From assembly GCF_002742265.1 (NCBI RefSeq), contig NZ_MDGL01000197.1, positions 1 to 45,267 of the forward strand: 45,267 bases of DNA, written 5' to 3'. Made by a program: the position numbers and the translations under genes. The notes under the pieces were generated by a model. The model was not told the origin of the DNA. It made no database searches and was given only the letters and a program-made list of their open reading frames with translations. Below are positions 1 to 45,267 of the stretch, one piece after another; position 1 is the stretch's first letter; each line of letters opens with the position of its first letter. Origin of the DNA: Maribacter sp. 4G9. Lineage in GTDB: Bacteria > Bacteroidota > Bacteroidia > Flavobacteriales > Flavobacteriaceae.

Positions 1-29
1 TTACGCATATCTATTTGCTTATTAGCCAT
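1..29 (-). CDS. istA: IS21-family transposase IstA, N-terminal fragment (cut by window edge)
   Basis: Reading down from the ATG at 29-27 gives MANKQIDMR before the window ends. This N-terminus resembles the usual start of Bacteroidota IstA proteins, which continue into a helix-turn-helix and a DDE integrase core. Only nine residues are visible, so the call rests on this start plus the neighbouring 24-bp repeat array. IstA would work with the ATPase IstB, expected further left. Another transposase type with a similar start cannot be excluded. Confidence 0.55.
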
Positions 30-85
30 TGTCTTTTTAACAAAAAAAGACCTTTGACTTTTTACAAATAGAATCGACTTTTTTA

Positions 86-181
86 GTGGTTCACTTTCAC
101 CCGTTTTAGGTGGCTCACTTTAGTCCGTTTTGGGTGGTTCACTTTAATCCGTTTTTAGTGGTATACTATGACCGTTTTTTG
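86..181. repeat. Four direct repeats with a 24-bp period at the IS end
   Basis: Units begin at 86, 110, 134 and 158, exactly 24 bp apart. The consensus is GTGGTTCACTTT, three to four variable bases, then CCGTTTT. The first three copies are nearly identical. The fourth (GTGGTATACTATGACCG) is degenerate. Evenly spaced repeats next to the transposase start are probably transposase-binding sites of the element end. Confidence 0.75.
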
Positions 182-718
182 CAATACTATTATTGTAATG
201 AAACCAAATAAAACGAACAAGTACTTCCATGGTACTAGGTCCACAATAAACTTTCCAAATGTAGGTGAAACAGTTGGAGTTAAAATATAGACTACCATAA
301 TATATGACACTATTTTTGCCATACTGTTTCCTGAGAACTTATCCCTTACTATTGATAAGGTAAGTACCCTGGGGGCTCCCAGTCCCAAGCCTTGAATTAT
401 CTGTCCAATCAACAAAAAGTTGAACTTTGTCGCTAATGTAGAAATCAAGCATCCGAATAAGAACGTAAGGAGCCCTAAAGCCATAACTTTTTTCCTTCCC
501 CAAGCATCTGAAAGAGGACCTAAAAAAAGTTGACCAATAGCCAATCCTAAGTAAAGAAATGAAACTACTTTATGTACTTCACTAGAGTCAGACAGATTAA
601 AGGACTGTTTTATTTTTATGTAGGCAGGAAGCATCATATTAATCACTAATGAAACGAGGGCCATCAACATCGATATTATTACTATAAAAGACGCTTTTTT
701 CATAGAATTATAAGACAT
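155..718 (-). pseudogene. Truncated Bcr/CflA-type MFS drug-efflux transporter
   Basis: The 187 residues cover the N-terminal half of a 12-helix major facilitator. Helix 1 is near residues 8-30, the motif-A loop GPLSDAWGRKK follows helix 2, and a glycine-rich helix 4 includes QIIQGLGLG. These features match the Bcr/CflA drug-resistance group, whose members are about 400 residues. The frame stops right after helix 6, with the last residues (KTVIVYH) encoded by the IS21-type end, so the gene was cut by that insertion and the second six helices are missing. It is very unlikely to transport anything. Start ATG at 718; an alternative start lies at codon 6 (MKK). Confidence 0.8.
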
Positions 719-770
719 GGCACAATATTATTGTTACCATGAACAATAGTTCTTGATGTAGATTAAGAAA

Positions 771-1346
771 TTAGTTTTTTAGTAGATTTTTCTTTATTCT
801 ACTCAGATGTTCGGGAGTAATACTTAGGTATGATGCTATAATGTATTGAGGTACTTTTGATTCAATATCTCCATATTTTACCTTAAATTCAATATAGCGA
901 CTTTCCGCTGTGCTATTAATTTGATTTAAGGTACGATCTTGTAGTGCCAGATAAGCCCGCTCTATTTTCAACCTGAAAAAAGTCTCCATACTTCCTATCG
1001 TCTCATAAAGTCTTTCTAGTTGTCTTTTCTGTATTAAGTATATTGTAGAGTTTTCAAGTGCTTGGATGTAAACATTAGAAGGTTTTTCTGAAATAAATGC
1101 GTACAAGTTATTTACCCACATATCATCCATACCAATATGAATGGTAATCTCTATACCCTGGTTGTCCAAATAATAAACTCTGACCAAACCATTTTCAATA
1201 AAAAGCAGGTCTAAGGATTTTGTCCCGGAATATTGAATGAACTCGTTTTTTGAAAAGTTTCTACACTTGAAAGAAGTGATGACAGTTCTCAATTCTTCAG
1301 GTGAGAGTTCAATATGACTTTGTATATGATTTTTTAATCGTTCCAA
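771..1346 (-). CDS. Crp/Fnr-family transcriptional regulator
   Basis: A 191-residue protein with an N-terminal cyclic-nucleotide-binding-like beta-barrel (about residues 25-115, including GLVRVYYLDNQGIE) and a short C-terminal winged helix whose recognition segment is YLSITPEHLSRIKK. This is the usual architecture of the small one-domain-plus-HTH Crp/Fnr proteins that are abundant in Bacteroidota. Such proteins generally sense a small ligand or stress and activate or repress a neighbouring gene. The Fnr four-cysteine cluster is absent, so oxygen sensing by [4Fe-4S] is not expected. It lies between the broken MFS gene and the divergently transcribed methyltransferase, and either could be its target. 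The ligand is unknown. Confidence 0.9.
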   Translation of the reverse strand: MERLKNHIQSHIELSPEELRTVITSFKCRNFSKNEFIQYSGTKSLDLLFIENGLVRVYYLDNQGIEITIHIGMDDMWVNNLYAFISEKPSNVYIQALENSTIYLIQKRQLERLYETIGSMETFFRLKIERAYLALQDRTLNQINSTAESRYIEFKVKYGDIESKVPQYIIASYLSITPEHLSRIKKNLLKN

Positions 1347-1445
1347 GAATCAGGGCTGAAATTAAATACAGTATAAATTATAATTTATGAATCTTTATTA
1401 ATCTGGATTAAGATTTTTTTCTAAAATGAAGATTTACTTTGAAAA

Positions 1446-2234
1446 ATGGATATAGTGTATAATGATATTGGCAAATCATACAATAATACAAGGAAACCCG
1501 ACCGGGAAATATTCAAACAACTTAGTGAATTGCTAGAACCTGAAGTTGATAAATATTACTTGGATATTGGTTGCGGAACTGGAAATTACACTGGTCTGTT
1601 CTTAAAAGAAAATTTAAATATAATAGGAATGGACCCATCAGTACTTATGATAAATGAAGCCAAAAACTTGTATCCGAAAGGAGTTTGGAAAACTGGTTAT
1701 GCGGAAAGTACAGGTTTAGAAAAAGAATCAATACATGGAATCGTTGCCACTTTGACCATACACCATTGGGAAGATTTAAATTTATCCTTTAACGAACTAA
1801 GCCGGGTATTGAAAGTAGGTGGAAAGCTTGTAATCTTTACATCCACTCCTTTTCAAATGAAAAAATATTGGTTGAACCATTATTTTCCCAAAATGATGGA
1901 AAAATCAATACTTCAAATGCCTTCTCTTGATGCTATTGTAAATGCTTTATCGGAGACAAACTTAAGAGTTAATCAATTGGAAAAGTATTTTGTGACTCCT
2001 GATTTACAAGATTATTTTCTGTATTCTGGTAAGCAAAGGCCGGCCCTATACCTAAATCCCAATGTTAGGAGTGGTATTTCTTCGTTCTCATTGTTAAGTT
2101 TAAGACAAGAAGTTGAAGAAGGCCTTTCAACTTTAAAAAGTGATATTGCCAACGGTAACATTCAACAGATTATTGATGACTATAAAAATGATTATGGCGA
2201 CTATCTTTTTATTGTATTGTCTAAAGATCAATAG
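1446..2234 (+). CDS. Class I SAM-dependent methyltransferase
   Basis: The 262 residues begin with a Rossmann-fold methyltransferase domain. Motif I is LDIGCGTGNYTG (about 39-50), an acidic ribose-binding position follows in GMDPS, and the methyltransferase_11 signature HHWEDL..SFNELSRVLKVGGKLVIF is near 105-135. The C-terminal half is helical and may bind the substrate, which cannot be named. The gene is first of three codirectional genes; the DinB-fold gene starts 9 bp after its stop, so they are probably cotranscribed. Base composition is AT-rich (19 of 60 bases G or C in one line counted by hand, 1501-1560), in line with the rest of the left block and below the region after 3489. Confidence 0.88.
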   Translation: MDIVYNDIGKSYNNTRKPDREIFKQLSELLEPEVDKYYLDIGCGTGNYTGLFLKENLNIIGMDPSVLMINEAKNLYPKGVWKTGYAESTGLEKESIHGIVATLTIHHWEDLNLSFNELSRVLKVGGKLVIFTSTPFQMKKYWLNHYFPKMMEKSILQMPSLDAIVNALSETNLRVNQLEKYFVTPDLQDYFLYSGKQRPALYLNPNVRSGISSFSLLSLRQEVEEGLSTLKSDIANGNIQQIIDDYKNDYGDYLFIVLSKDQ

Positions 2235-2243
2235 CTAAAGGGA

Positions 2244-2723
2244 ATGAAATACTTGTTCGAGTATAATTGGAAAGTTAGAGATGAATGGCTGAATTATTTA
2301 ATTCAAGTGCCAAAAGAAGAATTAATTAAAAAGAGAATTGGCGGTTTAGGGAGTATTCAAGAAACCTTGTTTCATATTGTCAAAGTTGAGCACAATTGGA
2401 TTCGAGATTTAAAGAACGAACCCATAAGCAGTTTAACTTATGATGCTAAAACCTATGATCTAGATACTTTAAAAAAACTATCCGAAGAGTTTCGACAAGA
2501 GGTGAAGGGTTATATTGACTCTTGGGATGGGAGCAAAGAATTTAAATCGTTACATTTGTTAGTAGGCGCAAATGAAATAAGATGTACCTATGGGGAAGCT
2601 TTAATGCATATCATTGCACATGAAATACATCATATGGGGCAGTTATCTATTTGGTCAAGAGAACTGGGTTTGCGACCAATCTCTAGTAACCTAATTCATA
2701 AAAACATAATGCTAAAGCATTGA
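2244..2723 (+). CDS. DinB/YfiT-family metal-binding protein
   Basis: A 159-residue four-helix bundle of the DinB superfamily. The three histidines that bind the divalent metal are visible as H44 (TLFHIVKVEH) and the pair H126/H130 in AHEIHHMGQL. Members are metal-dependent thiol S-transferases or uncharacterised stress proteins; bacillithiol or mycothiol transfer is known for some relatives. The substrate here is unknown. The gene sits 9 bp after the methyltransferase and 11 bp before a small membrane-protein gene, so it is probably part of one transcript. The length is typical of the family. Confidence 0.85.
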   Translation: MKYLFEYNWKVRDEWLNYLIQVPKEELIKKRIGGLGSIQETLFHIVKVEHNWIRDLKNEPISSLTYDAKTYDLDTLKKLSEEFRQEVKGYIDSWDGSKEFKSLHLLVGANEIRCTYGEALMHIIAHEIHHMGQLSIWSRELGLRPISSNLIHKNIMLKH

Positions 2724-2734
2724 TTTAAAATAGG

Positions 2735-3142
2735 ATGGAAAGTGATAAAAAAGTGAAATCAACAATGACGTTTAAGATAGGTAGAATTTTGGCTCTTTAT
2801 TTAATTGTAACCGGGAGTGGATTCTTGTTATCTCCCGATTTTTTCACGAGTTTAATTGTAAAAGAAGGGTCAGATCCGGTACTTATCAACTTGTCAGGTA
2901 TGGTTCATTTTTTTATTGGGGCTACAATACTTGTCAATCACTTTTTTTGGAAGGGCTTACATCAAATTTTGGTTTCTGTTGTTGGGGTATTATTTTTCCT
3001 TAAGGGAGTATTTTTAATTGCATTACCGGAGTTGACATTGCAATCAGGAAATAATGAGCTGCAAGTACCAATGGCTATGGGAATAGGATTTGTATCCTTA
3101 GGTTTATTAATTGGGATATTATGCTTTAAAGTAAGCGGATGA
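2735..3142 (+). CDS. Small membrane protein of unknown function
   Basis: A 135-residue protein with four predicted membrane helices (about residues 15-35, 49-68, 75-97 and 112-132) and a charged N-terminus. The hydrophobicity pattern resembles small DUF4345-like membrane proteins, but no diagnostic motif is recognised. It follows the DinB-fold gene by 11 bp and is probably the last gene of the methyltransferase operon. Position and low GC suggest it belongs to the AT-rich accessory block. No function is assigned. Confidence 0.7.
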   Translation: MESDKKVKSTMTFKIGRILALYLIVTGSGFLLSPDFFTSLIVKEGSDPVLINLSGMVHFFIGATILVNHFFWKGLHQILVSVVGVLFFLKGVFLIALPELTLQSGNNELQVPMAMGIGFVSLGLLIGILCFKVSG

Positions 3143-3372
3143 AGGGTAATTGAAAAGGTGTGTTTCGAACTAATTTAAAGAATTAGGTAAGATTCAGTTT
3201 TAAAATTAGTATAATCTTTTGTTTTTAGAATTATTTAATACATATTTTTAGATATCAGAAAGTAAGTCATCTTACTCTAAGTTCATTTAAAATACCGTCA
3301 ACAAATCGGTCAACAGTTAAGTTTTTGAATTCGTAACTAATTGATATATAATTGATTATGTGGTAAGGTTGT

Positions 3373-3390
3373 AATCCTGCCACCCCGACA
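3373..3390 (+). other. tRNA 3'-end fragment, candidate island attachment site
   Basis: AATCCTGCCACCCCGACA matches the end of the T-loop, the 3' T-stem strand, the acceptor 3' strand and the discriminator base of a proline-type tRNA. Compare AATCCTGTCATCCCGACT at the end of the tRNA-Pro at 42165-42238. To its left the T-stem partner no longer pairs and no D- or anticodon-arm is present, so this is not a whole tRNA. Islands that integrate in the 3' end of tRNA genes leave such a repeat at their far end. The AT-rich genes to the left would be the island. Confidence 0.55.
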
Positions 3391-3431
3391 AAAAGGGTAT
3401 CAAATTAAAATTTTTGACACCTAAACAAACG

Positions 3432-3463
3432 AAAACCAGTAAAATACATTTTTACTGGTTTTT
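3432..3463. terminator. Bidirectional hairpin terminator
   Basis: AAAACCAGTAAAA and TTTTTACTGGTTTTT form a stem of about 13 bp around a short loop, with T-tracts in both directions. It can end transcription from the left operon or the former tRNA gene, and also from the minus-strand Gfo/Idh gene that stops at 3489. Confidence 0.8.
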
Positions 3464-3488
3464 TTGTGTGTATTTGAGAACATTTAGC

Positions 3489-4835
3489 TTAGCTCAAAAC
3501 ATCTGTAACTCCTGGTGTAGGAATAGGATATGATCCATCGGGTCCTGGAACGCTAGGCGGAGTCGAATCCCAAGTGATCTCACTAGGCATCAGTAATTTT
3601 TCCGAAGCTAAGGCATCGTCCCATGAAATAACTTTTCCGGAGTACGTTGCCATTCGTCCCATAATTGCTGTCATGGTACTTTTTGCACCGTTTTCGGTAT
3701 CACTGATAACCTCATTGTTTCGTATGGAAGCAAAAAGACGATCATGCTCCACTTGATATGGGTTAGGGTCATTTCGGTTGCGATAATCGAACAGTTTCTC
3801 CCCGTTCAAACCGGTAATGCTTGCAGCACCGGCATCGTTCATTTCAATACTGCCCTTTGTACCTTGAAAATTCTCGCCCACTTTGGACCAAGTGTCCGGT
3901 TGGTGACGGCATTGACTGGCGATGACCGCCCCACTAGGGTAGGTGAACTCGACAAAATGATGGTCAAAGATCTCGCCATGGTCCTTGCCGGTTCGTACCA
4001 GTCTGCCCCCCATTCCTTGTGCAGAAACTGGATACTCACCAATAAACCAGTTGGCCACATCGATATTGTGTATATGTTGTTCCAAAATATGGTCCCCGCA
4101 GAGCCAGTTGAAATAATACCAATTTCGCATTTGGTATTCCAGTTCTGTTTGTCCTTCTTTACGTGGACGTACCCAAACCCCGGCACTGTTCCAATAAACC
4201 TGGCCAGAAACTATCTTGCCCACGCTACCTTCTTTTATTTTATCGGCAATCGCTAAATAATTGTTTTGATAGTGACGCTGTAGTCCCACGACCACGTTCA
4301 ATTTTTTTTCTTTGGCAACCTTGGCCATTTCCAAGACCTTACGGATTCCTGGGGCATCAACCGCCACCGGTTTCTCCATAAATACATGTTTACCCGCATT
4401 TATGGCATACTCAAAGTGGTATGGCCTAAAGCCTGGCGTCGTTGCCAAAATGACCACATCTGCCATGTCTATTGCCTTTTTATAGGCATCCAGACCCACA
4501 TATTTATGGGCTTCCTTAACATTCACTTTTTTGGTGCCTTCAAATTCTTTTTGAAGGTTCATCAGGCTATTGTCCAATTGGTCCTGGAAGGCATCGGCCA
4601 TAGCAACCAATTCTATATTTTCATCGGCCTTTAAGGCTTGGTTGGCAGCACCGGTGCCACGTCCGCCACAGCCGACCACGGCAAGTTTTAACTTCTTATC
4701 GTTTAAAACGTTTACCATAGCACTCATTTCCAATACGGGTAGGAGCATGCCTGCGCCCACCAGCGCTGTGTTTTTACAAAACCCCCTTCTGGAGGTATTC
4801 GTGTTTACATCGGTTTTGTTCTTTGAACTTTTCAT
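3489..4835 (-). CDS. Tat-exported Gfo/Idh/MocA-family oxidoreductase
   Basis: A 448-residue protein with a twin-arginine signal (SRRGFCKNTALVGAG, about 15-30), then a Rossmann NAD(P)-binding start LAVVGCGGRGTGAA and the family lysine motif HVFMEKPVAVD. The C-terminal alpha/beta sheet domain contains GDHILEQHIHNIDVANW. Relatives oxidise or epimerise sugars or inositols with a tightly held NAD, and GH109 glycosidases share the fold. Export folded through Tat with a bound cofactor fits a periplasmic sugar-modifying role. The exact substrate is not visible. It lies 23 bp downstream of the formylglycine-enzyme-like gene, so the two are probably one operon, with this gene second. Confidence 0.88.
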   Translation of the reverse strand: MKSSKNKTDVNTNTSRRGFCKNTALVGAGMLLPVLEMSAMVNVLNDKKLKLAVVGCGGRGTGAANQALKADENIELVAMADAFQDQLDNSLMNLQKEFEGTKKVNVKEAHKYVGLDAYKKAIDMADVVILATTPGFRPYHFEYAINAGKHVFMEKPVAVDAPGIRKVLEMAKVAKEKKLNVVVGLQRHYQNNYLAIADKIKEGSVGKIVSGQVYWNSAGVWVRPRKEGQTELEYQMRNWYYFNWLCGDHILEQHIHNIDVANWFIGEYPVSAQGMGGRLVRTGKDHGEIFDHHFVEFTYPSGAVIASQCRHQPDTWSKVGENFQGTKGSIEMNDAGAASITGLNGEKLFDYRNRNDPNPYQVEHDRLFASIRNNEVISDTENGAKSTMTAIMGRMATYSGKVISWDDALASEKLLMPSEITWDSTPPSVPGPDGSYPIPTPGVTDVLS

Positions 4836-4858
4836 GAATCATTTATTTAATTTATGGG

Positions 4859-5836
4859 CTATTGGCCCCAATAGTTATTTATTTCATTTTTATTGGGCAC
4901 GTTGGGATCACGAACTATACGGAAGCCTACAAAAGGGGCATCGGTATTCCACCACTTACTTTTTGGAAATTGAGGGTCGCGCATTTTCCAATTTTCATTG
5001 GATCCCAAACGGGCGGCACTTCTTAGATAATCTGGATCGTCATTATAGGACCCTCCCCTTACGGAACGAGGGTAGGTTTTTATGGCCATTTCAAAGGGTG
5101 ATGTGGTGGTCCCTTTCCTGTCTTCATAAGCATCGGGTAAATATTGGTCCAAGGTCCATTCCGCAACGTTGCCATACATATCATATAATCCCCAGGGATT
5201 TGGTTTTTTTTGCCCAACTTGATGATACGTATTCCCACTATTTTCATAGTACCAGGCGTAGTCATTCAATGCGTTGGGATCATCCCCAAAATGATAGGCG
5301 GTTGATGTACCGGCACGGGCGCAGTATTCCCATTCTGCCTCTGTGGGTAATCTATAAAAATGGCCGGTTTTTGCGGAAAGCCATTTACAGAATTGCGATG
5401 CCGCATGGTGGGTAACATTGCCCACGGGCAAACCTTCACTGGTTCCCATGCCCAAACTCATATCTACATAGGGAATGGTGGCCCCGGAAATGGCGTCAAT
5501 ATCAATATCAACCTCTTTGGAGGTGGTAGGATTTTCTGCATCATCGATGGCCCGATTCACAAAAAGGTTGTATACCTCCCAGGTAATTTCATATTTCGAA
5601 ATCCAAAAGGAGTTAAGGGCTACCTCATGAACGGGCCCTTCATCAGTATTTCTATTTTTTTCAGATTCTGGGCTACCCATGCGAAAACTGCCCGATGGTA
5701 TCGCAGCCATTTCTATTTCCAATTTGGAACCTCCAATGGTCTGTGTGAAGTCTTCCAATGCCTCTTCTTGTGCGCCTACGGGAGTACTTACTACAATCGT
5801 AATGAAAAAAAGTAATAAAAGATTGAATTTATCCAT
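4859..5836 (-). CDS. Exported SUMF1/formylglycine-generating-enzyme-like protein
   Basis: A 325-residue protein with a Sec signal peptide (about 1-22, ending VGAQ) and one FGE-sulfatase domain. Family hallmarks are IPSGSFRMGSPESE near the start, KYEITWEVYNLF, RLPTEAEWEYCARAGT, GLYDMYGNVAEWT, VRGGSYNDDPDYLRSAAR and VGFRIVR at the end. True formylglycine-generating enzymes have two copper-binding cysteines in the C-terminal GGS...R region. Here that region has none; the only cysteines are in QFCKW and EYCARAG. It is therefore unlikely to activate the sulfatases at 34242 and 36965. Related cysteine-free proteins are lectin-like or act in other oxidative steps. It is first in a likely operon with the Gfo/Idh gene. 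Confidence 0.85.
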   Translation of the reverse strand: MDKFNLLLLFFITIVVSTPVGAQEEALEDFTQTIGGSKLEIEMAAIPSGSFRMGSPESEKNRNTDEGPVHEVALNSFWISKYEITWEVYNLFVNRAIDDAENPTTSKEVDIDIDAISGATIPYVDMSLGMGTSEGLPVGNVTHHAASQFCKWLSAKTGHFYRLPTEAEWEYCARAGTSTAYHFGDDPNALNDYAWYYENSGNTYHQVGQKKPNPWGLYDMYGNVAEWTLDQYLPDAYEDRKGTTTSPFEMAIKTYPRSVRGGSYNDDPDYLRSAARLGSNENWKMRDPQFPKSKWWNTDAPFVGFRIVRDPNVPNKNEINNYWGQ

Positions 5837-6082
5837 GAACTAAAAAAATAAGGAAACGCCCGATTCTCAAACCACCCAATACATGGCTTAAATTCATCAT
5901 CGTGTTGGTTTGCTTTGTCCAACATAGAAATTAAATATAAGCAAAACAAAAATTAGTGAAAGTTCTGTAATTCCCAAAGTATTTGATAAACATCAATTTT
6001 TACTGCAATGAACCAATGAAGTTGAATAGGTCATTCTTATTATTTTCAAGAAATTCCTTACGTTGGTTGCATATATCTTATC

Positions 6083-6364
6083 ATGTATTTCTTTTGGCAA
6101 GGAATGCCCTACGTTGGCTTGTCCCTGGATAAAAAACGTAGAATACTGAACCTTACCGATGATTCAGAAAACCCTTTGGGAGCATGGAATCAAATGGTAA
6201 TTGAATGTCTCAATAATGAAATCAAAGTGTGGGAAAACGGCGATTTGGTCAATTACGGATATAACGCTACCGCCAGTAGTGGACAAATTGCCTTACAGGC
6301 AGAAGGTGCAGAAGTGGAATTTAGAAAAGTAGTTCTTACCCCCATACGTTCGTTTTCCGAGTAG
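6083..6364 (+). pseudogene. C-terminal remnant of a DUF1080 (3-keto-disaccharide hydrolase-type) protein
   Basis: The 93 residues match the last part of the DUF1080 concanavalin-like domain: NLTDDSENPLGAWNQMVIECL, then EIKVWENGDLVNYGYNAT and GQIALQAEGAEVEFRKV close to the end. The N-terminal half, signal peptide and an identifiable start are missing. The frame stays open leftwards for about 20 codons, including a partial echo of PYVG, then meets a stop. Intact relatives are exported proteins of about 200-250 residues, some of which cleave 3-keto-glycosides. This is a decayed gene, and an independent trace of oxidative glycoside metabolism at this locus. Confidence 0.7.
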
Positions 6365-6690
6365 GGTAAGGCAGATGAAGCACACCTCTTCACGATAGTG
6401 CCACATGAATAGGTAATTCCTCTTTTTTACCCTCATGTGGATCGTAGTTCGAAGACCCGGTATGAGGTACCTTTTTGAAATTGTAAAGCGCTGAGGTATA
6501 ATTATGGAGTTAGGATATTAAATTGCAAAGGCAACGTAAACAATTTTGAGCTGATAGTCCATTGATTATAAGCTTCTTGATTTCTGAATACTAAATGAAA
6601 ACAGATATGGATTTAATGTAGACCTTTTATCCTCTTGGGGTGCCTTGTAATTGCATAATGAAATCACCCAAAATATATAATGATTGTCAA
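6365..6690. other. Intergenic region, nothing recognised
   Basis: AT-rich DNA between the DUF1080 remnant and the stop of the minus-strand DUF1593 gene. No open frame of note, strong hairpin terminator or repeat was found. It may hold further decayed coding sequence. Confidence 0.4.
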
Positions 6691-8184
6691 CTACTGAACT
6701 ACCAAAATGACCCTTTGATATCTGGTCAATGCAGGAAAACCGGTATCCGTACCTTCAATGATTATATGGAATTGATTTCCTTTTTTCGCAGCTGAAGGTA
6801 TTTCTACGGTAGCCATATCCTGTTTTATTTCTACCCGTGCATGTCCGTCCCCGGCTTCATCATAGCACCAAGCTTTTATGTAAACAGGATGATCGTCAAT
6901 ATCATTTGAAGAAACTTGAAGGTTAACTATTTCACCGGCTTTGGCAGTAATGGAAAGCCCTTCTTTTACAATAATTTCCGGGGCATGGTTGGCCTCCTCG
7001 AAGGGTTTTATACACCAATCTGCACGCGCTGCAAAATCCAATTGCATGGCCTTTATCCATCGGGTTTGAGGGTAGCTTTTATCCATTTTTCCAGTTTCAG
7101 GGTTGAGGTCGGAAGCATTTTCTCCATCCTCATAACGAAATGGGTTTTCTTCGGAAAGCACAAATCGCCCGCTCCATCCACCTCTAGAGGGATCTTCATA
7201 ATTGTTCAGCCCAACATCCACCAAATGAAGAAAAGCGGGACTGTCCCCTTCGGATATAAAATCATATTTTGAAAAACTTCCTCTTTCAGTATTGATTATT
7301 TTAGAGATATCGCCTTCAAAATGGTTGGGGTCTCCTTCTTGTTTTTGTCCATCGCCATAGGAATAATATTTTTTGAGTAGTGGTCCATGGTCGTTAATAA
7401 TGTTAGCGCCCATAAAACTTCCCTCTAGAAAAGGTTGCTGAGTTTTGGGAACCACTTGTTTCCAAGGATAGGCAAAACACCAGAATTGGTTGGCGTTGTA
7501 GAAAACCCTAATCTCCGGCCAATTGGGACCGATATACTTTTTGTAGGTAGCATCCTGGTCCATTATGGTGTAGATGATGGCTTTTTTGGAAACTTTTTCC
7601 TTAACGGCTTTCCAATCCTTGGTTCCTTTGTAGTCTTCCTCAATGGATTTAAGGGCCCTGGCTATAGTATTGGTGCCTCCCCATGCTTGTAAAAATAGCT
7701 CTCTATCGTCATCATCAAGCAACTTTTCTTGTATCAATTTTGAACCTTCTGTGCGTTGGGCCATTTCCCCTTCAAAATCAATATTTCCTACTTTGACCAA
7801 ACCCAATAGCTTCTGGGGCGCTGGGTAGTTCTTATCATGTACGATCAAGTTTGGGTAGACCTTGGCATATTCTTCAAGCAATTCCTCTATCCATTGGGTT
7901 CCTGGCCATCGTAGGTCCGTAAGATCCTTCCCGTAGATTTTTTTGGTCATTTCCATTTCCGAGGTAAATTTGGTACCCTTGCCGTCACCCTTCCAATGCC
8001 ACATGGAGCTGGAATATACCAAACCCTGGGTTTCGAACTCATTGGAGTAGAGAAGGTACCTGATGAAGGTATCTACGTCATCTATCTCACCATCGGTAGT
8101 CACGATGGTGCGTTTAGGGAGGTCTTGGGATACTATAGGAGCAAGTATCGGTAGAAATAATATAATTGTTAAAAGTCGTTTCAT
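6691..8184 (-). CDS. Exported DUF1593 (nucleoside-hydrolase-like) / Sde182 protein, copy 1
   Basis: A 497-residue protein with a signal peptide (1-19). Residues about 25-310 form the DUF1593 domain, which has a nucleoside-hydrolase-like fold; the acidic segment TTDGEIDDVDTF resembles the calcium-binding aspartate cluster of that fold. The last 110 residues fit the Sde182 C-terminal beta-domain, first noted in a Saccharophagus protein associated with cellulose binding. The enzymatic role of the family is unsettled. It probably acts on a sugar or glycan outside the cytoplasm. A paralogue lies at 12507-13934. The gene is alone on its strand, with a long AT-rich gap behind it. Confidence 0.85.
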   Translation of the reverse strand: MKRLLTIILFLPILAPIVSQDLPKRTIVTTDGEIDDVDTFIRYLLYSNEFETQGLVYSSSMWHWKGDGKGTKFTSEMEMTKKIYGKDLTDLRWPGTQWIEELLEEYAKVYPNLIVHDKNYPAPQKLLGLVKVGNIDFEGEMAQRTEGSKLIQEKLLDDDDRELFLQAWGGTNTIARALKSIEEDYKGTKDWKAVKEKVSKKAIIYTIMDQDATYKKYIGPNWPEIRVFYNANQFWCFAYPWKQVVPKTQQPFLEGSFMGANIINDHGPLLKKYYSYGDGQKQEGDPNHFEGDISKIINTERGSFSKYDFISEGDSPAFLHLVDVGLNNYEDPSRGGWSGRFVLSEENPFRYEDGENASDLNPETGKMDKSYPQTRWIKAMQLDFAARADWCIKPFEEANHAPEIIVKEGLSITAKAGEIVNLQVSSNDIDDHPVYIKAWCYDEAGDGHARVEIKQDMATVEIPSAAKKGNQFHIIIEGTDTGFPALTRYQRVILVVQ

Positions 8185-8345
8185 TTTTAAAAATTTGAAA
8201 GCTTAGATTACGAAAGCGGTATCGCATTAATTTATTCAAGTTTAAGCATAACTTTTTAAATATAACCCGATAAGATAAACCAATAAACCAAGGGGATGGG
8301 AACTTAGCTGTATCCAATATTGTATCTTAGTTTAAAAATTGACCC

Positions 8346-8933
8346 ATGCCTACTTCAGACAAAATCTATAAGGCTTTTGAACTGTTTGATGAAGCGAACA
8401 AAAAAGACCCCAACAGGGAAACCTATCTTGGCAAGGAATATCCCAAGGAGGTTTTGTATGCGATTCGCATGACCGAAAAGCTGAACGAATTTGCCCCGGA
8501 TGCCTCCGAAGCCTTACGTTTAACGGTAAGGGCGCAACACATTTGTAGATGGGAAATTCCTAGGGAATCCTGTGAAATGAATCGGACAGGTTATTTGAAG
8601 TGGAGACAGGACCTTAAAAAGTTTCATGCCGAAAAAGCCTCGAAAATACTGGAGAAAGTTGGGTATGATTCGGAGACGATCGACAAGGTGAAATTTCTGT
8701 TGGAAAAAAGGCAACTGAAACGAAACGCCGAAACCCAAACCTTGGAGGATGTCATTTGTTTGGTCTTTTTGGAATTTTACTTTGAACCGTTCGCCAAGGA
8801 ACATCCGCAGGAAAAGGTGGTGGATATTTTACAAAAGACCTGGCGAAAAATGTCCAAAAAAGGACAGGAGGCCGCATTGAAACTCCCTTTGTCACAAACA
8901 TCCAAGGAGTTCGTGGAAAAGGCCTTGTTATAA
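8346..8933 (+). CDS. DUF4202 domain-containing protein
   Basis: A 195-residue soluble helical protein that matches DUF4202 along its length. Recognisable parts are DPNRETYLGKEYPKEVLYAIRM near the start, HICRWEIPRESCEMNRTGYLKWR (about 68-90) and DVICLVFLEFYF (about 137-148). The conserved histidines and acidic residues suggest a metal-binding helical hydrolase fold, but the function is unknown. In many genomes the gene lies near siroheme or sulfur/nitrite metabolism genes, and here the siroheme synthase gene begins about 210 bp downstream on the same strand. This context is the only hint of its role. Confidence 0.8.
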   Translation: MPTSDKIYKAFELFDEANKKDPNRETYLGKEYPKEVLYAIRMTEKLNEFAPDASEALRLTVRAQHICRWEIPRESCEMNRTGYLKWRQDLKKFHAEKASKILEKVGYDSETIDKVKFLLEKRQLKRNAETQTLEDVICLVFLEFYFEPFAKEHPQEKVVDILQKTWRKMSKKGQEAALKLPLSQTSKEFVEKALL

Positions 8934-8970
8934 AAAGGAATTTAATCTTTGTTTAAATGAAATGTCAGGT

Positions 8971-9080
8971 CGAGCTGTCTTATCGTTTATTTCGGCTTCG
9001 CTCAACATACACTAATATCGAGATGCGAGACCTAAATTTGTTTTTTCAATTCTAAAACCTCTCGACTCCGCTCGAGGAGA
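8971..9080. repeat. Interspersed CTCGACTCCGCTCGAG-type repeats
   Basis: The spacer between the DUF4202 and siroheme genes holds fragments of a dispersed repeat: CAGGTCGAGCTG, TCGGCTTCGCTCAACA (about 8992-9007) and a hairpin with arms CTCGA (9061-9065) and TCGAG (9072-9076). Similar TTCGACT-CGCTCAG sequences occur near 12247-12316 and 41937-42084. It is noncoding. Confidence 0.6.
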
Positions 9081-9143
9081 CAGAAAAGTTGGATTGAAGT
9101 CAACATTAAAAATGAATATAGAAAACCGAACAACATAGAACAC

Positions 9144-9728
9144 ATGGAGCGAAATGAACTATATCCTATTTTTTTAAAAGTTTCCAACCTCAAAATACTG
9201 ATTGTAGGTGGAGGCAATGTCGCCTTGGAGAAATTGACCTTTTTGCTGAAATCGAGCCCCAATGCGCAGGTGGAAATGGTTTCCCCCATGTTTAGGGAGG
9301 AAACCGTACAATTGGCCAAAAGTGCAAACATAATCATGCATGAGGACAGTTATAATCCCAATTATTTGAAGGGCAAGCATTTGGTCGTTGCTACGACGGA
9401 TAATGTTGCCGTGAACGAGCAAGTATACCATGATTGCCGTGAACGAAGTATCTTGGTGAATGTGGCGGACAATCCGCCGTTTTGTGATTTTTATATGGGA
9501 GGTATTGTCACCAAGGGGAACGTAAAAGTGGCGATTTCCACGAATGGAAAATCCCCCACGACCGCCAAAAGACTCCGACAGTTTTTTGAGGACGTCATCC
9601 CCGAGAATATTGATGATTTGGTCAAGAACCTCAATGAATTCAGAAAGACCATCAAAGGCGATTTTGAGGAGAAAGTGGAGACCTTAAATGAATTCACCAA
9701 AGGATTGGTTGAAAAGAAGAATAAATGA
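9144..9728 (+). CDS. Precorrin-2 dehydrogenase / sirohydrochlorin ferrochelatase (siroheme synthase, Met8/CysG-N type)
   Basis: A 194-residue protein of the Met8p type. It has an N-terminal NAD-binding fold (YPIFLKVSNLKILIVGGGNVALEKL, about 6-31) and the dehydrogenase/chelatase motif VNVADNPPFCDFYMGG with its conserved aspartate. ISTNGKSPTTAKRLR starts the helical C-terminal part. The enzyme oxidises precorrin-2 to sirohydrochlorin and inserts iron to make siroheme, the cofactor of sulfite and nitrite reductases. The methyltransferase half of full CysG is absent and should be encoded elsewhere, as should the reductases. The next gene starts 4 bp later. Start ATG at 9144. Confidence 0.92.
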   Translation: MERNELYPIFLKVSNLKILIVGGGNVALEKLTFLLKSSPNAQVEMVSPMFREETVQLAKSANIIMHEDSYNPNYLKGKHLVVATTDNVAVNEQVYHDCRERSILVNVADNPPFCDFYMGGIVTKGNVKVAISTNGKSPTTAKRLRQFFEDVIPENIDDLVKNLNEFRKTIKGDFEEKVETLNEFTKGLVEKKNK

Positions 9729-9732
9729 ACAC

Positions 9733-10101
9733 ATGAAAATTAGAATCAAAGGGAATACGGTGCGTTACCGACTCACAAAAAGTGAAGTCGAAACCTTGGC
9801 ACAAACGGGATATTACAAAGAGGAGACCCCTTTTGGCAAAAGGACCTTTGTATACGCGATTAAGGTGGACGCGGCCACACCGGAATTGCATGCGGACTTT
9901 GTAAACGACACCATTACCCTGTACCTGAACGAGCGAAAAGCCGTGTCATGGGCAAACAATGACCTAGTAGGTTTCAGCTCTGAAATAAAAATGGCAAAGG
10001 GCACCACCTTGTCGCTTTTGCTGGAAAAGGATTTTGTCTGTATGGACAATACCGATGAGGACCAATCGGACAATTATCCAAACCCGAAATTGTCAAAATA
10101 A
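9733..10101 (+). CDS. Conserved hypothetical protein (DUF7009-like)
   Basis: The open frame begins at 9688 inside the siroheme gene. I place the start at ATG 9733 (MKIRIKGNTVRYRL), 4 bp after the upstream stop, which removes an unlikely overlap. The 122-residue product is small, soluble and beta-rich, with an acidic tail. It matches a family seen in Flavobacteria after siroheme synthase or other sulfur genes, but no function is known. No signal peptide or membrane helix is visible. It is almost certainly cotranscribed with the siroheme gene. Confidence 0.75.
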   Translation: MKIRIKGNTVRYRLTKSEVETLAQTGYYKEETPFGKRTFVYAIKVDAATPELHADFVNDTITLYLNERKAVSWANNDLVGFSSEIKMAKGTTLSLLLEKDFVCMDNTDEDQSDNYPNPKLSK

Positions 10102-10163
10102 GACTTGATTACCTATTTTTACCCCCGCTAGACCGTCAAGCGGACAGTCAATTCAATTACGTT

Positions 10164-12032
10164 ATGAGCGAACAGACCTGGGTAACCAATAACATTCCCT
10201 ATTTGGAGGTACCAACCATTGCCATTGATATAGAGAGAGAAGTAGGGGCAAAGGGTGTCAATTATCTGAAATCCAAAATTGCTTTGGGGCAGCACCCGGT
10301 AAAGGTCACCGAACGCCTACAATATTGGGCACATACAACACCCGATGCCATTTTCTTGGCGCAGCGCGCAGAAGATGGAGACTGGAGAACGCTTACCTAT
10401 GTGGAAGCCTGGCAGAAAATTCAGGGAATCGCGCAGTATCTATTGGATACCGTGACTTCAAAACACAGGCCGATTGCCCTGCTTTCCGGCAATAGTATTG
10501 AACATGGACTATTGGCAACGGCCGCTATGCATATTGGTATTCCTTATGCGCCCATTAGTCCCGCGTACTCCTTGAAATCGGATAGTTTTGAAAAACTGAA
10601 GCATTGTTTGGATGTTCTGGACCCCGAATTGATTTTTGTTCAGGATGGAAATGCCTATAAAAAGGCACTGGAAGGCGTGGCCAGAAATACCAAGAATACC
10701 CGATTTATTTTTGTTGAAAATGGGATGCCGGATACGGACCGTTTCGAGGATATCGTAAAAACCAAACCGACACCTAACGTTGCCGAAGCCTACGATAAAA
10801 TAGGTAGGGAAACCTTGGCAAAGGTATTGTTCACAAGTGGTTCCACTGGGCTGCCCAAGGGGGTCATGAATACCCATGGAAACCTTACGGCCAATTGGCA
10901 ACAGATTACCCAGACCTTTCCTTTTGTAGAAAATGGTGCCTTGCAGTTAATGGATTGGTTGCCTTGGAACCATACCTTTGGTAGCAACCATAATTTTGGG
11001 TTGGTCATGTACAATGGAGGCTCCCTGTATATTGATGAGGGCAGCCCAACCCCAACGGGAATGGTGCAATCCATTAAAAATCTAAAGGAGTTTGCCCCAA
11101 CGGTTTATTTCAACGTACCTAAAGGGTTTGAGGAGCTCATTCCCTTTTTAAATACCGATGAAGGTTTGCGCCGGACATTCTTCTCCAGACTGAAGATGCT
11201 TTTTTATGCCGGAGCCAGTATTTCACAAAAAGTCTGGGACCAACTTGAAAGACTTTCCATACGGACTACGGGCAAGCGGATATTGATTTCATCCGGTTTT
11301 GGGATGACGGAATCTAGCCCGTCTGCCATGTTCTGCACCGCCTATGACAGCAAGGCCGGATTTTTGGGGGTCCCGGTTCCGGGCTTGGAAATGAAACTGG
11401 TCCCTATGGGGGATAGGTGGGAAGCCAGGTTCAAGGGCCCCAATATCACGCCGGGGTATTGGAAAAATGAGGTAGCCACTGCCAATGCTTTTGACCGGGA
11501 AGGGTTTTATAAAACCTCGGAAGCTTTAAAATTCATAGATGAGCATGACCCCAATATAGGCATGCGGTACGATGGTAGGATAGCCGAAGATTTTAAATTA
11601 AGTACGGGAACCTGGGTAAATGTGGGGAATCTTCGCAATAACATTATAGCCCAAGGCAATGGTTTGGTAAAGGATGTTGTCATCACGGGGCATGACCAGG
11701 ATTTTGTGGGGGCCGTTTTATTTCTGAATCTTGGATATTGTGCGGATTTCTTGGGTGGCGGACTTCAAACGACCGACTTTAATGCCGCACATTCCCTCCC
11801 CATACGGGACTGTTTACAGGAAATGCTGGATACCCTTGCCCAAAATAGTACCGGCAGTTCCACAAAGGTTAAGCGTGCCCTCATTGCCGACTTTGAACTT
11901 TCACCCGAAAAGGGAGAAGTAACGGAAAAGGGATCCATCAATCAGTATGCCTTCTTAAAGCACAGAAGTTCCTTGGTGGCCAAACTGTATGGGCACCACT
12001 TGGAACCCGGTATTTTTGAAACGAACTACTAG
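10164..12032 (+). CDS. Feruloyl-CoA-synthase-like acyl/aryl-CoA ligase
   Basis: A 622-residue ANL-superfamily AMP-binding enzyme. The P-loop-like motif is LFTSGSTGLPKGVM (about 220-233), the adenine motif is GFGMTESSP, and the C-terminal hinge region holds DGRIAEDFKLSTGTWV, typical of feruloyl-CoA synthases. Such enzymes activate ferulate, p-coumarate and related hydroxycinnamates to CoA thioesters for side-chain degradation. Ferulate is an ester decoration of plant xylans, so the link with xylose genes in this window is plausible but not shown. Odd point: the usual TGD motif reads TSE here, replacing the aspartate that binds the AMP ribose with glutamate. It stands alone, followed by a repeat-rich gap. 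Confidence 0.85.
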   Translation: MSEQTWVTNNIPYLEVPTIAIDIEREVGAKGVNYLKSKIALGQHPVKVTERLQYWAHTTPDAIFLAQRAEDGDWRTLTYVEAWQKIQGIAQYLLDTVTSKHRPIALLSGNSIEHGLLATAAMHIGIPYAPISPAYSLKSDSFEKLKHCLDVLDPELIFVQDGNAYKKALEGVARNTKNTRFIFVENGMPDTDRFEDIVKTKPTPNVAEAYDKIGRETLAKVLFTSGSTGLPKGVMNTHGNLTANWQQITQTFPFVENGALQLMDWLPWNHTFGSNHNFGLVMYNGGSLYIDEGSPTPTGMVQSIKNLKEFAPTVYFNVPKGFEELIPFLNTDEGLRRTFFSRLKMLFYAGASISQKVWDQLERLSIRTTGKRILISSGFGMTESSPSAMFCTAYDSKAGFLGVPVPGLEMKLVPMGDRWEARFKGPNITPGYWKNEVATANAFDREGFYKTSEALKFIDEHDPNIGMRYDGRIAEDFKLSTGTWVNVGNLRNNIIAQGNGLVKDVVITGHDQDFVGAVLFLNLGYCADFLGGGLQTTDFNAAHSLPIRDCLQEMLDTLAQNSTGSSTKVKRALIADFELSPEKGEVTEKGSINQYAFLKHRSSLVAKLYGHHLEPGIFETNY

Positions 12033-12135
12033 TGGGCCAAGAATGTACCGTAGGTCCTTTATGCCACCCCAAAGTTTTTGGTATGGCCGTTCGCATGGTT
12101 TTCGATAGCAAATTTGTATCGGGAACCGCCTGCTG

Positions 12136-12231
12136 AAACGTAACATTTGATTCTCAATACTTGCCCGAAAGGAGGGCTAATTTTACGGGCCGGACCCACA
12201 AAATTCACTCGAATTGACAAATGTTACGTTT
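12136..12231. repeat. Perfect 14-bp inverted repeat, 68-bp spacer
   Basis: AAACGTAACATTTG at 12136-12149 is exactly complementary to CAAATGTTACGTTT at 12218-12231. It could be the ends of a small nonautonomous element of about 96 bp, or a long-range stem of an RNA. No T-tract follows, so it is not a simple terminator. Confidence 0.7.
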
Positions 12232-12246
12232 AACAACCAACAACTG

Positions 12247-12316
12247 CACACTGAGCGTGGACACTGAGCGGCTAGTGCTGAGCGTAGCCGAAGCAAGCCG
12301 AAGTGTAGCCGAAGGG
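12247..12316. repeat. Dispersed GAGCGTAGCCGAAG-type repeat cluster
   Basis: Several short units such as CTGAGCG (three times), GTAGCCGAAG (twice) and AAGCCGAAG follow each other. They are the reverse complement of the CTTCGGCT/CTTCGACT-CGCTCAG units seen at 8971-9080 and 41937-42084. It looks like a genome-wide palindromic repeat family of this genome. Confidence 0.65.
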
Positions 12317-12506
12317 AACAACCAAGAACCAAAAGTCAAAGTCAAAATCCCCCTAGTGCAATACCCAAACGCTTTTCAGGTAAAGAAACAGTAACGAGGT
12401 TACTTCAGTTTTGTTAACTTTAGCATCCATTGATAAAAACTAGACCAACTTAATCAAGACAAAAATGGTGTGCATTTTCACGTGCTACACCGTTAACCTT
12501 AATCCT

Positions 12507-13934
12507 ATGAAGACATTTTTATACTTAATTTCCCTTTGTTTGCTTGTCAGCAATTCATCCCTCGCCCAAACACCTCAAAAACAAAGAGTTGTCATCTTAA
12601 CAGATATTGAGGCCGATCCAGATGATACGCAGTCCTTGGTGCGCTTGCTGCTCTATGCCAATCAAATCGATATCCAAGGACTGGTGGCCACCACCTCGTG
12701 CTGGATGCAAAACAAAATAAATCCGGAGTCCATTGCAAGAGTACTTCGCGCGTATGGCAAAGTACAACCCAACCTTTTAAAACACGAATCCGGCTATCCG
12801 GAATCGGCAGCCTTGTTGTCCCTGATCAAAAAGGGACTTCCGGTGTACGGCATGGACGGTGTAGGCGACGGTAAAGATTCCGAAGGTTCGGATTGGATCA
12901 TTAAGGTCTTGGAAGAAAAGGATGATCGTCCGTTGTGGATTTCGGTCTGGGGCGGGGTAAATACCTTGGCGCAATCCCTCCATAAAATAAAACAGACGAA
13001 AAGTAAAAGCGAAGCCAAGCGATTGATCTCCAAACTACGGGTGCATACCATTTCTGATCAGGATGACAGCGGCCTTTGGATACGCAATACGTTTCCGGAG
13101 CTATTCTATATCGTTTCCCCGGGAGATCACTATGCCTCGGCCACTTGGACAGGAATCAATACGTATATCAACGGAATCGATAACAGTACCATTAGCAATA
13201 CGTGGATCGCTAAAAATATTCAGCAGGACCATGGGCCCTTAGGTGCGGAATATCCCGATGTGGCTTGGGGCGTAGAAGGGGATACCCCAGCATTTTTGTC
13301 CCTGATACCCAACGGACTCAACGCACCCCAACATCCGGACTGGGGTGCTTGGGGCGGCCGATACGCCCTCTACAAACCGGAATTTGACAAGACCAAAAAA
13401 GGAAGTTCCATCGTAACCATAGGGCCGGAAACCCGAGCTATTTGGACGAATGTTGATGATGCATACACCCCTTATGTGCCCCAAGAATATGGGCGGAACG
13501 TAAAAAGGGACACCCTAACCTTCAAGGATAACAAGGCCACCTTATGGCGGTGGCGGGATGATTTTCAAAATGATTTTGCCGCCCGTATGGACTGGTGTTT
13601 CATGACCTATGAAGAGGCGAACCACCCACCGGTGCCCGGGTTGACGCATCCGGAGGAGTTTATGGTGAAATCGGGCGAAGCTTTTAGTCTGGATGCTTTT
13701 AATTCCACCGACCCTGATGGGGATAACCTGAGTTATCTATGGTTTTACTATCCGGAGGAAAGTACGTATAAAAACGAAGTCAATTTGGGCGCGGAGAACG
13801 TTCATATCGTAAACCTTACGGCACCCAAAGTCGATAAAAAGGAGACCCTGCATTTTATTTTGAAGCTCACGGATAAAGGCAGCCCTTCCTTAACTAGATA
13901 CAAGCGGGTTATCGTTACGGTGGTGCCTAAATAG
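12507..13934 (+). CDS. Exported DUF1593 (nucleoside-hydrolase-like) / Sde182 protein, copy 2
   Basis: The frame opens at 12465, but ATG 12507 (MKTFLYLISLCLLVS) gives a clean signal peptide ending near SSLAQ, so I choose that; the product is 475 residues. The DUF1593 domain starts with VVILTDIEADPDDTQSL, whose aspartate cluster matches the metal-binding DxDxxxDD pattern of nucleoside hydrolases better than copy 1 does. EEANHPPVPG begins the Sde182 C-terminal beta-domain, which includes DPDGDNLSYLWF. The two copies share order and length but differ in much of their sequence, so the duplication is old or the copies were acquired separately. A carbohydrate-related exported role is inferred. Confidence 0.86.
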   Translation: MKTFLYLISLCLLVSNSSLAQTPQKQRVVILTDIEADPDDTQSLVRLLLYANQIDIQGLVATTSCWMQNKINPESIARVLRAYGKVQPNLLKHESGYPESAALLSLIKKGLPVYGMDGVGDGKDSEGSDWIIKVLEEKDDRPLWISVWGGVNTLAQSLHKIKQTKSKSEAKRLISKLRVHTISDQDDSGLWIRNTFPELFYIVSPGDHYASATWTGINTYINGIDNSTISNTWIAKNIQQDHGPLGAEYPDVAWGVEGDTPAFLSLIPNGLNAPQHPDWGAWGGRYALYKPEFDKTKKGSSIVTIGPETRAIWTNVDDAYTPYVPQEYGRNVKRDTLTFKDNKATLWRWRDDFQNDFAARMDWCFMTYEEANHPPVPGLTHPEEFMVKSGEAFSLDAFNSTDPDGDNLSYLWFYYPEESTYKNEVNLGAENVHIVNLTAPKVDKKETLHFILKLTDKGSPSLTRYKRVIVTVVPK

Positions 13935-14637
13935 CAGATGCGGCCACCTTGGCAATGGAGTAGGAGGTGTTCAAAAGGTATTTTTGCCTCTGTTGTCATG
14001 TAAAGCATGTACAATTATGGATACCTAGTGATGTGTTACGTCTTACCAATGAAACATAAAACTAGTATTGTCTCATATTTTTGAATAGTTGAGAAACAAA
14101 TTTAGTTGTAATGCATACACAGTACGATAGATGAAAATCGCAAAGCAATAAACCAAAAATTAAGTTCTGGAATTGACAAAAAAAATTCCTTTTGGTCAAA
14201 CCAAGGTACATTGGATTTTATTTCAACCGATACAAATTTATACATGAGGATTGTTTTATTTTTTTAAAATTTTAATGCATCCATTTGTTAAAATATAGAA
14301 GTTAAGCACGCATATTTCCCATGCTATTTGTCAGTAATTTAGTGGTCTAGCCTATCCTATCTTTTGGACGTCTTTAGATCTTGTTTCTTTCTTGAGGTTC
14401 AGGATATTGATGAACCAAAAAGAAGTACCAAAAGATAATTCATAACTTTATTTGTTGAATTTCAAATAACTGTAATACAGCTAATTGTGTGTTTATTTTT
14501 AATTTTGGATTTTAGCTTGAATTTTTCATTGTTGATAAAACTGTTGAAAAACTAAAACGTTCGACCTACCATTTAAGGGCTAAAAATTTGACCTTTATAC
14601 CTCTCGAAAACAGTTTCATTTTTAACCTTTTATTAAC
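13935..14637. other. Long AT-rich upstream region of nrdB
   Basis: About 700 bp without a convincing gene. It has an inverted repeat GGTTCA/TGAACC (14396-14401 and 14411-14416) and many T-rich runs. An NrdR-box-like palindrome was looked for and not clearly found. It probably holds the nrdB promoter and a leader of about 100 or more bases. Confidence 0.5.
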
Positions 14638-15912
14638 ATGGAGATAACGGAAGTCATCAAAAGGGACTTTACTACCAAACCCTTTCAATTAGAGAAGATC
14701 ACGAATGCAATTTTGAAGGCCATGACCGCTGTGGAATTGGGTGGCCCTGGTGATGCCGAAAAAATTTCCGAAATGGTCTACTCGGCATTGTTGGAACGGA
14801 AACAGGCGGATGACGCTTACAAGCCTACCGTAGAGGAAGTCCAGGACTTTGTGGAGAAGAAATTAATGGAGGGTGGCTTTTTTGAAGTGGCCAAGGCCTA
14901 CATCCTGTATAGGAACGAACAGGCGCAAAAAAGGAAATCAAATATTTTCGAGAAGCGTATCAATCTAAAGCCCTATGAATATCCTGCTTTGTACGAATAT
15001 GTGCCGGCAATCAGACATTCGTATTGGATCCATACGGAATTTAATTTTACAAGTGATATTCAGGATTTTAAGACCCGTCTTACGGATACGGAGCGCAGTG
15101 CCATAAAGAATACCATGCTGGCCATTTCCCAAATTGAAGTTGCCGTAAAAAGTTTTTGGGGCGATATCTACCACAAGATGCCCAAACCTGAAATTGGTTC
15201 CGTAGGGGCCACTTTTGCCGAAAGTGAGGTAAGACACCACGATGCTTATTCCCATCTTTTGGAAATCCTTGGCTTGAACCAAGAGTTCAAGAACCTAAAG
15301 AAAAAGCCGGTCATCATGAAGCGCGTCCATTATTTGGAAACCGCCTTGAAAAATGCAAAAAGTGAGGATAATAAGGAGTATGCGGAGTCCATATTGCTTT
15401 TCTCCCTATTTATTGAGCATGTATCCTTGTTTTCGCAGTTCTTGATCATCATGGCCTTCAACAAATACAAGAACATGCTGAAAGGTATTTCCAATGTAGT
15501 GGAGGCTACCTCCAAGGAGGAGCAGATCCACGGGGATTTTGGTATCGATATCATCAACATCATCAAAGATGAGAACCCAGATTGGTTCGATGTGGAATAT
15601 CATTCTACCGTACAGGACATGTGCAAGGATGCCTTTGAGGCCGAAAGCGATATCATCGATTGGATTTTTGAAGCTGGAGAAATTGACTTTTTACCGAAGG
15701 TTCTGGTAAAAGAGTTCATTAAAAAGAGATTTAACGATTCCTTGGACAGTATAGGCATCGACAAAATATTTGAGGTAGACGAAAGTTTGTTGGCTCAGAC
15801 CGAGTGGTTTGACGATGAGATTATCGGTACCAAACATGGGGACTTTTTTGTAAAGAGATCCATTAACTACAGTAAAAGAACACAAAGTATAACCAGCGAC
15901 GACTTATTTTAA
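14638..15912 (+). CDS. nrdB: Class I ribonucleotide reductase, radical-generating subunit with N-terminal ATP-cone
   Basis: A 424-residue NrdB whose first 95 residues or so are an ATP-cone (VIKRDFTTKPFQLEKITNAI), a domain usually found on NrdA. The ferritin-like part follows, with metal ligands in SQIEVAVKSFW, ESEVRHH, FIEHVSLF and EEQIHGDFG. Y204 in HHDAYSH lies where the radical tyrosine of class Ia sits. The same architecture is known from the flavobacterium Leeuwenhoekiella blandensis, where dATP binding to the NrdB cone drives inactive oligomers and the metal site is dimanganese; that property is inferred here, not seen. nrdA follows after a single base, so the two are one operon. Confidence 0.95.
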   Translation: MEITEVIKRDFTTKPFQLEKITNAILKAMTAVELGGPGDAEKISEMVYSALLERKQADDAYKPTVEEVQDFVEKKLMEGGFFEVAKAYILYRNEQAQKRKSNIFEKRINLKPYEYPALYEYVPAIRHSYWIHTEFNFTSDIQDFKTRLTDTERSAIKNTMLAISQIEVAVKSFWGDIYHKMPKPEIGSVGATFAESEVRHHDAYSHLLEILGLNQEFKNLKKKPVIMKRVHYLETALKNAKSEDNKEYAESILLFSLFIEHVSLFSQFLIIMAFNKYKNMLKGISNVVEATSKEEQIHGDFGIDIINIIKDENPDWFDVEYHSTVQDMCKDAFEAESDIIDWIFEAGEIDFLPKVLVKEFIKKRFNDSLDSIGIDKIFEVDESLLAQTEWFDDEIIGTKHGDFFVKRSINYSKRTQSITSDDLF

Positions 15913-15913
15913 C

Positions 15914-17719
15914 ATGAACGAGACAAAACTAAACCTACAAAACGAAGTAGTACAAGAAGGAAAAGTATTAAAGGGTTCTGACCAACTGGTGCAAGCCAGA
16001 AAGGAGGCAATAAAGAACTTGGCCGAAGGTAAGGGGCAAGGAAAGGGATTTGCCTGGTTGAACGACCATAGCCGAAATTTCTTGGCATCGGGTTACCTGA
16101 CTAAAGGAGTTACCCCGGAGGAACGAATCCGTGAAATTGCGGATAGGGCAGAGGCTATCTTGAAGATTCCAGGATTTTCCGATAAGTTCTACGGCTACAT
16201 GAGCGAAGGCTTTTTCTCGTTGGCCTCCCCGGTGTGGTCGAACTTTGGAAAACAGAGAGGCCTTCCCATTAGTTGCTTTGGGTCGCACATCGATGACGAT
16301 ATGGGCAACATCCTTTACACCCAGTCAGAAGTGGGCATGATGTCCAAATTAGGTGGAGGAACTTCAGGTTATTTTGGAAAAATAAGACATCGTGGTGCGG
16401 AGGTGAAGAATAACGGTCAGGCTTCGGGTGCCGTTCATATCATGCAGCTTTTTGAGAGTATGGTGGATGTGGTAAGCCAAGGGTCCGTGCGTCGCGGTAG
16501 GTTCTCCCCGTATTTACCTGTGGAACATCCGGATATTAAGGAATTTTTGGAAATAGGAACGGAAGGAAACCCCATTCAAGAGTTGACCCACGGTGTAACG
16601 GTCACCAACGAATGGATGCAGGAGATGGTAGACGGTGATACCGATAAACGCGCCATATGGGCTAAAGTACTGCAACGTAGGGGAGAAATGGGATATCCCT
16701 ATATTTTCTTCAAGGACAACGCCAACAATGGTGCAGCGGATGTATTCAAGGATAAAAACCTACCGATCTACGCCAGTAACCTATGTACGGAAATCATGTT
16801 GCCATCCAATGACAATTGGTCCTTTGTATGTGTATTGTCCTCAGTGAACCTATTACACTATGATCAATGGAAAAATACCGATGCCGTGGAAACCATGGTG
16901 TATTTCTTGGATGCCGTGATTACGGAGTTCTGTGAAAAATTGGAGGTATACCGAGATTCCGATAGTAGGGAAGACCGTCAAACATTTCTGTTTATGGAAC
17001 GTGCCTATAACTTTGCCAAGGAGAACCGTGCCTTGGGTCTTGGGGTGTTAGGCTGGCACTCCTTATTGCAGTCCAAAATGTTAGCGTTCGATAGCCAGGA
17101 TGCATACAATCTAAACAGTGAAATATTCAAGACCATTAAGGAAAAGTCCTATAAGGCTTCCGAGGAATTGGCACAAAAATTTGGTGAGCCCCAAGTATTG
17201 AAAGGGTACGGTAGACGAAACGCTACATTGAACGCAATCGCTCCAACAACCTCTTCAGCGTTCATATTGGGTCAAGTATCCCAAGGAATAGAGCCCATTT
17301 GGTCCAACACCTATGTAAAGGATATTGCCAAGGTGAAAACGACGATTAGAAATCCTTATTTGGAGGCCTTGTTGGAGGAAAAAGGCAAGAATACGACCGA
17401 AGTTTGGAGAAGTATCCGGGATTTTGATGGTTCCGTACAACACCTGGATTTCTTGACCCAAGAAGAGAAGGATGTATTCAAGACCTATTCTGAAATAGAC
17501 CAAATGGATATCATCTATCAGGCGGCCAATAGGCAAAACCATATTGACCAGGGGCAGTCCGTGAACATCATCGTCCACCCGGAAATGCCCGTCAAGGAAA
17601 TCAACAAAATCCATGTAACCGCTTGGAAGCTGGGATTGAAGTCACTATACTATCAGCATAGTATGAACGCCGCCCAGAAATTCAAACAGAAAAAGGATTG
17701 TGCAAGCTGCGAAGCATAG
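15914..17719 (+). CDS. nrdA: Class I ribonucleotide reductase, catalytic subunit without ATP-cone
   Basis: A 601-residue NrdA that reduces ribonucleoside diphosphates to deoxy forms. The active-site set is present: PISCFG (first redox cysteine), NLCTE with thiyl-radical cysteine C291 flanked by the catalytic Asn and Glu, and FVCVLSSVNL (second redox cysteine). LKSLYYQHS near the end holds the paired tyrosines of the radical path, and the C-terminal DCASCEA is the CxxC that is re-reduced by thioredoxin or glutaredoxin. It is shorter than E. coli NrdA because it lacks the N-terminal ATP-cone, which is on NrdB here. It starts one base after the nrdB stop and ends before a strong terminator. Confidence 0.96.
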   Translation: MNETKLNLQNEVVQEGKVLKGSDQLVQARKEAIKNLAEGKGQGKGFAWLNDHSRNFLASGYLTKGVTPEERIREIADRAEAILKIPGFSDKFYGYMSEGFFSLASPVWSNFGKQRGLPISCFGSHIDDDMGNILYTQSEVGMMSKLGGGTSGYFGKIRHRGAEVKNNGQASGAVHIMQLFESMVDVVSQGSVRRGRFSPYLPVEHPDIKEFLEIGTEGNPIQELTHGVTVTNEWMQEMVDGDTDKRAIWAKVLQRRGEMGYPYIFFKDNANNGAADVFKDKNLPIYASNLCTEIMLPSNDNWSFVCVLSSVNLLHYDQWKNTDAVETMVYFLDAVITEFCEKLEVYRDSDSREDRQTFLFMERAYNFAKENRALGLGVLGWHSLLQSKMLAFDSQDAYNLNSEIFKTIKEKSYKASEELAQKFGEPQVLKGYGRRNATLNAIAPTTSSAFILGQVSQGIEPIWSNTYVKDIAKVKTTIRNPYLEALLEEKGKNTTEVWRSIRDFDGSVQHLDFLTQEEKDVFKTYSEIDQMDIIYQAANRQNHIDQGQSVNIIVHPEMPVKEINKIHVTAWKLGLKSLYYQHSMNAAQKFKQKKDCASCEA

Positions 17720-17738
17720 TCAATGATCTATCAAAATA

Positions 17739-17766
17739 AAAAGGCCCGCGAACTCGCGGGCCTTTT
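17739..17766 (+). terminator. Rho-independent terminator of nrdBA
   Basis: AAAAGGCCCGCG and CGCGGGCCTTTT form a perfect 12-bp stem with loop AACT, followed by a T-rich tail. Confidence 0.95.
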
Positions 17767-17889
17767 CTTATTAATACCAAAGTAATTAAAATCAATTCGT
17801 CAAAAATTCGAACTTCGCAGAGGGGAAGACTTAATCCTATAAAATCTTGGAAAATATCGAGATGTATATTTTATCCGGGTTGCTTCCCG

Positions 17890-17897
17890 TAACTTTG
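17890..17897 (+). promoter_or_regulatory. Bacteroidota-type -7 box upstream of the DMT permease gene
   Basis: TAACTTTG fits the TAnnTTTG consensus and lies 20 bp before the start codon. The -33 TTG element is not clear, so this is a moderate call. Confidence 0.5.
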
Positions 17898-17916
17898 TAA
17901 AAAGCAAAATTAGCTC

Positions 17917-18747
17917 TTGAAGAAAGCTATCCTGTACATGGTAATAAGTACCTTCTCGTTCACTTTGATGAATGCGTTCGTAAAATACTTAAGCCATTTC
18001 CCAACCTTTGAAATCGTTTTTTTTAGATCCATAGGTTCTCTGGTCCTAGCCACTTCCTACATACTGGTAATGGGCATCCCCATATTTGGGAATAACAAAA
18101 AATTAATGGTGTACCGTTCGTTTGCCGGTATCATTGCAATGAGCTTATTTTTTATGTCCTTGAAGTTTATCCCTGTGGGTACTGCCGTCTCCTTACGGTA
18201 TATTGCCCCCATTTTTGCCACTTTTTTTGCCGTATTGTGGCTCAAGGAAAGATTGAGGGCGGTGCAATGGTTGTTGTTTCTGATCGCCTTTTGTGGGGTA
18301 TTGGTTATAAAGGGATTTGGGGATGCATTGGATACCACAGGGTTGTTACTCGTCTTAACGGCTTCGGTCTTCAGTGGGATGGTCTATGTGCTCATTCGTA
18401 AAATAGGCAAGGGAGACCATCCCCTGGTGGTTGTAAACTATTTTATGTTTACGGGTACCGTGGTTGGGGGCGTGTTGAGTATTCAAAATTTCACCCTGCC
18501 CCATGATGATGAATGGTTTTTGTTATTGAGCCTCGGATTTTTTGGTTTTTTTGGACAATTATTTATGACCAAAGCATTTCAAGTGGCCAAAACCAGCTTG
18601 GTAGCCCCTTTAAAATATATTGAGGTTATTTTTACGCTGACCGTGGGTGTATTCTGGTTCGGGGATTATTATTCCTTTTTTAGCCTCTTGGGAATATTGA
18701 TGATCATTGGCGCGTTGGTGGCCAATGTATTTGTTGGAAAACGATAG
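17917..18747 (+). CDS. DMT-superfamily (EamA) permease
   Basis: A 276-residue inner-membrane protein with about ten hydrophobic helices arranged as two EamA repeats. The first holds NAFVKYLSHFPTFEIVFFRS and AVSLRYIAPIFATFFAVLWLKERL; the second ends with KTSLVAPLKYIEVIFTL. Members export amino acids, nucleotide sugars or other metabolites; the substrate is unknown. The start is a TTG (17917, MKKAILYMV) because the next ATG, at codon 8, would shorten the first helix. A TAnnTTTG box lies 20 bp upstream. It is probably a single-gene transcript between the nrd terminator and a convergent small gene. Confidence 0.88.
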   Translation: MKKAILYMVISTFSFTLMNAFVKYLSHFPTFEIVFFRSIGSLVLATSYILVMGIPIFGNNKKLMVYRSFAGIIAMSLFFMSLKFIPVGTAVSLRYIAPIFATFFAVLWLKERLRAVQWLLFLIAFCGVLVIKGFGDALDTTGLLLVLTASVFSGMVYVLIRKIGKGDHPLVVVNYFMFTGTVVGGVLSIQNFTLPHDDEWFLLLSLGFFGFFGQLFMTKAFQVAKTSLVAPLKYIEVIFTLTVGVFWFGDYYSFFSLLGILMIIGALVANVFVGKR

Positions 18748-18762
18748 TCTATTAAGGAAAAC

Positions 18763-18954
18763 TTATCTACCGGTCCTTGTATTTACAATACTGTTGTTGA
18801 TATCACTCATAGAATTCAATACAGCGGTGGTAATTTCATTTTCTATTTCATGGTAATACTGAAGGAACAGCATAGCGGATACTATAAGCATGCATAGTAC
18901 GATGACGTCCGTCATCAATTTTAAGTCGAGGCTATTTTTTGAGGAAGTGTTCAT
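18763..18954 (-). CDS. Small single-pass membrane protein, hypothetical
   Basis: 63 residues: a polar N-terminus, one hydrophobic helix (about 14-33, LMTDVIVLCMLIVSAMLFLQ) and an acidic, asparagine-rich tail that probably faces the periplasm. It lies in a gap not used by another gene, converges with the permease gene 15 bp away, and has its own AT-rich upstream region shared with the PD40 gene. Protein-like composition supports a real gene, but no homologue is recognised. Confidence 0.45.
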   Translation of the reverse strand: MNTSSKNSLDLKLMTDVIVLCMLIVSAMLFLQYYHEIENEITTAVLNSMSDINNSIVNTRTGR

Positions 18955-19216
18955 CTGTTTAAAGGTTTGGTTCCTAGTAGGTCAATTTACAAATCTTTAA
19001 CATAATTAACAAATAATTAAGAAAAATATCCCGTGCTATATTGATGATTACTTCCGATGAAATGAATTTCTAGGATGAACGGACAGAATTTTTCGATGAA
19101 ATACCTAAAATTTTAAGAAAAAAGCCAAAAACCTGTGAAAACCTATTAATTTTTAATAAGTGTCTCGTGGTAAGCAATTGGGAACTTTGTCATGTTGAAC
19201 CCCAAAACCAAGTATT

Positions 19217-20473
19217 ATGAGAAATACTCTAGCTTACAAAATGGTAATCGGGTGTAGCCTAATCATAGGTTCTTATACACTAAATGCCCAGGATGGTTTG
19301 GTGGTTTCCAATGGAACCCATCAATTGACCGAAACAGAAAAACGCCTCCAGAATTATGAGGACCTAAAGTCCTTGGGTTATTCTGAAGAGGAAATCTATC
19401 AAGATTTGGGCAATGCCCATTTTTTGTCACACAATTATGAAACCGCCTTGTTCTGGTATCAGAAATTGATTGAAATCAGCCCGGATGGTCATTTGGATGC
19501 TTCTTACCAGAAGCGCTACGATTATGCCCTATCAAAACTTGGAGAAGCGGCAAAATCTGCGGAAGAGGACGAGAATTGGACGGAGCTTGTAAAGTCCGAC
19601 TACCATATGACCGATGCTTCATCCAAATCCGTAAACAAGATGTCTAGAAGGAAAAACTTTAAAGCATTATCCATTAACCCAGAATATAGCACGGCTTCCT
19701 TGGGCAATGAAATGTCCTACTTTTTGGAGGTACAGGACAAACCCAAGGTAAAGGAGTTTACCTATGAAAGCCCTGCAGTGTTGACCAAGGACGGTAAAAC
19801 GGCCTACTTCAGCAAAGAGGTTTGGATAAAACCAACCACTGGCATATTTTCTAAAAAGCAAAAAGTCCACCGGATTTTTAGGGCAGATAAGGTCAACGGG
19901 GAATGGAAATCCATTAAGGAATTGGCATTGTGTCCCAAGGAATACTCCGCCTTGCATCCAGCAATTTCCAAGGACGGCACGAGGCTATTCTTTGCTTCCA
20001 ATATGCCAGGAACCTTTGGAGCGTTTGACATTTATGTCACTACCATAAAATCCAATGGTATCGTTGGAGTCGCCAAAAACTTGGGTACTAAAGTGAATAC
20101 CCTAAAAAATGAAATGTATCCCAAGGTTATGGAAGGAAATACTTTGGTTTTTGCCTCGGAAGGCCATCAAGGATATGGCGGATTGGATGTCTTTATGGTA
20201 GAGGTCGAAAAAAGAAACGTAGGCTTGGCCATGAATATGGGAAGCACCATAAACAGTCCTAAAGATGATTTTTCCATTCAATTTTCGAATGAGCAGGGTA
20301 TGGGCTACGTTATGTCCAACAGAGGTGGAAATGGCACCGCCCTAGAAATGGTCGCATTCTCCTACTTTGGTGAAAACAATACCAAGAATGTTAGGGATTT
20401 CCACTTGATGGAAGCCATGAACACGGAAACAAGGACCCAGTACTCAACATCGGTTTTTGAGGATGAAAATTAA
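19217..20473 (+). CDS. Exported TPR-PD40 (WD40-like) repeat protein, PorE-like without OmpA domain
   Basis: A 418-residue protein with a signal peptide (1-24, ending YTLNAQ), a tetratricopeptide-like segment (YQDLGNAHFLSHNYETALFWYQKLIEISPDG, about 60-90) and a beta-propeller of PD40 repeats. Two clear propeller strands are ALHPAISKDGTRLFFASNMPG and EMYPKVMEGNTLVFASEGHQG. This matches the front of PorE-type proteins of the type IX secretion system, but the C-terminal OmpA peptidoglycan-binding domain is missing. The next gene encodes a PorP/SprF protein with a peptidoglycan-binding SPOR domain, which may supply that anchoring. Role in secretion or gliding is inferred from pairing. Confidence 0.75.
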   Translation: MRNTLAYKMVIGCSLIIGSYTLNAQDGLVVSNGTHQLTETEKRLQNYEDLKSLGYSEEEIYQDLGNAHFLSHNYETALFWYQKLIEISPDGHLDASYQKRYDYALSKLGEAAKSAEEDENWTELVKSDYHMTDASSKSVNKMSRRKNFKALSINPEYSTASLGNEMSYFLEVQDKPKVKEFTYESPAVLTKDGKTAYFSKEVWIKPTTGIFSKKQKVHRIFRADKVNGEWKSIKELALCPKEYSALHPAISKDGTRLFFASNMPGTFGAFDIYVTTIKSNGIVGVAKNLGTKVNTLKNEMYPKVMEGNTLVFASEGHQGYGGLDVFMVEVEKRNVGLAMNMGSTINSPKDDFSIQFSNEQGMGYVMSNRGGNGTALEMVAFSYFGENNTKNVRDFHLMEAMNTETRTQYSTSVFEDEN

Positions 20474-20606
20474 ATAGATGAAATTTCCCCCCGAATCTTT
20501 TCTATGATGAACCATACAAAGGAAGTTAACCCACATCCCTAGAATGTGATGTTAACACCCCCAATCCTTTGAAGATAATTTTACTCGAACGTTAAACTCT
20601 ACTCAA

Positions 20607-22319
20607 ATGAAAAATATTCTTAAAATATCGGCAAAAATAGGACTCCCCCTTATCCTGTTCATGTTTATGGGAAGCCTAAATGTACTTGGACAAGAGACTG
20701 GAACCAATTTAAACTCCAGCAGTACGTATCGTAACCAGTTGTTCTTCAATAGATATTTGATCAATCCAACATTTTCCTTGGTGAGGGAGAACAAATCCTA
20801 TCTAAATATTTTACATAGAAACCAGTATGCCACTTTTGATGACAACAGTCAGAACTACTTTTTAGGTTTCAGTAACATGCTAAACGATAGAACTGCCATA
20901 GGAATTGGTATTTACAGCCAATGGTCAGGTGTAGTACAGGAATTCGGTTTTAATGCCAATTACGCCACCGCGGTAAAACTTGGAAATAAAAGCACACTTA
21001 CTTTTGGTACGAATGTTACTTATTTCAATCAAGGATTGGATAAAAACCGAGTGGTAACTTCTGAAACCGATCCAGAAATTACAGAATCCAGAAAGGAAAG
21101 CAAGATTGCGGTTCAACCGGGCATCAACCTTTCCATAGGAAAATTTGACTTTGGACTGTATGCAGAGGATTTATTGCGCTACAACCAAACCACGGACGAG
21201 TTCCTGACCAATCTTTCCACACGAAGTGTTAAGGCATCCATGCAGTACACGCATTCCTTTAATGCTGGCAGGGGACTGTTTGAAAATGCCCGTTTGATGC
21301 CCTTGGGACAAGTAGGTAAAAACGAGGAAGGAAGCATATACTATTTAGGTTCCCTTTTGTTGGACCTACCAAATTATGGATGGTTGCAAACAACGATAGA
21401 CCAAGAGTATGGCATGTCTGCCGGAGTAGGGTTCAATTTCAGTAAAAAAATGTCCTTGGGATATTTAATAGAGAAGGACCTTTCCCAAAATGAATCGAAC
21501 CTAGGTTGGAACCACGAGGTATCCTTGGCCTATAAGTTCAAGGACGAGGATATGTCCATCACCATTGCGGATCGTTCCAATGACAGTAAGATAGATGCCA
21601 TTGTGCGCAACTATGAGGAGCAGATTGCCGATTTAATATCGGAAAGGGACAAAACAAGGAAAAAGGAAAAAAGGGAGGCGGAAAAAGAAGCGGCCAATAG
21701 AAACATTGCTTCGGAACCCATTGAAAATGTAGACCCCAACGACTTGGCCTATCAAAACCGATTAATTCTGGATGAACTCATTCTAAGACAGGATTCCATT
21801 GAGGAAGCGCGAACCTTGGCCTTTGAAAAAAAGTTTGAGACCATTGTGAGACTGTTACGGAACGATATCAAAAATAGTGTGGATTCCAACATTCAAAACT
21901 TCAAGTTGGAGGAAAGGACCATGATGGCCGCCAAGAAGATGGAGGAGGAGCATGCCCGTATGGCCGCTGAGGAGGATTTTGAAAAATATAACAAACTGCC
22001 CATTAAAATGTTGGGAAGCTCAGATATCCTAGGGGTAAAATCCGGGTATTATGTAATCGCCAATGTATACAGCAACAAAAAGTATTTGAACGCCTTCATG
22101 CAAAAATTAAAGGACCAAGGACTGGATGCCAAGCAGTTTTACAATAAGGAAAACGGCTTGTATTATGTCTATCTGGCGGATTACGATTACAAAAGCGAAG
22201 CACATAATGCTTATGTATCCAATTTGGGTGGCAAATACAATGATGAAAAGTGGATCATGCAGGTGGACGAGCATACAGCTACTGTATCCAACACTTTTGA
22301 AGATGGAGATACATATTAA
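20607..22319 (+). CDS. PorP/SprF-family type IX secretion membrane protein with C-terminal SPOR domain
   Basis: A 570-residue protein. Signal peptide 1-28 (ending NVLGQ) is followed by the PorP/SprF outer-membrane barrel (about 35-315; NQLFFNRYLINPTFSLVREN is its typical opening). A charged helical linker rich in Lys, Glu and Arg (about 330-455) comes next, then a SPOR domain (about 475-560; GYYVIANVYSNKKYLNAF). PorP/SprF proteins partner with large surface adhesins secreted by the type IX system and help attach them. SPOR binds denuded peptidoglycan, so the linker could span the periplasm and tether the barrel. It lies 133 bp after the PD40 gene and ends before a hairpin terminator. The usual giant adhesin gene is not adjacent. 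Confidence 0.85.
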   Translation: MKNILKISAKIGLPLILFMFMGSLNVLGQETGTNLNSSSTYRNQLFFNRYLINPTFSLVRENKSYLNILHRNQYATFDDNSQNYFLGFSNMLNDRTAIGIGIYSQWSGVVQEFGFNANYATAVKLGNKSTLTFGTNVTYFNQGLDKNRVVTSETDPEITESRKESKIAVQPGINLSIGKFDFGLYAEDLLRYNQTTDEFLTNLSTRSVKASMQYTHSFNAGRGLFENARLMPLGQVGKNEEGSIYYLGSLLLDLPNYGWLQTTIDQEYGMSAGVGFNFSKKMSLGYLIEKDLSQNESNLGWNHEVSLAYKFKDEDMSITIADRSNDSKIDAIVRNYEEQIADLISERDKTRKKEKREAEKEAANRNIASEPIENVDPNDLAYQNRLILDELILRQDSIEEARTLAFEKKFETIVRLLRNDIKNSVDSNIQNFKLEERTMMAAKKMEEEHARMAAEEDFEKYNKLPIKMLGSSDILGVKSGYYVIANVYSNKKYLNAFMQKLKDQGLDAKQFYNKENGLYYVYLADYDYKSEAHNAYVSNLGGKYNDEKWIMQVDEHTATVSNTFEDGDTY

Positions 22320-22408
22320 AGAAATTAACAAAAATATAGCAGGGTTTGCACACTATAATCGGCATATAAAAGTTTGAGTATTTCTAAGTTTGAGTAAATT
22401 GTCGACAG

Positions 22409-22453
22409 AAGGAGGGGTAGTATCCGGGGGGATAACTGGGGCCCCTCCTTTTT
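22409..22453 (+). terminator. Rho-independent terminator after the PorP-SPOR gene
   Basis: AAGGAGGGG (22409-22417) pairs with CCCCTCCTT (22442-22450), with a GC-containing loop and a following T-run. Confidence 0.85.
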
Positions 22454-22947
22454 ATTTTTAACATCATATTTCGATGAAATACATCCAAATTGTGCATTTT
22501 AACGAAAAAATGCAGGAGTTTATCAGGTCTAGTTGTTAAAAGGGTATATTTCGAACACAAACCTATTAGAAACCATTGTTTAACCCCAAATCCCCCAGAT
22601 TATGGATAATTTTTACCTACAGCTTGTTACCCACAAGCAATCCTTCTTAACGACAAGCCCAAAGCATTTGCTCAACAAGCTTTATTTTTTGAAATTTATT
22701 CTTAAGCCCATTTTGCACAGACCGTTCCTTGAGCCGGAACAACATCCTTTCTAGGACAATTTTCGCCCTACACCATTATTTTTTTATTTTTTTCCGGATG
22801 TACCCAGTTTGGACAGGAAGCTCATTTATAGGCTATCCCAAAATAAAAAAGTAAATAACGGCCGTAGGCTACCCAGATTTTACCCAATTATTAACCCCCG
22901 GATTTGGTTTCCCCAAAAGAAACCGAACAGGACAATTTAACTTACTT
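22454..22947. other. Region upstream of the response regulator, no sure gene
   Basis: About 490 bp. A 50-codon open frame from ATG 22602 to the stop at 22752-22754 (beginning MDNFYLQLVTHKQ) is possible, but it has no recognised motif and no start signal. The rest has T-runs and a GGTTTCCCC segment before the regulator gene. It may be a long leader or regulatory region. Confidence 0.4.
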
Positions 22948-23568
22948 ATGAAAACTCAGGATTTAAAATTCATTATTGTAGAAAAAAATGAACATTTACA
23001 TGTTAGCTATCTAAACTACCTAAAAGGAGTGGATGGTTTTCAACTTATGGGCATTTATACCACTGCTAATAAGGCCCTAAAGGATTTTAACAGAACCAGG
23101 CCCGATATCGTTTTAACGGAGGTCGATTTGCCTGAAACCAACGGTTTGGATACCATTCAGCTATATCGCAAAAAGGACTGGAACGTGAAGGTCGTGATGA
23201 TCAGTGAAAACAATGACTTCGAACTTATTAAAAAAAGTTTCAAAAAAGGAGCAAATGGCTATTTGACCAAACCCATGTCCGCAGATAAGTTTAGCCATGC
23301 ACTGACCAGCGTTAGGGAGGAAGGAGCAACCATCAGTAACGACATCGTTAAACAGGTTGTGTCCAATTTCAATAGGAAATCCTATAGTTTCTTTTCGGAA
23401 AGAGAGAATCAAATCGTAGACTATTTATGCAATGGGGCAACCTATAAAATGATAGCGGACAAACTATTTGTTACTACCAGTGCCGTCAATTTTCATATTC
23501 AGAATATCTATTTAAAGTTGGACGTAAATTCAAAGTCCGAAGCTTTGAGTAAACTAGAAAGCCTATAA
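22948..23568 (+). CDS. NarL/LuxR-type response regulator with degenerate receiver domain
   Basis: A 206-residue protein with an N-terminal receiver (about 5-122) and a C-terminal LuxR helix-turn-helix (about 140-205; SERENQIVDYLCNGATYKMIADKLFVTTSAV). In the receiver the phosphoacceptor aspartate is replaced by glutamate (E58 in TEVDLPETNG), and one of the acidic pair near the start is lysine (VEKNE). The switch serine (MISEN) and the lysine (LTKPM) are present. It therefore probably works without normal phosphorylation, or as a constitutively active-like form. No histidine kinase gene is adjacent. Its position after the PorP-SPOR gene is suggestive but unproven. Confidence 0.88.
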   Translation: MKTQDLKFIIVEKNEHLHVSYLNYLKGVDGFQLMGIYTTANKALKDFNRTRPDIVLTEVDLPETNGLDTIQLYRKKDWNVKVVMISENNDFELIKKSFKKGANGYLTKPMSADKFSHALTSVREEGATISNDIVKQVVSNFNRKSYSFFSERENQIVDYLCNGATYKMIADKLFVTTSAVNFHIQNIYLKLDVNSKSEALSKLESL

Positions 23569-23588
23569 TACCTACTTATGCTTTGGGT

Positions 23589-23629
23589 AAAGGTCCTTGG
23601 GAACCCATTTGGTTTCCTTGGGCCTTTTT
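23589..23629 (+). terminator. Terminator after the response regulator gene
   Basis: AAAGGTCCTTGGGAACC and GGTTTCCTTGGGCCTTTTT form an imperfect stem of about 16 bp with loop CATTT and a T-run. Confidence 0.75.
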
Positions 23630-23653
23630 CTTTACGAAAAGGGTTTCGGGTTA

Positions 23654-23672
23654 TTTTCGTAATTCACGAAAA
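23654..23672. promoter_or_regulatory. Palindrome upstream of xylB, possible operator
   Basis: TTTTCGT (23654-23660) and ACGAAAA (23666-23672) are perfect inverted copies around AATTC. The site lies about 165 bp before the xylB start, just after a terminator, so it might be an operator for the LacI-type regulator at 26806. It is not the same sequence as the palindrome at 26791, which weakens that idea. Confidence 0.35.
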
Positions 23673-23835
23673 AAATATATATATCTAAAAATCAAACTTA
23701 TAATCTTGTAAAATACGGGATTTTCAAGGTCTTCAATTGATGTATTGTTAACTAAACTTCCTCCCTATATTCTTTAAGAAGCTAACTTTATAGTACTTTT
23801 AGGAGGCAAAAAATCACGTAAAGCACTGTCTGTAT

Positions 23836-25323
23836 ATGTACTATTTAGGTTTGGATATTGGTAGTTCCTCAATAAAGATTGCATTGGTGGCATCCAACAC
23901 TGGCAAAAGTGTAGCCGTTGTTCAGGAGCCGGAGGTGGAAATGTCCATGCTGGCAATAAAAAATGGGTGGGCTGAGCAAAATCCGGAGGATTGGTGGGGC
24001 CATGCCTGCCATGGTATCAAAAGACTGATCAAAACGCACGGTATTTCTTCCGAAGAAATTATCGGGATAGGTATTTCCTATCAAATGCACGGGTTGGTGG
24101 TTGTGGACGCGGACCAAAAGGTGCTGCGCAATTCCATTATCTGGTGCGATAGCCGGGCTGTGCCAATCGGTCAGAAAGCCTTTGAAGAAATAGGGGAGGA
24201 AAAATGCTCGGAGTACTTATTGAATTCACCTTCCAATTTTACGGCCAGTAAATTAAAATGGGTAAAGGACAACGAGCCGGAAATTTTTGCAAAAATCCAT
24301 AAGTTCATGTTGCCTGGCGATTACATAGCCATGCGGTTTTCAGGAAAAATAAATACGACGGTATCCGGACTTTCAGAAGGTATTTTTTGGGACTTTAAGA
24401 AAAAGGATATCGCTTCTTTTTTGATGGACTATTACGGCTTGGATGCCAGTCTGGTCCCTGATATTGTGGAGACTTTCGGTATACAATCACGCGTTGATGC
24501 AAAAGGGGCTTCTGAAAGTGGTTTACAGGTTGGGACTCCAATTTTATACAGAGCTGGGGACCAACCCAACAATGCCTTGTCCTTAAATGTCTTTAATCCG
24601 GGCGAAGTAGCCGCTACTGGAGGTACCTCCGGAGTAGTTTATGCCGTTACCGATAGTCTTTCTGTCAAAGAAAGCGCCAGGGTAAATAACTTCGCGCACG
24701 TAAATTATACTCCCGGAAACGACTCAAGGATAGGAAAGCTACTTTGTATCAATGGCTCTGGGATTCAGTACCGATGGTTGCTTAATAATTTGGATGTAGC
24801 GTCCTATGACGAAATGAACAAACTGGCCGAAGAAGTTTCTGTAGGTTCTGATGGTGTGGTAATCATACCTTTTGGAAACGGTGCGGAACGGATGCTTAAT
24901 AATCAGGAAGTTGGTACGCGGCTGGTGAACATTAACTTGAACAACCATGGCAAGGGCCATTTGTGTAGGGCGGCTCTTGAGGGCATTGCCTTTTCATTTG
25001 TTTACGGGATGGAAATTATGGAATCTGACGGTATACGGGTCAATGTGATGCGGGCAGGAAACGACAACCTTTTTAGGTCGGATATTTTTTCTGAAACCGT
25101 AGCCACGCTCATTGGATATGATATTGAAATTTATAATACCACGGGTGCCATAGGAGCGGCTAGGGCAGGACTTTTACAGGATGGTGATTACCAAGTTTTT
25201 GGAAAGGCCATCATGGAAAACGATTACATATTGACATTTAAGCCTTTGGAGAATAAGGCAGAATACCAAAGGGCATATCAACTTTGGAAGAAGGAATTGG
25301 AAACAATAATAAACAACTTATAA
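23836..25323 (+). CDS. xylB: Xylulokinase
   Basis: A 495-residue FGGY-family sugar kinase that phosphorylates D-xylulose with ATP to xylulose 5-phosphate. The N-terminal phosphate-binding motif is [26 protein letters not shown] and [10 protein letters not shown] mark the substrate-binding domain, GDQPNNAL carries the catalytic aspartate, and the ATP-side motifs [10 protein letters not shown] and [11 protein letters not shown] follow. It is first in the xylB-xylA pair, 10 bp before xylA. The upstream region of about 200 bp has a TAACTTTA element near 23783. Length is normal. Specificity for xylulose is supported by the neighbouring isomerase gene. Confidence 0.95.
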
Positions 25324-25333
25324 AATAATTATA

Positions 25334-26650
25334 ATGGCGGACAAGCAGTATTTTAAAGGTATAGATACCATCAAGTTTGAAGGAAAGGATTCGGATAATC
25401 CTTTGGCGTTCAAATATTATAATCCGGATCAAGTGGTGGCGGGAAAAACCATGCGAGAGCATTTTAAGTTTGCCATAGCCTATTGGCATACCTTCTGTGG
25501 CCAAGGCTCCGATCCATTTGGACCTGGTACCCAGAATTTTGAGTGGGACCAATCTTCAGATCCGGTCCAGGCAGCAAAGGACAAGGCAGATGCGGCTTTC
25601 GAGTTTTTTGAGAAAATCGGTTTTGACTATTTCTGTTTTCATGATTTTGATCTTATTCAGGAGGGTCCCACGTTCTTGGAATCGGAAAAAAGATTGAATA
25701 CCATTGTAGACTACATCAAGGAAAAGCAGAAGGCTAGCGGCAAAAAATTACTTTGGGGAACGGCAAATTGCTTTTCAAATCCGCGCTATATGAATGGTGC
25801 GGCGACCAACCCTGAATTCAATGTAGTGGCAAGGGCAGGTGCGCAAATAAAAATGGCTTTGGACGCTACCATGGAACTCAATGGTGAAAACTACGTGTTC
25901 TGGGGCGGTAGGGAAGGTTATATGTCGCTTTTGAATTCCGATATGGGCCGCGAATTGGACCACATGGGGCAGTTCTTGATCATGTGCAGGGATTACGCCC
26001 GTGGGAAAGGATTTAAAGGGAATTTCTTTATAGAACCGAAGCCGATGGAACCCATGAAGCATCAATATGACTTTGATTCCGCAACTGCTATTGGTTTCCT
26101 ACGTGAATATGGATTGGAAAAGGATTTCAAGATCAATATAGAGGTAAACCATGCAACCTTGGCGCAACACACCTTCCAACATGAATTGGCCGTAGCAGGT
26201 AAGGCAGGTATGTTGGGAAGTTTGGATGCCAATAGGGGCGACTATCAAAATGGCTGGGACACGGACCAATTCCCCAACAACATTTTGGAAACGACCGAAG
26301 CCATGTTGGTATTCCTGGAGGCTGGAGGCCTTCAAGGGGGCGGTATAAATTTCGATGCCAAGATCAGGCGAAACTCCACGGATTTGGAAGATATATTCCT
26401 AGCCCATATTGGTGGTGCGGATACCTTTGCCCGTGCACTTTTGACTGCGGACAAAATAATAACTTCCTCTGCCTATTCAAGTTTGAGAAAAAAGAGGTAT
26501 AGTTCCTTCGATTCAGGAAAAGGGAAGGATTTTGAGAACGGTAAATTGGACCTGAACGATTTGTATGCCATTGCCAAGGAGAACGGAGAATTACCTTTAA
26601 TAAGCGGTAAGCAGGAGCTGTTTGAAAATATTATCAATCAGTATATATAA
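25334..26650 (+). CDS. xylA: Xylose isomerase
   Basis: A 438-residue class II xylose isomerase, which converts D-xylose to D-xylulose in the cytoplasm. Catalytic and metal-binding stretches are clear: FCFHDFDL (catalytic histidine), [11 protein letters not shown] (metal glutamate and lysine), [19 protein letters not shown] and [28 protein letters not shown] is a family hallmark. It follows xylB by 10 bp and ends before a strong terminator, so xylBA form a two-gene operon. This places D-xylose use, for example from xylan, among the abilities of the organism. Confidence 0.97.
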
Positions 26651-26668
26651 TTCAAGGAATTTTTAACA

Positions 26669-26702
26669 TAAAAAGGTCTTGATTTTGCTCAAGGCCTTTT
26701 TA
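26669..26702 (+). terminator. Terminator of the xylBA operon
   Basis: AAAAAGGTCTTGA and TCAAGGCCTTTTT form a 13-bp stem (one G-T pair) with loop TTTTGC and a T-tail. Confidence 0.9.
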
Positions 26703-26790
26703 GTTTAAAGTGAACTAACTCGGGGCTGGCTAGCGAGGCATTTAAGAAACATGTACTTAGTTTTTTAAGCATGCATCGTAGCATCCAAAC

Positions 26791-26803
26791 CTCGATTATC
26801 GAG
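26791..26803. promoter_or_regulatory. 13-bp palindrome immediately before the LacI-type gene, candidate operator
   Basis: CTCGATTATCGAG is a perfect palindrome about a central base and ends 2 bp before the start codon. LacI-family regulators bind such short palindromes, and this place would suit autoregulation. Confidence 0.5.
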
Positions 26804-26805
26804 TA

Positions 26806-27822
26806 ATGAAGAAGATTACCCTAAAGGACATAGCGCTATATTTTCACGTCTCTATTTCTACGGTGTCCAAGGCTGTTAACGACAGTCATGAGATAAGTAG
26901 GGAGTTAAAACAACGCATTCAGGAGTACGCAAAGGCGAATCATTACAAACCCAACAAGCTTGCCTTAAATCTTCTGAATCGTAGTACCAAGACCATTGGG
27001 GTCATTGTTCCCAATATCTTGAACTATTTTTTTGTTCAGGTTTTGTATGGTATTGAAAAGGTGGCCAATGAAAACGGCTATAATATTATCAGTTGTATAA
27101 GTGATGAATCCTATGAAAAGGAGTCTAAGACCTTGGAGTTTTTGGATTCCGGAACCGTAGATGGCTTGATCATTTCTTTGGCCGAGGAAACCCAGGTAAA
27201 GGAACGGATGGAAGGGCTCAGGGAAATCATGGAAAGTCAAATTCCTTTGGTGTTGTTCGATAGGGTTTCCGATCTAATTGACTGTGACAAGGTAATCGTG
27301 GACGATTTTGAAGCTGGGTATAAAACGACCAAATACTTTTTTAATCTTGGCTGCAAAAATGTCGCCTTCGTCTCTCCCATTGGCAACTCCAGTGTAGGCA
27401 AATTAAGGCTAGCAGGATATAAAAAAGCATTGGATGAGGCGGGAAGACCTTATGATGATAGGTTGGTAGTAAACTTTACCGCCAAGGATGATTTGGATTT
27501 GATCATGTCCTTCTTGTTAAATTATAAGACCATAGACGGAATCTTAGGTCTTGATGAAATCACCGCGGTGAAAATTCTGCATATCGTAAAATCCCGGGGC
27601 TATAATGTTCCCAAGGACGTTTCCATTGTTGGTTTTACCAATGGCCAATTATCGCAATACGTAACCCCGTCGTTGACCATGGTGAGTCAGCACGGGAAAT
27701 TCATAGGGGAAAAGGCCGCGGAATTATTAATAAAACGCATCCAAAACCCTGATATACCCTTCGAGACCAAAGTGGTAAAAACGAGCCTTTTGGTCAGGGA
27801 CTCCACAAAAAAGTTGCAATAG
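26806..27822 (+). CDS. LacI-family transcriptional regulator
   Basis: A 338-residue regulator. The HTH and hinge helix (KKITLKDIALYFHVSISTVSKAVN, then YKPNKLALNL, about 1-60) are followed by a periplasmic-binding-protein-like sensor domain that starts TKTIGVIVPNILNYFF and ends with the conserved STKKL-type tail. Family members usually repress catabolic genes until a sugar binds. It directly follows xylBA, though behind their terminator, so a xylose- or xyloside-responsive repressor is likely, but control of the sugar-oxidising genes to the right is also possible. Its stop abuts the stop of the convergent Gfo/Idh gene with no gap. Confidence 0.92.
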   Translation: MKKITLKDIALYFHVSISTVSKAVNDSHEISRELKQRIQEYAKANHYKPNKLALNLLNRSTKTIGVIVPNILNYFFVQVLYGIEKVANENGYNIISCISDESYEKESKTLEFLDSGTVDGLIISLAEETQVKERMEGLREIMESQIPLVLFDRVSDLIDCDKVIVDDFEAGYKTTKYFFNLGCKNVAFVSPIGNSSVGKLRLAGYKKALDEAGRPYDDRLVVNFTAKDDLDLIMSFLLNYKTIDGILGLDEITAVKILHIVKSRGYNVPKDVSIVGFTNGQLSQYVTPSLTMVSQHGKFIGEKAAELLIKRIQNPDIPFETKVVKTSLLVRDSTKKLQ

Positions 27823-29202
27823 CTATACCGTATCTGGATGTGGATGCTTCCATTCACCTCTATAGGCGCGCTGCAATTTATCGGTCGCCTCTTGGTCGTC
27901 CACCACAGACATGCTGCTTGGGTCATAAATCAATGGTCTCCCTAAATCCATGGAAAGATTGGCCAAAATACAGCTTGCCGTAGAAATATGACCTTCCTCA
28001 ATATCGGCAACAGGTCTGGTTCCATTGGCAATAGCTTCTAAAAAGTTGATCATATGCCGTCTTGTGGCGGGTGCTGCATTTAATTCATTGTCCTTTTCAA
28101 CCAAATCTTCTGGATACTTTTCTTTTTCAAAGAGAACATCAAAATGTACGGGTTCACCTTCTTTACCATAGGGAATAAAATCAGCCTTCATGGTACTTCC
28201 TTTTAAAACACCTTTTTCCCCATAAATGATAAAGGCCCAAGGGTATTCCGGATCCGCAGGATTTCCCCAACTTCGATGCTGCCATACGCAGTTTATGCCA
28301 TCGTATTCAAAAACGGCAGTTTGGGTGTCCGATATGTTTGACTTTCCATCTTTTTGTACATAAATACCTCCTTCGGAACTAATTCGTTTGGGCCATCCCA
28401 AGTCCAACATCCACCGAACGGTATCCAGCATATGGACACACATATCACCCATAATACCGTTACCATATTCCCTAAAGGTTCTCCACCACCTTCTGTGCGG
28501 AATTCCATCATAAGGTCGCCAAGGTGCAGGGCCTGTCCACATTTCATAATCCAAAAACTCAGGAACAGGTTGTACGGGAGGGTTTCCATTGGCCCGCATG
28601 TGATAATAACAGCACATTTCAACATGGCCTATTTTTCCCAATAGTCCTTTATCCACAATTTGTTTCTTGGCATCTATCAAATGTGGTGTGCTTTTTCGTT
28701 GGGTGCCAACTTGTACTACTTTGTTATATTTTCTAGCAGCGGCCACCATTGCTTCTCCTTCAATGACATCCACACTTATTGGTTTTTGAACATAGACATG
28801 TGCACCCGCCTTTATGGCATCTATACACATAAGGGCATGCCAGTGGTCAGGAGTTCCAATCAGTACAATATCCAGTTTTTCTTTTTTGAGCATTTCCCTG
28901 TAATCAGAGTATAACTTTGGGACTTTCCCGTTTTTTTGCCTCTGTGAAACCAATTCCCCAACTTCATTTAAAAAATTGGAATCCACATCACACAATGAAA
29001 CAACTTCTACGTTGGCGACCTGTATGAGTTTGAACAAATCACTGGTACCATACCAACCCGTTCCTATCAATGCCACTTTTTTTGGTTTTCCATTGGCAAA
29101 GAACTCAAATCCGTAACTACCCATGGATGTCAGAAGGAGGGAAGCGGCTGAGGCGCTTTTGATAAAATTTCTTCTCGCTAAAAATTGTTTATCGGTATTC
29201 AT
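27823..29202 (-). CDS. Tat-exported Gfo/Idh/MocA-family oxidoreductase
   Basis: A 459-residue protein with a twin-arginine signal (LARRNFIKSASAASLLL, about 8-24), Rossmann motif KKVALIGTGWYGTSD and the family sequence VYVQKPIS in place of the more usual EKP. The C-terminal domain includes MCCYYHMRANGNPP and NGIMGDMCVHMLDTVRWM. Such exported members are common near glycan-degradation genes in Bacteroidota and Planctomycetes; known relatives oxidise sugars or act in NAD-dependent glycoside cleavage. It is transcribed towards the LacI-type gene and divergently from the esterase gene, with a paired inverted repeat between them. It is only distantly similar to the copy at 3489. Confidence 0.88.
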   Translation of the reverse strand: MNTDKQFLARRNFIKSASAASLLLTSMGSYGFEFFANGKPKKVALIGTGWYGTSDLFKLIQVANVEVVSLCDVDSNFLNEVGELVSQRQKNGKVPKLYSDYREMLKKEKLDIVLIGTPDHWHALMCIDAIKAGAHVYVQKPISVDVIEGEAMVAAARKYNKVVQVGTQRKSTPHLIDAKKQIVDKGLLGKIGHVEMCCYYHMRANGNPPVQPVPEFLDYEMWTGPAPWRPYDGIPHRRWWRTFREYGNGIMGDMCVHMLDTVRWMLDLGWPKRISSEGGIYVQKDGKSNISDTQTAVFEYDGINCVWQHRSWGNPADPEYPWAFIIYGEKGVLKGSTMKADFIPYGKEGEPVHFDVLFEKEKYPEDLVEKDNELNAAPATRRHMINFLEAIANGTRPVADIEEGHISTASCILANLSMDLGRPLIYDPSSMSVVDDQEATDKLQRAYRGEWKHPHPDTV

Positions 29203-29248
29203 AATTAGTTGCTTAATAACATTATGGAGTGAAAAAGTTTTTCGTAAG

Positions 29249-29340
29249 TTATCAGTTTAAACTTATAAATTGTATCATGTTGGTATAAAAATAATCTGTA
29301 CATTATTAAATATTTATATTTGGGTGATTTAAACTGATAA
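29249..29340. promoter_or_regulatory. Paired 13-bp inverted repeats in a divergent promoter region
   Basis: TTATCAGTTTAAA at 29249-29261 is exactly complementary to TTTAAACTGATAA at 29328-29340, with 66 bp between. The left arm also contains the palindrome AGTTTAAACT. The two copies flank the gap between the Gfo/Idh start (29202) and the esterase start (29344). This looks like two operators for one regulator that controls both genes, possibly by looping. Confidence 0.55.
29315..29322 (+). promoter_or_regulatory. Bacteroidota-type -7 box for the SGNH esterase gene
   Basis: TATATTTG fits TAnnTTTG exactly and ends 21 bp before the ATG. The right operator-like repeat (29328-29340) lies where transcription would start, which suits repression. 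No clear -33 element. Confidence 0.5.
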
Positions 29341-29343
29341 ATT

Positions 29344-30720
29344 ATGAAGCACTTGTTTTTGGTATTGTTTCTGTTCTGTCTTACCGTTGTAAAGGCGGAA
29401 ATTTCCCTTCCCAAAATATTCTCCAGCAACATGGTCTTACAAAGGGAATCTTCCGTGGACCTTTTTGGATGGGCCCATCCCGGTGAGGAATTTACGATTA
29501 TTACGAGTTGGGTCTACCAAGAATATCCTGTAAAAACGCCCGTTACGGGAAAATGGAAATTATCCATAGAAACACCAGGCGCGGGTGGGCCTTACAACAT
29601 TGTTTTTAATGGCGGCTCAAACCAAATTGTTTTGGACAATATTTTAATGGGTGAAGTTTGGCTGTGCTCTGGACAATCCAATATGGAATGGAGCGCCAAC
29701 AGTGGTTTGGACAATAAGGAAGAGGCCATTGCAAAATCCGATAAACCAACGATTAGACTCTTTACCGTCGAAAAAAGAACATCGGAACATCCTCAGGACG
29801 ATTTGGTGGGAAAATGGGAGGTCTGTACACCGGAAACCATGCCGGATTTTAGCGCGGTCGCTTATTTTTTCGCCCAAAGAATGCAGGAAGAAATGGATGT
29901 GCCCATTGGCTTGATAGATTCTTCATGGGGTGCTTCCTGTGCCGAGGTGTGGACTCATTCGGAAGCATTCGAAAATAATCCCGCTTTGCAACAATCCTAC
30001 GAGCTTATTAAGCCCAACCCTTGGGTACCCATTGAAAAATCCATTTTATACAACGCTATGATAGCGCCTTTGACAAATTTTAAAATAAGTGGAACCTTAT
30101 GGTACCAAGGAGAGTCCAATACGGCCAATGCCGAAACCTATGAAAACACTTTTGGCACTTTGATAGAATCTTGGCGGACCCAATGGGGGTATGATTTCCC
30201 ATTTTATTACGTGCAGATAGCACCCTTTAAATACGGAAGGGAATATGAAGGGGGTATCGTTAGGGACCAACAAAGAAGAACCCTGTCCCTACCAAATACG
30301 GGCATGGCAATGACTAGTGATATTTGCACCATAGAGGATATCCATCCAAGAAATAAATTGGATGTGGGCATAAGATTGGGAAATATTGCCTTAAAACAAC
30401 ATTATAATAAAATAGATCAAGAAGTATATGGTCCTTTGTTTAAAGGAGCCGAAGTTGTAAAAAATAAAGTTGAGGTAACTTTTGAACATAACGAAGGCTT
30501 AAACATTAAAGGAAAGAACCTGGAGCACTTTGAAGTATTGGCATCGGATGGAAATTGGTATCCGGCCAAGGCAAAAATCAAGAATGGCAAAGTGACGGTA
30601 AGTTCAAAGGAAGTAAAAGAACCAAGGAAGGTAAGATATGCCTTTAAAAGTACGGACATTGCCAATTTATTCAATTCCGCGGGTTTGCCGGCTTCCACTT
30701 TTATAAGTGAAGAACTATAA
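29344..30720 (+). CDS. Exported SGNH carbohydrate esterase (sialate O-acetylesterase family)
   Basis: A 458-residue protein with signal peptide 1-17 (ending VVKA). The nucleophile block is WLCSGQSNMEW (S112), the oxyanion block is TLWYQGESN, and the catalytic Asp/His pair is D332/H334 in EDIHPRNK. This is the SASA/sialate-O-acetylesterase fold; many members next to xylan genes are acetyl-xylan or other sugar-ester esterases. A C-terminal beta-domain (about 360-458) follows. Release of acetyl groups from polysaccharides in the periplasm is likely; sialic acid itself is less likely because no sialic-acid genes are seen. It is divergent from the Gfo/Idh gene. Confidence 0.87.
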   Translation: MKHLFLVLFLFCLTVVKAEISLPKIFSSNMVLQRESSVDLFGWAHPGEEFTIITSWVYQEYPVKTPVTGKWKLSIETPGAGGPYNIVFNGGSNQIVLDNILMGEVWLCSGQSNMEWSANSGLDNKEEAIAKSDKPTIRLFTVEKRTSEHPQDDLVGKWEVCTPETMPDFSAVAYFFAQRMQEEMDVPIGLIDSSWGASCAEVWTHSEAFENNPALQQSYELIKPNPWVPIEKSILYNAMIAPLTNFKISGTLWYQGESNTANAETYENTFGTLIESWRTQWGYDFPFYYVQIAPFKYGREYEGGIVRDQQRRTLSLPNTGMAMTSDICTIEDIHPRNKLDVGIRLGNIALKQHYNKIDQEVYGPLFKGAEVVKNKVEVTFEHNEGLNIKGKNLEHFEVLASDGNWYPAKAKIKNGKVTVSSKEVKEPRKVRYAFKSTDIANLFNSAGLPASTFISEEL

Positions 30721-30864
30721 TTAAATAATTTTTAAAGTATACGATAATTCGGGTATTGGCATACTTCAACACCATGATTCATGAATTTGTGAATTCCTAT
30801 GGGTTGAATGTCCAATAATTTTTGAATTAATTTTTAAATTGTACCATAAACCAAAGACCAAATT

Positions 30865-32586
30865 ATGCAGATAAAAGAATCCTCCGAAGTGTATGATGTT
30901 ATTATTGTAGGCTCAGGAGCTGGTGGCGGAATGGCTACCAAACAGTTAGCGGATGCGGGCTTGAATGTGGCCGTAGTAGAAGCAGGTCCGTTCTTTGATC
31001 CGGCGGACCCTAAAACCATGACCCAATTAAAATGGCCTTATGATTCTCCTCGTAGGGGAGCAGGCACGGATAGGGCTTTTGGCGAATGGGATCAGTCTTG
31101 GGGAGATTGGGAAGTAGAAGGTGAACCTTACACTCATGAAGAAGGGACAGATTTCAAATGGTGGAGAGCCAGAATGCTCGGTGGACGTACCAATCACTGG
31201 GGGCGTATTTCACTTCGATTTGGACCCAAGGATTTTAAAGGCAAATCCAGGGATGGTCTTGGTGACGATTGGCCTATAGGCTATGAGGATATTAAACCAT
31301 ATTACGATAAGTTGGATAAACTGATCGGGGTTTTTGGGACTAAGGAAGGTAGGGAAAATGATCCGGACGGATTTTTTCTTCCACCTCCTAAACCAAGATT
31401 GCACGAATTATTCTATATCAATGGAGCCAAAAAGACAGGAATCCCTGTAATACCTGGAAGGTTGTCCATGTTGACCAAAAGAATCAATAATGAGCGTGGC
31501 GTCTGTTTTTATTGTGGTCAATGTGGTCGTTCCTGTCAGGTCTATGCCGATTTCTCCGCAGGAAGCTGCTTAATTTTCCCAGCGCAGAAGAATGGTGGAA
31601 AGGTTAAGCTGTTTGTCAATTGTATGGTGAGAGAGGTTACCACGAATGAAGAAGGTAAAGCTACTGGGGTATCCTACATCAATAAAGAGGATAGAAAGGA
31701 ATATAAGTTAAAGGGTAAGGTCGTCGTTTTGGGAGCTTCCGCCTGTAGTTCCGCACGAATTTTATTGAATAGCAAAAGTAAACAACACCCAAATGGATTG
31801 GGCAATAGCAGTGATGTCGTTGGAAGATATTTGCATGATTCCACAGGTGCCAGTGCTTCTGGGGTCATTCCAGGTTTATTGAACCGGAAAACGTCCTATA
31901 ATGAAGATGGCGTGGGAGGTATGCACGTCTATTCTCCCTGGTGGGGCGATAATTCCAAATTGGATTTCCCAAGAGGATACCATATCGAAGTTTGGGGCGG
32001 AATGGGTCAGCCGAACTATGGTTTTGGATTTGACCCCAATGGCATGAACAAGTTCTTTGGGCTTAAAGTGGGCGGATATGGAGATAGTTTACGAGATGAT
32101 GTAAAGAAATATTATGGATCGGTTATTGGCTTTGGTGGCCGTGGAGAAGCTATTGCCTTTAGGGAAAACCGATGCGAAATTGATCCAACAACTGTAGACA
32201 AATACGGTATTCCGGTCTTGAAGTTCAATTACAAACATTCACAGTATGAAATCAATCAGGCCAAGCACATGCAGGATACCTTTGAAGAACTTATACATAA
32301 TATGGGAGGTATACCTTTAAGTGAAAAACCTGGAAAGGACCAAAACTATGGATTGTTGGCCCCCGGACAGATTATTCATGAGGTGGGAACGACCCGAATG
32401 GGAGATGACCCAAAGACTTCCGTGACCAACAAATACCAACAGTTACACGACTGTGATAATGTGTTCATAGTGGATGCAGGGCCTTTTGTTTCCCAAGCGG
32501 ACAAGAACTGTACCTGGACCATTATGGCCTTGTCTTGGAGGGCATCGGACTATATCATTGATCAATTGAAGAAACAAAATATTTAA
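30865..32586 (+). CDS. GMC-family FAD-dependent sugar dehydrogenase with a four-cysteine motif
   Basis: A 573-residue GMC oxidoreductase. The FAD-binding motif is DVIIVGSGAGGGMATKQLADAG (positions 11-32), then RMLGGRTNHW, and the C-terminal block HEVGTTRMGDD and NCTWTIMALSWRASDYI. C214, C217, C220 and C224 (CFYCGQCGRSC) resemble an iron-sulfur site; FAD-glucose dehydrogenases of this group carry a 3Fe-4S cluster near that position. Such enzymes oxidise a sugar hydroxyl, in related hexoside dehydrogenases at C3, and pass electrons to a small subunit and a cytochrome. No signal peptide is visible, so export with the Tat-type partner subunit encoded just downstream is likely, as known for gluconate and fructose dehydrogenases. 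Confidence 0.9.
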   Translation: MQIKESSEVYDVIIVGSGAGGGMATKQLADAGLNVAVVEAGPFFDPADPKTMTQLKWPYDSPRRGAGTDRAFGEWDQSWGDWEVEGEPYTHEEGTDFKWWRARMLGGRTNHWGRISLRFGPKDFKGKSRDGLGDDWPIGYEDIKPYYDKLDKLIGVFGTKEGRENDPDGFFLPPPKPRLHELFYINGAKKTGIPVIPGRLSMLTKRINNERGVCFYCGQCGRSCQVYADFSAGSCLIFPAQKNGGKVKLFVNCMVREVTTNEEGKATGVSYINKEDRKEYKLKGKVVVLGASACSSARILLNSKSKQHPNGLGNSSDVVGRYLHDSTGASASGVIPGLLNRKTSYNEDGVGGMHVYSPWWGDNSKLDFPRGYHIEVWGGMGQPNYGFGFDPNGMNKFFGLKVGGYGDSLRDDVKKYYGSVIGFGGRGEAIAFRENRCEIDPTTVDKYGIPVLKFNYKHSQYEINQAKHMQDTFEELIHNMGGIPLSEKPGKDQNYGLLAPGQIIHEVGTTRMGDDPKTSVTNKYQQLHDCDNVFIVDAGPFVSQADKNCTWTIMALSWRASDYIIDQLKKQNI

Positions 32587-32590
32587 GAGG

Positions 32591-33313
32591 ATGGATAGAA
32601 GAAAAAGTTTACAGACCTTACTACTTGGAGGGGCCGCAGCTGGTTCTGGTTTGGTTTTCAATGCATGTAAATCGGAAAATACGGAAATCATTGACCAGGC
32701 CATTACGGAAAGCAGCGATAAATATTTTGGAAGGACACCCGCAGAGCTGGAGCGCTTGGAAAAGCTTCAGGCAGAGCAATTGTTCAACGAACATGAAATG
32801 GAGACTATTGCTGCCTTAAGCGTAGTGATACTTCCCCCAAAAGAACCCCATGGCGGGCCTATTGAGGCCGGCGTGCCGGACTTGGTGGAATTTATGGGCA
32901 AGGATATCCCTGAAATGGCTCCCACACTTTTGGGAGGTCTGATGTGGCTGGACCATAAAAGCAATACCGAGTTTGGAACCGAATTTAAATCGGCAACCTT
33001 GGAACAAAAAAAACAGATCTGTGATGCCATTTGTTGGCATGATACGGAGATACCTTTGGACGAGCAACCTTTGGAAATCCAGTTCTTCTACATGATGCGT
33101 GGCTTAACCGTAACGGGCTACTATACTTCAAAAGTGGGAATAGAAGATTTAGGCTACAAGGGCAACCAGCCCAATGTATGGGATGGGGTTCCCCAAGATG
33201 TATTGGATCAGCACGGCGTGGCCTACGACCCAGAATGGATAGCGAAATGCGTGGACCAAAGCAAACGAAATGTCATCGCAGAATGGGACGATGAAGGCAA
33301 TCTACTCACGTAA
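32591..33313 (+). CDS. Gluconate 2-dehydrogenase subunit 3-like protein (Tat lipoprotein)
   Basis: A 240-residue partner of the GMC dehydrogenase. It begins with a twin-arginine-type signal (DRRKSLQTLLLGGAAAGSG) and a lipobox (LVFNAC, cysteine at about 27). The body fits the gluconate 2-dehydrogenase subunit 3 family, with ETIAALSVVILPP as a hallmark. It probably carries the FAD subunit across the inner membrane in folded form and anchors it at the membrane. It starts 4 bp after the GMC stop, and the sugar isomerase/epimerase gene follows 10 bp later, so all three are one operon. Confidence 0.9.
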   Translation: MDRRKSLQTLLLGGAAAGSGLVFNACKSENTEIIDQAITESSDKYFGRTPAELERLEKLQAEQLFNEHEMETIAALSVVILPPKEPHGGPIEAGVPDLVEFMGKDIPEMAPTLLGGLMWLDHKSNTEFGTEFKSATLEQKKQICDAICWHDTEIPLDEQPLEIQFFYMMRGLTVTGYYTSKVGIEDLGYKGNQPNVWDGVPQDVLDQHGVAYDPEWIAKCVDQSKRNVIAEWDDEGNLLT

Positions 33314-33323
33314 ATAAAAGAAT

Positions 33324-34142
33324 ATGAAAAAGTATCTTACGCTACTGGTAATTGGGTGTTTAGCTATCACTACGAATGCTCAGGAAGTCGGGTTGCAATT
33401 GTATAGTTTAAGGAACCAATTCAAAGACGATGTCCCAAGAACTTTGAAGCTTATCAATTCTTGGGGTATTTCAAAAATTGAAGGAGGTGGTACCTATGGG
33501 ATGCCCATGGAAGACTTTCAAAAGCTTATGAAAGACAACGGATTACAGGTAGTTAGCGTAGGTTCGGATTTTAATGATTTGGAAAACAATGTGGAAAAAG
33601 TCATACAGAACGCCAAGGATTTTGGTGCTAAATATGTGATGTGCGCATGGGTTCCCCATGATGGAAATAATTGGGGATTGGAAGAAACCATACATGCCAC
33701 GGATATTTTCAATAGTGCCGGAAAGCGATTGAAGGAAGAAGGGCTTACTTTGGCCTATCATGCCCACGGGTATGAATTCAGGCCCTATGAAGAGGCTACT
33801 TTCTTTGATTATATGGCCAAAAATGCCACGGACTTCACTTTTGAGCTTGATGTATATTGGGCAAAACATGGTGGCGCGGATCCCGTGGCCCTAATGAAAA
33901 AATATCCCGGTAAGATGACCTTATTGCATTTAAAGGACATGGAGCATGGGGTAAAGGGTAACAATACAGGCCATGAAGATGTGGAGACAAATGTGGTTTT
34001 GGGCACTGGTCAGGTGGATATTGCTGGCGTTGTTGCCGAAGCTAAGAAACTTGGTTTGGAGTATATGTTCATTGAGGATGAATCAAGCCGAGTAGTGGAA
34101 CAGGTTCCAGAAAGTTTAGAGTATTTGAAAAGTTTAAAGTAG
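33324..34142 (+). CDS. Exported sugar phosphate isomerase/epimerase-family (xylose-isomerase-like TIM barrel) protein
   Basis: A 272-residue protein with a signal peptide (1-19, ending TNAQ), then an AP-endonuclease-2-type TIM barrel (VGLQLYSLRNQF, YVMCAWVP, LAYHAHGYEFRP, ELDVYWAKHGG, LLHLKDM, and FIEDE at the end). The metal-binding Glu, His and Asp residues of the family appear in these segments. Export means that it cannot act on cytoplasmic sugar phosphates; related exported proteins act on keto-sugars or keto-glycosides. It is third in the operon with the GMC pair, which supports a role on the oxidised product. A terminator follows. Confidence 0.85.
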   Translation: MKKYLTLLVIGCLAITTNAQEVGLQLYSLRNQFKDDVPRTLKLINSWGISKIEGGGTYGMPMEDFQKLMKDNGLQVVSVGSDFNDLENNVEKVIQNAKDFGAKYVMCAWVPHDGNNWGLEETIHATDIFNSAGKRLKEEGLTLAYHAHGYEFRPYEEATFFDYMAKNATDFTFELDVYWAKHGGADPVALMKKYPGKMTLLHLKDMEHGVKGNNTGHEDVETNVVLGTGQVDIAGVVAEAKKLGLEYMFIEDESSRVVEQVPESLEYLKSLK

Positions 34143-34164
34143 TTCAAAATTGATAGATTGATTT

Positions 34165-34198
34165 AAAGCCGTTCAATGGAAAGTTTGAACGGCTTTTT
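34165..34198 (+). terminator. Terminator of the GMC-isomerase operon
   Basis: AAAGCCGTTCAA and TTGAACGGCTTT form a 12-bp stem, followed by TTG and a T-run. It overlaps the 5' end of the open frame of the next gene, which supports placing that gene's start downstream at 34242. Confidence 0.9.
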
Positions 34199-34241
34199 GT
34201 TTATAAATACCATATATTTATGGGAACATCTTTTAAATTTT

Positions 34242-35867
34242 ATGTCTCCTAAATATCTGATTTCTGGATTAGTAGCTTTTTTCCTGTTTGGTTGTACCAA
34301 TAAGGAAAAGGAAGGCCAAAATATGGGTTCCCAAGATTTACCCAATATTGTTTGGTTGGTGGCGGAGGATCAATCTCCTGAATGGTTTCCCATGTATGGG
34401 GATTCCACGATTCCCTTGCCTAATTTGGAATCCCTTGCAGCCGATGGGGTGGTCTTTACCAATGCGGTAGCACCGGTTCCTGTGTGTGCCCCAGCCAGAA
34501 GTGCCATTATTACGGGCATGTATCCTACGACCTTGGGAACTCATAATATGAGAACGCATAAACCTTGGGCGCCGATCAATGAACCGTTATTGGACAGTCT
34601 GCCCAGTTACTCCCCAGTAGTTCCGGAAGGAGTTAAAATGTTTACGGAATACCTACGGAAAATAGGATATTACACGTCCAATGGCCCCAAAGAGGATTAT
34701 AATTTTGAAAAGACGGATGCGGCTTGGGATGAAAGTAGCAATAAGGCCCATTGGAGAAAACTGAAAAGGGACCAGCCATTTTTTGCCGTCTTCAATTATT
34801 CGGTTTGTCATGAGTCCCAAATTTGGGCCAGGGGCAAGGATTCCCTTTTTGTCGACCCAAATGCATTGAAAGTGCCACCCTACTTTCCGGATACCGATGT
34901 GGTACGTCATGACTTGGCCGTTAACTACAGCAATCTCAAAAGATTGGATAATCAGGCGGGAAAAATTTTAGACCAATTAAAGGAGGACGAACTTTATGAA
35001 AACACGATCATTTTCTTTTACGGGGACCATGGAGGACCCTTTCCACGTCATAAAAGGGCATTGTACGATACTGGGGTAAAAGTGCCTTTGATCATTAAAT
35101 TCCCTAAAAATAAAAATGCGGGTAGCTATGATGATCGTTTGATAAGTTTTATAGATTATGCCCCAACACTACTTTCGCTAGCAGGTATTGAACCGCCCAA
35201 GGTGATGCAGGGCGTGGCACAATTTGGGAAGTATGAGGTCAAAAGGAAACCCAAATATACGTTCCATACTTCGGATAGATTCGATGAGATTTATGACCGT
35301 TTAAGGGCGGTCCGTAGCAAGCGTTTCAAATATATCAAAAGCTATAACACCCAATTGAGTCATGCCTTACCAGTTTCGTATCGGGAGCAAATGCCTATGA
35401 TGCAAGAATTACGGAAACTATTTGATGCCGATAAATTAAACGAAGAGCAAGCGGCTTGGTTACAACCGAATAAACCTGAGGAAGAACTGTACGATTTGCA
35501 AAAAGATCCATACGAATTGAACAACCTGGCGGACCGTCCCGAAATGAAGGACACCCTAGTTTTTTATCGCAATATTTTGACCGACTGGATAAAGGATACC
35601 AAGGATTTAGGAGGGGTTCCTGAGCGCGACTTAATCAGAAACTGGCTTCCTAATGGAGAGATACAAAAATTACCGGCCTTGGAAGTTGAGGTACAGGATT
35701 CCGTAATCGAATTAATTTCACCTAAAAGGGATGCTACGATTGTTTGGAAAAGCCCGAAGGATTCCATTTGGAACGTCTACACACAGCCTTTGCCAACAGG
35801 AATGCCCATAGAAGCCAAGGCAGAACGAATTGGATATCAGGATAGTGAAATAATCAGTTTGGAATAG
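34242..35867 (+). CDS. Sulfatase (S1 family), lipoprotein, N-sulfoglucosamine sulfohydrolase-like
   Basis: The open frame extends up to 34176, inside a terminator, so ATG 34242 (MSPKYLISGLVAFFLFGC) is the likely start; it yields a lipoprotein signal with the lipobox cysteine near residue 18. The 541-residue product has the type I sulfatase signature CAPAR, with C82 as the residue to be converted to formylglycine, then metal ligands in GDHGGPF. NIVWLVAEDQSP opens the domain. The pattern resembles S1_8-type (heparan N-sulfatase-like) enzymes rather than classical arylsulfatases, but the substrate is uncertain. The needed maturase is not in this window. It is followed by a convergent gene. Confidence 0.9.
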   Translation: MSPKYLISGLVAFFLFGCTNKEKEGQNMGSQDLPNIVWLVAEDQSPEWFPMYGDSTIPLPNLESLAADGVVFTNAVAPVPVCAPARSAIITGMYPTTLGTHNMRTHKPWAPINEPLLDSLPSYSPVVPEGVKMFTEYLRKIGYYTSNGPKEDYNFEKTDAAWDESSNKAHWRKLKRDQPFFAVFNYSVCHESQIWARGKDSLFVDPNALKVPPYFPDTDVVRHDLAVNYSNLKRLDNQAGKILDQLKEDELYENTIIFFYGDHGGPFPRHKRALYDTGVKVPLIIKFPKNKNAGSYDDRLISFIDYAPTLLSLAGIEPPKVMQGVAQFGKYEVKRKPKYTFHTSDRFDEIYDRLRAVRSKRFKYIKSYNTQLSHALPVSYREQMPMMQELRKLFDADKLNEEQAAWLQPNKPEEELYDLQKDPYELNNLADRPEMKDTLVFYRNILTDWIKDTKDLGGVPERDLIRNWLPNGEIQKLPALEVEVQDSVIELISPKRDATIVWKSPKDSIWNVYTQPLPTGMPIEAKAERIGYQDSEIISLE

Positions 35868-35935
35868 AGGTTTTTACCTTAATTGGTACAAGTCTAGAAA
35901 GGAAAATATACCATAATCCATTCTTTTCGACCATA

Positions 35936-36949
35936 TTAATAAAGCCCAGCTTTCTGTAATGCCGAGCTAAGGACCAAAACAGAACTTTCAAAACTCTTTT
36001 TCAATAAGGTATCAACATCCATGGATTCCCAATAGCCCTTATTGAAAAGCTCTACCGAAAATGCACCTCTAAAACCGGCTTCATAAAGCTTTGGGACCAC
36101 ATAGTCAAAAGGACAAACCCCTTCTCCGGGTAGAACACGGTCTGCATCGGTCAATTTGTCGTACGTAGGTTCTGCCGGATAATCGTTCATGTGCATCACA
36201 GGTAATTTGGCCCCATTGAGCACATCAACGGTGTCCCAAGAGTTTCCACCTCGGTGTACGTGATAAAAATCCAAAAGTATGGAAGCTTTAGGGTGACCGG
36301 TTGCTATGACTATTTGTGCACAGTCCGAAATTTTACGAAGGGCACCCATGCCCCAAAGTTCAAGTACGGGAATGACACCCGTTTCTTCTTCCAAATCTAG
36401 GATAGCCTTATATCGGTCTGCATATTCCTGCATTTTTGATGGTTCCAGTCTTGAAAGTCCCATTATGGGGGCAGCGATATGGCTTCCACCCAAATCCTTG
36501 ATGATATTCATTTCCTCTCGGAGTTGATTGATGGCCTTTTCCCTTTTTTCGGGTTCATCGCTACACCATTCCGAAAAACCGATGATATTTTCCAGTTTAA
36601 GATTTCCCTCCTCTAACTTCCTTTTTAAGGATTCTGTACTTCCTCCTTGCTCTAGATAGGTCATGATGTCCCGCATCCAAAGTTCAATACCGTCGAACCC
36701 TGCTGCTGCAACCTTTTCAATTTGCACATCAACCGGTAACTTATAAGCCATTAGAGTTGAAGTATTTAGGCTTATCCTAAAGGGTAGCGTATGGGTTTGT
36801 TCCTCGGTTTTCAAAATGGATTTAGGTGCCTTTGTGAATCCCAAAGCCATACCCGATGTAGCCGAAACAGCAAATAAGGTTCCTGTTTTTAATAGGTTTC
36901 TTCGAGAAATATTTTTTGTTGACATATTTGGTGTATTAAGGGGTTGCAA
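35936..36949 (-). CDS. Tat-exported sugar phosphate isomerase/epimerase-family protein
   Basis: A 337-residue TIM-barrel protein with a twin-arginine signal (ISRRNLLKTGTLFAVSATSG). The start may be at 36949 (MQPL) or at codon 9 (MSTKNISRRN, 36925); the latter puts the twin arginines closer to the N-terminus. The barrel includes GFDGIELWMRDI, EEMNIIKDLGGSHIAAP, VLELWGMGA, LLDFYHVHRGG and LPGEGVCPFDYVVP. It lacks close similarity to the exported family member at 33324, so the two probably have different substrates. It lies 15 bp after the second sulfatase gene, in one operon. Confidence 0.85.
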   Translation of the reverse strand: MQPLNTPNMSTKNISRRNLLKTGTLFAVSATSGMALGFTKAPKSILKTEEQTHTLPFRISLNTSTLMAYKLPVDVQIEKVAAAGFDGIELWMRDIMTYLEQGGSTESLKRKLEEGNLKLENIIGFSEWCSDEPEKREKAINQLREEMNIIKDLGGSHIAAPIMGLSRLEPSKMQEYADRYKAILDLEEETGVIPVLELWGMGALRKISDCAQIVIATGHPKASILLDFYHVHRGGNSWDTVDVLNGAKLPVMHMNDYPAEPTYDKLTDADRVLPGEGVCPFDYVVPKLYEAGFRGAFSVELFNKGYWESMDVDTLLKKSFESSVLVLSSALQKAGLY

Positions 36950-36964
36950 AATATGAAAAAGGAA

Positions 36965-38740
36965 TCAGTCCACGCGCTCAAATTGTAGTAGACGGACCTC
37001 AGGGCCGTTACTTTTCATTTGGTTTGCCTTTAAAACAAGGGGTGTTCTTTTGGCATCAAGACTAATTATTCCCATATCTACGGGTTTAAAATCCTTAATG
37101 TAGGATTCCATGCGCACTACCCGGTCGTTTTCCATGCCTTCTAGCGGTGGGTCATGTGCCGTATCCAGTGTTTTGGTGAGGCTGTTTTTTCCTTGGCTTA
37201 AAATGAGCTCGATTCCCTCATTTTCATTCTTTAAGGTGTAATAGAGGGTTACCCTGTACTTTCCTTTTTGCAATACGTCCACATCCCAAAAAATGGAATC
37301 ATTGGCCTGGGTCCATTGGGTGAAAAAGGTGTTATTGGGAAAACGGTTACTGCGCTTTATTTTACCCGATGGAACTCCATCACGTGCAGGCAATTGGGTA
37401 AATTTGTACTTGGGATGTCCCAAGGTAAAAGGACGGGTATCCGATGTATTGGTTAACCGTGGGTATCGGGTCAACCACTTTTCCCGTTCTCGTATTAACG
37501 AGTCTTGCAGTCCTTGCAATTTATCCGAAACTTCTTGTTTTTGTTCAGGATCGCTATTCATTTCAAATAATCTGTCCTCATTGTCCAAGCGAAAATCTTG
37601 TGTCCTGAGACTGGTACGTCCTTCCCAATGGTTATAAATAATTCGGTCTTCAAAAGGAGCACTCGGGTCCTGAATCAAGGGAGCTAAATTTTTTCCATCC
37701 ATCTCCAAATCATTTTTCGGAATTTCCAAAAGACCAAGCAGGGTAGGGGTTATATCAATAGCTCCCCCAATGGTCTGTACCTCTGTTCCCATTTTTATGT
37801 GATCTTTCCATTGAATGAAAAAGGGTGCTTTGACGCCTCCTTCATCGGTAGAACCTTTTTTTCCTCGCATACCTCCATTCCATCGCCAGCCATTGGGTCC
37901 GTTGTCCGAAAGATAGATTACTATAGTATTTTCTTCTAAATCCAATCTTTCCAAGCTCTCTAGAATACGGCCTACATTATCATCGATATTTTCTACCATG
38001 GCCAAGGCCGCACGTGTAAACGGCAGATTTTCTTCCTCCGGATTTTGGTACATCATCTTTAGCTCTTTGTCCTTGAACTTGTTCCAATACCTATCCGGTA
38101 CTTGCATAGGACTATGAGGTGTATTGAATGGGAGATAAATAAAAAAAGGTCCCTCTTTGTAATCTTCCATAAATTGAATGGTGTGGTCGGTAAGGTCATC
38201 CGCTAAAAAACCGCTACCCTTAACGAGTTCGCCGTTGTGCTCCAATAGGGGACTAAAATAGTTGCCCCAGTGGCCCGAGGCGAATCCGTAGAACTCATCG
38301 AAACCTCTGGTATTGGGATGATAGGGAGGTTGCATACCGTTGTGCCATTTTCCAAAAGCAGCGGTTTGGTATCCATTGTCCTGGAGAATTTCCGCTATCG
38401 TTGGTACGCTAAAGTCCATGCGCTCCCCACCTGCAGAGGTACCATGCACGCCGAGACGGGTAAAATATTTTCCAGTTAATAGTTCGGCCCTGGTAGGGGA
38501 ACATACAGGTTGAACAAAGAAATTGGTAAACGACACCCCATTTTTGGCGATGCCATCGATATTTGGCGTGCTTAGATTCGTATTTCCATGAAAACTAAGG
38601 TCTCCCCATCCTTGATCATCGGCCATGATTAGCACAATGTTCGGTTTAACTTCATCATTTTTTTTTGCCTCTTGAATCTGTTCTTTGCAGGACCCTAAAA
38701 GTCCGAAACAGAAATACCAAATAATAATAATTGGACGCAT
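36965..38740 (-). CDS. Sulfatase (S1 family, arylsulfatase-like) with C-terminal beta-domain
   Basis: A 591-residue lipoprotein-like exported sulfatase: signal with lipobox cysteine near residue 18 (LLGSC), NIVLIMADDQGWGDL opening the alkaline-phosphatase fold, and CSPTR with C80 as the formylglycine precursor. GKWHNGMQPPYHP, HSPMQVPDRYW and IYLSDNGPNGW complete the active site. After about residue 430 a further beta-sandwich-like region (WDVDVLQKGKYRVTLYYT) may bind carbohydrate. Sulfatases of this type act on sulfated marine glycans or exolytically on sulfated sugars; the subfamily is not certain. First gene of the sulfatase-isomerase operon. Confidence 0.9.
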   Translation of the reverse strand: MRPIIIIWYFCFGLLGSCKEQIQEAKKNDEVKPNIVLIMADDQGWGDLSFHGNTNLSTPNIDGIAKNGVSFTNFFVQPVCSPTRAELLTGKYFTRLGVHGTSAGGERMDFSVPTIAEILQDNGYQTAAFGKWHNGMQPPYHPNTRGFDEFYGFASGHWGNYFSPLLEHNGELVKGSGFLADDLTDHTIQFMEDYKEGPFFIYLPFNTPHSPMQVPDRYWNKFKDKELKMMYQNPEEENLPFTRAALAMVENIDDNVGRILESLERLDLEENTIVIYLSDNGPNGWRWNGGMRGKKGSTDEGGVKAPFFIQWKDHIKMGTEVQTIGGAIDITPTLLGLLEIPKNDLEMDGKNLAPLIQDPSAPFEDRIIYNHWEGRTSLRTQDFRLDNEDRLFEMNSDPEQKQEVSDKLQGLQDSLIREREKWLTRYPRLTNTSDTRPFTLGHPKYKFTQLPARDGVPSGKIKRSNRFPNNTFFTQWTQANDSIFWDVDVLQKGKYRVTLYYTLKNENEGIELILSQGKNSLTKTLDTAHDPPLEGMENDRVVRMESYIKDFKPVDMGIISLDAKRTPLVLKANQMKSNGPEVRLLQFERVD

Positions 38741-38883
38741 ACATCAATTTTTTCATTCCTAGTTAGACAAGATTAAGATACCATTTATTAGATATAAGGT
38801 ATAAGGTACAATGTTCAAGGTACGAGTTATTTGAGATTAGATTCAATATGAAAAATTGGACATATAAAATGCTTATCACTAAC

Positions 38884-38908
38884 AACTAATAACTAATAAC
38901 TAATAACT
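38884..38908. repeat. Short tandem repeat AACTAAT
   Basis: Three perfect 7-bp AACTAAT units and a partial fourth (AACT) lie between the GH130-like and sulfatase genes, flanked by TTATCACTAA and TTATCACTTAA. It lies 6 bp beyond the stop of the GH130-like gene. Confidence 0.8.
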
Positions 38909-38913
38909 GTTTA

Positions 38914-40032
38914 TCACTTAATCGCTAATCCCACCATGGAATCGGCTGTTCCATAATATAAAAACCATTGGTCCTTAAAATAGACCAATCCTTGAATAAA
39001 AGTTGTCCCGGCCTTATATTGTCCGCTTACTTCATGGGGTAGACTTGGGCAAATAAAAGGGGTTTCCAGTCTGGAAATCATTTTGGATGGATTATCCTTG
39101 TCGAACAAGACTTGTCCGCCGCAGTAGGTGCCTTCCGGATATTTATCCGTTGCACCTTCCCCAGATAGGTTTTTCCCATTATATAACAATAGAATTCCAT
39201 TTTCCGTGTATAGCGCCGGAGGCCCCGGTTCCGTTAAATGGCTATCAAACTCGTTTAAAGTGGGTATAAAAACATGGAGCAGCTCCCCGTTTTCTTTCAG
39301 TAAGGGAGTCCAGTCGATTCCGTTTTCACTTTCTGCCAGGTTTACAAAAAGTTCCCCCCAATACATGAGGTATTTACCATTGAATTTTTTGGCAATCAAT
39401 CGGCCATCCGTCAATTCGGTAACCACGGAACCGGATTTACTCCAGATATCCAAGAATTTACCATCATAGGCTTTTTGAAAAATGGGCCCGTGGTTGGTCC
39501 AAGTTTTCAAGTCCTTTGAGGAAGCAACAGACAATCTTGCCACATCTTGGTTCCAACTGGTATAGTACATCAAGTAAGTGCCATCAGGGGTTTCAATAAT
39601 CCTGGGATCTTCCATTCCTCCTGGGTAATCCCATTCTTTGAATTCATCATCTTGTGGAAAAAAAACGGGTTCCGGATATTTGGTAAAGTCGATTCCGTTG
39701 GTGCTATAAGCCAAGCCTATCCGGGAAGTGCGCCCCCCGAGAATGGCATCGGGATTGTCCTCTGCCCTAAAAAGAAGGAAAACGGTATCGTTTCTAACAA
39801 TGGCACCCGGATTGAATACATCGGCTTTTTGCCATCGGACTTCATTACGGGTAATTGGGTCGATAAACGTATAGGTGGAATCTGGAACCATAATCGGATT
39901 TTTATCGGTCTTTTCAAAACCTAGCATCCATTTGGATACGGGTTCCGGTTCCTCTTGTTTAGTTTCGGTGGTTTTGTTTTTACAACAGGTTAGTAAAGTA
40001 AGCAGTACCACGGCGAGAATTCTTGAAGACAT
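38914..40032 (-). CDS. Lipoprotein glycosidase, GH130-like
   Basis: A 372-residue protein with a lipoprotein signal (LLTLLTCCKNK; lipobox cysteine near 16). The five-bladed beta-propeller resembles family GH130: FNPGAIVRNDTVFLLFRAED near the start, GMEDPRIIETPDGTYLMYYT with the EDPR motif whose aspartate is the catalytic acid, and the C-terminal hallmark LYYGTADSMVGLAI. GH130 enzymes are mannoside phosphorylases or hydrolases acting mostly on beta-mannosides. Export as a lipoprotein speaks for a hydrolase or another role, as phosphorolysis is normally cytoplasmic. It lies near the sulfatase gene on the same strand, with a 173-bp gap, and is divergent from the VanX-type gene. Confidence 0.82.
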   Translation of the reverse strand: MSSRILAVVLLTLLTCCKNKTTETKQEEPEPVSKWMLGFEKTDKNPIMVPDSTYTFIDPITRNEVRWQKADVFNPGAIVRNDTVFLLFRAEDNPDAILGGRTSRIGLAYSTNGIDFTKYPEPVFFPQDDEFKEWDYPGGMEDPRIIETPDGTYLMYYTSWNQDVARLSVASSKDLKTWTNHGPIFQKAYDGKFLDIWSKSGSVVTELTDGRLIAKKFNGKYLMYWGELFVNLAESENGIDWTPLLKENGELLHVFIPTLNEFDSHLTEPGPPALYTENGILLLYNGKNLSGEGATDKYPEGTYCGGQVLFDKDNPSKMISRLETPFICPSLPHEVSGQYKAGTTFIQGLVYFKDQWFLYYGTADSMVGLAIK

Positions 40033-40179
40033 GTTTTTGGTTTTTGTTTGACTGTGAGTTGTTAAGGTACTAATAATTCGATGTAGGCCGAAGGAACAAT
40101 TTGGAAATCGGTTTTGAATCCTTTGACCCTCTAGGAAGTTGATCTAAATAAATGTATTTTAAACGCCTCAAAACCGAAG

Positions 40180-40902
40180 ATGAAATATTTTTTTTACAGC
40201 TTTGTCCTACTCTCTTTTTTATCCTGTAAAAATGGTGTAAAGGCCGAAAAGGAAGAAACATCCAACATAGTGGAAAAGAAGGAGGAGAAGAAAATCTTCC
40301 AGGACGAAAAAACGGAATCTCCAAAAGTATATTTAAAGTCCTTTGATGGATTGGCGGATACCACCTTTATACGATTGGCGGATTACAGTGCAGATTTTGC
40401 ATATGATATGCGTTATGCCACGGAAAACAACTTTTTGAAGGCCAAAGTTTATGATTGTGCGGAATGCTACACAAGGGTTAAAACGGCCAAGGCTTTGATT
40501 GCCGCTAACAAGGACTTTATGGAAAAGGGCGTGAAAATAAAGTTTTACGATTGCTATCGGCCAAACTCCGTACAGTACAAAATGTGGAAGATTGTTCCCA
40601 ATCCCCAATATGTGGCGAATCCGGTAAAAGGATCCATCCATAACAAAGGAGGGGCTGTGGATATAACCTTGGTGAATATGGATGGTGAAGAACTGAACAT
40701 GGGTACCGATTTCGATTTTTTTGGGAAAAGGGCCTATCATGATACTTCGGATCTTCCCCAAGAAATATTGGACAACAGAAAATTATTAAAGGAAACGATG
40801 GAAAAACACGGATTTTGGTCTATACGGACCGAGTGGTGGCATTATAATCTTTCATCCGCATCCAACGAAAAAATAGCCGACTTTACATGGGACTGCGAAT
40901 AA
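40180..40902 (+). CDS. D-alanyl-D-alanine dipeptidase-type lipoprotein (peptidase M15D, VanX-like)
   Basis: A 240-residue protein with a lipobox (LLSFLSC, cysteine about 16), a charged linker and an M15D domain. Zinc and catalytic signatures are SIHNKGGAVD (His and Asp) and TEWWHYN (catalytic Glu and His), with FYDCYRP supplying the arginine. Relatives split D-Ala-D-Ala; in non-resistant bacteria they serve cell-wall turnover rather than vancomycin resistance. No vanHA genes are near, so resistance is not implied. The next gene probably starts 50 bp later. Confidence 0.9.
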   Translation: MKYFFYSFVLLSFLSCKNGVKAEKEETSNIVEKKEEKKIFQDEKTESPKVYLKSFDGLADTTFIRLADYSADFAYDMRYATENNFLKAKVYDCAECYTRVKTAKALIAANKDFMEKGVKIKFYDCYRPNSVQYKMWKIVPNPQYVANPVKGSIHNKGGAVDITLVNMDGEELNMGTDFDFFGKRAYHDTSDLPQEILDNRKLLKETMEKHGFWSIRTEWWHYNLSSASNEKIADFTWDCE

Positions 40903-40952
40903 ATAATTCTAAAAACTATTCGACAAGACGGACAATAATCAATTTTAAACAC

Positions 40953-41867
40953 ATGAAAAACATAACCTTTATCATCTTACTGATTATGGCCATAACAGTA
41001 CAATCACAAGACACCATAATGCCCTTATGGCCCGATGGCAAAATTCCGAATCAGCTAAAAACGGATGAAAAGGAAATCCATAAAAATGAAGGGATATTAA
41101 TAATCAGTAAGGTACAGAAACCTACCATTGAAGTGTATTTGCCTTCACAAAGGAATGCTACGGGAGAAGCTTTACTGATATTCCCAGGTGGGGGTTATGG
41201 TGTTTTGGCCTATGACTGGGAAGGTACTGATATCGCAAAATTCCTGAATAGTAAGGGAATCGCTGGCATCGTTGTTAAATATAGACTTCCATCTGATGCT
41301 ACCCAGACGGATAAGCAAAATGTTCCCCTAATAGATGCGCAAAGAGCCCTGCGACTTGTTCGTTCTAAGGCCGAAGGATGGAACATACAACCGGATAAAA
41401 TAGGCATAATAGGATTTTCTGCAGGAGGTCATTTGGCCTCTACCCTAGGGACACATTTCAACGAAAAAGTGTATGAACCTTTAGATAGTGCGGATAGTTT
41501 AAGTGCCAGACCAGATTTTATGGCGTTGGGGTATCCTGTGATTACTTTTGGATTGAACACCCACGGTGGATCTAGGAAAAACTTGATTGGAGAAAGTCCT
41601 TCAGAAGCTATGCTCGAACACTTTTCAAATGAAAAACAGGTAACTGCAAAAACACCTCCCACATTTTTAATGCATGCTACGGATGATGGGGCGGTACCTG
41701 TAGAAAACAGCTTACTGTTCTTTCAAGCCCTGAAGGATAACGGTGTTTCGGCTACCATGCATATCTATCCGAAAGGGGGACATGGTTTCTCCTTGGCCGG
41801 AAAGGATGAACACCTGAGAGGCTGGACGGAAAGAATGTTTGAATGGATAGAAAGCCTTCGCAAGTAA
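40953..41867 (+). CDS. Exported alpha/beta hydrolase (BD-FAE/acetyl-esterase-like)
   Basis: The open frame overlaps the VanX-type gene, but the ATG at 40953 gives a proper signal peptide (MKNITFIILLIMAITVQSQ). The 304-residue product has the esterase fold: oxyanion segment FPGGGYGVLAYDWEG, nucleophile motif GFSAGGH, acid-containing ATDDGAVP and a C-terminal GHGFSL histidine. It is in the group often annotated as acetyl-xylan esterase or endo-xylanase-linked lipase-like esterase, which fits the xylose genes and the SGNH esterase in this window. Substrate is not proven. Confidence 0.85.
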   Translation: MKNITFIILLIMAITVQSQDTIMPLWPDGKIPNQLKTDEKEIHKNEGILIISKVQKPTIEVYLPSQRNATGEALLIFPGGGYGVLAYDWEGTDIAKFLNSKGIAGIVVKYRLPSDATQTDKQNVPLIDAQRALRLVRSKAEGWNIQPDKIGIIGFSAGGHLASTLGTHFNEKVYEPLDSADSLSARPDFMALGYPVITFGLNTHGGSRKNLIGESPSEAMLEHFSNEKQVTAKTPPTFLMHATDDGAVPVENSLLFFQALKDNGVSATMHIYPKGGHGFSLAGKDEHLRGWTERMFEWIESLRK

Positions 41868-41906
41868 ATTTTATAAAAAGATAGGGGGTAATCTATTTTA
41901 CTTTTT

Positions 41907-41914
41907 TATTTTTG
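41907..41914 (+). promoter_or_regulatory. Bacteroidota-type -7 box before the tRNA-Pro 5'-end repeats
   Basis: TATTTTTG fits TAnnTTTG and is 11 bp before the first copy of the tRNA 5' end (41926). It may be the original tRNA-Pro promoter, now separated from the intact tRNA by repeat copies. Confidence 0.45.
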
Positions 41915-41925
41915 CCATCCGAATT

Positions 41926-42164
41926 CGGGATGTAGCCCTTCGACACTTCGTCTGCGCTCAGTGCAGGCGAGCTCAGGATAAACTGTACTACAGGTTGTTC
42001 TGGGGAGGTCTAAAAACTACGAGGCCAACACTTAGTTGGTCCTTATATTGAAGTTTCGGGATGTAGCCCTTCGACTACGCTCAGGATAAACTGCAGTACA
42101 GGATGTTCTGGGGAGGTCTAAAAACTACGAGGCCAACACTTAGTTGGTCCTTATATTGAAGTTT
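41926..42164 (+). repeat. Tandem duplication carrying tRNA-Pro 5' ends and dispersed repeat
   Basis: Two units precede the intact tRNA: 41926-42056 (131 bp) and 42057-42164 (108 bp). Each begins with the first bases of tRNA-Pro (CGGGATGTAGC), then the dispersed TTCGAC...GCTCAGGATAAACTG repeat, then a shared tail with a hairpin (GGCCAAC/GTTGGTCC) and TATATTGAAGTTT. The first unit is 23 bp longer because its dispersed-repeat part is expanded. The tRNA fragments stop after 11 bases and cannot be functional. Confidence 0.85.
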
Positions 42165-42241
<77 letters not shown>

Positions 42242-42264
42242 AACTATTTTCATATAGTTGCATG

Positions 42265-42298
42265 ACGTTGCAAATCACCTGATTTGCAACGTTTTATG
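42265..42298 (+). terminator. Hairpin terminator after tRNA-Pro
   Basis: ACGTTGCAAATCA (42265-42277) and TGATTTGCAACGT (42280-42292) form a perfect 13-bp inverted repeat, followed by a T-rich stretch. Confidence 0.88.
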
Positions 42299-42465
42299 TT
42301 TTTAGGGGTATCAAAAGAAACCCAAAGAAAGCATAAGAAAACACCGCGTTGGTGTCCTAATCGGGAATTGGAACCCATCTAATTTTTTGTACATTGAAGT
42401 AGCTTTAGAAGGTATTTAACCCTGTGTTTTTTGCCATTTTATTTATGAACTAAAAGCTATGTATT

Positions 42466-43713
42466 ATGTTGGAAAACAGTAGATTATCAGTCGTATTTGT
42501 TGTAAGGAAGCTCACTTCCAAAATGGATACTATTAAGGTTTACGCGCGTGTCACCGTTGACGGTAAAAGAGCGGAATTCAGTCTAAATCGGGAATTGGCG
42601 GTGTCCCTTTGGGACGAAAAACGCAAGCGAGGCAAAGGCCATTCGAAGTATGTTATCTCCCTCAACAAGTACTTAGATCAAGTATTTACAGGGCTTCACG
42701 AAGCGCATAGGCAATTATTACAAGAAGATGTTGACATTAGTTCAAAGGCGGTAAAGGCCCGATTCTTAAAAGAAGATGAACGCGGCAAGACCTTATTGGA
42801 CTTGATTGCTTATCATAATTCAACTATGGCCACTGTTCTTAGACCTGGTACCATGAAGAACTATTATAGTACCGAAAAGTGCATCAAAAAATTTCTAAAA
42901 GAGGATTTGAACATTGAGGATATACTGCTCAAAAAATTGAAGTATGGTTTTATCGTCGATTTTGAACAGTACGTTAGAAGATACAAGCCATCTACCCGAA
43001 TGAACTGTACCAACAATGGAGCGATGAAGCATATAGAGCGGTTAAAAAAAATGTCAAGGTTGGCCGTTCGATTGGAGTGGTTGGACAAAGACCCCTTTGT
43101 CAATTATAAACTGAAATTCAAAAAAACGGAACGGCAGTATTTAACGGAACGAGAAATAAAGCTTATCGAAGAGACTGCGTTTCAAGTCCCCAGTTATCGC
43201 AAGATAAAAGACCTGTTCATTTTTGCCTGTTATACTGGACTTTCCTATGTGGATGTTCGAGAATTAAAGGCTAACCATCTCGTAAAAGGTATGGATGGAA
43301 ATGATTGGTTGTACACGAAGCGAACAAAAACAGATGAATCTCTAAAGATTCCCTTATTGCCTAAGGCAAAGGAAATCATAGAAAAGTATAAAGATGACCC
43401 GGACATCAATGCAAATGAAAGACTACTGCCAATTTATACGAATCATATGATAAATCGTACGCTGAAAGATATTGCAGATACTTGTGGTATTCGAAAGAGA
43501 TTGACATTCCACGTAGCACGGCATACATTTGCCACCGCTGTTACCCTATCTAATGGCGTGCCTATAGAAACGGTTTCTAAGTTATTAGGGCATACCAAAC
43601 TTTCGACAACTCAAATTTATGCCAAAGTAGTGGAAAAGAAAGTGGGTGAGGATATGCAGAATTTGATGGCCACTATGAAGCGAAAGAATTATGGGGCAGA
43701 GGAGGCCTATTAG
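42466..43713 (+). CDS. Tyrosine-type site-specific integrase (CTnDOT/Bacteroidota type)
   Basis: A 415-residue recombinase with an N-terminal arm-binding and SAM-like core-binding part and a C-terminal catalytic domain. Catalytic residues are H349 and R352 (HVARH), H376 (LLGHTKL) and nucleophile Y385 (QIYAK). The first arginine of the usual RHR-Y set is a serine, S260 in TGLSYVDV. This is also so in IntDOT, where another arginine compensates; here KRTKTDE holds a candidate. It lies 228 bp after tRNA-Pro on the same strand, the usual place for an integrase that targets the 3' end of a tRNA. It marks the left end of an integrative element. Confidence 0.94.
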   Translation: MLENSRLSVVFVVRKLTSKMDTIKVYARVTVDGKRAEFSLNRELAVSLWDEKRKRGKGHSKYVISLNKYLDQVFTGLHEAHRQLLQEDVDISSKAVKARFLKEDERGKTLLDLIAYHNSTMATVLRPGTMKNYYSTEKCIKKFLKEDLNIEDILLKKLKYGFIVDFEQYVRRYKPSTRMNCTNNGAMKHIERLKKMSRLAVRLEWLDKDPFVNYKLKFKKTERQYLTEREIKLIEETAFQVPSYRKIKDLFIFACYTGLSYVDVRELKANHLVKGMDGNDWLYTKRTKTDESLKIPLLPKAKEIIEKYKDDPDINANERLLPIYTNHMINRTLKDIADTCGIRKRLTFHVARHTFATAVTLSNGVPIETVSKLLGHTKLSTTQIYAKVVEKKVGEDMQNLMATMKRKNYGAEEAY

Positions 43714-44035
43714 GGTGTATTATAATTTGTCGTTATGTAAAACTAAACAAGGAATAATCGAGTCATTAGCCGCCAAGCCCCTGCGGAAGTCTCACAACCC
43801 TTCCACTCCAATCCTCCCCGTACGGACACGCTCCGCTGGTCCGCACGGTAAGTCTTTCCGTTCCAGTTTTGCCCGACAACCTCGGGGCCGCGCAAAAGCA
43901 CAAGCGGCGAAAAAGCCGCTTGACCTTTTTTCACCCTACCCACAAATAGTTGGGTAGAGCTTAATCTCATCGTTTAAAGCTTGCATTATAGCATAAAATC
44001 ATGATTTTTCTTTGTGAAAACAATACCTTGAAAGG
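43714..44035. other. GC-rich structured noncoding spacer of the integrative element
   Basis: In an otherwise AT-rich element, about 43770-43930 is clearly GC-rich and has several hairpins: CCGTACGGAC/GTCCGCACGG (43818-43827 and 43839-43848, one mismatch), AAGCGGC/GCCGCTT (43902-43908 and 43915-43921) followed by a T-run, and CTACCCA/TGGGTAG (43936-43942 and 43951-43957). Open frames here on both strands look like noncoding shadows. It may be a structured RNA or a transfer or replication origin. Confidence 0.6.
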
Positions 44036-44749
44036 ATGGGCGTTCTTATAAAATATCTACTGTACGTATGTTTTGCCTATGTCTATATACGGCTACTTAT
44101 TCCATATTCAGGCTTTTTTGCCCGATTTATGTTCAACGAACGTGTTGGATGGGACAAGTATATAGAGAAGCCACGACTGGTTTTTTACGGTACGGGGCTT
44201 ATCCTAATGCATACTAGCTACTTCGGTGTATTTGAATTTCTTCATAGACCTACAAGCTTTTACTTTATTGCGAACTGCTTTATTTTTTTCGGAGGAATCG
44301 TCATGAGCCAACTAACTTGGTCGAAGAAGTTTAAAAGGGTTTTCATACCTAAAATCAAAGAAAGATTAAAGAACCAAAAAAACTTCAATGTTTCAGCTAC
44401 CGAAAGCCAACTAAAAAAATTATACCATGGTCTCGTCCGCTATGATATGATTATTACCGAACGAACAGAAATGGATGATTTTATCAAAGTGTTCAAAGAA
44501 GATTGGAATATCCATGAATCCAAAATCTATTTTAAATTGGACTCTCCTAGTTGTCGCGAGTTTTATGAATTATTTAAAGTCCATTTTCCAATAAATTCTT
44601 TAACCCTAATCAATTTCTTTAAAAGGTCGGATACTATACGGAGAGAAGACGGTAACCGTTATACCTACAACACCGTTAAGGATGCCAAATCAAGAACTCC
44701 AATTTCCAAGCGAAGCGATGATTTGAAGGATATCTTCTCCGGTCTTTAG
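44036..44749 (+). CDS. Hypothetical membrane protein of the integrative element
   Basis: A 237-residue protein with two or three membrane helices in the first 95 residues (about 5-25, 50-67 and 74-94), then a charged soluble part (KKFKRVFIPKIKERLKN, KLYHGLVRYDMI) with a lysine- and aspartate-rich tail. No family is recognised. It sits between integrase and excisionase-like genes, where cargo of Flavobacteria elements is often found. Codon use and AT content fit the element. It could be a defence or regulatory component, but nothing in the sequence shows this. Confidence 0.65.
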   Translation: MGVLIKYLLYVCFAYVYIRLLIPYSGFFARFMFNERVGWDKYIEKPRLVFYGTGLILMHTSYFGVFEFLHRPTSFYFIANCFIFFGGIVMSQLTWSKKFKRVFIPKIKERLKNQKNFNVSATESQLKKLYHGLVRYDMIITERTEMDDFIKVFKEDWNIHESKIYFKLDSPSCREFYELFKVHFPINSLTLINFFKRSDTIRREDGNRYTYNTVKDAKSRTPISKRSDDLKDIFSGL

Positions 44750-44895
44750 TGTCATTTGTTTGCTTTATGTACCAGAATGTATGCATTGCCTACAAAGCAC
44801 ACATTTCCTTTGCTTTCACTTTCTAGATTAGTTCAAGAATTCTACCAAAAAGAACAAAAGCTTTTGTCCATTGTTAAACTAGAAAATAAAACAAA

Positions 44896-45096
44896 ATGGA
44901 TTATTTAAAAATCGAGGAACGGCTTGACCGAATTGAACGGTTATTGACCAATAGCAAGGATGTATTAACGTTTGAGGAGGCTTGCGAATATATGGGTATA
45001 TCTAGAAGTTTTCTCTATAAGCTTACCTCAAGAAGACAAATCCCCCATTCAAAACCAAACGGTAAAATGATATTTTTTGAGAAGGAAGTGGTTTAA
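44896..45096 (+). pseudogene. Excisionase-like helix-turn-helix protein, cut at its C-terminus
   Basis: The 66 residues start with a coiled segment (MDYLKIEERLDRIERLLTN) and a MerR-type helix-turn-helix (LTFEEACEYMGISRSFLYKLTSRRQIPHSKPNG), a common excisionase-type DNA-binding module in Bacteroidota elements. Intact members are about 90-100 residues and continue after a motif like MIFFEKEV; here the frame ends right there. The minus-strand transposase frame meets it at 45093, so an insertion has removed the last 30 or so residues. The HTH itself is complete, so partial DNA binding may remain. Confidence 0.75.
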
Positions 45097-45267
45097 ACTT
45101 TTATTTTTTTCTTTTTCTTGAATTTTTTCAACGCTATCGCAATGAATGCCAAATAGTTGAATCCTTTCCAGCTTTCGGTGGTCGTATCGAACCTGTTGAG
45201 CAGGGAACGGTAGCTGTCCATCCATGCATTCGCCCTTTCCACGGCATATCTTTCATCGTATAGGTCT
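45093..45267 (-). mobile_element. IS5-family-type transposase, C-terminal part (cut by window edge)
   Basis: Reading leftwards from the window end to the stop at 45095-45093 gives a frame ending ERANAWMDSYRSLLNRFDT, then SWKGFNYLAFIAIALKKF and a lysine-rich tail. This matches the C-terminal end of IS5-type DDE transposases (the ERxxAW region contains the catalytic glutamate). The remainder lies beyond the window. The transposase stop is only a few bases from the point where the HTH gene is broken, so the element end must be very close to it, around 45085-45098. Confidence 0.75.

Follow-up and report, generated by a model that had tools for sequence, protein, structure and literature searches.

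A candidate oxidation-elimination operon for glycosidic bonds beside an S1_8-like sulfatase in Maribacter

The breakdown of marine sulfated polysaccharides is usually ascribed to sulfatases together with glycoside hydrolases or uronate lyases. Among the described systems closest to the locus reported here, the lactose 3-dehydrogenase LacABC of Caulobacter and Bacteroidetes, which is accompanied by a DUF1080 hydrolase, is a periplasmic multi-subunit dehydrogenase that feeds 3-keto-glycoside cleavage (excerpts of PMC9007349), and the GlycDH-AtOGE-AtHYD-Gfo operon of Agrobacterium tumefaciens combines a flavoenzyme glycoside dehydrogenase with a beta-eliminase resembling sugar-phosphate isomerases (excerpts of PMC10628242). 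DET-type FAD dehydrogenase complexes, such as the Burkholderia cepacia glucose dehydrogenase (BcGDH; PMC6719666, in part) and the Gluconobacter fructose dehydrogenase, possess a hitchhiker subunit, three Fe-S cysteines and a histidine for covalent FAD. For S1_8 sulfatases, some of which belong to the lambda-carrageenan pathway, the parts of PMC12549532 consulted give the 2-O-sulfate of galactose or xylose, or N-sulfoglucosamine, as the targets of characterised enzymes.

The Maribacter locus joins known parts in a new combination. We consider it probable that its operon is a periplasmic oxidation-elimination module for glycosidic bonds, and that in the Maribacter/Zobellia group an S1_8-like lipoprotein sulfatase is coupled to it. 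Sequence and predicted structure establish the export signals, the fold, the residues of the active site and the conserved gene order, from which oxidation at C3, the type of cluster, hydration, reduction and a sulfated substrate are inferred.

The operon and its enzymes

The window, meaning the whole stretch of 45,267 nucleotides of Maribacter sp. 4G9 that was analysed, was searched for open reading frames of at least 150 residues in positions 1-20000 and of at least 100 residues in 20000-45267. The operon of a GMC dehydrogenase, its subunit 3 and a TIM barrel (Table 1), which a first-pass annotation had proposed, is borne out by the reading frames, by Pfam and by a hairpin search: the genes are spaced by 4 and 10 nt, and the terminator-like hairpin starts 22 nt past the TIM1 stop codon. 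Its stem is the longest among 11 terminator-like sites in 27700-37100, where the runner-up has 7 pairs and shuffled sequence averages 10.1 sites. Gene order is conserved in near relatives, which leaves the annotation's reading standing. In 76 of the 80 near loci the GMC gene sits next to that of subunit 3, and in 57 the TIM barrel follows both (the best 80 of 583 loci found, which lean to close relatives and several of which are clipped by contig ends), so that the operon is confirmed to be more than a chance arrangement.

Table 1. Features of the window, with the number of near loci that have the gene as a neighbour within 10 kb on either side
Feature	Position	Strand	Remarks
DUF1080 (PF06439) gene remnant	6137..6334	+	profile positions 111-185 of 187; outside operon
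Gfo/Idh/MocA protein	27823..29202	-	Tat-type signal; candidate partner redox enzyme; related to 8tdf/8tdh
SASA-type carbohydrate O-acetylesterase-like protein	29344..30720	+	variable neighbour, 30/80 loci
GMC dehydrogenase large subunit, 573 aa	30865..32586	+	ORF list; Pfam GMC_oxred_N/C
Subunit 3, Gluconate_2-dh3 (PF13618) small subunit	32591..33313	+	Tat-type signal with lipobox
TIM1, Sec-type exported TIM barrel	33324..34142	+	predicted 3-keto-glycoside 1,2-lyase; Pfam AP_endonuc_2
Intrinsic-terminator-like hairpin	34165..34196	+	12 pairs, T-rich tail; closes operon before sulfatase 1
Sulfatase 1, lipoprotein-like, S1_8-like	34242..35867	+	CAPAR active-site motif (CXPXR); PDB matches
TIM2, second Tat TIM barrel	35936..36949	-	4/80 loci
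Sulfatase 2	36965..38740	-	CSPTR motif; nearest PDB relatives carrageenan sulfatases, S1_19 kind; 33/80 loci
GH130 protein	38914..40032	-	near BT3780 beta-1,2-mannosidase profile; 20/80 loci

The solved relatives nearest to the GMC protein, in which no signal peptide is visible by eye, are fructose and glucose oxidisers. The annotated four-cysteine motif is present as CX2CX2CX3C (C214, C217, C220 and C224); C214, C220 and C224 align with the cluster cysteines C212, C218 and C222 of BcGDH, and the FAD-linking-type H111 aligns with its FAD-binding His105. H505 and N548 are presumably the catalytic pair, a role taken from the GMC family. As the predicted structure has pLDDT below 50 in the cysteine loop (218-223) and around the FAD histidine (105-113), the type of cluster was judged from sequence only and is probably [4Fe-4S]. 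The GMC subfamily is found in 103 of the 392 sampled Bacteroidota genomes (E 1e-100, three candidates scored per genome), mostly as a single copy and with an identity never below 55%; the closest named locus, in Maribacter flavus, encodes a protein 99% identical. Because identity remains at least 55% across these 103 genomes, compared with 33-35% for the paralogues in the same genome, which are without the fourth cysteine, the operon GMC is, going by the alignments, a distinct and slowly changing enzyme. Two of the paralogues adjoin DUF1080 on contig C148. With the PF13442 profile, no gene for a heme c subunit was found next to the operon; the genome holds 13 matches to this profile, none of them on contig C196.

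Subunit 3 reaches 95.5 bits against the Pfam Gluconate_2-dh3 profile (cut-off 23.4). Its N-terminus, MDRRKSLQ, and a lipobox-like VFNAC were read off the sequence, and two consecutive arginines occur within the first 12 residues of 81 of 84 sequences. It is predicted to carry the GMC protein, as its “hitchhiker” subunit, and to anchor it.

TIM1 had been annotated as an exported isomerase or epimerase. The exported TIM barrel stands, but its identity is instead like that of 3-keto-glucopyranoside-1,2-lyases, which are its closest sequence matches (E 1.7e-20, 32% identity compared with 18% to IolE) and whose solved representatives its xylose-isomerase-like barrel matches in sequence and structure. 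Alignment places H146, H148, D176, H202 and E251 on H132, H134, D163, H189 and E233 of AtOGE, so that the eliminase site is complete, and all of its residues are kept in the orthologues as well. A fused double barrel of 528-531 residues is encoded in 8 loci and tandem separate barrels in 5 further loci that carry sulfatase 1; the second barrel retains HxH and an HxKD motif in all 8 fused and 5 tandem cases. By analogy with AtOGE and AtHYD of Agrobacterium, as described in excerpts of PMC10628242, it is attractive to regard the double barrel as a possible lyase-hydratase pair. TIM1-like proteins (E 1e-40) occur in 35 of the 392 genomes, 32 of which also have the GMC (Fisher 1.5e-17, kinship ignored); the two are adjacent in just 5 of the 35 (the own genome, G130, G134, G234 and G304), all of the window's family.

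The annotated surroundings, a Gfo/Idh protein, an esterase, two sulfatases, a second Tat TIM barrel and a GH130 protein, were recovered by profile matches and CXPXR motifs. The Gfo/Idh protein scores 155.4 bits against the profile of BT_2158-type glycoside 3-dehydrogenases (NF058561, equivalog cut-off 750), and the GH130 protein 488.9 bits against that of BT3780 (NF058598, cut-off 550); neither cut-off is reached. TIM2 has a single HxH, at residue 230, in a context unlike that of TIM1 (unaligned). It was dropped as a second pathway barrel (hydratase), since it has no BLAST match to TIM1 and is so rarely a neighbour. A xylose isomerase and a xylulokinase were likewise dropped as a clue to xylose-2-sulfate, xylA being present in 19 of the 80 near loci, often without sulfatase 1. 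The annotation had further noted a DUF1080 remnant and the absence of SusC/SusD. The remnant is real, but a fragment 24 kb away means little, and with DUF1080 in 3 of the 80 near loci it is ruled out as a pathway member. A SusC-sized gene is indeed absent from the window, judged by length (longest listed frame at most 622 residues), but this is not a constant feature, as relatives have SusC/SusD.

Gene context in relatives and the coupling to sulfatase 1

More distant relatives were represented by 39 loci (GMC 56-79% identical), hand-picked as 40 regions from the 103 matching genomes, with the fortieth (L174) left out for having no GMC reading frame. Genes in relatives were called as the longest frames, of at least 110 residues in the near and 100 in the distant set. 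DUF1080, the 3-keto-disaccharide hydrolase family, lies within a 19-kb stretch in 10 of the 39 distant loci, compared with 1.3 expected from the DUF1080 counts and sizes of the genomes with kinship ignored (reached in 0 of 200,000 simulations). A Pseudoalteromonas plasmid, of which a second record is identical, carries in a single run Gfo/Idh, TIM, MFS, DUF1080, GMC, subunit 3 and TIM, and the last barrel, which retains HNH, is the one with a match to TIM1 (26.5% identity, E about 1e-21). These contexts tie this GMC type to 3-keto-glycoside chemistry. Together with the lyase matches and active site of TIM1, they leave the annotated route, oxidation to a 3-keto-glycoside and then elimination, well supported.

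The reading frame of sulfatase 1 is listed from 34176, inside the hairpin, and its lipoprotein-like signal peptide begins at 34242, which is therefore the more likely start. CAPAR stands at residue 104 of the listed frame, and CXPXR is found in all 32 orthologues. The five best PDB matches are all S1_8 (from E 2e-79, 9bbd), and the next match follows at 5e-30. The annotation had paired the operon with sulfatases in general. For sulfatase 1 this holds, as it is the next gene in 31 of the 80 near loci, behind a barrel in 30 and behind subunit 3 in one, and in several shares the operon; sulfatase 2, the esterase and the GH130 protein are variable neighbours. Counting the window, 31 of 32 chains place sulfatase 1 within 350 bp (the gap in L080 is 502 bp), with gaps of -4 bp in L056, L058 and L084, 7 bp in L059, 12 bp in L047 and 15 bp in L010 and L017. 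Hairpins between operon and sulfatase were assessed visually at 18 loci: terminator-like ones of similar sequence precede sulfatase 1 in the window, L006 and L008, and others of differing sequence in L009, L028, L049, L050 and L052.

Coupling to sulfate is favoured by several observations. Sulfatases are found in 13 of 19 near loci, whose genomes were hand-picked from the 80, compared with 3.0 expected (kinship ignored; in both the near and distant sets, the first-look candidate number served as the count in genomes with more than 32 candidates, of which 32 were scored). On the tree of the GMC, the state of sulfatase 1 switches 14 times, and the gene is always at the same position when present, and sulfatase matches of at least 56% identity occur in the 392 genomes only beside the GMC (the own genome, G134 and G375; three candidates scored per genome). 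A Catenovulum plasmid carries in one run TIM, a heme protein, DUF1080, a GMC of another type, subunit 3, a sulfatase and GH43. Against coupling, sulfatase 1 adjoins the operon in the window but is parted from it by the terminator, it is missing from 27 of the 57 loci with GMC, subunit 3 and TIM, and on phylogenetically independent pairs its association with TIM has the same direction but is not significant. That this GMC type is linked to sulfatases in general is ruled out beyond the marine group, as sulfatases are found in 3 of the 39 distant loci compared with 2.2 expected (kinship ignored). The pairing may have a chemical reason. According to excerpts of PMC10628242, the eliminase abstracts the C2 proton, and the C2 hydroxyl is proposed to assist through a hydrogen bond; a 2-sulfate would therefore be in the way. 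A sulfated substrate is plausible.

Proposed route and competing readings

We hypothesize that the Tat signal of subunit 3 carries the GMC protein out, where it would oxidise a hydroxyl of the non-reducing-end sugar, most likely at C3, a position assigned mainly because the GMC type adjoins DUF1080 elsewhere, independently of TIM1 in the window. Electrons would pass from FAD to the Fe-S cluster and on to a respiratory cytochrome encoded elsewhere. Exported TIM1, in which H148 would serve as base alongside a divalent metal, would deprotonate the 3-keto-glycoside at C2, and elimination would expel the aglycone or the remaining chain to give a 2-hydroxy-3-keto-glycal, which the same or a second barrel may hydrate; a Gfo/Idh enzyme could reduce the keto-sugar. 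The sulfatase of the Maribacter/Zobellia group would act beforehand, stripping a 2-O-sulfate beside the carbon to be deprotonated.

Could this be a dedicated “desulfate, oxidise, eliminate” route for 2-O-sulfated glycans? We advance this narrower proposal tentatively, as a possibility with somewhat less than an even chance: an S1_8-type exo-2-O-sulfatase would free O2 of the terminal sugar, the Tat-exported [4Fe-4S] GMC would oxidise C3, and the periplasmic lyase would cleave without a glycoside hydrolase. In 8 relatives that lyase is a double barrel, fused from what may be a lyase and a hydratase. Such a route would have taken the place of the DUF1080 branch in Maribacter/Zobellia, and a similar coupling would have arisen separately, with another GMC type, in Catenovulum. 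It competes with a general periplasmic module of broad specificity, which would handle plain glucosides or galactosides by way of 3-keto-glycosides and beside which the sulfatases would be interchangeable residents of a carbohydrate island, acting on other molecules. Such a module would fit a GMC that in 103 of 392 genomes keeps at least 55% identity while its neighbours vary (DUF1080 in 10/39 distant, sulfatase 1 in 31/80 near loci), and also the LacABC dehydrogenases, which according to parts of PMC9007349 take lactose, salicin and other plain glycosides. We nevertheless think it unlikely, given that sulfatase 1 switches so often and yet is always the next gene, sometimes with a 4-bp overlap, and given the excess of sulfatases in near loci.

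The GMC protein could alternatively be a fructose-, glucose- or gluconate-type dehydrogenase of sugars or sugar acids that feeds respiration, next to an unrelated IolE/IolI-like epimerase or dehydratase. This we hold to be very improbable: neither IolI nor IolE is among the matches of TIM1 in the PDB sequence search, although IolI is among those of TIM2, TIM1 is nearest to the lyases and keeps every eliminase residue, and 3-keto-disaccharide hydrolases lie next to this GMC type more often than expected.

If the favoured oxidation-elimination reading is true, a 2-O-sulfatase with this operon would provide a hydrolase-free removal of sulfated sugars by which those of algae could be digested, and the route could be recognised in genomes without matching hydrolases. 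Our literature search found no paper that connects sulfatases with the cleavage of 3-keto-glycosides in marine Flavobacteria, which is weak evidence, as subscription journals were mostly uncovered. The GMC subfamily in addition offers a natural experiment in electron-transfer tuning: relative to the [3Fe-4S] loop found in dehydrogenases of the biosensor type, its loop has gained the cysteine needed for [4Fe-4S].

Comparison with known systems

Sulfatase 1 is nearest to S1_8A/B/C of the lambda-carrageenan pathway; in contrast to that pathway, no carrageenase was recognised among the profiled neighbours of the operon. With the DET-type complexes the GMC shares its fold, but its cluster loop contains a fourth cysteine, BcGDH Cys213 has no counterpart in it, and no cytochrome gene was found adjacent to its own. 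The same lack of a cytochrome gene distinguishes the window from LacABC, as does that of an intact DUF1080, and cleavage here falls to a TIM barrel of the lyase type; LacA and the GMC were likened by description, not by sequence.

As in the A. tumefaciens operon, a flavoenzyme stands beside a barrel with the metal site and catalytic histidine of AtOGE. GlycDH and the GMC were again likened by description, not by sequence, and the GlycDH operon is absent at the loci of two Rhizobiaceae GMC matches that were inspected. Here, however, TIM1 has an export signal, Gfo/Idh is separate on the opposite strand, there is one eliminase-type barrel and a sulfatase follows. TIM1 finds some of its best matches, in sequence and in structure, in the 3-keto-beta-glucopyranoside-1,2-lyases AL1 of Alistipes and BT1 of B. 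thetaiotaomicron (8tcd, 8tcr, 8tct), to which it is 30-32% identical. The entries matched by the Gfo/Idh neighbour, 8tdf/8tdh, are near these in PDB numbering and presumably come from the same study. In comparison with AL1/BT1, the first oxidation at our locus is most likely carried out by the GMC/Fe-S complex and not by the Gfo/Idh enzyme.

Further genes of the window

The xylulokinase and xylose isomerase genes are preceded immediately upstream, on the same strand, by what looks by eye like a gene for a LacI-type regulator, and xylA recurs in 19 of the 80 near loci (the best 80 of the 583 found for the GMC dehydrogenase, counted within 10 kb on either side). In the same best 80 of 583, the VanX-like gene lies near the GMC gene in 44, and is commoner there than sulfatase 1 or sulfatase 2.

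Features in the window, in its own genome and in relatives
Feature	Location	Positions	Remark
Second Tat-type Gfo/Idh protein	window	3489-4835	adjoins next gene
Formylglycine-generating-enzyme-like protein	window	4859-5836	assigned by eye
Xylulokinase, then xylose isomerase	window	23836-27822	xylulokinase by eye; xylose isomerase by profile match
D-Ala-D-Ala-dipeptidase (VanX)-like gene	window	40180-40902	named by eye
Fuller 3-keto-type cluster	own genome (G000), contig C148, L104	4443-17082	
Fused double-barrel gene	L051	12467-14050	
Multiheme-cytochrome-c-like gene	L077	8676-9833	immediately 5' of GMC-subunit 3 pair
3-keto/sulfatase gene run	L181, Catenovulum adriaticum plasmid NZ_CP109966.1	2019-13395	

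Variants of the GMC loci

DUF1080 genes and GMC paralogues are present twice each in the C148 cluster, which also encodes three TIM barrels and has a single gene each for subunit 3, a Gfo/Idh protein and a transporter. Six Arenibacter loci (L065, L067, L069, L070, L072 and L075) carry tandem duplicate GMC-subunit 3 pairs, whose GMC copies are 76-77% and 83-84% identical to that of the window. In eight loci (L051, L036, L037, L041, L044, L045, L048 and L054) the position of TIM1 is occupied by a single protein of 528-531 residues consisting of two fused TIM1-type barrels. Both halves retain the HxH and HxKD motifs in all eight, and the protein is possibly a lyase-hydratase fusion. The multiheme-cytochrome-c-like protein of L077, whose gene family is also found in five other loci, is a candidate electron acceptor.

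Sulfatase and 3-keto genes in Catenovulum

The gene run of L181 is a separate, gammaproteobacterial instance of a sulfatase adjoining 3-keto genes. Its order is TIM barrel, heme-binding CxxCH protein, DUF1080, GMC, subunit 3, sulfatase and GH43; the sulfatase has CNSSR where CXPXR is expected, and the GMC protein is 59.5% identical to a paralogue from the window's own genome.
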